Part shown: piece by piece, positions 1-64,000 of the stretch
How positions within the stretch are numbered: the stretch's first letter is position 1
How the letters are laid out: each line of letters starts with the position of its first letter
Assembly: GCA_947561395.2 (NCBI GenBank)
Contig: OX387187.1
Span: 43,383,253 to 43,447,252 of the forward strand
Length of the DNA: 64,000 bases
Source of the DNA: Buxus sempervirens
Taxonomy: Eukaryota; Streptophyta; Magnoliopsida; Buxales; Buxaceae
Direction of reading: 5' to 3'
Program-made: the position numbers and the translations under genes
Notes under the pieces: model-generated
What the model was told of the DNA's origin: nothing
Database searches by the model: none
The model's input: only the letters and a program-made list of their open reading frames with translations

Positions 1-1216
1 ATTGAATGATATAATTTAACATTGTACTAAGCTAGAGCATTATTGTTATTGTTACAATTTATTTTATTACTACTGTTGTTATTATACATGGAAATATTTA
101 TAGGATTAATAAATATTATCTTCATGAATTAATTGAGATTATTCTGTTTAATAGTATTATTTCTTATCATTGATTGAATTGAGTTGAGTTCCGAGTGCAT
201 TCTATCTGTTACACTCTCATTTCGACTCTAGTTTTCGCGTGTCCAGACTATGATGAGGAAATTAGCTATAAGCTTGATCCTTGGATAGTAGTAGGAATCC
301 AAAGTGGTAGGGGCACCTTTAGATATTCTTATACAACTTTGGTGAGGGCTGATTAAGCTGGAGGTTCATTGAGATGAGCGCATGCAGCATCCAATAAGAT
401 TCCTGGTCTACAGTTTTCCAGTTACCGTTTTCTTGAGAACCCAGTTTCTATGGTAGGCTTCTTCAACGTAATATGACACCTGCTACTAACTTAATATGGA
501 AAACTAAATAATTTGTTTTGACCAGTGAACTTTCATAGTTTTTCTTTTGGGAATTTACAGACTGATTTTTGAATTGCTCTGTGAGCCAACTCAAAATCTG
601 CCAAGTTACAGTGTTCTAGGTAAATGTGGTGTAGCATTCACATAGATTTTCAAGGCTCATGTAAGGATCAATTTTTATTTGATAAGTGAAGAGAATGGAT
701 GCAGTTTTATTTATTGTGAGGGGGAACCCCTTGTGCGCCAGAGGTATACATAAGGCTAGCAAGGAAAAAAATGTTTATTGAATGCTAGGATGTAAAAATC
801 TAAAAAGAATGAAAAATAGTCACCAAGAGAAAAAGCAAGTGTGTATATCTTGTAATTCAAAAATAAGAAAGAATATACCTTCTTCACTTCCTTTAGAAAA
901 TTATGATATTCCATTCTTTCCTAATATCCAACATGCCCATATGTTGCACGGCTTATATTTTGTTTGCATTATGGAGATTATATTTCCTATATTTAACAGT
1001 TTGTTATACTATTTGTAGAACTTGTTGCACGAGGCACATGCAAACTCAAGTATAACTTAGTTGCAGAGTGAAACTAATTAAAACTTTGTGTTCCTTTTTT
1101 CATAATTCCATGTCAGCATATTCCTTTATATTTCATATGCTTCCCTTGAATACTTTTTTGAAAGTTTCTGGTAGATCTTTTCATATATTTTCTTTGACGT
1201 ATTTGGATATCTGCAG
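1..1216 (+). other. Probable OWL1 intron, upstream part
   Basis: AT-rich DNA ending in a pyrimidine-rich tract and the acceptor at 1215-1216. I looked for the exon that should precede the 1217 exon in this family (ending near HRGGQK) and did not find it, so this is taken as intron. Confidence 0.5.
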
Positions 1217-4200
1217 GTGTTGCTTTCGAGGCAGTTGGATGCAGTAATTGCAGCTGGAACATTAGTGGTTCCAACTTCAGTTTATTTTCTTCTTAAGGTT
1301 TTTGTGGTTTACTTTCTGTCACATTTGATAATTGATTTCTTTAATTGGTAATCTATCAATTGTTTCAGGTACTGCATCATCTTTTTGTTTATTTCCATGG
1401 CAAAGAACAAAATTTAATTTTTGCTCACTGATAACTCCATAGAAAGATTTATGACATTTTCTAATACTTCTCTTGATTTCTGGAGCAGTACCGTCGCTTT
1501 TGTTTTAGAGTGAACCACACAAACCTCTCTTCATGCTTGGAAAAATTACAGATACCTCTCTTTCGCAAAATAACATCCACCTCTCTTCAGATTTTATTGT
1601 CTATAACATTTACCACCCTTCTATCAAGTGATAGCTAAAGGTCTTTTAACTAAATTTGATGAATTTTCGCTAATTGAAACTATTTTAACTCTATACTTAT
1701 CCAAATAAATGTCATTTTTTCCTTGGAAAAAATTTCTAAATATCTAACTTTAGAAGAAACAATTTCTTCTATCCACCATTGTCACGCTTTCTTTTTTCAC
1801 ACTACGCGCAGTGAAGTTCTTAATGCGCTCTTTCCTTGCTTATGGAAGGGCTAATAAATGAAATAAGCTGGCAGTTCTGTAGTAGTACATTATTATTCTG
1901 TTTCAACCATCTGATTTCCAAGAAATTAAGTTGTTACAAATTCAATAGCCAACAACATAATCAGTTTTGTTGCTCGTTTTTTTTTCCCCTTGAAATGCTA
2001 TAGTTTTGCTCCTTTATCTTTTTATAGTGCAACAACCTTGATTGGAAATGAGGTGTATTCTGGAATTTAAATTTGTATTCATTATCAAAGTATAAGCTAA
2101 TTTTCTTTATACATTACCCAGACACTGATTTTCAAGCCTTATTATCTTAAGCGGGAGAAACAGAAGGCATTAGAGAAGATGGAAAGATCTTCATCTCAGG
2201 TATGGGGCTAACCATAATCTTGTAAGTCGTTTTTTTTTTAAATTCAATTAATTTTTATATTTCATCTGTGTCATTGTAACTGGGAAATGGAGAAACTTGT
2301 ATTGGATGCAGTTATATGTGTTTGCATGTGATTCCACCTATATTCATTCTTGAGCACAGAGATTTCTGAACTTCATTTTACACTGCATTTACTAAATCAA
2401 AATTTAGTAGAGTAGATTTTTATGTGCTACTGCTACATAACGTATAAACAGTGATTTCATTATTAGATTTTAATATCATGAGGGCCTTGGACTATATAGC
2501 AACACCTTAGTATCACTGCATTGCATTGCATTTATGAAATAAATATTTGATAGACTGGATGTTAACATGCCACATAATCTATAAAAGGGAAATTCACTAT
2601 CTGATTTTGATGCCATGAGGGCCTTAGATTATCTAACAATGCATAAAGTTTCATATCCTGAATCAGGAACATTATGATAATTTGAGTATATCATCAAATC
2701 CAGTCTTCAAATACATATCCTGGTTTGCCTTCCCACTCTCTAGACCTTATATTAGATCATGACATGAGATTTCTGGTTTTTTCTCGTTATTACCATACAT
2801 GTCCTCTTCAGATGTCTCGTTGTCCTAGATTTTTGAACATACTAGACCATCCATTCTCCTGGTGCTCTCACTGTCATTTATAACATGTATATAGACCAGT
2901 TTTAGTAGTCAGGTGCACGAGAGTTAGAAACCTGAAGGGTCTTGGATTTCAAACATGGCAGGTTGTTTGGTAAACCAATTTTGTTCACTCGCACTTCCAT
3001 GTTACATATTATGTAGTATCTAGAAACATTTTTTCTTAATGGCAAAAGGTCTCATGCCAAGTATAATGCCTTTCTTGGGCAGAACTTGAAAATTTCAAAA
3101 GTATTCAACTGTGAGTGTTGCATGTGTCAAAATTTGCTGGACTTGTATTGAGGGGTTTCATGTGGACCGAAGTTTTGTCTATGTGGCCTATCCATATTAC
3201 GCCGTCAGGTGGACAGTCATGTTGGGTGACACCATCTCTCTACATGGCCAGAAAACCCATCTCTCTGTTTTACTTCTTGTTTCATAGAATTTCCATTTAC
3301 TTGATATGCACATCTCCACTTCAGTCACCAAGCTTTAACTTTGTGTGCAATCTGTAGCATTATTTGCCTCCGTTTTTCTACAATTGATTGACTATTGAAG
3401 AATTGATTGCATTACGTACTTTTGCAGTTATCGGTTGTAACCAAATATGTGATGCACAATTTGGCTTCATTCAAATAATTATTGTTTTATTCATAGCATA
3501 TTTTGCATTGTTTGCCTATTTCTCTACAGATGATCAATCAAGATAATGGAATTAATTGCATCTTATATTTAACAGATACCATTATTAACCAGTACTTCAT
3601 CGTTGTGCAAATTCATAAGACATACTTTGTCTTTGATAAAATTGATATTCAAAGCATGGTTCTAGACTTCTGTCATTGGATTAGCCTCTCCCTTCTCCTG
3701 CTCACCACACAACCCATCCCAATAGAGCCGGAAAAAATCGACCCGACCCAACGGGTCAACCCGACTAACCCGATTATAAACGGGTTGGGTTGACCTGTTT
3801 ATTAATTGGGTCGGGTGCGGGTTGGGGTTTTCCCAACCCGCCTGAAATCGGGTCAAACCCGATTATGACCCGCAAACCCGATTATGACCCGATTAAAAAA
3901 AGTGTAAAAAATTGCATGCATCAACCCGATTATGACCCGAACCTGACCCGATTACCCATAATCCAATTTTAATAATATTTTTGAACAAATAAAAAATAAA
4001 AAAATATATATAATCGGGTTGGCGGGTTGAACTCGTTTAATGGCGGGTTGGGTTCGGTTTGGGGTTTCCCCAACCCGCCAGTAATCGGGTCAACCCGAAC
4101 CCGACCCGTTGCCAGCTCTACATCCCAACACCACACTGCAACAACCCAACCCAACCACCCTTCCCCTCCCCTCCCAATTCCACCCCTTCCTCTCCTGATC

Positions 4201-6811
4201 CACACCCTCTGGCCTTTGTTTTCTTTTTTTTTTTTTTTTCTTCATTAAAATTATCTCTAAAGAAAATTCATAGTGGGGTTGAGCATAATCATTATAGTGA
4301 GCCAAGTCCACAGCCATCAAAAGAGGCCTCCTAAAATCAGTAGTTGTATTGTCGAAGTTGCCAAAATCTAACATATGGAGATTGAAGCAACTTTTGATCC
4401 TACGAGGAAGCTCATAGAAGTTGTAAATGACAAAGAATATCATCTTGTATAGGACCAATGAGTTGATTGATATCTGGTGCAAAATTAATGACTGAGGTTT
4501 CCTAGCATCATGAGTGATTCAACTAACTCTCTTTGAGTTCTTGCACTTTTTATGCCTTGCCAAATACGTGTCTATGCTAATGTCAGTATATCTTTTCTGG
4601 CAACACAATGCAAACCTATGTTACCTGGACTTGGGTGCAGATTTTTATCTTTGTCTAAACTTTCTTAATCCTCATATCATAGGATATGGGGGTTTGGCTC
4701 ACATAATCTATATTTTGACCTCAAAAGGATGCAGAAAAGAGGCACTATGAGTGTTCTAAAATGGATCCTATACCCATGCTCATATTGTGTCGTGTTGACG
4801 TAGATACTTCGGAGCGAGCAAAAGAGAGTTTAATATGGACCATGTGCATACATGTAAACACACACACATATCATTTTAAGGTGTTATTCTTCATGCCTTT
4901 TAAAACACTGCTTCTGCACGAGATTTTTTCTTTAATTTTATTTTATTTTTCTAATTTATTTCATTCCATCATAACATCTTTGGATTGAAGTATCAAATGG
5001 ATTTATTTTACTTGTTGGTCCTTCATAATTTTCTGAAGAGTTCGATGTGCAGTTTTATTGCTCTTTCCTTAGTATAATATTAGATGCTGAGGTATTCTTC
5101 TTGTCTATCAACTTTTGTCCGGCAGGTCCAGGAGGCAAGGGCAGCTGCTGAGAAAGCACAGCAATTGTTACAAAATGTTGCCAACAGGAAGAGAAATAAA
5201 CAATTAGAAACAGGTGGACTGGTCATTACAAAGGCAGTATATGGGAACCAAAAGGCTTTTAATAAAAGGACTGAATCAAGAGGAATGAATGAGGAACTAG
5301 CTTCACAAGTTCTTGATGTTACAACACCACTTAACTTCCTGGTGAATGATTCTGGGCAACTAAAGGTATGCATTAAAATGTTTCTCTTTGCTGCATGTAT
5401 TTGTTGCTTGTAGTTCAACAAGCGGAATCTTTGTGGTTCTCCTCTTATTAATGCATATCAGAAAGCAATTATCACTATATAAGACTCTCAGGATCACTAA
5501 GAGTCAAGACTATTTTAATTCATAGAATGTAAGCCAAATTGGACATCGTAGATTTATCAATGTTGGTAGATTGAATGGTTATGATGACGTGGTAGATCGG
5601 ATGGTTGGTAATCCTGTCAAATTTGCTATTTTGGTCTAAGAAAGTTTGATCTGATAAGTGCATGATATGCTTGCTTTCAGTCATCGAATTATTGAAAATG
5701 AAAATTGTTGTTTCAAGGGAGTTCATCACCTGTGAAGATATGGAATGGGAAGAGTTTACCCAGCAAACCAAAAAGGGGGGGTGGGTGGTGTGGTTTGGGT
5801 TGGGTTGTGTTTGGTGGCGGCAGGGGAATAGGGAGGAAGAAAAAAAAAATTTTTTTGAAGTTATTAATGTAATATTCACTTTCATTGGTTTGGGGTCAGC
5901 ATTTATTGTGGGGAGCTATAGCTGTCCCTTAAATAATCACCTTTATCACCTTCAGATTTGGTTTCTGCAAAATTTCCCATTGTATATGAACAAACTAAAG
6001 AAATGATTGTATGTATAACAAAATTTTAAAAAATGCATCTGCATGTGAATATATTCATGTCTGAAATGATCTTAGAGAAGACTCATGCATAATTAATAGT
6101 GATTGTGCTAGCTGGTGCTCCAGTAATTATGATTGTTGACATTTATAAATTTTCTAGAATTACATGTTCATTTATAGGCTCTGGTTGTACTCATCAGGTG
6201 CTGTTAGTGCTCTGATTGAGAAAATAACATCAATATTCTGACAGGGGTCAGCACTTTGTTTCCCTTGGCCCTGTGTGGCATAATAGACTAATGGCTACAG
6301 AAATTTTATCACTTTTAAAACAGATTAATAGCAAGATATGCTGTCTTAAGGTTCAAAAAGTTCAAAAAAAAAAAAAGTGCTTTTGATGGTTCAAACTATG
6401 CCCATTACCAGAGTCAATGCTGTGCCCATTGATATAGCTTAGTCTGAAAGCATTTATATAGCTTAATCTGAAAACAATTGGGGTGCTTTTAGTGGATGGC
6501 CTTGTACATTGGAGGCTTCTGTTAAGATATATGTATTGTTTTCTCTGTTGGTGCAGCTTCATGGCGGTGTAAAGAAGTCGGGCATTATGGGCTTCTGTGA
6601 TCCGTGTCCTGAAGAACCAAAGCAGCTGCATGTGGAGTACACTTATGCTGGCAATAGATTTGAGGTATTTTCAACTCTTTCCTTTTATGTTGGTTTTCAT
6701 TTACTTTCTTGTGCCGCCATTTTCTTAATCTTTTGTTGGGTGTCATTAACACAGGCAACAGTGGACGATTATGAGGAGTTGCTGTTGCCACAGGAGGCAC
6801 ACCGAATCTGA
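1217..6811 (+). CDS. OWL1: DnaJ protein OWL1/DNAJC11-type, C-terminal part (5' end outside window)
   Basis: Five coding exons are readable: 1217-1297, 2122-2199, 5126-5365, 6557-6664 and 6755-6811 (stop TGA). All introns are GT..AG and every exon is phase 0. They encode 187 residues that match the C-terminal DUF3395 region of plant OWL1 (At2g35720) and animal DNAJC11. Marks include [26 protein letters not shown], the Ala/Glu-rich [20 protein letters not shown] segment (probably coiled coil), [28 protein letters not shown] and the end [15 protein letters not shown]. The J domain and beta-rich middle must lie upstream of base 1. In Arabidopsis OWL1 is a J-domain co-chaperone needed for responses to very low light fluences; animal DNAJC11 works with mitochondrial MICOS. 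Bases 1-1216 look intronic. The 2.9-kb intron between exons 2 and 3 here carries a hAT element. Confidence 0.92.
2384..2645. repeat. Diverged tandem duplication in OWL1 intron
   Basis: Two direct copies offset by 143 nt begin at 2384 and 2527. Shared blocks run in the same order: TGCATTTA, a TAGA/TAGAC block, an ACATAA block, ATGAGGGCCTT near the end, then ACTATATAGCAACA in copy 1 and ATTATCTAACAATG in copy 2. Divergence is considerable, so the duplication is old. Confidence 0.7.
3723..4120. mobile_element. Non-autonomous hAT element, 398 bp, in OWL1 intron
   Basis: The element starts TAGAGCCGG and ends in the inverted copy CCAGCTCTA. It is flanked by a perfect 8-bp target-site duplication, CATCCCAA, at 3715-3722 and 4121-4128; 8 bp is the hAT length. 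The subterminal parts are packed with short ACCCG/CGGGT words in both orientations, including CCCAACCCGCC at both sides, as is common in plant hAT ends. There is no transposase frame. It lies in the intron before OWL1 exon 3, in no particular orientation. Confidence 0.9.
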
Positions 6812-7839
6812 AACATAAAAATAATTAAGAGAGTAATGCAGGTCGCCTTTTAACAATTTTGCATGCATTTCCAAGGCACCTTTACAGGAAAACCACACAC
6901 ATTAACGGTTGCGTTGCTGCAGTTGCTTATCTTGTCTTGGCACATTACCTAATAAAGTTAAAAGAAAACGGCTTGTAGTGGTGTAATTGATTTAAATGAC
7001 GAAGAAATAAAAGCCATTTTGTATTTTTGTTTTGTATAATTCTTCGAACTGCTGAAAACCTTCCTTGCAACTGTTAGGACTCGTATTTCATCCCCATTTT
7101 CCATTGCTTTAGTGGTTTTATCCATGAATTTGTAACTACAAGTATTATAGATGGCTACTGCTTGGTGAGATTACAGGTTCAACTCCATTGGTTGGTTTTT
7201 ATAATTTTCATTGCACATTGGTTTAACCCATGAATGTCATCAGCTAATTATCTTCCATTGGGATGTAAATTTCTACAGCGGGATGCAATGATGTTCTACA
7301 AAGTGATGCTTACGCTGAAATCTCACAACCACCGGGGTTGGCGTTACAATCACCGCCGTCATTGTCACCTACGCGATTACCATCATAATGCCAACACTAC
7401 ACAAGTATATTTTTAGATAATGTTCACACTTTACCGGATACTTTCTTACTGATTTTTAAAATCATAATTGATTTTGACAAATTGTTACAAACATGTTTTC
7501 TTTTTACTTTTGACCAAAATAATCTGCTTGTTATCATCTTTTAATTAGGTTTAAAATCTTTTGAGGGCATTTTTGGAAGAAATCTTTTGTGAATAGTAAA
7601 ATGATACTTAATAATCAACTATTTAAAAAAAAAATATCACTACTTTTCAATTACCAATAATTAGGTGACTAAAGTTAGGTTTTCTTAAAAAAAAAAAAAA
7701 AAAAAAAAAGGCAATTACCACGCATGTTAACTGTGATATTATTAACTATTATGTAATGCTAGAGTTCAAGCTCACTAAATAAAAGCATGTTTTAAGTTTA
7801 GAGCTAGGCACATTTTGTCATCCATCTAAAGTAGGTGGC
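6812..7839. other. OWL1 3' UTR and OWL1-PRMT7 intergenic
   Basis: This follows the OWL1 stop codon. AATAAA-like signals occur near 6950 and 7005. Further on it is AT-rich DNA with a 23-base A tract near 7686-7708. No coding potential seen. Confidence 0.5.
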
Positions 7840-7849
7840 ACGTGCTTAC

Positions 7850-8520
7850 TACACATGAGTGTAAATTATTATTTGAGGTATAAAAATCAATACACAAAAG
7901 AAAAAAGGCGTTTTAGGCATGTGAGTATAAATTATTATTTAAGATATAGAAATCAATATGGAAAAAGAAAAGATACTTGGATAGTAAAACCCAATACGTC
8001 AATATAAATTATTAATTGAGATATAAAAGTTAATATGAAAAAAAGGAAAAAGACTCTTTGAACAGCAAATCTTAGTACATGGATGTAAATTATTAATTAA
8101 AATATAAAAGTTTATATATAAAAATAAGAAGGGCTCTTTTGGGGTCCATTATTGTCAAGCTCGATTTATCTGATTCCCTTTATTATACAGTATCCATATT
8201 CTCATAAAGGGAACCATATAGATTCGAACCTTGATAATGCATCTATAAAGAGTACCTCCTCTTTCCATATAAACTTCTATATTCCAAATAATAACGTATA
8301 CCCATATACTAGAATTTGTTACTAAAAGAGCATCTTCCCTTTTTCCATATTGACTTCTATATCTCAAATAATACTTCCATTTTTTTATATAAATTTTTAT
8401 ATCTTAAATAATAACTAACACTCACATACGCCAAAGAGCCCATTCTTGTTTGCTATATTGACTTCTATATTCCAAATAATGACTTACACCCACATGCAAT
8501 ACACATGTACTACTCACAAG
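7850..8520. mobile_element. Foldback-like element with repeat-built arms
   Basis: The left arm holds four direct copies of a roughly 65-80 bp unit. Their shared cores (GTAAATTATTATTTGAGGTAT type) lie near 7860, 7926, 8003 and 8085. The right arm holds at least three copies of the same unit in inverse orientation, near 8270, 8345 and 8455 (TTCTATATTCCAAATAAT type), so the arms can pair with each other. The central part, about 8150-8260, is unique. Arms made of internal tandem repeats are the mark of foldback elements. The right edge is about 80 bp from the PRMT7 stop codon, probably inside its 3' UTR. Exact ends and target duplication are not resolved. Confidence 0.7.
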
Positions 8521-8601
8521 TACATAGATAAAAAGGAAAAGCTGAAATTTTCAAAAGACTAGTTATCAGTACGCAAAGCTACAAAAGTCACTATGATTCA
8601 G

Positions 8602-11113
8602 TTATGTAAAAGCATGATTTATGTTGAGTTCACCATTTGATGGACTAAATGATGCATCTATGACTGCAGAACAAGATTCTCCTTCCCTGCATGATCCACG
8701 GGCACCAACTGCTATAGGCTTGCTCAGAAGCTTTACTCCTTGTTTCCAATATCTTTGATCTGAAATGACAAACTTTAGTAAACTCTCAAGTGCACATTGG
8801 TGAAAGCATAAATGATCCAAAACTACTGCGCTTTTAAAATAGTGATTCATCTGTATAAAGTGAATAAAGAAGCATAGATAGTTGGCTATGGAGTTCCCTT
8901 TTTTCCTGTTTCAATACAAACATCTTGAGGCTGTGCTCTCAACCCTCCACTCTCCATCTTTCTGCCTTTTCTTTTTCTTTTCTTTTTTTTGGGGTTGGCG
9001 GTGCTGCTGGGGTGTATGGGTGGTTGTGTGTGTGTGTGGTGGGGGTGGGGTTATAAGTTCTTTCATTCACTAGAACAAAAAGATACCTGGTCCCGTTGAT
9101 AACACAATGGAGTTCTCTGCGTCCATCACCCAATCAATCCAAAGTGCAAATCCATGGCATATTCCTGGTTTGGTAAATCCAAGCTGTTGTACAAGAGACT
9201 TCATGAGTTTTTGCCAACAAAATTTGTCAAACAAAGATGAAAATATGATGGTGGGCTTTCCAATATAATTTTTATGAAGACTCAGTTTTCTTACAATCTG
9301 TCATAAAAGAAACTCAATATTAGGACTGTAACCAAACTCAATATTATGACGGTAACCTGTGTTGCATGCCCCACTGAAGTAATGGAATGTTTACTGGCAA
9401 CAGAGCCACACAAAGTTGGGAACTTGAACCTTCGTTTTCACGCTAGCAGCCTCAGGGTTTTACTATCATACCAAGAAACTCGTACGTAATTGTATAAAGA
9501 TATATTACCATCACATTATTAACTTTCAAAAATCAGCTCAAAAAGAATCTGCTGCTTTTGCGAGAATGATCACCCAACCCTCCATGTAAATCCCATTCAT
9601 TTAAACTTTAAAGGCCAGATATAGAAAATACCTTGGAGTTTCCAAAACATGGACTTAAGGACTTCAAGAGATCAAACTCCATGACTGCACAAGTCTCACT
9701 GAGTATCTGAATGATTCCATATATGGTGCATCAATATCAGTGACACAAGTTATCTTCTAGATACAAATAAAATCATTTATCTCAACATATCTCCAAAAGA
9801 ATTTCTTTTTCTTTTGTCTCACATGAAACTTTGCTTTGCACCTGAAAAGTTCCTTTGCTAAGAATATTACCTTAACCTGCCCACACTGCCAAATAAAATA
9901 AGGCAGGCATGGGCCTTCTTGCTGATCAGGTAACTCACCGCAGGCCCCTAAAGAGGCATTTACAATTGAATGGTCAAAACCTTCAACCATTTTAAGGCTA
10001 TGTCGACTTTTCCACAAATCCTGTCGAGATTGTTCATATTCTCATTACTTAGATCTAATTGGAAAGACTGCAAGCTTTAATTTCAAACCTCAATGGATAC
10101 AAGGGACCCAACTCACTGGAAGAGAGATGGCACAAGCCTTTAGGATTCCTTTGCAAGGCATGATTAATACATCTTCAGCTAAGACAGAATCTAGCATGCT
10201 CCTTTCCTTCCTTCACACAATAATCAAAAAACAACAAAATGCCTTTCCTTCATCAACATCAAACTTTTGAAGATCAACATTGGCATGTTAGCTTGATCTG
10301 AAAGAAATATTAGTAATAAACTTGTAATCTCAACAGATCACTCAAAACTACACATGCTCAAGTACTGATTATATATGTGAATAAAAACAAGCTTTTAAGA
10401 TAGTTTTATGCTTCTCAATCAAATAAAGACAGCATGAAAACTGGTTTCATGATGTAAGAATACAAGGCACTTTACACTTGAAATTTTGGTGATATTAAAT
10501 ATGACTAATGCAGCACTCATTTAACAACTATCACTAAATCGTGTTCCTCCTTTGAGTGTTAATACATGTATATGTGCTGATTCTCCCTAAAGGAACTTAT
10601 ATGTTGAGCATGTTACCATAATCTTACCTGTCCAGCCTAATAACCATCTGGGTGCTGGACGGTGATCCTCTTGCTGATGTAGTAAAGTATAGAGTATTTG
10701 GTAAGCCAATTTACTTCATCATTTTCCCATTTTCATTGCTTATGCTGTTGGACTAATCAGTCAACCCAAACAATCAATATTGCTCATTCTTCACTTCATT
10801 TTGATCCAAGAAAAAGCAGCATGAAGCATGATAGAAGAAACCAAATTTAAGTATATCTATGGTATGGAGTGCCTTTAGAGCATATTATAACTTCTACTTA
10901 CAGTTTACTTGTACAAGAGAAGATAACAACTCCATGATACTTGGATCGGAAGCAATTAGCAGAATAGGCTTAGCTTTCCATTGACAATCTCAAAGAAAAA
11001 CTGCATTTTGACTTTTTGAGACAGACTAAAATAGTCATGATATGGAATTGTAAGCAACTAGAGGAACCTAATAATATTTCATTGATAATCTCACAGTAGC
11101 AAATATTTGTCTT

Positions 11114-11164
<51 letters not shown>

Positions 11165-14100
11165 GTTATTTTGTACAGGAGTAGAAATGGGATGTAGACT
11201 GTTCAAAAATATGGAAAGAAAACAGCTAAACAGCCTCCACTTTTCTTTCTAAACACCACATAATTAGGGATTTCTTTAAACGTAAAATCAGATTCAATGA
11301 TAACATACACATTGTGAAGGTCAGCTTTTATATATAAATATATACATGAACCATATGTATTAAAAAAAAAAACAAGTACATATATAGAAACATGTGTGCG
11401 CGTGCATGCATGTGCACACCGATCCATATTGTATTGGACGGTACTATTCTATGTCATTAGGTGGAATCAAGGCCCTTTCATGTACTGACCATACTGGGGG
11501 TATGTCTCATACCAATACAGTTCAATACTGAAATGGAACAGCCAATCATTATCACATGCCAAGCACATACACTGGCACAAGCCCGTGCAAGTGTGATATT
11601 TTGCCTCAGTTCTTTTATAACAGGAGCCGCGTTTGATTCATATTCTGATGCTGACTCTGGGTCTTTTTGGGTTTACAAAGCAATTTTAGTTCAAACATGA
11701 TGTTTGTTACCTGTTCTTGGAAAAATTGTTTCTCAAAGTAGTTGCTGCCTAGTTGGTGAGGTTAAAGGTATGAATCTTGCAACCAACCAGAGCTTAAATC
11801 CCCATGAATAACCTTTTTTGTCATTTCCCTTGCCAAAAAAGATCTCTCTCAAAATATGGTGGCATGCTCACAAATACCCATGGTTTAAGTGGTTGCATAC
11901 CTTTAACAGTGTCATTGCTTCCTTTTTAATTTGAAAGGCATTATCTTCATTTTCTTGACAGTGGTGGCTTACTCATAACTTTAGGGACATTTTTTTTTTA
12001 TATCCATTTTTTTTTAATAGTGCATACCAAACATCCAGAGGTCAGGCCCAAATCAAAGAAAAACAAGGCCTTTATATTTCTCATCTTGGAAAGCTAACAT
12101 ACTGTTAAATAAAATGGTGGTCACAATGTAGTTCATCAAATTCACCAACAGGTTCAGAAAAGTAGTGAAGAATACAAATTTTTTTAATCAATGTGAAGAA
12201 TACAATGTTATAATTTATCAAGGGAATTGCATCAATCAATTGATGATTCAACAATGAACACGTAAGAATATTTCTTAGCCAAATCTGACAAAAGTTAGAA
12301 TAAGATATCCCAACAAACGGATCACAGGCCATTGCTCACAATTTCATCTTACTAAATGATTATAACAACCATATTTACCAGAAGCGCAGGTTTTGCCATG
12401 GAAGCATGCCATCATTTCCATAATAGAAAGGCTCTCCGACTAACAGGTCAATCTACACACGACATTACATATATTACTCAATTAGTTCAAAGCTAACCAG
12501 TCTATCAAACACTTATTCCAACTCATTAACGTTATCATTTCAAATGATGTCAAAATTTCTTATTTGTAAGTATGTCTAACAGTTTAGAGTTTTACAAAAA
12601 AACACAAAAAAAGACGGGAAAAAAAGGTTAAACATTTAACTAATCCAGCAGCTACACAGCTTCAACAAAATTTCAATTGAATGCCTAAATATATTAGCCT
12701 TAAAATTATGGTAACTGAACAATATTTAGCTAAAATATCAATATTTTTTTAAATAGATTATCACGTAGGTTATATAGGAAAGAAAAAGATAATGACTGTG
12801 GAAAAATAAATTCAAATGGGTGACCACCTAAATAGGGGTGACAATGGTGGCTGATTGCCTGAGTATCCAAAAATAAAGAAACTGATTAGTACAATCCATG
12901 CCCATTGCTGGTATTAATCAATAAATGGGTAGTTTAAGATCCATGTATCTTTACTCAACTGGAATCCAGAGACAGTAAGATCTGCTTCCACTCATCCATC
13001 AATTCTATTGATATAATAATTTAGTGTTCTATTTATTTTTATATTTCATTTTTTTTTATTCATATTCAGCATTCTCCATTTTAAATAATTGGGAACCAGA
13101 GTAAATCATGCCCGATATTTGGCAGATCAGGCATTGGAAACATCTGATAGCCCAATCTCAGGCTGGTGAGAGGCAAACCTAAGAGATATAATAGGTTACG
13201 GGAATGGATTTGATTATTCTGGATCCATGACACTCAAAATCCACAAAGTTAGGAAAAGTACCTTCTTCTGACCAGTAAAATTCAAGTTCAAGCAAGTTTT
13301 CCTTTTATCAATAACTCTGACACGATCAGTTGAGAAACCATTTGCATCACCAACAGCTTGAAGATACTGGGTACCATTTTCTTGTAGCCCCGGAAATAAT
13401 GATATTACTTGTAAGTTTTTTGAAAGAGATGCAACAAGAATAGTCAAAAACACACTGTCATCTGCAACAACACATAAAGAAGAGACTTTCTTCTGCAACT
13501 GCAAAGAAAATAATTTATATTAATGAAGTGCATATGTTTGCACCATGTAGAACACACACACACAAATATTTATATAGACAAATAGATATGAGACATGAAT
13601 ATAATGCATGAACATACAGATGACAAATGGGGATTCCCTTGCAAATGCAATGATAATAACCAAGTCATTCACTAGCAAGAGAAGGTAAGTACAACTCCAT
13701 CTAGATAATCAATGGTGGATGAGTTTTCCTTGTTACGCGTCAAATATTTCATGGAACATTCTTTTTGGAGGAATCCTCATCCCACTGATTTGGAAAAGGA
13801 TGATTTTTTATCTTAGCCACCTCAAAGATGTATTTATTAGCCTACACACCGATGATTGTCTGATTTCGACTCTCCATCCCAAATACAGCTCCAAAATAAA
13901 TCTTTGTCCTCCTTTTTGGCTGCTTCTGATTGAATCTCCACACTAGTGATCCCAGTTGGGAAGATCTACCCTCAACTTATAGATTTCTCAAGGAATTTAG
14001 CTTTTTGTAACGAGGCACTGATGTAAATGACATTAACCGGCTAGCCTCTTTTCTTTCTTTGTTTATATCATTCAATGGAACTATTTCACTTTCTTGACAT

Positions 14101-17100
14101 AGTCATCATCTTCTATTTTCCTTGATTGCTTGGGCCACAAAGGAAATATGCGTGTGTTTGTGTGTGTGTGTGCGCACACACGCATGCGTACGTATGTATA
14201 TATACGTGTATGTATGTAGATGTATATATTATTTACTTATTTTTTTGGTCAATGTATGCATATACTATTTCATCATTGATAAATATCTTTTCAATTAATA
14301 AATTTGACACTATTCCAAAAACCTTTGCACATTAAAAAGCAACATTCAACAGCAACTTTGAGGAAAACAATCACAACTTGCAAACAATGCATTGACCTTG
14401 TTATAAATGCATGTTGGTAGCATTCTAGGTGAACATTTACAGGTTTCAAGCAGGTTTGCAAGTCTGTAGAATTAGCAGGAGAAGACCTTGACCCAGATCT
14501 GTAGTAAAAATATTCAGGCTTCACTTAGTAATCAAGTTAATATTGAATTCAAGAGGGATTAAACTGTAGTTATACCTGTAAAATTTTCACAGAATACATC
14601 CGGAATGTGGAAAACAGTTCTCAAGATTAAGAAATGTTTTCCCTTTTCCAGGACTCAATCTTCCATTCTTATCACCAATGACTTATCCATCAAGTAAAAG
14701 GAAAATTTTTGTAGGAAGCAATTTAAAAAAATACCAGGCATATCTAAACTTAAAATGGATGGTTCTTACAGCACTTCTCGCAGCTCTAGACATGGTAGAT
14801 CTCCATTCCCTGTCTCCATAAATTGCAACTCTTTCTTGTGATAGCGTAAGTGAAAAATCCCTAGTGCAATGGCCATAGTGCCCAGGTGATTTCGCAGGGT
14901 ATTCTTTTTTGAGACTATACGAAATGCTGGTATCGTCATGAACAGCTTGAAAATGAACCTGCTCATCCTTAGAGACAGATATTCCTTTGCCAGGGATGAA
15001 CCAAACACATTGTTTCCAATGGTCACACCAATCTACATCACCTATTGAAGCATACAACCACTGTATTTCATTAATTGAACAAGCACGATAAGCATCTGAC
15101 TATGAAAATTCTGTGAAGGCTGTGCCTATTAATATAAAAAGTTGATGCTTTGTACTCTTACATACATGACAATCACACTAACATGAAATAATGAATTACC
15201 TGTACTTACCAGGACCTTGCATTTGTAACCCCGCTTCAAATGGCAAGCTTATCCATTTTGGGGCAGTGGAATAGAAGATAGTACCCTCAGAATCAAGCTG
15301 GAGTATCCACCTAAAACAAAATCAAAGTACTGCTGGAAAACTATTCTCAGACAAAAATACCAGAGAAACCAATCGCTACTGTACTAACATATATACCATG
15401 AAACTACAGCATGAACTCTACCATCATCAGTTATCTTTATATGTAGCTTGGTTTCCCCATGACTTTCTGGCCGTTTCCAAAATTCAATGTCAAAAATTTT
15501 GAAGGGTTCTGAAAGCTGGACAGATACTAGATTGAGCAGGAATTAGAGAACTTGTCATACCTAAGAAAGCCATTACTTCTAATAGTAATCGTGTTCATAC
15601 CAATTTTATCTCTTCTGATATTGCATCACAATGCATGGCATATTGCTGTGGTTTTACACACATAACTGTCTCTAATCCAGCTGGAGCAAGATGCACACTA
15701 TCAAATGCTTTGGCTTCGTAACTGGACAAATCATGCAGCTTCCATAAGAATGGGCTTTCAACCAGCTGATACAGAAAAAGAAAATAGATAAGGAAGAAGA
15801 ACCCATTACACCAGATACCCACTTGATATAGACACTGGTTACATAAAAAATTTCGCAGGGAGGCTTGGCTAGAACCTAAATTGGGTTAAAGGAGAAGATC
15901 AGGCTTCTCAACAAAGGCTTATCCATTGGTTATCCGGAGAAAATCCCTCATGAGTGTACACAGGCTTCTCAACAAAATTATACAAAAAACAATTTGACTC
16001 AGATGCAATAAGCTAACTCATGACAAAAACATTACCTGAACTTGGCACCGTCAAGTTACTTATATCTATATATATATAAAATGAAGATTGCAAAAGACGG
16101 TCACAATGAGAACTGTTACATGGAGCCACCAAAAGAAAAATACCACACATTGCTACCATAATGAAGAAGAAAGAGAGAACTCCGAAATTTTGATGATATT
16201 TCCTACCTTGATATTGCAAGGAACAAAAAATGTGTGCCAACAACGAACATGAAGAATCAAATCAACATCATGAATTACTGACACCATTGCATTGTTCATG
16301 CATAAAGTGATAATGCTTCTTGTTCGAACCTCATTTACAATTATTGCATATCAATCAGCTGGTCAATCTATTATTTTAAAGTTAATCACGCACTCATAAT
16401 CACAGTTAAGATAAAAATTAGAAGCCACATTCCTCATATGGTCAATATATCATATGATAAATTAAATCTGAATTACTAATAGTATATGAGATTTAATATG
16501 AAACACTAGAAACAACCCATACAATGAATGAAATTTGGAATGAATAAGAAAGATATCAGCTTGACTAAATCCTATGGGGCAGGGGAACCTCAGGAGACTT
16601 TCCCTTCCCAGCCTCGATTAGAATTTTAGCCTTTCCTATATTTTGAAACACAAACAAAATATAAAAAGAAAAAGAAAGAAGCGTCACAGTGACACCTGGC
16701 CATAAGTAGTTGCTCGATATGGTATAGTACACGGATTTTCCACCAATAGCATGTCATGAGCATGTTGCAGTGTTGGTATTAGTCCCTCACCTAATAACTC
16801 AGAGTCAAGAATCTCACTTACCTGAAATAAAGTTGAAATTGCTTCATGAAACCGAAAGCAACAAATCAGGATCAGTTAGCAAACATCAGATGACCATATA
16901 ATCAGATTAGAGCAAAGCATTTAGAGAGAGACTTTAAATGCAGAAGAAAAAATGATATAATAGTCTGGAGCTGCCTCACACATATTTGCAGGACTCCACA
17001 TAATACACGTCCCTTTTAAAAAATTTTGGCATCATGGAAGTTGAAATCAGTGTCTAAATGTATTATGCAATTTATGCATGAAAGCACTGATGACATTACA

Positions 17101-19548
17101 AAATGAAATTCTTCACATACCATTGTGACTTCTTATCATTTTGCTATCCTGTGACTACAATATTAAGCATCATACTGATGAGAATCATATCAATGTACAT
17201 CATTATCCTGTTTCAACTAGAAATCCTCTATTATGAGATGAAACTTAGAGACGTTCTCCATTCTCCTTTCCTCTCTCCTACAGTGTTCTTTAATCTGCTC
17301 TTAGTGCCCTGCTATAATAATATTTAGGATTTCGCCAAAAGTACTCAAAATTTCACAGGCAGAGACATAGGCATTAATGCATATCCTTGACATCTATATT
17401 TCTGTACTTAATTTGTGACTGCATTAGAAAATCCAGTATGGTATCCCTGTTCTTCAGTCTTGGAACAGATCCTTTGGATCAGCACATATTCATTCTTCTG
17501 GATACTTTCAATTCAGTGGTCAGTATTGTGTTGTTCGTACAATTTGGATTGTCAAATAAGTGTCACTAGTCTCTCCAAAATCTGGCTCCATAAGTCAGAA
17601 AATCCACTTCATAAAAGCAGATTGAGGACCATGCAAGGGTTTGTAAACACATATAGCATGGCATTTGTAGGCACAGAGTGGATCAGAGCCTGCAAGTAAG
17701 AGAAACAACATTCTGAATATTACTAAAACCAGTTTATTTTTTACCATTTGATTTGCACGACCCTTTCTGGACTTCCACAATTTTATAATAGTCCCTATCT
17801 ACAGTCCAAAGAAATGTACTGAATCCAAACCTTTTACCATAGTAACAATACTCATTTGAAACTTTGCAGATGCTTATATGGTTTCTTAAGCCCCAGACCT
17901 GAAATTTCTCCATTTTTTTGCTTACAACAATTGACTAGTGCCCATAAGATGAAATAACTTAGAATAAGTTCTGTTGTGATTCCTTGATGTTGCAATAATT
18001 AATCTATGGACGTAAGAAAAGAAATCAAAGAGAAATTGAACACAGATATATGTGGTTTGGCAATATGCCTACGTCCACGGGAAAGAGAAGAGTTTTCCAC
18101 TATCATGAGAAAATATTAGGTTTACAACATATACCTCTCCAAATCCTCATTACAACCCTAGCCTGTATATTGGTCAAAATCTCCAAATATGAGCCACTGT
18201 TTCCAACAAGTTCCGAATCAACCTTCAAAATTCAAATGCCAGAAGTGCCTCAAACACATTAAGATATACAATATAAAAAAGCTTGCTAAACTTGTGTGCT
18301 GTAAGAAGCAAGCTTAAATTATGATGTCTAAAGAAGATGGGACAAAATTTCCTATTACTATGATTTTCTGAAGAACTCACAATTATGAGTACTCACTACA
18401 TCCACGAAGAAAAAGTTCTGAGCTGGCAGTATTCGTTGTTTCAGATTAAGCAGCAGACAACATTTATAATATTTTACATCACCGAAGGAATACCTATCAT
18501 CATAAAAGAAAGCTTGCAAGCATAGCAGTTATGCTTCTTACTAGTATATCTGCACGCGAAGCAAGTTCCACTCCAACTTTGAGTTCATCTGAGCGCTTGT
18601 GGAAAACGTGTATGTTCTTCTCCATACCATTAATGCGCAGGACTTTTCTCATCATCTTAACCATAGGAAGATATGATTCGCATGCAGAAACTCTTCCCTT
18701 GGTACTGGCACATCCATTTGCACCGCTAGCATCCATTGCCCGTGCAGCCATCATTGATAGCAATCCAGTCCCAGCACTGCAGACAAAAAATTAAAACAGA
18801 ATAATAATGAAGGACCTACATCCCTTAAATCAATTATTGACGTGCATTTCTCAGATACTAAGGTGATTAACATGAAGAAAAAAAAGATGAACATTTCAAC
18901 ACAAACATGAAATGAAAAGCCATAATTATTTGGTCTATTTTCTGATGCATCTTTCCAGTTTACCCTCAACTATATTAAGTAGAATCACTTTCTGGATGAA
19001 TAAATTTAGTTTTGTTAGCTTATTTCCCTTAATTGTAATTTCTTAAGTAGGCAGTGACTTATAGGAACGATACAAGAAACCATAAAACTTGGTCTTGAAC
19101 CATATTTAACAGTAATAACCTTCAGATTCCTAGCCCTCAAGGCTTTGTTACCAAAAAAAAAAAACGAAGAAAAAAGAAGAGAGATTGTCTATTGGGGGAA
19201 ATGGGATAGATACCCGATATCAAGAACATGACAAGGATTTGTTATAGCCTTCTCGATTGCTCTACGAAACGCTCTGTTCCTTCGGGTATCATTTAGCATG
19301 TCGAGGTACGACGTCGACCATAAAGGGATTTCTGTCGAGTTCTCCGCATTTTCGCCTTCTTCAACGACGATCCACTCCGAGTTACCAGTCAATGGGTCCA
19401 GTTTCAACTGGAAAATTCGTTGAGTAGATCCCGAGCTCATGCTTCTGGCGATCTTACGCTCACTGCAACGAAATGGTGGACAGCCAGGACGGGTAAACGA
19501 ATGAAGGGCAAAACTGGAAATCACTACTCTCCCGATTAGAGACGCCAT
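8602..19548 (-). CDS. PRMT7: Protein arginine N-methyltransferase 7 (PRMT7), 14 exons
   Basis: Exons in transcript order: 19548-19214, 18776-18542, 16821-16696, 15765-15601, 15515-15397, 15310-15210, 15041-14770, 13498-13262, 12452-12379, 10210-10117, 10020-9871, 9706-9632, 9183-9087, 8759-8602. All join in frame to give 745 residues. Two tandem class I SAM methyltransferase modules are typical of PRMT7. Module 1 has motif I VLDIGAGTGLLSMMA and the double-E loop SEILDSELLGEG; the THW-like WCDHWKQCVW and the DLLVGEPFYYG motif are also present. The end is GELNINHAFT. PRMT7 makes monomethylarginine on proteins; Arabidopsis At4g16570 is the closest recalled homologue. A second Met at 19440 would give 709 residues starting MSSGSTQ, the usual plant start. 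The 36 extra residues are Ser/Arg-rich and nearly free of acids, so could be a targeting peptide. The first upstream in-frame codon that could extend it is a TTG, so ATG 19548 was preferred. Confidence 0.95.
11114..11159. repeat. (GT)n(GA)n compound microsatellite
   Basis: About nine GT units run directly into about fourteen GA units, inside the long PRMT7 intron between the exons at 12379 and 10210. Confidence 0.95.
14147..14232. repeat. GT/CA and TATG-type low-complexity tract
   Basis: GTGTGT runs into the inverse CACACA through GCGC and then into TATG/TATA steps. It is alternating purine-pyrimidine over about 80 bases, in a PRMT7 intron. Confidence 0.85.
18043..18160. repeat. Dispersed repeat, copy 1 (GTGGTTTGGCAA type)
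   Basis: It shares TATGTGGTTTGGCAATATGC, then CTACGTCCA and a following stretch to about 18150, with a second copy at 42640-42755 in the same orientation. The family is not identified with certainty. No coding sequence is visible. It lies in a PRMT7 intron. Confidence 0.55.
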
Positions 19549-20117
19549 GAAAATGCGACGTCGAGCTTGCGATGAGATCCGAAGAGCGGCATAGCGGTCG
19601 AGCGGTCGACTCAACGGCAGCTGTGAGTTTCCTGGGTTTTAGCGATTTGAAAATGCGGGAAGGTCTCATGTACAGAGGGCTTGGGCTAAACGGGAACCGA
19701 GTAATTATAATGTCGTAACCAAGCAAGTCAATTAGGAGTCGTTTGTCCTCTGTTCCCAAACACATTTTTTCTTTTAAGCGTAATTTAAACATGTAAACGT
19801 GGCCCGGCCGGTTTAGGGTCCGATAGGAGGCCCGCTAATTTCAAATTGAGCAGAACCTGAATTCATAGACCCGGCCCAATCCGCCAACCTTGCAGCTCTG
19901 CAAAATCGAATTTCTTCCGACGGCAAAAACCCTAATGAAACCCTCCATGGAAGAAGACGAGAGACTGACAATAGTGACATAGCAAGTAAAAGGATTTACA
20001 GGTTTCAGTTCCTTAGGTGACTATTCTTTTTCATGGAACCATTGCTTATCGAGTCTCTTTGAAATATCAGCAGTCAGAGCAGTAGAAATGGCTTTACTTG
20101 AAGCTGTTTCTTGAAAA
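19549..20117. promoter_or_regulatory. Probable bidirectional promoter, PRMT7 / PPR gene
   Basis: The 569 bp between two divergent start codons hold a telo-box AAACCCTAA at 19927-19935 and site II-like TGGGC(C/T) words: TGGGCT near 19683 and GGCCCA near 19874. These pairs are typical of plant housekeeping and organelle-protein genes. No clear TATA box was seen on either side. Confidence 0.6.
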
Positions 20118-22418
20118 ATGTTACTTTTACTTCGCAATCTCCAGAGTATTGGACGGAGAAATTCGCTACGAGTAAGCATTCTTTGGTCGATACATACCAC
20201 AAAATCGCTAAATATCTTTAATGGTTCCTCCTTCAATGGATTTGTAAAACCTTCTCCATTGCCAACAGCCTTGTTTGTCTGCTTCACTGGTTTTCTTTAT
20301 TTGATTCGGTATCCATTTTCAACCGGAGCGAAGGGAGGAACTCTGGGAGAAGTTTTGGATAGAGATTCAATACGTAAGATTGTTCAAGAAGAACGGTGGG
20401 ACGATTGTAAGTTTGCCAATTTGTTTAGGTCAGTTTTAGCTCCAATTAAGGCTTCTAAGATTTTGATTGAGCTGAGTGAGGGTCCTCAATTAGCGTTGAA
20501 GTTCTTCAAATGGGCTGAAAGGCAAGAGGGCTTTCGCCACACGACAGAGTCGTACTGTATTCTTGTTCATATATTGTTTAAGGGTAAGATGTATTTTGAT
20601 GCTCAAGATATTCTGAAAGTTATGATTTCAACTAGACAGGTTCTGCCTGGTTCAGATGTTTTTGACATTTTGTGGTCGACTAAGGGTGTCTGCAATTCGG
20701 GTTACGGAGTCTTTGATGCTTTGTTTGGTGTCTTGACTGAACTAGGTTTGCTTGAAGAAGCGAGTGAGTGCTTCTCAAGGATGACGAAGTTTAAGGTTTT
20801 TCCGAAAACACGTTCTTGTGATGTTCTTCTTCACAGGCTATCCAAGTTGGGCAGGGCAGAGTTGTCAAGGAAGTTTTTCCAGGATATGGTTTCAGCAAAA
20901 ATATCACCATCAGTTTTTACTTACAATATAATGATAAATTTTATGTGTAAAACAGGAGATTTGAAGACTGCTAGAGTTTTGTTTGGTCAGATGAAGGAAA
21001 TGGGATTTACGCCAGACATTGTCACATACAATTCTCTCGTAGATGGACTTGGGAAGCTTGGGTTATTAGACGAAGCAGTCAGTATATTTGAGGAAATGAA
21101 GAAGGCGGGTTGTGATCCTGATGTGATAACATACAATGCTCTGATCAACTGCTTCTGTAAATTTGGAAGGATGCCGCAGGCCTTTAAGTATCTCCATGCT
21201 ATGAAGGAAAATGGGCTGAAGCCCAATGTTGTTACCTTTAGTACATTTATAGATGCTTTCTGCAAGGAAGGGATGATGCAAGAGGCACTCAAATTTTTTG
21301 TGGATATGAGAAAAATGGGTCTTAACCCAAATGAGTTCACATATACTTCTCTGATAGATGGAAATTTTAAAGCTGGTAACCTTGGTGAAGCTTTGGAGCT
21401 AGCTAATGAGATGGTGCAGACAGGAATAAAGCTGAACGTTGTTACCTACACAGCTTTAGTGGATGGCCTTTGTGAAGAGGGGAAGGTGGAGGAAGCAGAA
21501 AAGGTTTTCAGGTCAATGTTGAAAACTGGAGTTGCTGCTAACCAACAAATATATACAGCCCTCATCCATGGATATTTTAAGATAAAAAATATGGAGAAGG
21601 CCACAAGTTTATTAAGAGAAATGAGAGAAAAAACTACCAAACCCGACATAATGTTGTATGGAACCATAATCTGGGGTCTCCGTGACCAGGGCAAGGTTGA
21701 AGAGGCTAAGCTTGTAGTTGATGAAATGATGAAATCTGGTATGCAGGCAAATCATGTTATCTTTACAACACTCATGGATGCTTATTTTAAGGCAGGTAAC
21801 ACAACTGAGGCCCTCAATCTGCTGCATGAAATGCAAGACTTGGGTTTCGCTCCAACAGTAGTGACTTACTGTGCACTTCTTGATGGTTTATGCAAGTCAG
21901 GGTTGACCGTGGAGGCAACTTATCATTTTTCTAGGATGAAAAAGATTGGTCTTCGGCCTAATGTATTGGTCTACACAGCATTAATTGATGGTCTCTGTAA
22001 AAATAACTGCTTGGAAGAAGCCAACAAGCTGTTTGATGAAATGCTTGAAAAAGGTATAGCTCCAGATAAAATTACTTTTACATCTATGATGGATGGGAAC
22101 TTGAAGCATGGTAATCTTCAAGAAGCTTTTGATATCAGGGATAGAATGATTGAAAACGGCATAGAACTTGATCTACATGCTTATACTTCTTTAATATGGG
22201 GGCTTTGTCAAAGCGATGAAGTGCAGCAAGCAAGAAACTTGCTCAATGAGATGATTGGTAAGGGAATTTCTCCTGATGAGGCTGTATATAGGTGTCTGAT
22301 GAGGAAGTACCATGAGATGGGAAAGATGGATGAAGCTATTGGGTTACAAGATGAGATGGTAAGGAGGGGTTTAATCTCAGGTGTTGGGGAATCTTTTCTT
22401 TCAAGTGAACAAACTTGA
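20118..22418 (+). CDS. P-class pentatricopeptide repeat protein (At2g02150-like)
   Basis: A single uninterrupted frame of 766 residues. The N-terminus MLLLLRNLQSIGRRNSLRVS is basic and acid-free, as in mitochondrial presequences, and resembles At2g02150 as recalled. From residue about 196 to 755 there are sixteen consecutive 35-residue PPR motifs without gaps, for example VTYNSLVDGLGKLGLLDEA and VTYTALVDGLCEEGKVEEA. There are no E, DYW or other extra domains, so it is P class: an organellar RNA-binding protein for stabilisation, processing or translation of a specific transcript. The RNA target is unknown. The gene is intronless, as most plant PPR genes are, and shares a short promoter region with PRMT7. 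Confidence 0.95.
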   Translation: MLLLLRNLQSIGRRNSLRVSILWSIHTTKSLNIFNGSSFNGFVKPSPLPTALFVCFTGFLYLIRYPFSTGAKGGTLGEVLDRDSIRKIVQEERWDDCKFANLFRSVLAPIKASKILIELSEGPQLALKFFKWAERQEGFRHTTESYCILVHILFKGKMYFDAQDILKVMISTRQVLPGSDVFDILWSTKGVCNSGYGVFDALFGVLTELGLLEEASECFSRMTKFKVFPKTRSCDVLLHRLSKLGRAELSRKFFQDMVSAKISPSVFTYNIMINFMCKTGDLKTARVLFGQMKEMGFTPDIVTYNSLVDGLGKLGLLDEAVSIFEEMKKAGCDPDVITYNALINCFCKFGRMPQAFKYLHAMKENGLKPNVVTFSTFIDAFCKEGMMQEALKFFVDMRKMGLNPNEFTYTSLIDGNFKAGNLGEALELANEMVQTGIKLNVVTYTALVDGLCEEGKVEEAEKVFRSMLKTGVAANQQIYTALIHGYFKIKNMEKATSLLREMREKTTKPDIMLYGTIIWGLRDQGKVEEAKLVVDEMMKSGMQANHVIFTTLMDAYFKAGNTTEALNLLHEMQDLGFAPTVVTYCALLDGLCKSGLTVEATYHFSRMKKIGLRPNVLVYTALIDGLCKNNCLEEANKLFDEMLEKGIAPDKITFTSMMDGNLKHGNLQEAFDIRDRMIENGIELDLHAYTSLIWGLCQSDEVQQARNLLNEMIGKGISPDEAVYRCLMRKYHEMGKMDEAIGLQDEMVRRGLISGVGESFLSSEQT

Positions 22419-23390
22419 GAGGGTGCAAATGCTTATTCCTGCTGGATTTGCTGGTGTTGTAACAAAATTTTAACACAGGAAGAGGATCATTTAATTTTTT
22501 AGCTGAGATGATGGCCCGAGGAGCATAAAAGTTTCTGTTATGTTGACAGTAATGGTCATTACCGCCCCTGACTCCCTGTGGGAGTCAAAAATTTCAGTGT
22601 GTTCTGAAATGCATGAAAATTTGATACAGCTGAAGGCCTTGGCATGAAGCATTTTCGGAAATAAAGATACAGGTTTTGATCTTTTGAGGTGAGACCTTAT
22701 TTTTATATAAGGCGAGGTGAAGTTTCTTCAAGGTTATTGAAATTGGAGAAAAATGAGTCTCTTTTAATAAGGTTTTGCAGTTAGCCTCATTTTCTTCAGG
22801 TGCTTTCAAGATTCTTTGAAAATATTGAATGCCAAGGGTTCTGCAACTGGTTTCCACATCCTGCATCTTTATATAAGGTTGTCAAACCGTACCTTTGAAG
22901 TGTGAATTTGGATTTTCTTTTCTTTTCTTTTTTATTTGTCTTTTACACTTTTCACTGTACATATTCTCATGGGCTTACTATCATGAAACTTTTTCGTCGC
23001 AGCTTGGCGCATCCATGCTTGAAAGTAAGGTTCAAGTTCGCTGTCATACAAGTACATGTCTCAGACTCAGAATATGTCCTTTGCTCATCCATGATTCTCT
23101 GAAATCATATACTTCATTTAGTCAGAAGAATTATCTTATGTATGTAATTGTGGCTGGTGGTATCCAGTGTCTGCTATTAAAGCTGATACAAAGAATGACA
23201 AAAAGAAAATATTCTTTGCTCAACTTCATCCATGCTTATCCCATTTGCTCTAGTGAGAAATGAGTCAGTTTTGTTTCTTAAACATAGTGAGACTGACTTT
23301 AAGTATCGTTAAAATATTCATTTTTATTGTAATAAAAAGTTTTCTTTATGTGGGCCCTTGTTCATTTTTATTGAGGATAGTAGGTTTAAA
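22419..23390. other. PPR 3' UTR and intergenic DNA
   Basis: Follows the PPR stop. Short frames here look random, with no recognised domain. Nothing else supported. Confidence 0.4.
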
Positions 23391-23640
23391 TGGTTTGGAA
23401 ATGTGAAGTGAAGACCAAGAGAACCTATAGATGCACCGGTAAGGAGTGAGAGGATGCATGTTGACGGGCCTAAGAAGTCAAGAGTAAGACCTAACAAGAC
23501 ATGGATGGAATTATATACAACAAGACTTGCATAAACCTAAATTAAGTGAAGAGATGATTTTTGATATAGCGGGATGGGGAGGCAAGATTCATGTGGCCGA
23601 CCCTAGGTTGGTGAGAACTGGCTTATATTGATGATGAGGT
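23391..23640 (+). mobile_element. LINE (non-LTR retrotransposon) 3'-end relic
   Basis: Translated pieces match the familiar tail of plant LINE ORF2: WFGNVK, EPIDAPVRSERMHV, KKSRVRPNKTWMEL and, after a +1 shift near 23520, IFDIAGWGGKIHVADPRLV followed by TTGATGATGA. The frame has an early stop after WFGNVK and the shift, so the copy is dead. Only about 80 codons remain; the reverse transcriptase core is missing. Short 3' fragments of this kind are expected from 5'-truncated LINE insertion. Confidence 0.75.
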
Positions 23641-26600
23641 ATATTTGCACACAGATAAGTTTTATGCCCTACATCCAGATTGAGAAACATTATCGGTCCA
23701 AATGATCTAAACCATCACAGAATTTTATGTTATCAAGCATGAGTTTTTGTTCAATTGGTTTGTCTTTGTTGAATATTTTCTTCACTGAGAGAACCCATGG
23801 TAATTGGATTGAATTTCAAGAAAAGAAGAAATAAATCAATCATGATGGTTGGAACAACCTTCTTATAAAGTTATTTTCAACCTTCTTATGATTGTTATTC
23901 TGATTAGTGATGGCAATTCGATAAGGTGATGAGTGTTGTGGTGTTTCTAAAATAATCATCATCATGATCAATATAAGTAAGTTCCCGCCAAAGTGGGATC
24001 GGCAACGTGAAGCCTGTTTCTGAAATAATAAGTTGCAGAATAAGAAATACAAAAGAAGTGCATAGAGTTTTTTCTTAAGTAACTTTCTACTGAATTTAAA
24101 TAGTGTTCATCCTGTACGTCTTTCTGGAATCCGAACTTTCTTGATATAGTGTCATCTCCGGTGCATAAGATTTCTTGTGTTTTTATTATTTGTTCTCTAT
24201 GGGTTCTACCATTCTTAGTATATCAATTAAGATATATATTTTGATCTTTGATACATGTAATTTTGTTTCTCTTTATAATTGTGCTTTTATTTCTTGTGAC
24301 TTATATTCTGTGTTTGCTGATAAGTGAAATTATTATTTTTTTTTCCCCTTAATCTTCTCGTCTTCCAGTTCATCTGATATGAATGAGATCTGAATTTCAT
24401 TTTCATTAATTTCTTAAATCACTTCATCTTTTAGCTCTGTGCAGTTTTTTAAGAATTCAACCAAGTTGATTGATCATTATATCACCCATATACCAGCTTC
24501 CACAGAATGTCAAAGAAATAACAAAGAAAAAGACATCATTAACACCATTTTGAAAAAACATTCAATTCTCATTCGTCAAATCTCATCAAGATTGATCATT
24601 AACTTCGGAGCTATATTTATGTCTACTTCATTATACTAGTCCCACTGAAGGGGCTAGTATGAAATGAAGTTGGTACTGAAACTGGAAAGCTATTGAAATT
24701 GATTTGGCTATTTTTCATTGGGATATTATGATTAGTGTGTTATTTACATTACTCTTCCTTTTCTTTTGGGTTGTTTGCAATTAATAATGTAATAATTAAC
24801 CATAGTATGTGGGAAAATAGTGGTAGACATTGCTTGGTCTCCATTTTTATGAAAACGCGAAGGATGAACTTTTAGAGATCTCCTAATGATCTCCAGGACT
24901 CTAGATGCAGCATCTTATTGTGTGCTAGTAAAACAACAAATTACCAAGTTTTACTTACAAATGATTGATTCTTTTCAAACCAGGTTGGATTTGTAGGCCG
25001 CTGGCCATAAAAAAAGGATTGAAAAATGAAAATGGAAATAATGTGAAATCATGATGCGTGTATGATATTGGCTCTGACATGTTTGGAACACTGAATACAA
25101 CCTTTAATTGTTGATCCCAAGTGAGGGTAAAGGAGGCTCTGTTGGGTGCACATGGATACTGAACCATTAGAACTTTACGTCTATACTATTAAACTATTCT
25201 ACTGTTTTTTTTTTAAATGAAAATTCAGCTTTTCTATTGTTCTTCCTCATTTCACGAAGATATATCTATTATTTAGTTTTGAGTGGAAATATCTTTGTTC
25301 TGTATACTCTTGCTCATTTATTGGAATTGTCCAGTTCATGGGCCTTAATTTTTTCCACCACATTTCTTGTTTTTCCATCAGATTACTTCTGCGACTTTCA
25401 TGCTGGTTCATTGAATGGAATGGGATCTGTGAAAGATAAATATTTGTGCTAGGCTCATGTGTTGCTGCAACTGTATTATAATTGTTGTCTCTCTACTCTT
25501 TCCTTCTAAACTATGAACATATTATTCAAACACAAACCACAGGTTCCAATTGAAACTCTATTGTTCCCTTTCTGGATGATGTCTTCTTATAAAGCTTGTT
25601 CCAAATACGAAGTGCTTGCATGTGATGGATATAACTAAGTTTGAGAACATTGATTTGAGTTATCAGACGCTGCAATGAGGAGTTCCTGATTTGTTTACTG
25701 CATTAAGGTGGTAGTCTTGCTTATATCTCTTAACTGAGCAGTTATAGTGATTATGTTCACGAAGGGAGAACTGAAGACAAGGTAGGATCACAAAGGTGAA
25801 CATATCCGTCTTCCTGAATTCATAATTCTAGTCCTTCTATAAGAACAGAAGAGAAAAACAATAAGTGCTGTTCAAACTTGTAGGCAGTAAAAATTTTGTT
25901 GATTATTGTAAGGTTGGTCAGTGGGATTGTGTCTTCATAAACAACCGTTGCACCTAAAACCTTAAGCTGATCGGTGAGAATGCAATTATGATCAAAGGGC
26001 CCAAATATAATGTATCAACAATCTTGCATCTATTTGGGTTGCAAGAAATAGTGTGGGAACCGAGTCCTTTGCATCTTGCAAGAAAATTTTGTGTGTGTTA
26101 ACATTGCACTGATTTAGTCAGGAAATCCGAGAAACAGCATCACAAGAAAAATGCATCTTTCTTGCGATGCTATTTTCCAGCATCTTGAAAATTCTAGAAC
26201 TAGTTAGTTCTTATTATACAATATAGATAATATTGATTATTGACCAAAATTTTCATCCTCAGATGTGGATGTCTATCATTTTTCCTCAGTAACTTCCCTT
26301 TTAATTGGGAGTGCCTTTCTTGTTTCATATGTGTTGGAAACAGTGATTCATGAGGGAGGGGCCTGGGGAGTATCTTTGGGATTTCAAAAACATAGGGTTT
26401 AGGGTTGGTATATATATCATAATGTAATCCTAATTGAGTTTTTTTTAGTGGAATTTTTGCCGTACACAGTGGATGTCGACACATTGCTGAATCACTTAAA
26501 TTTTGTATGTTCTTGTTCTTCTTCTTTTTCTTTAATTTTCATTTACATTTTACAATTAACAACAATATGTTTTTCATATGAACACTCGATTCCTTAAGTA

Positions 26601-27142
26601 AATTTATTAAGCCATGACAGAGTCTGGATATGATGAAGGTAGGGAGACATCAAACTCTGCACCAAAGGTGACAACCAAGACAAATGAGAAGCTTCATGTT
26701 CATTGTTCATTTTCTGGACTTTCTTCACAGCACTTAGTCCCAATCGCCCAAAAAAAAAAAAAAGGATATGCTCATGGGCAAAGGTGAATAAAGGAATATC
26801 TGCCATAACAAAGATTATTCTTTACTTTGCTCAAAGGACTTGACTCCATGGTTACTGGTTGGTCTGTCTTTTCCATGATTTAACCACCATGAGCATTGTC
26901 CATTAGCAGTTAGTTGGTGACCAAATCGTTAAGACTCGTTCTGAGTTTAAGAGGATTGTAACGCCCAATCAAACCCAATTGGAATCTCAGTCATCAATCT
27001 GATGTAGATCCAAAACAGACGGAAAGAACCAATCAACATTCGCCACGTCCATCAGTACGATTCTTTTGAATGCCATTACTTGGACCGTCCAGCCGTCTTC
27101 TGTAAACAAAGGACACCTTTTCAAGCTACTTTTGAATTTAAT
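23641..27142. other. Intergenic DNA between PPR and SPX3 genes
   Basis: AT-rich, no recognised gene. Short open frames have no domain signatures. A 20-bp stem hairpin lies at about 24624-24671 (TACTAGTCCC ... GGGGCTAGTA). Confidence 0.5.
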
Positions 27143-27562
27143 GGTGTAACTCGGTTTGGTTTGGTCCGGTTGAAATCAACCCAACACCAACGCAAGGTTT
27201 CTGATTGTTAACTCAGAATCAGCCCGTTTTCTAGAACCCTTATGATTATGGTCGCAACTTGGTTTGGTTTGGTCCTGGTTGATATTAACCTTAGACAAAG
27301 TTGAAGTTTGTGACTATTAACCCAAAACTGAACCAAACCGAATCAATAACGAGTCACTCCAACCTGAAATCCAAACTTAAAATATACGTATATACATATT
27401 CTTTTTGGTTTGATCCAATATAAGAAAGCATATTTTGAAGTTAGAGTTTCAGTTCGATTCATTGCGGTTGATGTCACCCATGGTTTTGAAACCTAACCCA
27501 AACCAACACAAAATTGTTTGGCTCAATCAGCTTTCGGTTTGAGCCGAACCAACTTACACCCC
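27143..27562. mobile_element. hAT-like MITE, GGTTTGGTTCGGTT family, copy 1
   Basis: It begins GGTGTAACTCGGTTTGG and ends in the inverted GAACCAACTTACACCCC. The interior carries many CGGTTTGG/AACCGAACC words in both orientations. Related elements in this window lie near 53565, 56090, 57110 and 62015. No coding frame; target duplication not resolved. It lies 0.6 kb upstream of SPX3. Confidence 0.65.
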
Positions 27563-27591
27563 TACTTTATATTATGACTTGAAATCTGTTA

Positions 27592-27712
27592 GAACCGTAG
27601 GCTAGAAGATCTGTTGGTCCGACGGGCAATGCATGTGTCCATAAAGGTATGTAAAGCTGATATGAACGCATGCATTGCCGTTGGACCAGCAGATCTTCCA
27701 GCGAGACGGTCC
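27592..27712. mobile_element. Short MITE, 121 bp, terminal inverted repeats about 48 bp
   Basis: GAACCGTAGGCTAGAAGATC at the left pairs with the complement of the right end (GACCGTCTCGCTGGAAGATC). The repeat continues through TGTTGGTCCGACGGGCAATGC and TGCTGGTCCAACGGCAATGC, so nearly the whole element is one hairpin. Confidence 0.7.
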
Positions 27713-27931
27713 AGGCAATATGGCCTCTTATACTAGGTAGTGCTAGTCAATAGTCACAGTCAAAACTACACAAAACTTTTGTTGCGTTCCAAAGGGCGAG
27801 GGGAAGATTCAAAGGATCAAAGTAGATTCGAGGGAATCATCCCTTCCCCCATTCTTCAATGCACCATAAAATAACTGCCTCAGTCGTTGTGGGGTGCTTG
27901 GTGTGATGTGTGATTACAGTGAAAGATAACC

Positions 27932-28014
27932 GAATATGCCGGGAATTCTCTTTACTTCAATGGCTGTTTTAAGTACTGTGTCCGTCTCCCCCCTTCGTCA
28001 CGCATCGCATATGC
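27932..28014. promoter_or_regulatory. Two P1BS-like PHR-binding sites upstream of SPX3
   Basis: Both fit the P1BS consensus GNATATNC: GAATATGC at 27932-27939 and the palindromic GCATATGC at 28007-28014, that is 239 and 164 bp before the start codon. PHR1-type MYB factors bind this motif in phosphate-starvation genes, and Arabidopsis SPX3 is strongly induced by phosphate lack. Occupancy here is inferred. Confidence 0.7.
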
Positions 28015-28177
28015 TTTCTAATATTCTACTTTTCGGAAGCTAATAAAATCTCACCAACTCCTCCCCTCTTTTCTTACTCTTGCTCGTGATCTGATCTGGG
28101 GTTGTCTTGTCCTGGATTACCCTAAATTTTTCTTTTTCTTTTTTTCCTTTTTCTGTAAGTTTGAATTAACAGAAGAA

Positions 28178-30334
28178 ATGAAATTTGGGAAGAGGCTGAA
28201 ACACCAAATGCAGGAGACGCTGCCGGAATGGCGGGACAAGTTTGTCTCGTACAAGGATTTGAAGAAGCTTGTTAGGCTTATCTCCTCTATGCCTCCGTCT
28301 TTAGAGGGAACAATTGAGTCCGGTAAGGCCGAAGCAGAGTTCGTGTACTTGTTGAACAATGAGATTGATAAGTTCAATGCCTTCTTCATGGAGCAGGAGG
28401 AGGACTTCATAATCCAACATAAAGTAAGTCTGACCTATTTTTTTTTCTCTGCTTGTGTTTGAATTTTTGATAGTCTCTGCTTGTGTTTGAATTTTTGATA
28501 GGCAGGTTTTGGTACGATTTGGAGGACCGGAAATGGTGGCTCAGCCCATGCATGGGCTGAGACCGGTGGCATAATGGGTTCAGCACAACCTTGGCTCAAC
28601 CATGGAAATCAATTGGAACTCAATCTAAAAAGTCTAGAAATAGGTTTTGCTTACATTTCGCAACATAGAAATTTATTGTGAAACTCCCTGAGGAATGAAT
28701 GAATGGTTCCCTTGTCGGGTAGTTTGTTGATCCCTGGCTGAGCAGGATGATATTTTGTTGCTAGAATGGTGATTTATTGGGGATGGAATTTGAATCAGTA
28801 AAATGGCTTAAGAGACCTGATTGCTTTACAGAGCAGTCTATCCTCCAATGGTGTTGTATGCTTGTCAGGTTTTCAGTTGACATCTATCAGTAGATGGGTT
28901 TGATTAAGGGCATACCTGCAGGATGATTAGAATACTTGGGATTTTGGGAATTATATTTATAGAACTGGTAATAAGATCTCCAAGATTTGTAAATGCACAT
29001 GGTGAATGGATTACGGGGATATTTGGGATAGCATTCAATTGATCTAGGCTTTGCTTGTTTACCCTATAGTTTTCTGCCATAAAAAAGGTACCCAAAAAAA
29101 AAAAAAACTGGAGGGTTTAAAGTTCCTTATGTAACCTGAAAATCCCCTTGTTCATCTGAATGTTTCTTCCTTTATTTTTCTCTCTAATATGCATTGTATT
29201 TGTTCTGATTCTTTCAATTTCACTATTACTAACAGTAATTTTAATTCTTCTTTAATGAGCTGCTAGCATCATTCTTTGTATCAGTCATTAGGAGAAAAAT
29301 AGCTGACAAAATTGAAAATTTGGTTGGGTTGTTGACATACAGGAGTTACAACAGAGAATCCAAATGGTTTTCAACAGGTGGGGGCCAAATGGGAGTGAGC
29401 CTTCAGAGGTCAATTATAGGGAAGAGATGGGAAAGATTAGGAAAGACATAGTTGATTTCCACGGTGAAATGGTGCTCTTGGAGAACTATAGCAATATCAA
29501 TTACACAGGTATGCATGAGGCCTGTGTTTACATTCTATGTCTAAAAGGGCAAAAGAAAGTTAGCTTCTTGTTCTTGAAGAAAATATGCAAGCTTCAAGCG
29601 GCTATATTGCTGTTCAAACTGTTGAAATAGACACCCACCCTGTTATGGATTGCTCTGAAGAGATGCCATACACCATATGAGTTAATTAGACATTCTTTTT
29701 TGAAAGATGGGATAAGATGTCCAGTAAAAAGCAAAAAGAAAAAGAAAAAGTGAATAGAAAAAATATTGAAGAAGATATGTGGAACTGTCCTGATTAAGAA
29801 TTGCTTTCAATTTTATGTTTAAATCTGAGTCAGTTTTGGCCTATGAGATCTCCATTGAAGGACCCACCAAGTTATGGGTATTGACTCTGAATTTCAACCT
29901 TCCTACAATTAAGAACAATCCAATATACTTAAAAGAAGCTTTCTATGTTTGTAGGATTGGCTAAGATCTTAAAGAAGTATGACAAGCGAACGGGCGGTTT
30001 ATTGCGCTTGCCATTCATTCAAAAAGTGTTGCAGCAGCCCTTCTTTACAACTGATCTTCTATCAAAGCTTGTTAAAGAATGTGAAAGCACCATTGATGCA
30101 GTATTCCCAGTTGCTGCAACAGAAGGGAACACAAGAGAAGAAAAAGGAGAAAGAGAAGCAATAGCTGTAGCTGGACACAGCATTTTCAGGAACACGGTTG
30201 CCGCGCTTGTGACCATGCAAGAGATGAGGACGAGGAGTTCTACTTACAGTCAATTTTCTCTTCCTCCTCTTAACTTGCCAGACTCTGATCTCATTCAATC
30301 CTTGCAGCATCCATCTCTCATTCCCATCCTTTAG
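28178..30334 (+). CDS. SPX3: SPX domain protein, SPX3-like
   Basis: Three exons, 28178-28423, 29343-29508 and 29955-30334 (stop TAG), join in frame to give 263 residues. The SPX domain fills residues 1 to about 165. It opens with [20 protein letters not shown] and has [44 protein letters not shown], then [12 protein letters not shown], the lysine-rich surface that binds inositol pyrophosphates. The tail, with [15 protein letters not shown] and [14 protein letters not shown], matches AtSPX3 (At2g45130) rather than SPX1/2 or SPX4. Proteins of this type act in the nucleus or cytosol as phosphate sensors that restrain PHR transcription factors when phosphate, and hence InsP8, is high. Two P1BS-like promoter sites fit feedback control by PHR. 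Confidence 0.95.
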
Positions 30335-31708
30335 TACAAATAAGTATATTACACTACCAGTTCTTCAAAATTTGTAGGTGATACCACTATGCTGATGAGC
30401 TCAGCTTGAATATACGGATTACAAAGTTACCTGTACGTTTCGTTAAATGCTTGATCAAGCAACACTAGATTTAGCACTAAATTGTATGGACGTATTCTGA
30501 GGAAAGCTTTACAATCTTAAAAGGCTTAATGTCTTTTTCTGATATTTTTTTGAGCTGCTTTTGGTGCTGCTTAATTAAGTGCCTATTTTTACTTTTAACT
30601 TATTCAAGCAATTTTGATGCCGTAATTGAACTTGCCACTGGCCCGATCCATGGATAAAGGCAACCCATAAGGATAAGTTGTTTTGAATAATTGTTCTTTT
30701 TTTTTCCCCTTTTTTTTTAAATTTTAACGGCAACTCAAGCTATTCACAAAGTTTTAGCTAGAGGCAAACTGTTGAGCACACTCACTTTAATTCGTTGATG
30801 ACATATTCCAACTTAGGCCTTGGATATGAATATAACATGGCTTTACCACCTGTCCCAAGTGGAACTCTCTCGTCTTCTCATAACCTAGTTTTATACAAAA
30901 TCACTGAACCGTAGCATAAGTAGGGCAAAATGCAGCCTTGATATATGTAAAACGCGTGACATATAATTTTTATTGGATATAATACTACGTTGCACGTATA
31001 TGAAGCATCATAATTTCGAATTATTGCTTTTATATAGTATTTGTATTTTCTTTTCGCTCCTTATGTGCTTGTTGAAATGCAAAAATTTTTCTAATGAATC
31101 TTTTATTTTAGACATCCAAATTGAAATTTTTGGAGAAGTTCTTGGATTCTTGATGCACTTTCAAAAGGTTTATAATATAGAGCACAATACATAACATGGT
31201 GTTGTAAAAAGAAAAAAAAATTTTGAAATTGAAGTGGATGCTAGTAGCTCAGGCAATTTGAGGAGATCAAAATTAGTGGAGTCATCAAGAATGAAATTTA
31301 TAATAAACATAGCAGGTTAGACTTAAAATGCTATCTTATTAGAGATGCTAGAAAAATACTTGGAAGCGCATGCGAAGCATGTTAACTGATCATAATGATT
31401 ATTTATTTGGATATATATTATCTTTACAACTAAAAAAGAGAATGTCGGATCAGAATATTTTTATTAATATAAATATTGACTCAAATGAAAATAGTTATTA
31501 TACGAAGTTTGTAATTGGAAGCGACCACTTGGATAAGAATCCAGATAATGTGCCAAACACAATATTTGTTTCCCCAAATAACTTTATAATATTTTATTAA
31601 TTTGGTATTCTTATGTAGATCCTTTTTAGTTTTCAATTTCCAAAAATTACTCTTTTAACAAATTTCAAGCCCTTGGTGTCGGATGCCCAACAAAACTGTT
31701 AATATACC
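30335..31708. other. SPX3 3' flank, intergenic
   Basis: AT-rich. A 76-codon frame at 31370-31600 is Asn/Ile-rich and not recognised. No gene supported. Confidence 0.4.
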
Positions 31709-31855
31709 GGTTTATACAGCCACAATCTACAGCCTTGTATGCAGACGAAAGGAGATACTACCACGTGCCAACTTTATTTGCCTTCTTAAACGTGCACATT
31801 TGAACAAACGTTAACGTTTCGTTTAAGTTTCCGTCATCCTTCTTTTTGACCAAAC
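31709..31855 (+). repeat. Left terminal inverted repeat of the MULE
   Basis: Pairs with 36349-36501. Conserved blocks include CCACGTG, AACGTTAACGTTT and TTTTTGACCAAAC. Identity by eye is around 75-80%, so the insertion is not recent. Confidence 0.8.
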
Positions 31856-31936
31856 GAAGCCTCAGTCATTCATTAACAAAATTGGAGGGAAATGAAAATC
31901 AGTCATTCCCTCCATCCTTCTTTTTCTCTATCTACG

Positions 31937-32012
31937 CCTAGGTAGAAATGCTTGTCTCCGAGGTCTTACAGAGCCAATCGCCGAGGTAGAAATGCTTGTC
32001 TCTAGCCCAAAT
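31937..32012. repeat. Short direct repeat inside the MULE
   Basis: AGGTAGAAATGCTTGTCTC occurs at about 31940 and again at about 31985, some 45 bp apart, just inside the left terminal repeat. Confidence 0.75.
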
Positions 32013-34025
32013 GGTGTAGTTCACATTGGCCGTCTAGCCATTCTTCCCTCCGACAGTGATTCGAGTAGCAGATACTTCTGGTATTATCAGCACTACAGTG
32101 CATGCAACCACCAAAAGTAGTGTCGCCGGCCACGCAATACCTCGTGCCTGCGCCACCTCCATTTACTCCACAGAACTCTTCTCACGGCCATGCAATACCT
32201 AGTCCCTGTCTCCGAAGAAACCCCGCAGGAGCACACTGTTAGTTCCAAAATCATTTGTGTTTTCTTTTACATTTAAATTATCTGTTAAGTTTGAAATTTA
32301 GTGATGAAAATTTCCACACCAACTACCATTAATTGCACTTCGAAATTAATAGAAAGAGGGCAGTTTTCTTGTGGAATTTACATGAAGTCATTAACAGGTT
32401 TTTATTTGTGAAATAGAGTAAAGACCAGTAGTTTAACCATGTGAAAATTTCAAGATGTTATGGTCAGTAGTCAAATATGTTCTCATGTGTAAAAACAAAG
32501 GTCAGTATGTTCTCATGTGTAAACTTGGTTGTCTCTTATATTCTTTTTTGTGTCCTCTTGGTGGGGGATGTTACACATTTCGTGTACATCACCCATCTGT
32601 ATTTCTTCGGATCTTATCATTTTTATTTAACAAATATCTGAATATGGATTGTGTTTGTGAGGATATTTTGTGGGTTTCTAAATGATTGAATCAGAAATTT
32701 CAAGATTATGTAGATTTCTTATGTATGGGCATTGGTATATTGAAAGATACTGGTCTGGATTTCCCTACTTGAATAAATTGAAAATCAAGAAGAGTGATAA
32801 TTTGGGCAAGGTGGTTAGGCCAATGTCTAATTATTGTAGTTTCTTCTCAGTTTTTTATAATTTCATGATAGGTCTGGGAGTCAAATAGAATGTTAGGATA
32901 CGATGGAATGGGACTCTTGACTATATTGGGAATTAGGTACAGGAAAACATATATAAAAGAAATGGAAATCTCATTTTCTGAGTGTTGTTTGTTTAGTAGC
33001 TCCCTTTACGTAGAGGTTTTTTTTTTTTCTGTTTTCTTGGGGTGTGGGGGGGACGGAAGCGTCAGTAGTATGAGGTAGCTGTAGCAAATTTTTACTGATT
33101 AAAAGAAGAAACCAACAACAGAAAAGTGAAAGAGGGGAAGTGGGACCTCATACATGGTAGAAAGGAAGGGACTGTAAATGAGGTAAATAAAATATCTGAA
33201 ACCAAAAATATATAAAAAGATGCCATGAGGGTAGAGCACTAGCAAATAGTATGAGCATCTATAAGAAAGAGATTATTTAACCTGATAGAAGTTCAGGTTA
33301 ATTGTGATGCATGGTCAAATTAGTACTGAACTCCCAAAGCCACTGTTCATGGTTAAATTAGTGATTCTCTCTTTAATGTTTGAAGAAAAATTGAACCAAG
33401 AAAGATGAAATTTATTTGTCACCATTTTTCTGAATCTGTCAGGATTTGCATCATCTGCCAAGCAATTGTGGAGCACGACCATAGAGCCACCTTCATCGTT
33501 GGTTGATTGTTCCTATCATTGGTATTTGCTGCAAGGATTCGGTGGGCTAAAAAGCTGCCAGTACAGAACAAATGGCTCGAGCCATGCAAGAGGCATAAGA
33601 CAAATGGGAAACATAAAACTGCATGGACTGTGGAAGATGCCAACGCCTGTTAATAAACTCAGGATGGAGACCCAATAGACTGGCCAAACGAAACCACCAT
33701 ACAACAATTATGGCTACAATTGCTAAGAAAACTCACCTAAAAGGATTTAGAAATGAAACCTGTGACTACCCTCACTCAAAAACTTTTTGAGGGTCTACCA
33801 AACATAACCGCTTGTCTTCCGAACTGTAATCGATCACCAAAATGCCCACGTCCACTTCTTGCATTGTGACAACTCATCATAGTCTTGGCCATTTGTTTGA
33901 TGGGCAACAACCCAGAAATGAACATTCTTCCTTGTCCATGATATGATGTTGCAACCACCATCGTGGGTGGAGATAGAACTGTCTCAGCTCTTGTGCATTT
34001 ATAATGGGCAGTAGTGGTTACATAG

Positions 34026-34114
34026 GTGTACATCTATGCAAGTGCAAGACCAAGAAAGAAAAACTATTTATACATTTATAATAAGTGTACAGCTATGCAA
34101 GTGCAAGACCAAGA
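34026..34114. repeat. 59-bp spaced direct duplication in the MULE
   Basis: GTGTACATCTATGCAAGTGC with its following 11 bases, and the near-identical GTGTACAGCTATGCAAGTGC copy, begin at 34026 and 34085. This lies just past the 3' end of the GRF zinc-finger gene. Confidence 0.8.
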
Positions 34115-34179
34115 AAAATACAGTAATCCAACATATCAGTAGAAATTGTTTTGTGCATTGAGGAACCTAAAACTACAAA

Positions 34180-34702
34180 TTACATAAGTTGAAAAAATAG
34201 CATAGCAACTATTAATATAATTCCTACAATCAAGAGTAATTTTAACCCATCCACATCCTTGCGCAGACCCATTAATTGCGCTTCAATGGACTTTAGCACA
34301 TGCAGCATCTCATCAATCCTTTCCATTCGTGGATTGATATCTTCACACATGCTGTCATTGCAAATTGTCAAATTTGAACTCATAACTTCATCCATACAAC
34401 TAGAATCTCGAGTAGGAGTAGGTGCTAATGGATGACACCAATCAAAGAAATCACATGCAAGCCTTGAAGTTGCAACCTATAATTGTAAAAGAATTCTAAT
34501 AAGTAATCTATCATTAATATTGGATACTAATGAATTCAACCCAAAATAAATTGCCACTTACCAATGCGTTTCTTGCACACGTGTAAAAAAGTTTGTTTGG
34601 GTCACTGGTCGTCGATATTTTTATAATTGCCTTCTTTTTACAGAAGCAATTTTTGCTTTCATATTTTAGATCATCTAACCAATTGTTACCTAAAGAAGTC
34701 AT
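34180..34702 (-). CDS. GRF-type zinc finger, coiled coil and membrane anchor protein inside MULE
   Basis: Two exons, 34702-34562 and 34476-34180, join in frame across a GT..AG intron (GTAAGT donor) to give 145 residues. Residues 19-61 form a GRF zinc finger: CFCKKKAIIK, then FYTCARNALVATSRL, then ACDFFDWC. The spacing C-x-C ... FY-x-C ... C-x-FF-x-W is the family pattern; GRF fingers bind single-stranded nucleic acid. A helix with heptads follows, MERIDEMLHVLKSIEAQL, and the protein ends in one transmembrane segment, LLLIVGIILIVAMLFFQLM. Small plant proteins of this layout are common and uncharacterised. The start at MTSLGNN is the first ATG after an acceptor at about 34704. A non-coding first exon ending at GTGAGT near 36183 beside the right terminal repeat is possible. 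The frame is whole despite lying inside a transposon. Confidence 0.8.
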
Positions 34703-35107
34703 ACCTACAACAAATTTATTGAGATGCAACTTAGTAAAATTCAAACTAAAAGCAAAACATGAAATAGATCAAAAGCTAATAACCAATTTTGAAATGATGT
34801 AACCATGAAATAGATCAACATGGGCATGTAACAACTTATGTCTGATGAAATATCCCTACATTGTTTGATGATTTCAAAAGAATAAAACCATCAAAATTAA
34901 ACATAAACAACCATTGTTTCCTCCAACTAAGCTTCAACATAAACAACCACTGTTTCCAGCTTGTTAATTATTCAGGTATGGAAAAGAACTGATCTACTAT
35001 AGATGGATTAAAGTCTTCCATTTCTTAATCAGAATGACATTTTCAACTGTTATCATATTAGTTGTTAATTATTGCTCTATAATATATATCCTGAGGTAGG
35101 CTTGCTT

Positions 35108-35202
35108 ATTGGGCCGGCTCGGGCACGGCACGCCCCCTGCCGGGCCTGGGGGCCTCGGGCCACGGCACGACGGGCCACGGCACGTCGGCACGCGCGCCAG
35201 CC
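35108..35202. repeat. GC-rich GGCACG/GGGCC repeat tract
   Basis: About 95 bp of GGCACGGCACG, CGGGCCACGGCACG and CGGGCCTGG words in otherwise AT-rich DNA inside the MULE. It looks like a fragment of another GC-rich transposon end, not a gene. Confidence 0.6.
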
Positions 35203-36348
35203 CAGAGTAAAGAAATGTTGTGCTGGCATTGAGTAATCTTATTCTTTGATCTCCTCTTTCCAAAAGGAACCATGAATGGTGGTTATAATCACATATGATC
35301 TGTACTTATTTGGAGACAAACTATAGTGGGGCCCCTTTAACCCAATCAAATCAAAAAGTCATGGGGAAATGGAGCCCCTATGGTCAAGCACTACCACTAG
35401 GTTAGATGCAACGTGTAAAGCTTACATCATTGTAGTTGGTTTGGGTAAATGTGGCATCGGCCTCTCATATCCAGGCTCACCAAATTTAAACAAAAAGAAA
35501 TTAGGGTTTGGGATGTCTAGAGTACAGAAGGAATACAAAGAGAATTGTAAATTGTTTTCTACTACTCAAAGGCTAAAAGAGAAAGCTTACAAATGTTACT
35601 GATCAAATGGGTCTCTTTTGGTCATGAAATCAAAGGGTACTGATTGACATGAACAAGATCATAGAATGATGCTACAACCTGATCATTTGCATTGAATCAT
35701 CAAGGACAAAAACACACAGAAAGTGTAGAAAAAGAAGAGTAGAAGGAAATAAAATTTAAAAAAAAAAACCACAAAAACACAAACAAATAAGTACACGAAA
35801 TTTTGAAAACAATGAAGAACAATCCGTCACACTTGCAAAGTTACAAACTTGTAAAATCAGAAGAAAACCTTAATCCCCATCCTTTTTCTTTAGTCTTATT
35901 CACGATAAGGAAAAGAGTATGCAATACTATCAAATAACCCAACAAGATAACAGCGCCAAAGAAAATAAGGCAACTCTACCTCCATCCAAATCCATATCCT
36001 AATTAACTAACCGATAACTTTGAAACTTAGAACAGAAACAGCGATTTGGATTTCGCTATTACAAATTTACAACCATTTAAATATACGCCCCATTATCCTT
36101 CTCCCAAATTGACATAAAAAACAAAAACATAAACAAAAAGGATGGGGATTAAGGTTCTCTTTTGCAAAATCAAACTCACCGCTGTTTATGCCGCGATTCA
36201 GTGCCTATCAGGACAGCCCGTCTGGTGTAGAGAAAGAAATAGCTTGTAGAAGAGAAAGTGAAAAAGAAGACATAATAAAAGAGGAAGAAAGAAAAGGTCA
36301 AGTTTTGTCAGAAAAAGTAAAATTTAAAATTTGAAATTTGAAATTGGA

Positions 36349-36501
36349 GTTTGGTCAAAAAGAAAAATGACGGAAACGCACGCTTCGGCAAACGTTAACG
36401 ATTGTTTTATTCGCACGTTTGAGGTTGCAAATAAAATTGGACACGTGGCAGTATCTCTTTTCGCTTGCATACAAAGCTGTTGATTGTGGGTGTATAGTCC
36501 C
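36349..36501 (-). repeat. Right terminal inverted repeat of the MULE
   Basis: Inverse partner of 31709-31855. It carries CGTTAACG, CACGTGGCAGTATCTC and GATTGTGGGTGTATAGTCC. Confidence 0.8.
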
Positions 36502-36532
36502 GCCTTCTGTTAGTATACCGTGAGTATAAAAA

Positions 36533-36932
36533 AACTTAATTTTTAGTGGTATTTTATTAAAATATTTAATATTTAGTTGAAAAAGTTTTGAGTTTTAACT
36601 TTTAATAAACCTTTATCAAAATAATTAATTTTTAATGCTATTTTACTGTTTCAAATAAATTCTTCCAAAAATACCTTTATACAACTTACTTCCGGGACTT
36701 GTACAAGCCATTTTAAACTTGTACAAGCAATAAAATGACTTATACCTTAAATAAGTGACTTGTACAAGTCATTTGGATGAGTGATGTAAGGGCATTCTTG
36801 GAATAATTGATTTGTAATAATGAAATGACATTAAAAATTAATTATGTTGATAAAGTTATGTTAAAAGTTAAAACTCAAAACTTTACCAACTAAATCTTAA
36901 ATATTTTGATAAAGCACCACTAAAAGTTAATT
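36533..36932. mobile_element. 400-bp foldback MITE next to HINT4
   Basis: The left half (from CTTAATTTTTAGTGG at 36535) matches the complement of the right half (ATTAACTTTTAGTGG) over roughly 150 bp. Shared blocks include AAAATATTTAA, ATTTAGTTG, AAAGTTTTGAGTTTTAACTT and AATAATTAATTTTTAATG or near copies of it. Almost the whole element can fold on itself. It starts about 30 bp after the MULE end and finishes 48 bp before the HINT4 start codon. Target duplication not resolved. Confidence 0.85.
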
Positions 36933-36980
36933 CTCTCTAAATAAAAGGGCCGAGGATGGTGGAGCTGCAGGGGCGGAGCG

Positions 36981-39867
36981 ATGGCGGGAGCCGAGACGTG
37001 CTTGTTCTGTCAGATTGCGCGTTCGTCCACTTCTACTACTCTTCTCCACTCTGTCTGATATCTCTTTCCTCAATTCCATTCTTTCCGTTTTTGATTTTGT
37101 TTTTTGGTTTTTTTTTTTTGCCAATCTCTTTCTAACAGTTAATTCATCAAATAAATTCGTAAACCTCTTTGGATTTCTTGCAGGATGATAAGGTCGTTGC
37201 ATTTCGCGATATCAATCCTTCTGCATTCAGGTTTGGAATTTAGTCATCTCGGTTTTCTTATTTCTTCATGTAGGAAAATTGAGATCTCAATTAATTACGG
37301 AATGGGTTAAAAAGGAAAAACGTTTCTTCGTAGCATTTCTGTTTGTCGAACCAAATTCATGCTCTGTTGCGTGTTTTGAGTTGATTGAAATCCTAGAATT
37401 TGATGTAGTTGATGTTTTAATCATATATACTGATACTTAATCAGTTTGGGCTAGTTAATTGAATTGATTGATGAAGTAAGAGCCATATCATGATCAAGAA
37501 AGACATCGTTTAAATCCCGAAGATGTTTGAAAAGATTAAGGCAATTTTCATGTTGTTCCTCCGTTTTAGCATTAGCAAATTTTTGAATCAGCAGAAGGGA
37601 ATGGAAGACAATGGAATCGTTAAGATAGATGTATGTGTTAGTCATGAAGTCTCTGCTGGTCTCTAGACTGGATATAACAAGGTCGTTGTTTTGGCTATAC
37701 TCAACTTCAATCAAGGTCTCAACAATTAATTTACAAGGTGTGTAGCGGGGGGTTGGGGAGGAACATCATGGTGAAGGGAAGAATGGCTTGGGATTGACTA
37801 GAGCTTGAAAGTTCAGACCCTCCAGAATTTAAATTGGTTCGATTTGGTCTCACATGGGTTATTATTTCACAGGTCAAGATGTTTATCTTCCTATAAACCT
37901 CAGTCTAGTAAGGTGGCCACTGTATTAGATTTTTTATTCGAGCCATGAAAACTGGTTTCACTGTTAAAACACTGGAAGAATAAAAGAAATCTTTCCTATC
38001 CTATTCAAAACTGCGAATGCAGTAGGCTTATACTTGAAATTTTGGCCCCTTTTTGAAAAACTTGGACCTCCTGCCAGGCTTTCCAACTATTTACTGCAAA
38101 AAGTGTTTGATTGTTTCTTATCTTTCAAATCGTCTTTTTTTTATTTACAACTCTTGAATATTTTGACCAATTATAGAAATTAGATAAATAACTTTGTTCT
38201 GGTCATTGCTGAAAATAATTTAATTCATAAAAGGCTTTTGATTTCTCGATCAGATCAAATATATACTTACTCTTCCTGGTTATTTGGAAGCTAGCACTTC
38301 CTACTCCTAATTCATGTCCTCTCCAGTTCTACACCTGTTTTGTGCAATTTCAATCTCAGAATTATGCTTCTAAATAGTTTTTCTCTTTATTTTTCACTAA
38401 GATTTTTGGTTTGTTAATATAAGTTATTTCCACTGTATAAGTTAATGGTGTAATCTGATTTCTGTTTCTACATCTTTGCTTAAAAATCTTACCTGTTTTG
38501 TAGTTTTTCCTGTAGCTTCCCATTTTCAATTTGACAAATTGACAGGCATTATTTGGTAATTCCCGTGGAGCACATATCAACTGTCAGAAACCTCAGCAGG
38601 AGAGAAGAAGATTATCTTTTGGGTAGTTAAAACATACTAATGAAAAAACAATCAAATTTTAACTGAACTTGTTGGTCAATTTCAATGGCTTTGTTATGTT
38701 GTTACTTCGATGCAGTTAATCTCCAATTTTCATATCTTCTCCAGTGAGCCACATGTTGACTGTGGGGAAAAATCTTCTACAAAAAGATGCACCTGAGTGT
38801 AAGGAATACAGGTATCGAAATTAAAATGAAGAACATATTTTCCTCATCAAATTGATGCCTTAAAATTGTAATTTTATTTGCAGAATTAGATTGGTTTAGA
38901 GCAGGTATCTTCACCCATATGCGGTTCCCAAACAAGTTTTTTATTGATAGATATGTCTGTTGATGCAATTAATTTAGTCTTCCAAGGATGCACTTTCATG
39001 CTGGAAGTGCCTATAGTGCTCCATATTCTTTGAAGTTCCCATTTTTTTAAAAGAATTGTGCAAATGGTAGTCTTTATATTGAATTATATCTATCTAATTT
39101 TACTTTTTATGATGAGAATTTCGCTTTTATTTTTACCAGTATACGCCTATTGTTAATGCTATTGAGATCCAGAGTGAAGATATGGCAATGGAATTCAGGG
39201 CTGTGCGGTTGTTGGTCCCAAAAGAATAGCTAATGTCTCTGTCAGTCTATTTTGTTCATGACTTTGGCCAAATCAAGTTATTGATCATTGATTTTGCGAG
39301 CTTTGAGATATAGTGGTTTCTGATAATATAGCTTCCATTATGCCAGTGTGAAACCTGTTATAGTGAAATATGGTTGAGAAAGTAACATGAATACATAATA
39401 TATACTTGCATGATGATACATATGCAAAGTTCAAATGAGGTTCGGTGGCTTGTTGGAACTTAAATTCGAATCTCCTTTTTCTCTTTCTATTGCTGTATAA
39501 AATTTTTTTAATTACTAGGAATGTGCATTGTGTCCCATCTGTATGTGTTCCATGTTGCTCTTTTTGCAGATTCGGCTTTCACCGGCCACCATTCAATAGT
39601 GTTAACCATCTCCACCTACATTGTTTTGCACTCCCCTTTATTCCTAGGTAAATTTTTTTTTATTTCTGACAATTATCCACACTTGAATAGTTAATTTCAT
39701 TTTTATCTTTTTGAGGCTCTGTCTAAATTTGCCCTTTAAAGTATGCATACAAATCCCTGTTTTGATTCATAAATATCTTGAACAGATGGAGACATTTAAA
39801 ATACATGTCTCTTGGACCCCTTGGATTTATTGAAGCTGATAAGTTATTGGAGAAGATAAAGCCATAA
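36981..39867 (+). CDS. HINT4: HINT4, histidine-triad adenylylsulfatase / APS phosphorylase
   Basis: Six exons, 36981-37052, 37184-37230, 38546-38622, 38745-38811, 39570-39647 and 39786-39867 (stop TAA), join in frame to give 140 residues. N-terminal CLFCQIA, DDKVVAFRDINPSAFRHYLV and IPVEHISTVRNL are the HIT fold. The active-site triad is HLHLHCF in FGFHRPPFNSVNHLHLHCFA, followed by the plant HINT4 tail KYMSLGPLGFIEADKLLEKI. Arabidopsis HINT4 (At4g16566) hydrolyses adenosine 5'-phosphosulfate to AMP and sulfate, or phosphorolyses it to ADP. The tail has one Gly where the Arabidopsis protein, as recalled, has two. The first intron has a weak donor (TCT|GTCTGA). There are only 48 bp between the upstream MITE and the ATG. 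An overlapping upstream ATG lies at 36956. Confidence 0.93.
39140..39229 (+). pseudogene. Exon-like fragment in HINT4 intron 4
   Basis: After a good acceptor (TTTTTACCAG) comes a 29-codon frame, YTPIVNAIEIQSEDM then AMEFRAVRLLVPKE, ending in TAG. Composition looks protein-like and it has no place in HINT4: the phase needed after HINT4 exon 4 gives a different frame. I do not recognise the source. It may be a captured last exon of another gene, an alternative exon, or chance. Confidence 0.35.
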
Positions 39868-42639
39868 ACACTGAATGACATGTAAGTATGGTTTTATCAG
39901 CTGTTAATTGATGGACAAATGCCTCAAAGAATACTGAATTATCTTCTTGCTTCATATCATAAAAGGATTAATCATATTGGGATTGACTCAACTGTACACT
40001 GCCCTCAGAATTTTTTAAACTTTTGAATATACACATTTCTGTATCCTAAACTTTCTACATTTTTTTTCTCATATCATCAACTTGAGCTGCCTTGTACTGT
40101 CAATCAATTATTCCACATTGTTTGGGTCCATAGAGTGATGATTTCTATCATCAACATGTTTCATCAAAGTTGAGCACACACTTGTCTCTGTTAGTACTCA
40201 GCAAACTTGGCTCATTGCACCACCTACTTCCCATCCATCTTAACACAGCCCTGTGTAATTGTCAAGTGCCAAGTAGGGGATTCTGTTGATATCTAGTCAA
40301 TGCCATGGGCTAATAGAGGGGCTTTGTTTGCATTCCTGCCTAGCTTTATTATTTCAATCATAAATCTCTTCAGAAAATAGTTCCCCTCATATGTATTATT
40401 TGTAAATTGCCATAATCTATCAAGCAGGGAACAGCTTTTGGTTCCGTAATCAGGGCTTCGAAAATGAAATTCATTCCCTGTATGGTTCCTTATATGATAC
40501 ACAAGTTAATACGGTCTGCTTGAATGACTTTACTGCAGTAAAGTTCGTAAAAAGTAACCTGTTGCACATTCTATCAAATCAAAATCTGAAGATTCGATGT
40601 ACCTTCTTAATTCAGCTCATTGCCGTCGACAGCAAGCGAACGCTCGCGCACACGGCTGGCTGATGTGATTGCATTACTGGATCATAAAGTTGGGGTGGCA
40701 GTAAACGTTCTTAGCTAGGTTTGAGTCATAAGTTAGGTCGAGTCAATAGGTTGGGATGGTAAACCCAAAACTTTGAGCAGGTTGGTCGGTTTTGTTTTAT
40801 AAGATCTCACTAGCCGACGGAGTTTCATCTCACCCAACCACTAAAGATGGAACGTAGCTCCTCCGTTCCCAAAAAAAAAAAGTTTACAAAAAGTATACAC
40901 TGATGGTGCCACTGAAGTTCTCATGTTATCATCTGTTGCGGAGGGGACTTGTGTATTCAGTTAATAATTGTATGAGGGGTATTTTCATAATTTTAGGTAT
41001 CTCTTACATAAAACCTAGACTTAGGGTTTTCTTGACAATCTTGTGCCAGCTAGGAGAGCGTTGTGTATTTTCACATCTATTACTGTTATAAAGCCAATCC
41101 ATCTTTTTCTGATTGACATTCATTTCCTAAAATACCCTCTAATTATTTTCAATTTTACTCTAATACTTGGATAGTTATCGTCATGTGTCATAACTAACTG
41201 CTCTAATTCTTTTGTTACGCCGTATGCGTGTGTATTCCCCTTGTACCTAATAAAGAAACCCCATCATTCATGAACGTATGTATACTTTACTGAATTACAT
41301 AAATCACTTGTTTTTGTTTACTTCAATTTTTTGTTTTGTTTTTGTTATTATTTCTCAAGATTATCTCAGTCCTGGGTTTTTCAAAACGCATTCTCTGAAA
41401 ATAAAAAGGAGTGTGCTGGACAGCTTGCTTTCAGCTATGACTTTGTTAATCTCTCAAGGTGTTGCTGTGTGCTAGGTAGAAGGTTCGGTATGCTACACTC
41501 TCCAAGGAGATAAGTATGTAATGGGTGAGTCACTCCAGTAGTTGCCAAATGAAGTAGGTGTGTAGGACGTCAAAGAAGGTATGTGTTTATAATTGTGTAT
41601 CTATATTGGTTATGTGCTAGGTATGTGGGGAATGCCCATTATGAATGTACTGATATATACGTATAAGATATATATATCCCGCCAAGTTAGCTACAGAACC
41701 AAACAAACTCTACAAAACTACTGTTTTATTCGCGAAGGTTTGGTAGTTTTGAAGAGTGGAGCAGCTGGCACATATCATAATTGAAAACGACTCGAGAGAG
41801 AGAGAGAGGACGTAGTCACCATCAAACTTTCCTGCTTTAGGTAGGGCACCCGTGGCTGTAGCCCTCCATGACTTGAGAAAATCCTTTCCCATGCTCGCTT
41901 TCATGGTGAGATATTCGGGGAAAGAGGAGTGACGTCGTCTTCGAATCCGAACCTAGTCGATATCTGCCTGAATGCCGTGCTGACTGCTTCTTCGGCCTGC
42001 TTCGTCCAGCACTACAGCTGTTTTCAAGTATAAACGAAGGAAAGGAAAAGTTTAAAATGAGAAACTGTTCAATGGTTTGTCTGTTTGTTTTGCGTGAGGC
42101 TTTGGATCCACTCGTCGGTACGAAAGGCTCACGAGAATCTCGTCCAATCAAAAGGAAAAGAAGAGTGGGGGCCACTTTTAGTGGGACCCACACAAACTGT
42201 GATGCCGCTTTGGCACGAAATACAAGATCCTAAGGCGCGTAATCATACCACACGTCAGTCGAACATTGCGTGCTTTTGCACACGGAACAGCTGGCCGGAG
42301 CTCAATAGCCGCAGGATCCGAAGCTGAAACTCTTTGTCCCTTACTGCATTAGTTGACGAAAATGCCCATTTTTTCTTCACAGCCTAATCAGTGTTTTGAG
42401 TTAAACATTATTTTGGCACCCTTTTTTTTATTAATGTTAAAAATAAGAAGTAAGAATTTAAGCATTGTGACTTTGTTTAATATAAAAAACTACTTTTGTT
42501 ACTAATTCTTATTTTTCATGAATTTACTTTAGCATAGCCTACACCAAGTTATTGTCTATGTTAAATGGGGTATAAGCTTTGGTTTGTTTATTGTCGTGAA
42601 AATGAACAGCAATAGAAAATAAAGTAAACAATATATATG
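39868..42639. other. HINT4-protease intergenic DNA
   Basis: No gene recognised. Short frames near 41278-41513 and 41837-42327 lack domain signals. A GA-rich run lies at about 41792-41807. Confidence 0.4.
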
Positions 42640-42755
42640 ATTTTATGTGGTTCGGCAAAGATGCCTACATCCATAGATGAATCATTTTCCTTTACTATTA
42701 TCTGTGAAATGGGATTATAAGCACACAACCCTCTCTTGGCCAAAAACAACACAAT
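42640..42755. repeat. Dispersed repeat, copy 2 (GTGGTTCGGCAA type)
   Basis: Second copy of the repeat at 18043-18160: TATGTGGTTCGGCAAAGATG, CCTACATCCA, then a similar CACTATCATG/TACTATTATC stretch and CACAACCCTCTC at the end. Confidence 0.55.
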
Positions 42756-43483
42756 TTCTCAATCACACGGCCAAAAACCATAACTTTAGATTTTTTATAC
42801 AAGAGACTCTCATACTTACAAAAATGCCCCTCGTACAGTTCCTCCGAATCCTTGGGCAGGGGGTCGTGGAGCTGGTGTTTTTCAATAAGAAAGGTCTTTT
42901 CACATTTTTCTTATTGGAAAAAACATTGGCAGTGAGATGCTGTACATCAGTACATAGCGTGGTCAAGTAGTATCATCTATTATTGGAGGAAGTAGAAGAA
43001 GATTTCAATCATATTTTATTATTTGAAACTTTAGCTTTAAGATAGGGAATAGAGTACTTAAGTATACGAGTAAGATTAAAAGTATGGTCACAGGAGTACT
43101 CTTAGGCATCACGAATGCTTTAAAAGGGAAGCTCAAAGCCCATGGTACTTAGCTTTAATTATAGACGAGATAAAGTTGGTGATCCAGAATTAAACAGTCA
43201 CTGCAGGGTCCGACCTCCACCAAACAGATGCTCTCCGAGCTAATTAAATTTGGCCATGATTATCATGAATTGATTAATGTGGCTATGAGCTGCCCTCACG
43301 ATATTATTAAGTGAACTAACATTAAACCCAGGAGCCAGAAACTTCGACCCCTCCCACCCACCTCCTTTAAAAACCCATAAAACCCCCCTCTGTCTTCCTC
43401 TGTCTCGCGTCTCTGCAACAAATTCAAACCACTCTTTCAATTCAATCAAGTTGAAAGCTCCGTCCTTGCTCAATTCTGAATTC

Positions 43484-44983
43484 ATGGCGTCCTCTCTATG
43501 TTTTCTCTTCCTTGCTATCTCACTTCTACAGCTCTCTACTTCACTCTCTCAGATTGTACTACCGCTCACGCACTCACTCTCACATAACCAATATAACAAC
43601 ACTCCCCACCTTCTCAAGTCCTACTCTGTTCGTTCCACCGCCAGATTCTACCACCATCGCCACCTCCACCACCACCGCCGCCACCGGCAAGTGTCTCTAC
43701 CACTCTCCCCTGGTAGCGACTACACGCTGTCGTTCTCCCTGGGCTCTGACCCAGTTCAAACCGTCTCATTTTACATGGACACTGGAAGCGACCTTGTCTG
43801 GTTCCCCTGTGCTCCATTCGAATGTATTCTCTGCGAAGGCAAATACGACACCACCACCAACGGCCCCGCCACAACCCTTCCGAATATTTCCTCCACCGCT
43901 CTGGTTTCTTGCAGTTCCCCTGCATGCTCTGCTGCTCACTCATCCCTCCCTTCCTCCGACCTCTGCGCCATCGCTCGTTGCCCTTTAGAAACAATAGAAA
44001 TCTCTGAGTGCGCTTCCTTCGCTTGCCCTCCATTTTACTACGCTTACGGCGATGGTAGCTTAATTGCTCGCCTGTACCAAGACACTCTCTCCATACCCAT
44101 GTCGTCTCCGTCACTCCGACTACGCAACTTCACCTTTGCTTGCGCCCACACCGCACTCGCAGAGCCAATCGGAGTCGCCGGATTTGGCCGAGGCGTACTC
44201 TCTTTGCCGGCACAGCTCGCCAATCTCTCTCCCCAACTCGGTAACCGCTTCTCATACTGTTTAATCTCTCATTCCTTCGATGCCAATCGAATTCGTCGCC
44301 CGAGTCCGCTCATTCTGGGTCGTTACTCTCTCGACGAGGAAAACCAGAGCCAAGTAAGCAACGGAGAGGGTGAGTTCATGTACACTCCAATGCTTAATAA
44401 TCCCAAACATCCCTACTTCTACAGTGTCGGACTGGAAGGAATCTCCGTCGGAAAGAAGAGAATCCCGGCGACGGAGAATCTGAAAAAGGTCGATAAAGAA
44501 GGGAACGGAGGAATGGTGGTGGACTCCGGCACGACCTTTACGATGCTTCCGCCGGGACTTTATAACGCAGTGGTGGCCGAGTTCGACAGCCGAGTCAGAC
44601 AGGTTTATAAGCGAGCGAAGGAGGCTGAGGACCAAACCGGAATGGGTCCGTGTTATTATTTCGATGACGTGGCAGCAGGTGCAGCGAAGGTGCCTAGGGT
44701 GGCGCTGCACTTTGTCCCGAACGCCAGCGTGGTTCTGCCCAAGAGAAACTATTTCTATGAGTTCGTCAAGGGTGGCGATGCAGGGAAGAAGAGCCGGAAC
44801 GTGGGGTGCCTGATGATGATGAACGGTGGAGATGAGGCGGAGTCTGGTGGTGGGCCCGCGGCCACCCTCGGAAACTATCAGCAGCAAGGGTTTGAGGTGG
44901 TTTACGATTTGGAGAAACATCAGGTTGGGTTCGCCAGGAAAAAGTGCGCCGTCCTTTGGGAGAGTCTGAACCGCTCGCGCTAA
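43484..44983 (+). CDS. Secreted pepsin-like aspartyl protease (At4g16563-like)
   Basis: Single-exon gene of 499 residues; ATG 43484 opens a signal peptide, MASSLCFLFLAISLLQLSTS. It is an A1 family protease of the atypical or nucellin-like plant type: first catalytic motif DTGSDLVWFPC at residue 99, flap region with FYYAYGDGS, second catalytic motif VVDSGTTFTMLP at residue 347, and the C-terminal KCAVLWESL. Cysteines are plentiful in the first half (CAPFECILC, CSSPACSAAH, CAIARCPLE), as in this group. There is no plant-specific saposin insert. A His/Arg-rich run FYHHRHLHHHRRHRQ lies in the short pro-part before the mature domain. It probably acts in the apoplast or secretory path; substrate unknown. 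A CT-rich leader and a TTTAAAAA box precede the start. Confidence 0.93.
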   Translation: MASSLCFLFLAISLLQLSTSLSQIVLPLTHSLSHNQYNNTPHLLKSYSVRSTARFYHHRHLHHHRRHRQVSLPLSPGSDYTLSFSLGSDPVQTVSFYMDTGSDLVWFPCAPFECILCEGKYDTTTNGPATTLPNISSTALVSCSSPACSAAHSSLPSSDLCAIARCPLETIEISECASFACPPFYYAYGDGSLIARLYQDTLSIPMSSPSLRLRNFTFACAHTALAEPIGVAGFGRGVLSLPAQLANLSPQLGNRFSYCLISHSFDANRIRRPSPLILGRYSLDEENQSQVSNGEGEFMYTPMLNNPKHPYFYSVGLEGISVGKKRIPATENLKKVDKEGNGGMVVDSGTTFTMLPPGLYNAVVAEFDSRVRQVYKRAKEAEDQTGMGPCYYFDDVAAGAAKVPRVALHFVPNASVVLPKRNYFYEFVKGGDAGKKSRNVGCLMMMNGGDEAESGGGPAATLGNYQQQGFEVVYDLEKHQVGFARKKCAVLWESLNRSR

Positions 44984-45670
44984 CTTACGCAGGAGGGTGG
45001 GGTTGACTTTAGTACACTCGTGCGGGTTTTGAAAAGATTTGTCCACACGTGGGGTCTCGTCTCGTCTCGTCCCTCTGCGGATCGAATCTTGGAAATAAAG
45101 GGGGTTCGATGCTGTACATCCTGTGTATAAACGCAACGTTATGTCATGTAAATGAACAGTGTTTTACCTAGACTTTTGTTGAAAAACTGAAGTGGTCCCA
45201 CCATCGAGTTGTGTCAAGGGTGGGACCACTTTAGTTTTGTCACTATATTCCAGTTAAAAACAAGGGTGATAAGAAGGCAGTTATTTAATGTGATGCATCG
45301 CATTTACATACTAGCATTTTTCTTTTATGGGAGGACAATTATTCGTTGTAGACCAAGATAGCTGCGCTTCACTACGTGGTCCCCGCGAATTGAATGGGTT
45401 TTAGGTCCATCGAGTGTTTTTTTGTTTCGTTCCTATCGAGCAGAGCTACTAGAAGTGGTGACACACAGGGGATCATCTCTGGGGTGGAGCCAAGCTGTCA
45501 AGCAAGAGGGCCGTAAGAGGACAAACATCAGCATATGTACAATTTCAGGAACTCGCCGCCAGAATAGGGCATCGCCAAAAATAAAAAGCTAGGGATTACT
45601 GGAGTCCACCAAAGCTGGCTGTCATTTGACGTGTCATTCCTAGGAGATATTTCTCCACATTCTTACGGAT

Positions 45671-45825
45671 GATGAGATCCTATACAATCTTTATCTACAA
45701 TCTTATATGCAGTTTTTCACAGGATCATGCCATGTGTATCATAAATGGCATATCTATATAATTTTAAGCAATCTCGTGAAAAGCCGCATATAAGATTGTA
45801 GATAAAGGTTGTACAGGATCTCATC
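45671..45825. mobile_element. MITE, 155 bp, GATGAGATCCT ends
   Basis: GATGAGATCCTATACAATCT at the left pairs with the complement of the right end, GATGAGATCCTGTACAACCT, and the match goes on through TTTATCTACAATCTTATATG, about 50 bp in all. The middle has CCATGTGTAT, which also lies in the middle of the similar element at 56920. It sits 0.7 kb after the protease gene. Confidence 0.85.
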
Positions 45826-46236
45826 TAACGTTTTTATTGTTCTGAATCCGTATACGTCCAGTGGCTGTGCGGAATTTTTTCACATAAGCCCTACTTGGAA
45901 TTTTTACAGCGGTGAAAAACAACTTACAGCGAAATTCTCCACATATGGAATTTTTCATGTGCGCATATGTGCATCTTTGTATGTGTGCGATTGTGCGAAT
46001 ATTTATGTGTAGGTCTTCATGCGTGCGAGTGCATATGTATCTATTTGCGTTCTAGTGTTCGTCCCGTACTGGGTATGTTTGCGTGTTTGTAATTGTATAT
46101 TAATTATTGTGCATGCATGCACTTGTATGTGTGTTTGTATATTATTTAATTTAGAAGAAACCTTGAGACTTAAGAATTCATAAAAGGGTAGTCATTTTAT
46201 TATAGACAAAACACGCTTGTGTCCACTCCATGTATA

Positions 46237-46323
46237 ATCCTACGTAGAATGCGCTCATGTCCTATGTAAAAAGTTTCGTATCCTACGTAGAATGCGTTCG
46301 TGTCCTATGTAAAAAGTTTGCGT
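46237..46323. repeat. Two-copy 43-bp tandem repeat
   Basis: ATCCTACGTAGAATGCG at 46237 and 46280, each followed by CTCATGTCCTATG or TTCGTGTCCTATG and TAAAAAGTTT. The two units differ at only about four positions, so the duplication is rather recent. Confidence 0.9.
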
Positions 46324-46987
46324 TATACATACAATGAGCGTGTGTCAAATAAAGTGATTCTCAAATTTAATTATTTTTGAAAAGTGATTTTATAATTTAA
46401 TTTCGGTGGATTTTTTTTATAACTGTGGATAAAAAGTGGTCTTTTTCTGTAATTTAGCATGGACTGTTTTTATAAATATTTTAAAAAAATTGAGAGCCTT
46501 ATGATGCGGGTCTTCTGAAACTAAACTTCAAATTTTTTGGCTAAAAATTCTACTTGGATTAATTGTGGTTGGCACCATTGATCCCATAAAATTTGGTGGT
46601 GAGAGAGATGTATGTAGCTTCGCAAGAGAGCTTTCCCTCGAAAGTATGTGTTAGGCAGTTTTGTCATATAAAGATGTGAACAAGAGCGGCGCAAGTAATG
46701 GAAGATAGGACAAGCAAATCTGGAACGTAAAGATATGTCCAGAAACCTTCCGACCCTTAATTTGGTGGGTGCTCAGCATCCAGCACAGCATGACTCACTG
46801 TGTTTAGCAAATCCCGTGCCATCCAAGATTTTGAATCGCCTTTGCGTAAGAGAGAACCTTTCAGTCTATTTCCCCCGGTTGAATTTGCAATCCACACACA
46901 AGAGCTTGCCTGCCTGGGTTTGGATTTCGAGAAAATGCATGAAAATACGTAAGAAAATTAAATTAAGGACTAAGGAGTGGACTTCAT

Positions 46988-47137
46988 TACTGTAAATCCT
47001 CTGTGCCCATTAGGTGTGCCGGTATTGTATGCTGCCTATAGACACATGCCATGTGGAAGAAAGAGTGTGTTAATGCACTCTTCCTATTTGTGGCATACAA
47101 TACCGACACACCTAATAGGCACAGAGGATTTCCAGTA
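46988..47137. mobile_element. Mutator-type MITE, 150 bp, with 9-bp target duplication
   Basis: Ends are TACTGTAAATCCTCTGTGCC and the inverse of TACTGGAAATCCTCTGTGCC. The inverted repeat runs about 55 bp through TAGGTGTG and GGTATTGTATGC. Flanks GGACTTCAT at 46979-46987 and GGACTTCAC at 47138-47146 agree at 8 of 9 bases, the duplication length of Mutator elements. Confidence 0.85.
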
Positions 47138-47534
47138 GGACTTCACTTGTTATTCCACACTTTTGACTTTTCTCACAAGAGGATCCCTTGGGCCCATCTT
47201 TCTAAATACATTGAAGTATCTATAAATTTTTCATGAATGTACTGTCTGCCCATTATTTATGGTACCAAAAAAACATATGTGAAGCGTGATGAGATTCCTC
47301 CATTTTCATGGCATTCATATGAAACACAACATTAGGTTACATCCATATCAATAACCATACATAAGTTTCAAGATATAAGTTACTCTTGCTTGCATTGTTA
47401 TCCTTCATTTTTTTTTCTTTTTGTGTGTGTGTGTGTTAAGGGAAGAAGACTGGGGAGAATTCAATCCTAGGCCTTGGTACAACCTCCCCAAGTCTTTACC
47501 GCCCAAGGATTACAGTTTCGGCGTCGATGGGCGT

Positions 47535-47870
47535 GCTGCCCAAAATTGAATTTTTTTATTCTGTTGATTTTCTAAAAATTGAATTTTTAGGAAAAATTGA
47601 ATTTTTTGAAAAAAAATTGAATTTTTTTATTCTGTCGATTTTTCGGCGGCACGCCGCCAAAAAATCGCTGATAAAATTTAAAAAAATCAAAATTTTTTTC
47701 CTCTTTATCACAAAAAATCAATTTTTTGTGAGTTTCGGTCCGTTTCGCTAGGCACGCCGCCAATTTTTCCCTAGCATGCCGAAAAAATCGGTCGATTTTT
47801 TGTGTTGATTCGTTTCGACAGTTGAAAAAAACAATTTTTCGGCGGCACGCTGCGGCATGCCGCCAAAACT
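47535..47870. repeat. Mixed AAAATTGAATTTTT and GGCACGCCGCC repeat region
   Basis: AT-only words (AAATTGAATTTTTT, at least four copies; CGATTTTTCGGCGG) alternate with GC-rich words (GGCACGCCGCC at about 47647 and 47752, GGCATGCCGCC at about 47852; CGGCGGCACG twice). Many are inverted with respect to each other. The family is not known to me. Confidence 0.65.
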
Positions 47871-48507
47871 GAAAACCATGTTACCCCCTAAGCTGGCAGC
47901 ACCTTCTACTTGCATTGTTATCATCTTTTTACTTGCAGCTTTTCTTGTATTAGAAGGTCATGAATATATCGAGCATATCGGCTTAGAGTGCTGTCTATTT
48001 CGTTGTCTAGTTTGGACAATGAAACACATGCGTACATGCATTTTATATACATCATAGTTTAACTTTTCTACCAAAAAATGAAATGGAGAGAGCTTGGTTT
48101 GACATCAATCATGAATCTAAACTCCATATATGTGTACTTCTATTGGAATCATAGTTTTAAATGGTCACTTGGAAATTAGGATGTCACTTCCCAAGTCTCG
48201 GGATTAGGTGGAGTATTTCGCTATCAATGTTTTTATTTTTATTTTTTATTGTTGTAAAATGTGAGGCCTATTTGAAAAAAACACAAACTATGAGATACTC
48301 CACATAGTAGCATCTTATGGTCATTACAAAAAACGGTACAGTAAAGCATTGCAGAAGATTTCATCCGATCCTAGCTTCGTATGTGCTAGATCTTTAAGTA
48401 TTTGAGAGTCTTGTTGAAGTTTTTCTGGGAAAGAGCACGTAGACTCAATTGAGGGGGTTCTGCTTTCCTAGATTTGACTAAACTTCTCAAGAGAGAGTTA
48501 ACTCTAA

Positions 48508-49081
48508 GGCTGTGTTTGGAGCCTTGGATTTGGGGAGAAAAGAAAAAAAAGCTAAAAAGGAAAAGAAAAGAAAAGAAAAATACTGATTTTCTTTCCTTTT
48601 TTTAATGTTCGGATGAGATGAGAAATGAGAAGAAAAGAAAAATATATTTTAGTAAGATGATGGGTTGGGTTGGTGCCGGGTGGCGGTGTGTGGTGGTGTT
48701 GGCGGGCGATGGTGGCGGCAGCTAGTGGTGGTGGTAGGCGATGGTTGGTGGTGGTGGTGGGCGATGGTGGCAACTGGTGGGTGGTGGTTGGCAATGGTGG
48801 GTGGTAGTGATGGGTGGTGGTGGCGGGTGATGGTGGGTGATAGTGGTGGGTGATGGGTTGTGGTGATGGTGGATGGTGCTAGTGGTAGAGTGGGTGGGTG
48901 GTGTGAATAGTGATAAGTAATGGTGAATTTTCTTTTCTTTCAAAATTCCGATCTTTCTGGAAAAAATTTTTTTAACATTGGAGAAAAAATCTCATTTTCC
49001 TTCGTCTAAACCAATTAAGAGAAAAGAAAAGTTAGCAATTTCTTTTCTTTTCTCTCCAAATCTAGGGTTCCAAACACAACC
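48508..49081. mobile_element. Tourist/PIF-Harbinger-type element, 574 bp
   Basis: Ends GGCTGTGTTTGGAGCC and the inverse GGTTGTGTTTGGAACC continue as a repeat of about 40 bp into GGATTTGGGGAGAAAAG and AGATTTGGAGAGAAAAG. A TAA lies on each side (48505-48507 and 49082-49084), the 3-bp duplication of Harbinger elements. No transposase; the middle is a GGT-rich microsatellite. Confidence 0.85.
48655..48905. repeat. GGT/GGC-rich degenerate microsatellite inside Tourist element
   Basis: About 250 bp of GGTGG, GATGGTGG and GGTGGCGG words on the plus strand, with almost no C. Apparent Trp/Gly or His/Pro/Thr frames here come from the repeat, not from a gene. Confidence 0.85.
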
Positions 49082-49560
49082 TAAGTATAGCGAGGCACAT
49101 CAATTAGAAACACATTTAAGCGCAAAATTAGAATTAATTAAACAAGCGGAAGGACAACCATGAAATGTTTGGATACAGTGGCAGCCCAGCATAGCTAAGG
49201 TTAGCGTCTTTACGCGAATTGGACTGGTATCTTACCTAGCTTACACCCGGCCCCAAACATTCTCCAATTCAAAAGGCTCCGGGCGTGCGCCAAACTACCC
49301 CGCGAGCAAACGCCTCGTGTTTCTCTTCGGCTATCAAAATGTTGTCTGGTATTTGATCCACGAAAAGCTTTCTTCGTGAGGTAATTGTGGATTTTTTTTT
49401 AATTTAATTACGTTGTCTAACAGTGTTTAATCACGAACGTGTTAAAAAACTCATTTCTTTTGCTTGCCCTAATTTTTTGTTTTAAAGACTCAATTTTTGT
49501 GGAATTTGTTGTACCAACGATGTTATGGGAAGGTTTACTCCGTTCTTTACAGTCTCTCGA

Positions 49561-50268
49561 TTGATGCTGTAGAGGTTAATGAGTTTGAGACTTCGCTCAC
49601 TGTGAATTATCTTTCTTTATGCTTTTTGAAAGATTTTAGGAGAAATGTAATGGTATAATTTACAGGTAAGGGAGTTTCTTTGATCACCCTTTGGCGCTTA
49701 GAAGTTAGTTGAGGTTTAACCGGCGGGGTTTATCTTAGTTTGGAGAAGAAGTAGATCATTTCTTTGTTGGGGTTGTTATGAACTAGCTTTTCATTGTTGG
49801 AGTTATTATATGTTAGGTTTTAATTATCAGTTTTCGATTGAGTTTCAGATTCTACATATCGGTATATCAATCTATATGCGTTTGGATTCTACATATCAGT
49901 GTGTATTTATGAAGCACAGGCCTATTCGGATTAGAATTAATGGGTTGCAAAAGCACTCGGAAGATTTGGAAAATGACTGGTTGATTGATGCTGTAGGGGT
50001 TAAATATTTTGAAACTTCACTCTGTATGCATTTTTCTTTCTTCACGTGTTTTGCAAGATTTTGTGTAAAATGTGACGGTGTAATTAGCAGACAGGTGAGT
50101 TTCTACAATCAATCCTTGTGTATAGCAGTTGGTTAAGGTTTTAATGGGTTTATCTTAGGATTGTTGTGATCTAGGTTTTCATAATCGGTGTCATGGGCTA
50201 ATTTTAACTATCAGTTTTTTGTTAGAGTTTCAAACTGATATATCTTGGTATCTCAATCAATAAATCTT
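49561..50268. repeat. Diverged 424-bp tandem duplication
   Basis: Two blocks begin TTGATGCTGTAGAGGTTAA at 49561 and TTGATGCTGTAGGGGTTAA at 49985. They stay collinear for about 290 bp: ACTTCGCTCACTG and ACTTCACTCTGTA, GGGTTTATCTTAG, TTTTAATTATCAG and TTTTAACTATCAG, TTTCAGATTCTACATATC and TTTCAAACTGATATATC. A partial third copy of AGAATTAATGGGTTGCAAAA (49932) occurs as AGAATTAACGAGTTGCAAAA near 50443. Confidence 0.75.
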
Positions 50269-50269
50269 G

Positions 50270-51480
50270 GGAATCAACCAAAAGATAATGAGGATGAGTG
50301 TGCATCGGCCAAAGCCACTAACTACATTTTGTATCAGCTGTCCATCATGAAGCCAATATAATACTTGGAACCATGGTTATCAGTAATGTTATAAGCAAAT
50401 TGATTGCTCTAATTGTAGGGGAATGATAGAATAGAATGGCCAGAATTAACGAGTTGCAAAAAATTCTCTTGTTTCATTTTTTTCTGCTATACCTTGGTAT
50501 TGTGTTTGTGTGATTAAATCCACTAAAAAATTAGGTTGTATGTTCAAGAGAAGAGGGTGTTTTGGGGTGGGTGTGTTGGTTGTTAGACACTTGGTGTGTG
50601 ATTTGGCCCCACAACAGTAGCATATGTAATGTTCAGATGAGGAAATTACGATGAATATTTGTCAAGACTAGGAAATCTAAATGGGAAATGAACACATCTG
50701 AGAGTGGTTTAAGTATTGCCCAAGTAAAGGACATTAGGTTCAATTGGTTTTACATGCGAAATAAAGACCTAGATAGGCAATTATGAGAATGTGAGTCAGC
50801 ATAATTATTGAAAGATCAAATTAAGGTGAGTAAAAAAATGAGGAAAAAGCGTGGATAGAGTAAGTCACAGTGGATTTTGACACTCAATCATAGTTTTTGA
50901 CAAATTAAGATTGAGGACAGGATTCACGTTGCTGATTCATACCAGTTGAGATAACACATTCTGTTTTTATTGTTACTGTCTGTATGCTCAGTGAAACTTA
51001 ATACTTAAATAGATTTTTGCAATATTGTAGATTCAGTTTGATGCATTTTTAATATCTTGATGAGTTCAAAGAATCAAGGTTGATGTGTTGTACATTTAAC
51101 ACAGAGAATTCCGAGCACCAATAAATGTTGATGAAACTCCTTGGAAGTCATATGGACATCTTATTTTACATTATATTGTAAATTATGGCTTAAGAAATAA
51201 TTTAATTAGCTAGACAAGCATCCATCAATTTGTATTTGTGAGCTGCTCCGCTCATCGGGTTCTGCAGCATAGTCAATGATCATTACTGTACCAGACAAAG
51301 TTTTGTCATGTATCCATGTTTACACACTATTCTAGGTTGCCAAAAAATTTGTGTTAAGATAATACATGGTTGACCTTGTCATAATGTCACCTCTTATGAC
51401 TGTTATTAATTATATTGGGAATCTTCCTTCCGAACCCTTGCTTCCTGCAAATTATGACCTAAGGTAGACACAAATCTTCT
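50270..51480. other. Non-coding DNA upstream of the 52254 gene
   Basis: Nothing recognised. It may belong to a long 5' UTR intron of the gene at 52254. Confidence 0.35.
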
Positions 51481-51489
51481 GCCTAATTC

Positions 51490-51720
51490 ATCTCCGTCAA
51501 AAATTATGGCCAAATTCTCCAGGGAACAGTACATGTTTTAGACATAAGATACTCACAGTCACTCCACAATCTGTGTTGCTCCATCTCTTTGGCATACTGC
51601 AAACCATCTCTAAGAGCAATGATTTCTGCTACTGGAGCTGTTTGTTTGAGCAATTTAGGAGCATGACAGAGAATAGGAGCTCCCTTATGATGTCTGATCA
51701 TCAACTGATGGATTTCCATT
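51490..51720 (-). mobile_element. LINE RNase H-like domain relic
   Basis: The minus strand reads IRHHKGAPILCHAPKLLKQT, then APVAEIIALRDGLQYAKEME, then WSDCEYLMSKT and PWRIW. This is the RVT_3 (RNase H-like) end of plant LINE ORF2, with its Glu in AEIIALRDGL and Asp in SDCEYL. The fragment is short and has no adjoining reverse transcriptase. Confidence 0.65.
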
Positions 51721-52253
51721 GGTACTGTTCATGACATTAGCTTATAGCACACAAAAAGGTTGTCCATCGATGAAGCCAATTTGTGGAAGAGAATATTTGA
51801 ACATAACCGTTGCAACCACTAACTTCTTTAAAGCTTTCTGGGCTTGTTGAAACCATACGAGCATTTATTTGTGGCCTCTTTTAACTATTGTTATGTGTTT
51901 AAGAAATTTCATCAAGCAGAAGATTTTCTATAATTGCTTTTGAGGGGTTGAAAGAAGTTTTTACCTAGGTACAAGACTGAGCTAAGAGGTTAAGGGATTT
52001 TCCATTTCATACAAGAAGTTGATTTATTTCCTCCCAATTGTATCTGTAAAAGGTACTTTGTGAATGAATTTTTTTTTATTGTATTGGGCTTCCATAATTC
52101 ATGTTATTTATGTTGCCTTGGGAAAGTTTTCATTATTGTAGTTACTTTCCTGTCTGCTTGAGCTTCCTAATAAAAATTTTGAACTATTAATCTTTGTTGA
52201 GAAATGAAGAACATGGCTTATATGCATTGAAACTTCAATGCTTGATCCAGGGA

Positions 52254-53234
52254 ATGGCACTATTAGCTTGGCGTCCATATGTAATGGCAACTCTTACTGC
52301 TCAAAGGGTCCATTGTCCAAGGTTCTTGGAATCATGGAAATCCCAAAGATCACCACATGGACTCATCTTTCCACATTTTGGCATTAAATATGGTCCTCTT
52401 TGCTGCACGAAATCGTCCTCCTGGGAGCCTGCCCCTGTCACTTATGCTGCTGATGACACTGATGATACATTCCTCAAGAGAAGTGAGAATATTTTTGAAT
52501 CTTTGAATGCTGAAGACACAAGTGATGCTTCAGTTACAGTTAAAAATGATAGCGCTGAAGATACGGTTGATCAGCCATCCATGCAGTTTCAGCTTCTTAA
52601 GTGGCCTATGTGGCTTCTGGGTCCTTCTGTCCTGCTTGCCACAGGGATGGTACCGACGTTGTGGTTGCCCTTGTCTTCTGTATTCTTGGGTGCTAATGTT
52701 GCTAGCCTGTTTTCCTTGGTGGGGCTTGACTGCATCTTCAACATCGGTGCAACCTTATTTCTCCTCATGGCTGATGCTTGTGGTCGGCCAAAGAACCCAA
52801 CAGAAGCATGCAACAGCCAGGCTCCTCTGATTTACAGGTTCTGGAATGTAGTCGCCAGCGTAATGGGTTTTGTCATCCCTTTGATAATGCTCTTGGCATC
52901 ACACAAAGGCCTTCTCCAACCGCAGCTTCCTTTCATATCGTTTGCTGTTCTACTGCTTCCCTATCTGCTGCTTCTGTCAATACAGATGCTGACGGAGATG
53001 CTAACATGGCACTGGCAGTCACCGGTATGGTTGCTAACCCCAGTTGTGTATGAAGCTTACCGGGTGTTGCAGCTGATGAGGGGTTTAAAGCTGGGGGCCG
53101 AGATTGGTGCACCAATGTGGGTGGTGCATACGATCAGGGTGCTGGTGTGTTGGTGGGTCCTGATACTGGGAATGCAGCTAATGAGGATTGCTTGGTTTGC
53201 TGGATTAACTGCTCGAGCTCGTCGGCACGCTTGA
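52254..53234 (+). CDS. Plant multi-pass membrane protein, probably plastid-targeted (At1g48460-like)
   Basis: 326 residues from ATG 52254; the coding part has no intron. The sequence GATCCAG just before GGAATG is a likely acceptor of a 5' UTR intron. The N-terminus MALLAWRPYVMATLTAQRVH is basic, Ser/Thr-bearing and acid-free, like a chloroplast transit peptide. An acidic linker follows (residues about 65-110, AADDTDDTFLKR). From residue 117 on there are about five hydrophobic spans: WLLGPSVLLATGMVPTLWLP, SLFSLVGLDCIFNIGATLFL, VASVMGFVIPLIMLLA, ISFAVLLLPYLLLLSIQML and VHTIRVLVCWWVLILGMQL. The Arabidopsis relatives At1g48460 and At5g63040 are, as I recall, uncharacterised. Function unknown. The reading frame itself is certain; the family name is from memory. 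Confidence 0.8.
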   Translation: MALLAWRPYVMATLTAQRVHCPRFLESWKSQRSPHGLIFPHFGIKYGPLCCTKSSSWEPAPVTYAADDTDDTFLKRSENIFESLNAEDTSDASVTVKNDSAEDTVDQPSMQFQLLKWPMWLLGPSVLLATGMVPTLWLPLSSVFLGANVASLFSLVGLDCIFNIGATLFLLMADACGRPKNPTEACNSQAPLIYRFWNVVASVMGFVIPLIMLLASHKGLLQPQLPFISFAVLLLPYLLLLSIQMLTEMLTWHWQSPVWLLTPVVYEAYRVLQLMRGLKLGAEIGAPMWVVHTIRVLVCWWVLILGMQLMRIAWFAGLTARARRHA

Positions 53235-53564
53235 ATTTGTAATGCGTAGTTCCAGAGAGATTAATTGTATGTGGGTAGTGGGTATTGGCCATGGAAGAAA
53301 ATTGCTGAGACTGGACTGGGGATTAAATGGTACTTCTGTATATATAAATGTGAAGTGATTATACACAAACTATACATACCATGTCATTGCAAGGATCAAT
53401 GTGAGCGGACAACCTCCAAAACTGGTTGCTTTTTCTCATCCTCTGTTTTGTGATTTTTTTGCAGTAAACACCCATTTTTCTTTTGATAACATACTTTTTA
53501 AGAAGCAATGTTTTAATTCCCAAAGAAAAAATTGTCACTTAATCAAATTCTATTCCCCGGGTTG

Positions 53565-53862
53565 TAATTTACGGGCGCAACTTGGTTCGTTTTTGTCCAG
53601 ATTGACATCAACCCGGAAACAAATCAAGGTTTGTAATGGTAACCCGAAATTGGACCGCATTAGATTGAGAACCAATAACTTCAGATCAAAAACCACCCCG
53701 AATACGTATATCCAGATTGGTATGGTCTGGTTCAATTTTGTAAATTATATGTTAAAGTCGGGTTTTGGTTTAGTTCAGTCCAATTTAATTAAAAAACCAT
53801 CAACCAAAGATCGATTTGGGTCAATCGGTTCTCGGTTATAACCGAACCAAGTAGGTAAGAAT
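53565..53862. mobile_element. hAT-like MITE, GGTTTGGTTCGGTT family, copy 2
   Basis: GCGCAACTTGGTTCG at the left, inverse ACCGAACCAAGTAGG at the right. The interior has CAACCCGG, AACCCGAAATTGGACC and GGTCTGGTTC words like those of the 27143 element. It lies 0.3 kb after the stop of the membrane-protein gene. Confidence 0.65.
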
Positions 53863-54551
53863 CCCGTAGCCTTAGTTGCAGATTGCAATAGGTCTGTTTG
53901 GCACGTAAAAATAAAAAATAAAAATTCAGTTATTTAATATATAAATTATTAATTTTTATGAGCCACTGAAAATCCTTGCAGGATTTGTTGTTGCAAAGCC
54001 ATCTATTCTCCATGTCATTAATAGATCGTCAAAATTCCTAATTTTCAAGTAAGATAATTCTTAAGCAATTTTAGTTTCTTTTATTTATTATATGATTATC
54101 ATTATCAAGTTTGTAAAATAAGAATCTTGTATATGAAGTTTAGTACCATATAACCCAATTGTCTTCGAACCATGATTTATACTGGATTACGAAAAATTTT
54201 AAAAAAATAAATCAAATATAGAATGTTTGACCCTTCAGTCCGAATAAGAACCTACGAGAGTCCCCCCGCTTCACTCGGTCTCCCACTTGGACTCCTAGAA
54301 ACGCTAAAATTTCGGAGTCCAACCCCAATAGAACCAATTGAACTCCTAATCCTGCTGCAACAAGGAAAACCCACCTTCTATTTTCACTCTCTTCTAAACT
54401 CAAAGCCTATATATATTTATCAACCCCACCTGATACATTCACAGTCTCGTTAGCTCCAGCTTCTTTCTGTTTCTTCTCTCTCTCATTAACGTCTGATCTT
54501 TCGTCTTTGATTTCTCTCGTTCTTCACCGGCCACTTCCGAGATAAAAAAAA

Positions 54552-55585
54552 ATGTCTCGTCCGAAGATCATGAAAAGGGGTAGAGGACGAAGCAGAAGAA
54601 ACGTCGCTCGTCCCAACATCATTACATCTCTTCCGGAAAGCATACTGGTCACCGAGGTTCTAGCTCGTGTGGCCTCGTCCTCTCTCACTGACCTCGTCAA
54701 TGTTAAATTAAGGTTAGTAGCTAAATATAACTGCACAATCTCCGGCCAATACTTTTTTGTCTCTCTTGGTTAAGATTACTGAATGGTAGGTACGTACCTC
54801 TCTCTATCATGCATGCGTTAATAAGATTTGATTTTTAACAGCTGCAAAGAGCTCCAGAAAGCAGCGGAGGACCTCTATGTTTATCGTTGTGTTTCAATGG
54901 AGAAGTTTCCGGCAATCCCATGGCGTAGATCAGATGAATTATCGTCCTTCTTGAAGCGATGCAAGGATAATGGCAACCCAGAAGCCCTGTTCAGAGAAGG
55001 AATGGTAACTACTTAATTCTAACTTAAGCCTTCAAACATTAACGTTACTACCCACAAAAACTATAGTTCATGCATTGTAGAAAGCCCAAGAATTAATATT
55101 CAGATGGGATATTTTTCCTCATTAACACTTTTTTTTTTTTTGGTTTTGATTAGATTGAGTACTTCAGCTACATGAGACTCCAAGAGGGCCTTGAATTACT
55201 AAAAGGAGCGGCAAAGTCTGGGCATATGGATGCCACTTATGTTCTGGGGATCATTTTGGCATGTAACGGCAGTCATTCAAGGCTCGATGGCCTGAAGCTT
55301 CTACAGAGCGTGGAGAACTCGAAAGGAATCAAGAAGTGCCGTAAAAGATCGAAGACGATTCTTCGTCAGCTTTGGATCAAGAACCTTCTCTGTCAGCAAG
55401 AATCCATATGCACAACCTGCGTCAACAATGGAGATCAGTTCCAATATTTTAACAACCGAGGGTGGCCATCCAGCCCAGACGACGAAGATGATAATGGTGT
55501 TTGTGTTAAAGAAAATTGTTGTGAATCATGTAAATGGGATTTTGAAGTCGCTTGGTTTTGTAATATGTTACGGGGTGGTGTGTAG
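54552..55585 (+). CDS. F-box protein of the At1g67623 type
   Basis: Exons 54552-54712, 54842-55004 and 55154-55585 (stop TAG) join in frame, phases 2 and 0, to give 251 residues. A basic N-terminus (KRGRGRSRRN) precedes the F-box at about residues 23-70: ITSLPESILVTEVLARVASS, DLVNVKLSCKELQKAAED. Then comes the family's conserved middle, FPAIPWRRSD, FLKRCKDNGNPEALFREG, IEYFSYMRLQEGLELLK and AAKSGHMDATYVLGIILAC, a Sel1-like helical pair. The C-terminus is Cys-rich: CTTC, CVKENCCESC and FC. The F-box would join an SCF ubiquitin ligase through SKP1, and the Sel1-like part would bind the target. Target unknown. Confidence 0.88.
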
Positions 55586-56089
55586 TTTCAATTATTCGTT
55601 CTGTATTAATCCAACTTGAAAGGATTAAGAGTAACACTGGTAGATTAGGAAAGGAAGGTGATACATCATGTTCTTGTTGCACATTATTAAAGCAATGGAT
55701 CTTGTTTTAATTGGGATATTTTCATATTAATAATAGTGAAAACTTTTTTAAAGATATATATATTTTTTTTGGTGAATTTTTTTTAAAGATATTGCAATAA
55801 ACAATATTTGGAAAGCAAAGTTATGATACCGTCCGTATGGGAAGAGAATTACCGTCTTCAATCCAAAAGAAATCAGGGGCTTCTGATCAAGTCCATCCCC
55901 TTAAAAGCCGGATAAAATATGAACCGCACTTTAACAAGTTTGGTATCATTCAATTTTGCTCCTATTTATTGAAAATCATAATCAACTAGAATAGAAACAT
56001 ATGTACGAGCTCCATTATAAAACAGGCTTGAAATTCTCAGGAATGGTTCATCTTTGTGTTCTAGTCCATATGGAGAAACAAATGTAGGG
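55586..56089. other. F-box gene 3' flank
   Basis: AT-rich, with no further gene signal. Confidence 0.4.
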
Positions 56090-56375
56090 ATGCAACTTGG
56101 TTTCATTTCAGTTCTAATTAAAATCTATTAGGGGGCTGTGCGTAGTAGCGCGTAGAAAACGTGGGCCCACTTTGATAAACAGCCTAAGGTAGTTACAATA
56201 GTGGGGGATTGTTTTGTTTGGGGAAATAATGTTTAGAAAATGAAAAAGGGGCTAGAATTTAGAGGGAATATTCCCCCCTATTTTCTTTATTAATAGTATA
56301 GATAACCCGAACTAGTTTGATTTGGTTATGAATTGATGTCTCAATTAAAAATGAACCAAACCGAGTATGTATATA
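56090..56375. mobile_element. hAT-like MITE, copy 3, split by a Helitron
   Basis: GATGCAACTTGGTTTCATTT at the left and TGATTTGGTTATGAATTGAT, AATGAACCAAACCGAG at the right belong to the same family as 53565. The two parts meet exactly at the borders of the small Helitron at 56128-56302, so the MITE is the older insertion. Confidence 0.55.
56128..56302 (-). mobile_element. Small non-autonomous Helitron, 175 bp
   Basis: Read on the minus strand it begins TCTATACTATTAATAAAG after an A and ends CCCCCTAA before a T. This is the A|TC...CTRR|T border of Helitrons with no target duplication. A short inverted region (CTACGCGCTACTACGC) precedes the 3' end. It is nested in a hAT-like MITE. Confidence 0.65.
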
Positions 56376-56610
56376 TGTTTATTGGGGCACTCCACGCGTT
56401 ACACGCATAGCAAATTACAAAACACTTAATTTTGAAATGTTTTTGTGGAATCCATTTGGAAAAACACTCCACGTTAAAATAAATGACATACCATTCCATT
56501 CAATTGATTATGCTAATGTGGCTTAACAAATCTATAAAATGAGGAAAAGCAGAGAAACGATTTGGGCATGGAATGTCAAGCCTAAATCTTGCCTCATCAC
56601 TTTATATATA

Positions 56611-56890
56611 CTAGCAAGGCCCACGTGCAGTACTGCACGCACGTAAAAAAGGGAGGGAGTAGTTTTAAAATTACACGTGGAGAGAGAATAAGTGGGAAGA
56701 GAGGAGATGGAGAGAGGAGAAGTGAGGGTAGTTACAAACTAATTGTTTTTGAACGAAAATAGTGAGTTGAGACAGGTATAGCCCTGTATTATTGAAACTA
56801 AACCATAAAGGAGATGGGCATTTTGTGAAAGTTGTAACTTGTTGTTTGGCACGATTCCCAAAAAGGGCACCTCGCTTTATATATAGTAGA
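56611..56890 (-). mobile_element. Small non-autonomous Helitron, 280 bp
   Basis: The minus strand begins TCTACTATATATAAAGCGAG right after an A and ends with a hairpin around the perfect palindrome GTGCAGTACTGCAC, then GGGCCTTGCTAG before a T. A 3' hairpin plus CTAG inserted between A and T is the classic Helitron terminus. It has no coding content. Its 5' start resembles the Helitron at 56128-56302. Confidence 0.85.
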
Positions 56891-56919
56891 TATATATATT
56901 AGTATAGATTTCCAATTAT

Positions 56920-57093
56920 GAGATCCTATGGAGCTCCTATCTACACTTTTATTTGGAGCATCCATAGTTCTTACCATGTGTATTAAAAACCTAGGGATGT
57001 GAACCTTGAGTGATTCAACTGTATTTTCTTAAGCACACATGGCCCGGTCCTGTGAAAGCTCCAAATAAAAATGCAGATAGCGCTCCACAAGAT
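56920..57093. mobile_element. MITE, 174 bp, relative of the 45671 element
   Basis: GATCCTATGGAGCTCCTATC at the left pairs with the complement of the right end (CATCTTGTGGAGCGCTATCT). The inverted repeat continues through TTTTTATTTGGAGC for about 45 bp. The middle holds ACCATGTGTAT, as in the element at 45671. Confidence 0.8.
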
Positions 57094-57099
57094 GTAAAC

Positions 57100-57185
57100 C
57101 CGGTTTTCAAGTTGGATCATTGGTTCTCAATCCGGTTTGGTTGATGTCAACCCGGGCCGAACTGAATTGACCCGTAAAACAACCT
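57100..57185. mobile_element. Fragment of the GGTTTGGTT hAT-like MITE family
   Basis: CAAGTTGGATCATTGGTTCT, CCGGTTTGGTTGATGTCAAC and CCGAACTGAATTGACCCG resemble the left half of the 53565 element. The matching right end is missing. Confidence 0.5.
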
Positions 57186-57462
57186 ATACGCGTCCGTTTA
57201 CGGAGACGTACGCAACTGTTTTACAAGACCTGAAGAAAAGTAATTATTAAACGAAGAAAAAAGCCGAAAGATGAAGTCGCTCTAAGGACCTTTTAAAATA
57301 GAGTGGGGTTGGGGGTAACTAAATTCCTTTGAGAGGGCCGATAAAAGAATTTGTTCTTACAAAGAACCCTAATTCTCCTCCATTTTTCCTCGAAAGTAGA
57401 AGAGGATAATTCCATCGTGTTTGCCATTTTCTCCCGGATCTCTAGCATTTGCTTTCTGATTT

Positions 57463-57532
57463 CCTTTTCTCTTTTACTTTTTTCTCAGAAGGTTAGGTTT
57501 TCTCTTTTAATTTTTTCTCAGAAATTAGTTAA
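57463..57532. repeat. Pyrimidine-rich tandem pair in LUC7 leader
   Basis: TTCTCTTTTACTTTTTTCTC and TTCTCTTTTAATTTTTTCTC, each followed by AGAA, lie about 34 bp apart just upstream of the LUC7 start codon. Confidence 0.75.
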
Positions 57533-57551
57533 GTTAATTTCGAAGTCAGTC

Positions 57552-60500
57552 ATGGATGCTCAGAGAGCTCTACTGGACGAACTCATGGGTTCAGGTATTT
57601 TTACTTCTTTCATGTATCATCTTCTTTTCCGACTTTCTTTGTATTTTCTTGTTTTGAATCTTGTTTATCTAAAGCCTGGAGATCAGCTAATGGCTCTATA
57701 GTTGATCTTAAAATGTAGACAAAAACAAGATTACTTCAAGAAACTCGAGTTTTGTTCGGTTTGATGCTTGGTATATGCTTTTATTTGTGTTGTTTGTATC
57801 TTGTGTTTTAGCTCGTAATCTAACCGAGGAGGAGAAGAAAGGATACAAAGAAATATGTTGGGATGATAAGGAGGTCTGTGCATACTATATGGTTCGATTT
57901 TGCCCGCATGATCTATTCGTAAATACTCGCAGTGATCTCGGTGCGTTTCAGTTTCCGACTTGCTGTCTTTTGATCTCTTCTATTTTGTTTTTTGGACTAG
58001 AAGTTTGAGCATTTTAACCACTGATTAAGTTTTTTTTTGTTGTTGTTGCATCAGGCCCATGCCCTCGAATTCATGATCAAAAGCTGAAAGAAAGGTATTG
58101 GCTGATTATCCTTTATTGCTATCTGTTCCAAAATTGTTTTGTTGAAATTGTTCTAGGGTTTTCTTTTGTTCTGGGTTGACAACTTTCTCATGGCATGCAG
58201 TTAAAACACCCATAACTGTAACCATTTAATGATTTCCTTAGTTACCATTATGAGATTTTGAACTGCTAATTTCTTCTTTTAAGTAAACAAGGTGGCTTTG
58301 CTAGTTCTTGATGTCCATTGATGTGTTTATTTTGCAAGGACTTTTTTAAATAAGTTCTGTGTTTCGTATGTGTGATGTAGGATGGAACTTAAATATGAGT
58401 TACAAGCGTGGTATGCTAAATAAGACATTTGGAGTTCTGGCTGTTGCAGGTTTTTCCCTTTTGAGGTAACTGATCTTAAGCTTGTGATCGGATCCTTGCA
58501 TGGGAGGAGAATGCAATTCTCCTTTCCGAAATGCCAAGTAGAGCTAATGGGATTCTGATCTAATAAGATCTTCAACAAATCTTTTTTCCTTTTTTTAGAT
58601 TGAAGATTTTTTATGGGACTTTGAAGCGCGACTTTTATTTTCTTAAAGGCAATAAAAATGTCAGCCTTGTTGGAAATTCCATGTTATCTAACACACAATT
58701 CACTACTTGATGTGAGAGTAAACGGATTCCAAGCAGTTTTTCTAAATTTGATCTATTGAAAAGATCATCCTCAATGCTAGTGCTTTCTTAATGACTAGAA
58801 ATTTAGGTATAAAGTAATCAGTTACTAGATTTGATGGCTCCTCCAGAATCAAATGCTACCTTTGCAATCAAAAAGTTAACTAGGCTATTTTACAGTTTTG
58901 CAAGCTTTTAACTTTTATTATACTATACACAGTGCTAATAAGTGATAATAGCTGGTCATGATTATTATTATTTTTTCCTTTTTCCCCTTTTCCTCTACCA
59001 GATTTTCAAACTGATTCCATCTCATTCCCAAGGTGTCAGTGAGTACAGAAGCTTCACAGGCCCAACAGTATTTAGTAATAGGCTTTGATTCAGGTTTATG
59101 GATAATGAGATTGGTTTTGGTACGATAAAAATGTGCGTGTTATGAATTGGGTCCATTCGGGCATGCCTATCACTTATTAAGTCGCTTAGCTTTAAAGTTT
59201 ACTATTTATATTTTATATTTTTTTTTTACAAATAAGATAGTTTACCTGGGTATGCCTAGTAATTTGCTTAGCTTTTTTAGTAGTGTACAATTACCTTTCT
59301 TATTTTTTTTTTGTAAATAGGGTAATTTTATAATAAATTATAAAGAACGGTTTATAACTTAATCAGTTAGTTACTTAGATTGAAAAAAAAAAATCAATGC
59401 ATTTAGTATTTTACCTAATCAAAACTAAAAGAAGACTTGATATATTATTCTTTTTTCTTAACTAATCTTAAGTTCTATGAGACATTCATTTATGCCGTGG
59501 ATGATTTTTAGTATTGTATGTAATTATTTTATCAAATTTTAGATAGATATAGATTTTGGAGTAATATTAATGTAATGAGAATCCAAGTATGTTAATATGC
59601 AGGGAGTAAATGCAAGGGGATTATATTTCCTGGTGGAGATTTAGTAATTTATACTTTTGCAATGGTTTGTTACATGCATGTATAAGAAACAATATGTATT
59701 TAGCAATTTGCAAATATGTTATGTGGTAAATATGAGTTATTATAAAAGACGGATTTTGTTTCTGGGAACAACGTTGGAATCTTTGGAGCCAGAAAAAAAG
59801 GTCACGGAAGGTCTACATTTATTCAGTTTCAGTTTTTGACTATCTATTCAATCCCAAGCTCTAACCATTGATACCCCATTTAAGAGCCTGGATATGACTA
59901 TAAGCTGTGGTTGCCTATTCTTTTTGATATTTTTTTCCACAGTTTCTTCTTCAGCTACCACCTCCTATTCCCCTCCCTCCTCCCTCCTCTCTTTTTGATT
60001 GCTTGAAGTTACTGCTCATCACATCTTTTGCTGTAACTCTACTGTGGAGAAGATCTGATTTGTTATCTTTCTTGGCAGAAATGTATCAACATATTGATAG
60101 ATTAAATTATTTAATTGATGGATGCTATTTATCGAGAAAGTACCCTGAGCAGTAAATCTGTCTGCTTAGTAGTGGTCCCATGACAATCAATCTTCGCCTG
60201 AGGAACTGTTTTCACATTCTGGACTTTTGTGTATTTTTCTTATTCGTTAGTGCATTGCATCTTTTCTTCATATATTTCTGAACATTTTATTCTCTCTGCA
60301 AATTTGAGAGCCCAAAATTATTCCAACTGCTATTTCTTGCCCCATATCGTGCCGTGCAATCTTAATTTTTGTTCCTGGGTACTGAGTCCATAAAATAATA
60401 GTATAGTTGCTAACCTAATGTCTATTATTTGAGGACTCATTTATACTGCTGGGGTTTTGTTTTTTTCTTGTGACTGGCAGATGCTGATTAGAATTCTTTT

Positions 60501-63500
60501 ATTATGATTATTATTTTTTTTGAATTCTTTTCCAATAGCTGGTACAACATACTTCTATTTGATTTACTAGTGTATTTATCTCTAACTTCGGGATGTAGTG
60601 TGATGTGTTAACATTTGGTCTACTGTTTTAATGTATTTTCCTCTGTTCAAGATTCTTGCTAAAATTGCCAGTAGAATTGAAAAGACACGAAGTGGCTTTT
60701 CATGGGATGATGGTAGCACTAGAAAGGACTTTCTGATTGGCTGTTTTTATATAGGGATAAGAATCAAGGAGGTCAGCCCTTACTCTCTTCTAGATTCCTG
60801 GCCTCTTTAATCGGTCTTTGACCACTACATATCATTTTTGGTCTTGTATATAGTCACATCAATACTAATACTGATGCTAATCTGTATCAATATCGGACAA
60901 TATTTTAAATCATGCTTACAATCATGACCCTGGACTAGTAGATCAAGATGAACTTGTTTCTTTGCCTAAGCTCTTAGATTATGTATTCCTTGATTCTAAT
61001 TAGGTTATTATTTATTTTGGACACTCAATTGCAGCCCCCATAATCATGCTCCTTCGATTTCCAAAATGTAGATGATTCCATTCTTGTGAGGAAGATGCTC
61101 TGAAAGCTCACACTTTTCCCTGAAGGATCTTGTTTGGAATGTAATTCCGTTATAATTAACTTATAATTTCCATTAGATAAGGAAGTACCAAGTTATATCT
61201 CCTTGGATATATTCTACCATGTCCTTACTTCAAGGATGAGTTAACCATTTTTCATTCACTACATGTTGCTCAAGAGATTTGAAGCCCCTTTTGTGCAAAA
61301 TATGAAAAAGCCCTTAAAAAATCTGCTTTCCATTTCTGCCAAATAGTCGAAGGAAGCATAGCAAGCCAGCCCCTGTTCCAATTCAAGATGAGAGTTCAAC
61401 TTTTCCAGAGGGTGGAAGTCTTTTCAACTTGTAACTCCACTTTCCAGTTGTATATCCTGGTTTATGGTCCACCTGTTGATACCAATGCCCGGATTACTTG
61501 TCTTTGAAGTTATTGAAGTTGTTTTGGTGATGTCAGGATAAGCTGTTTGCTACATCAACAGACTTTTTTATGCACCACGAAAAACAGAGACTTCCTTAGT
61601 GGAAGTTCCAAAGAAATACTACTCACTCCCCATTTTTCCTTGGCCATACTATTTGTAAGGCTACTGGCTATTTTTGGCACATGGGAAATAGAAGTGAAAG
61701 AGCAAGACAAACAAACAAATTGTATGTCTCTTAGAGCACTCACAGGCTGCCAACCAATATACCGAGGGATAGTCTCCTTTCACTTCCAAAGAATGAGATC
61801 CTTCTCATCAAGTCACTGTGATTGCATGCCCATCCCCAATTGGCCTCAAAAAGCATATGCACTGTATTATCTCTAAAATGCATCCAATCCTATGCAGCTC
61901 AGATTATTAAGGGAGGAGCCATCTAAATTCACCTGAAGTAGCCCGTCCCTTGGGGGCTCCAAGCCAAACAAAATCTCTTTATCTTATAAGAGGAACATCA
62001 TTATATAGTGATGAAGCTCATCTTGGTTTGATCCTGCTTGAGATCAACCCAACACTGAATCAAGATTATTAACGGTCATCCCAAAACCAATCTGAATTGA
62101 ATTGGAAACTGTCTTCCCCAATTCTGTAATTGAACCAAACTCAAATGAAAAACCAACCAAACCAACCCAAATTATAAATTCAGTTCGTTTTGTGTGGTTA
62201 GGTAAATTTAACTCAAATTAATACTAATTTGTATCATAATTGTTGTCTGTTAGCTATGTGTTGTAATATAATATATGTCAGATATCATATGGTATCATAT
62301 CATATAATATTTTATGTATATATAATTGGTTTGGTTTGTTTCAGTTTAGAATTTGGTTTTACCAAGGCTTCAACCAAATCTGAACCCACCTAATCCGGGT
62401 TATTTTTTTTTTTAATCAAAACTGAACCAAATATGTTATAACCCAACCCAAACCGATTTTGGTCAATTGGTTTTCAGGTCTAAGCAGCCCAAGTAACATT
62501 AGAGAATTTCAATAATGGGGTCAAGAAGGTTATCTCTATCTTGCTCATGTTATAATGTGGGTCACATTGGGGAGCAAAAAAAGGATATTTAAGGATTTGA
62601 GGTTTGGGACACATTTTATCATATCACTGAGAAAGTTCTGTTTGTTATGGCTCAATATGCCTATACCATGGATATTTTAAATGTTTTTCTCAACCTTTCT
62701 TAGATGTTTAAATGTTTTTGGCTTGGGAATGAAGATGATACAAAGCTCCTATGGTTTTTTTGCGGTGAAGTTGTACTTTGTTTGTTGTCCTTTGAAATTC
62801 CTAGGCCATCAAGGATTAGAGGTGTTTTCAAGGACCGTGATATTCATGCTTTTAGGGCCTATCAGAAAGAGGGATGCTATTAGACCTAGATGTGTGATTT
62901 GAAATGGATCTTATTGAGGCAAAATCTTTGAGCTACCTACATTAGAGTTATTCTTGGAGGCTGGCTTAATTGGATGGGTTATCTTGGTTTATGGTTCATG
63001 TGATGAAAACCACGTTCATGAGAGTACCTCATTGTCCAACAACTTGATTGACTGGGTAGCTAAGGGTGGCTGTTATGAGTTTCTATATTGATTCATTGAA
63101 GGGAATTCCTTTGGAGGAGATATAAAGGATGGTTTAATATAATATGTAATCTTATTACCAATCAGAAAAAAAAAATGGTTTAATCCATTGTTGTTGAGGA
63201 GTTCTTCCTTTTTTCAACTCTTCTCTCATTTATGTTTTTCATTTTCTTGCACTTCTTCTACCCTTTTTATTTTTGGGTTTAGCTTAGCCTGTTATCTGTT
63301 ATCCCTTTCTACCTTTCATAAACTTTGTTTATCGTTCTCTCCTTGTATAAAATTTTCATTATTCACAAAATAAATCTCATATTGAAATACTATACCAATG
63401 ATGTACTTATTTTTCTTTTAGCAAAATGAGTTGCATGTTTTCCCCTGGATTATATGCTATGTTTCTCTTACTGCTTTTGGTCCTTATAACTCTTTGTTTT

Positions 63501-64000
63501 ATTGGTGGTTTTAGCTTTGAGAAGTCGTCTAGGCATGACTCGTTTGTGCCCAGGTTTGAAGCTGAACTTGCTCAGTTTTGTGAGAAATTGGTGGGTTCCA
63601 TACTTCATGACTTCTCCCCTTGTCCATATGGTCATTGTTTTTTGCGTATTTTCTTTAATTTATTCCTTATTCAATTTCAGGTGATGGACTTGGATAGGAA
63701 AGTAAGGCGTGGCCGAGAACGCCTGGCTCAAGAGGTGGAAGTTGAACCTCCTGCTCCAATCGCAGGTGAAAAAACTGAGCAACTATCTGTGCTGGAAGAG
63801 AAGATAAAGAACCTTCTAGAGCAGGTGGAGAACCTTGGTGAAGCTGGCAAGGTGGATGAAGCTGAGGCACTCATGAGGAAGGTGCTGCAATGGTGCATAT
63901 TTCCTTATATTCTTTTGGTCATTATGTTTTAGACTTTTACAAGGAAATTTTTGGGTGCATCTTTTGCAGGTAGAGGTGCTTAATGCTGAGAAGACAACCT
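57552..64000 (+). CDS. LUC7: LUC7-like U1 snRNP protein (3' end outside window)
   Basis: Exons 57552-57594, 57812-57940, 58055-58094, 63515-63590, 63681-63881 and 63970 to beyond the edge; all phases agree. Residues read MDAQRALLDELMGSARNLTE, then the first CCCH zinc finger in KEVCAYYMVRFCPHDLFVN, SDLGPCPRIHD, then SFEKSSRHDSFVPRFEAELA, and a long acidic-basic coiled coil, VMDLDRKVRRGRERLAQEVE, LEEKIKNLLEQVENLGEAGK, AEALMRKVEVLNAEK. This is the LUC7A/LUC7B type (At3g03340, At5g17440). LUC7 proteins sit on U1 snRNP and steer 5' splice site choice. The second zinc finger and any RS tail lie past base 64000. Intron 3 (58095-63514) is 5.4 kb and full of repeats, far longer than the others (60-220 bp). 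Confidence 0.95.
59157..59345. repeat. Diverged 100-bp direct duplication in LUC7 intron 3
   Basis: GGGCATGCCTATCACTTATT, CGCTTAGCTTT, TTTACAAATAAGATAGTTT recur as GGGTATGCCTAGTAATTTG, CTTAGCTTTTTTAG, TTTTGTAAATAGGGTAATTT about 100 bp later. Confidence 0.65.
61740..61975 (-). mobile_element. LINE RNase H relic in LUC7 intron
   Basis: On the minus strand near 61965-61890 the frame reads LEPPRDGLLQVNLDGSSLNN, the start of the RNase H-like domain of plant LINEs (usually PP..G.LK.N.DGSS). A stop follows after IGLDAF. It is a short, dead fragment. Confidence 0.5.
62015..62497. mobile_element. hAT-like MITE, GGTTTGGTT family, copy 4
   Basis: CATCTTGGTTTGATCC and TTGAGATCAACCCAACACTG at the left; GGTCAATTGGTTTTCAGG and CAGCCCAAGTAAC at the right. 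The same layout as 27143 and 53565, about 480 bp, with an AT-rich centre (GATATCATATGGTATCATAT). In LUC7 intron 3. Confidence 0.6.
62795..63110 (+). mobile_element. Possible LINE RNase H relic
   Basis: Broken frames read RIRGVFKDRDIHAF and, 200 bp later, STSLSNNLIDWVAKGG. They fit the GGV.RD and REGN..ADW.AKGG blocks of the RNase H-like domain of plant LINEs. The middle is too decayed to follow. Confidence 0.4.

Follow-up and report, generated by a model that had tools for sequence, protein, structure and literature searches.

Second genes are known from Mutator-like elements (MULEs), among them mudrB of the maize element MuDR and VANC of the VANDAL elements. Gene cargo in such elements is likewise already known: gene capture by MULEs is well documented, and passages of PMC8277862 call protein-coding captures rare and quote a Pack-MULE capture size of 305 bp. 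According to parts of PMC3310237, the terminal repeats of MULEs hold promoters from which the interiors of Pack-MULEs are expressed. KI-MULEs with their KIU genes, described in sections of PMC13317346 and PMC2528002, are high-copy, non-TIR elements in which a host-derived and still readable ULP1 domain is oriented opposite to the transposase gene.

The locus described here shares with Pack-MULEs its long terminal inverted repeats (TIRs), a likely 9-bp TSD, an interior in which no transposase domain was found, a probable gene fragment inside and a position close to a gene's 5' end. Unlike in Pack-MULEs, one of its cargo genes appears nearly whole, readable and intron-containing. Its TIRs are 83% alike, in contrast to 87-95% for the outer repeats of a tomato Pack-MULE family in five table rows of PMC3310237. 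As in the KI-MULEs, a putatively host-derived domain is still readable inside a MULE, yet this domain is a GRF zinc finger, present in one copy and in an element in which a transposase was not found, which sets it apart from the KI-MULE features given in those same sections (PMC13317346, PMC2528002). A gene that runs inward from a terminal repeat is a layout also found in MuDR, from which the locus differs in that no transposase gene was found.

We analysed a 64-kb stretch of DNA, referred to as the window. Judged by the kinds of genes it contains, it looks like gene-rich plant nuclear DNA with ordinary genes. Pfam matches located PPR repeats (20115-22418), the start of an SPX domain (28022), an aspartic protease (43289-44983), a DUF7733 match below the cut-off (52191-53234) and LUC7 (63402-63932). 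A weak sub-cut-off match to PRMT_C, an arginine methyltransferase domain, was seen in the minus-strand frame 14683-15099 (E 0.0072). Rfam and tRNA scans of the whole window returned no matches. To the right of the element lies the start of a plus-strand HIT-domain (HINT-like) gene (36981-39600), with the start codon at 36981. A 106-residue peptide of this gene, joined by eye, matched DcpS_C (E 1.4e-27) and HIT (E 4.8e-10) in Pfam, while in the plain translation of 36500-39500 in three frames no Pfam match was found. The region upstream of the HIT gene holds both the MULE and a MITE-like foldback. The latter lies at 36536-36930, between the right flank of the MULE and the HIT gene, is 77.9% alike to its reverse complement across 403 columns and has a relative of about 59 bp at 7564-7624 (76-78% alike).

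The element, which looks worn, is bounded by an inverted repeat (31713-31855 and 36349-36496) and spans 4.8 kb. The two arms aligned over 149 columns, 7 of which contained gaps; 118 of the 142 ungapped columns were identical (83%, 24 mismatches), corresponding to a K2P distance of 0.19 and a BLAST E value of 5.5e-29. The arms thus have the length of about 100 bp or more that characterizes TIR MULEs. The original prediction had placed terminal inverted repeats around the gene, which is borne out by this alignment. It had further put their difference at roughly one fifth; the repeats do differ, but by 17% of the ungapped columns. Within the window no third copy of the repeat was detected, either by BLAST (E up to 1e-3) or with a two-sequence profile (E up to 10) that was cut at the chosen ends 31705 and 36506, and the pattern of the terminal repeats was found in none of the viral contigs.

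A direct repeat, CTGTTARTATACCG, occurs at 31696-31709 and at 36507-36520 with 13 of 14 positions identical and a single difference. Read as a 9-bp TSD it comprises CTGTTAATA on the left (31696-31704; the direct repeat reaches on to 31709) and CTGTTAGTA on the right (36507-36515; reaching on to 36520), which agree at 8 of 9 positions. This TSD is flush only if the left terminal repeat is taken as 31705-31855 on the plus strand, with clear similarity starting at 31713, and the right one as 36349-36506 on the minus strand, with clear similarity up to 36496; at the ends 31705 and 36506 the outermost bases agree poorly. A flush direct repeat therefore requires a right end about 5 bp further out than position 36501, where it had been drawn before. 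The TSDs of MULEs measure about 9-11 bp and adjoin the ends; the long terminal repeats and the likely 9-bp TSD indicate a member of the Mutator superfamily.

Six-frame translation of 31690-36510 was searched against Pfam at E values up to 1. No transposase domain was found, as is expected of a Pack-MULE. The sole match was to the start of a plastocyanin-like (phytocyanin) domain on the minus strand (E 0.0094). It falls at 31935-32140, where the initial portion of the domain comes after a hydrophobic leader. Scored separately after trimming by eye, the fragment reached 20.7 bits against a Pfam cut-off of 20.8 (E 4.2e-4) over 21 profile positions. Its reading is broken, first by one in-frame TAG and then by a local tandem duplication (31935-31958 and 31979-32002). 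Among solved structures no phytocyanin was hit: the fragment returned three unrelated rows (E 1.3-1.4) and a shorter form of it none. Because of these two structure searches we keep the identification at high rather than full confidence. As far as can be judged from the sequence, the stretch is very probably the N-terminal fragment of a phytocyanin gene and a second gene in the element. This observation is new to the present analysis and was absent from the original prediction.

Further features were noted in the interior. Between the two cargo genes, the region 33400-34000 has a raised GC content (41-44% in 200-bp bins); it matched nothing in Pfam at E values up to 1 and may be a further captured fragment. 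Immediately 3' of the stop codon of the GRF gene, 34022-34134 contains two 54-nt copies that are 81% alike and 59 nt apart. A GC-rich island (61%) at 35060-35220, unlike its surroundings, is perhaps a fragment of another repeat. Finally, an inverted repeat at 35858-36164, with 35-nt arms that are 91% complementary and 237 nt apart, is perhaps a nested foldback element.

The GRF gene lies on the minus strand. Its frame is intact and consists of two coding exons, 34702-34562 and 34476-34180, which together comprise 438 nt including the stop codon and encode 145 residues. The first exon (34562-34702) provides the start codon and the cysteines C19, C21 and C42 of the GRF finger; the second (34180-34476) provides C55, the motif FFDW (residues 57-60), a linker, a coiled coil, a C-terminal membrane helix and the stop codon. 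The intron between them (34477-34561, 85 nt) interrupts the finger and is of the GT...AG type, with the donor GTAAGT and the acceptor ATTATAG. Further upstream, an acceptor, TTGTTGTAG, ends 2 nt ahead of the ATG, and a plausible donor, GTGAGT, follows position 36180. From these sites a 5'UTR exon ending at 36180 and a first intron of 1475 nt (34705-36179, GTGAGT...TTGTTGTAG) are plausible. The proposed exon (within 36180-36348) would be pyrimidine-rich and directly interior to the right terminal repeat, and the foldback-like inverted repeat at 35858-36164 would fall within the proposed intron. The two-exon frame 34702-34180 had been predicted originally; its length of 145 residues, the good splice sites and the rise of the GRF score after joining are in agreement with it. 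The accompanying idea of a first exon near 36183 is likewise supported, in the sense of a possible predicted transcript that starts beside the right terminal repeat.

The zinc ligands of the GRF family PF06839 are CxC or CxxH followed by two single cysteines, and its name-giving core is G-R-x-F. The spliced protein matched this family with 21 bits (E 3.6e-4), below the curated Pfam gathering score of 25.9; the match covered profile positions 2-42 of 45 and residues 18-61. Splicing raised the score: exon 1 alone gave 15 bits (E 0.028) and exon 2 alone no GRF match. When the unspliced element, whose finger is split by the intron, was searched in six frames, GRF was not reported at E up to 1. When the protein was shuffled with the cysteines fixed, none of 7 shuffles matched GRF at E up to 10, while 3 of the 7 weakly matched other families (best zf-TAZ, E 0.066). 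All four zinc ligands, C19, C21, C42 and C55, are present in order, as is FFDW. Residues 36-39 read N-K-L-F, however, in place of the G-R-x-F core. Since the match is below the cut-off and the core differs, the original description of a "whole GRF signature" was overstated and is rejected in that form; the four cysteines and FFDW remain of it. A weak second Pfam row over the tail of the protein, DUF6476 (E 0.42), was set aside.

The membrane helix was located by hydropathy. The best 19-residue window, residues 127-145, scored 2.97, compared to a highest value of 2.77 in 2000 shuffles; the predicted helix is single, hydrophobic and situated at the extreme C terminus, as in a tail anchor. For the coiled coil, about 315 choices of register, start and length were compared; the best was the 28-residue stretch 101-128, in which all a and d positions are hydrophobic. 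Folding exon 2 alone from its single sequence yielded, in the best of five models, one helix over residues 41-97 of the exon (mean pLDDT 71.8, pTM 0.32; the other four models 57.0-63.4), with pLDDT in ten-residue blocks between 52, where the helix starts, and 93, in its membrane portion. The hydropathy, the a/d pattern and this model agree with the coiled coil and C-terminal transmembrane helix that had been proposed. The order of finger, coil and helix is that of the plant GRF zinc-finger/membrane proteins (PF06839), which we take to combine a CxC...C...C finger containing FFxW with a coiled coil and a C-terminal hydrophobic helix; the likeness is to this presumed layout. Unlike those proteins, the present one scores below the Pfam cut-off and has N-K-L-F instead of G-R-x-F.

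Relatives of the gene were searched for at several levels. With tblastn the window yielded no further GRF-like frame, apart from a single row at E 1.0 that was taken as chance. In non-plant collections, 7 stretches of viral contigs and 48 stretches of prokaryote genome contigs fitted the pattern of the spliced protein, none of which was confirmed, and one plasmid record (E 0.9) was taken as chance. GRF was found in none of 14 control genomes, a set uninformative for this question. Among solved structures the spliced protein gave no GRF match and two unrelated rows (E 0.69 and 1.5).

Taken as a whole, these data favour, with modest confidence, a Mutator element of a non-autonomous, Pack-MULE-like kind into which gene DNA was taken up. 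The inverted and direct repeats, the missing transposase match and the second, broken gene fragment suggest this, as do the introns of the GRF gene, its score gain on splicing, the lack of a GRF match in all 7 shuffles and the position of the insertion beside the 5' end of the HIT gene. The inverted repeats, the near-perfect flanking direct repeat and the GRF gene inside also support the originally proposed Mutator-like element with gene cargo. Against the Pack-MULE-like reading speak the short sub-cut-off phytocyanin match of 21 positions and the ends that are not flush with the direct repeat, as well as the GRF gene itself, which is nearly whole and in this exceeds most Pack-MULE captures.

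In the sequence of events that we propose, the Pack-MULE-like element would have landed some 0.5 kb upstream of the HIT start codon. The host DNA that it would have taken up comprises a 5' portion of a phytocyanin gene, broken today, together with a small gene with introns that encodes a GRF/coiled-coil/tail-anchor protein and is still readable; for both cargo genes we infer capture from the host. Uptake would have occurred as DNA and not as mRNA, since the GRF gene keeps its introns. Transcripts of this gene would begin within or next to the right terminal repeat, a possible promoter, and extend leftwards through the 1.5-kb 5'UTR intron. The protein, if made, would be coiled-coil and tail-anchored, with the zinc finger pointing towards the cytosol or nucleoplasm. 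In other proteins this type of finger binds nucleic acid.

The GRF-membrane gene could instead be a standing accessory gene of this MULE lineage, comparable in placement to mudrB or to VANC and KIU in VANDAL elements; the present copy would then have lost its transposase as its left half underwent capture and decay. We consider this unlikely, although several features point towards it. From the right terminal repeat the gene points into the element, and its likely first exon lies right next to the inner edge of that repeat; this layout corresponds to that of the convergent MuDR genes as given in parts of PMC3310237. Its frame is unbroken while the neighbouring phytocyanin fragment is broken. 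In addition, the sections of PMC13317346 on ULP1 describe a captured domain that became a conserved MULE gene in eudicots. On the other hand, one copy is in hand, no transposase was matched at E up to 1, and no other GRF-like match occurred in the window beyond the chance row at E 1.0. A search of the open-access literature under the words GRF zinc finger and Mutator-like found no paper containing both, which is not proof; one paper in which GRF zinc finger and transposon co-occur mentions them apart, and GRF is not mentioned in PMC6446971.

A resident host GRF gene might also have become enclosed by related MULE ends that inserted separately, or by the ends of a longer chimera, and would then be no cargo at all. 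On the right side a gap separates the direct repeat from the clear end of the terminal repeat, and 8 of 3000 random pairs of equally long window stretches shared a 13-mer with one mismatch or none (pairs less than 200 bp apart were scored as misses). The terminal repeats moreover differ by 17%. These points would fit independent insertions, but the ends are opposed at a distance of 4.8 kb, are similar in length, represent the only two copies found in 64 kb and are both flanked by the direct repeat, such that we regard this explanation as quite improbable. That the GRF frame is a pseudogene or a chance reading without product is very improbable: its codon usage is undistinctive, its GRF score lies below the curated cut-off and the G-R-x-F core is absent, yet finger, coil and membrane helix follow in order across a spliced frame whose exons join at good splice sites.

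The age of the cargo bears on how its readable state is to be understood. Whereas the two LTRs of a retrotransposon derive from a single template when it inserts, the ends of a MULE do not, and they need not start identical. The five tomato Pack-MULE rows of PMC3310237 show 87-95%, although section 3.2 of that paper takes low terminal-repeat identity as a sign of age. In our view the terminal repeats are a poor clock, and for this reason the original statement that the frame outlasts its own transposon is unsupported; the TSD differs at one position, and the statement was rejected for want of a valid date. We simulated neutral decay with 2000 runs per setting, not counting splice sites and assuming an indel rate of 0.12 per substitution. 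At 0.10 substitutions per base the frame stayed open in 13.8% of the runs with substitution alone and in 0.25% with indels; at 0.03 substitutions per base the values were 53% and 17.75%. These numbers would imply selection only on the premise that the terminal repeats serve as a clock, which we reject. The codon usage of the GRF frame ranked 85th among 251 stop-free runs of at least 60 codons, in a test that was trained on two genes of the window only (PPR and aspartic protease), whose own frames were also among the 251. As this test failed to discriminate, codon usage says nothing on selection. The readable state of the GRF frame reflects either late capture or selection.

Proteins with a GRF finger, a coiled coil and a tail anchor might be MULE accessory products, encoded by a second gene driven from the terminal repeat; a nucleic-acid-binding finger tethered to a membrane, e.g. 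the nuclear envelope or the ER, would then help the element, and many plant GRF-membrane genes would be its scattered or captured descendants. We judge this to be decidedly improbable. A MULE origin of these abundant genes has no support beyond the present copy, and the probable broken fragment of an unrelated phytocyanin gene fits general capture at least as well as a dedicated accessory gene. The ULP1 case, as presented in sections of PMC13317346, suggests that captured genes can join an element's own survival kit. A second case of this kind, in which a membrane anchor carries a nucleic-acid-binding finger, would, if true, open a new role.
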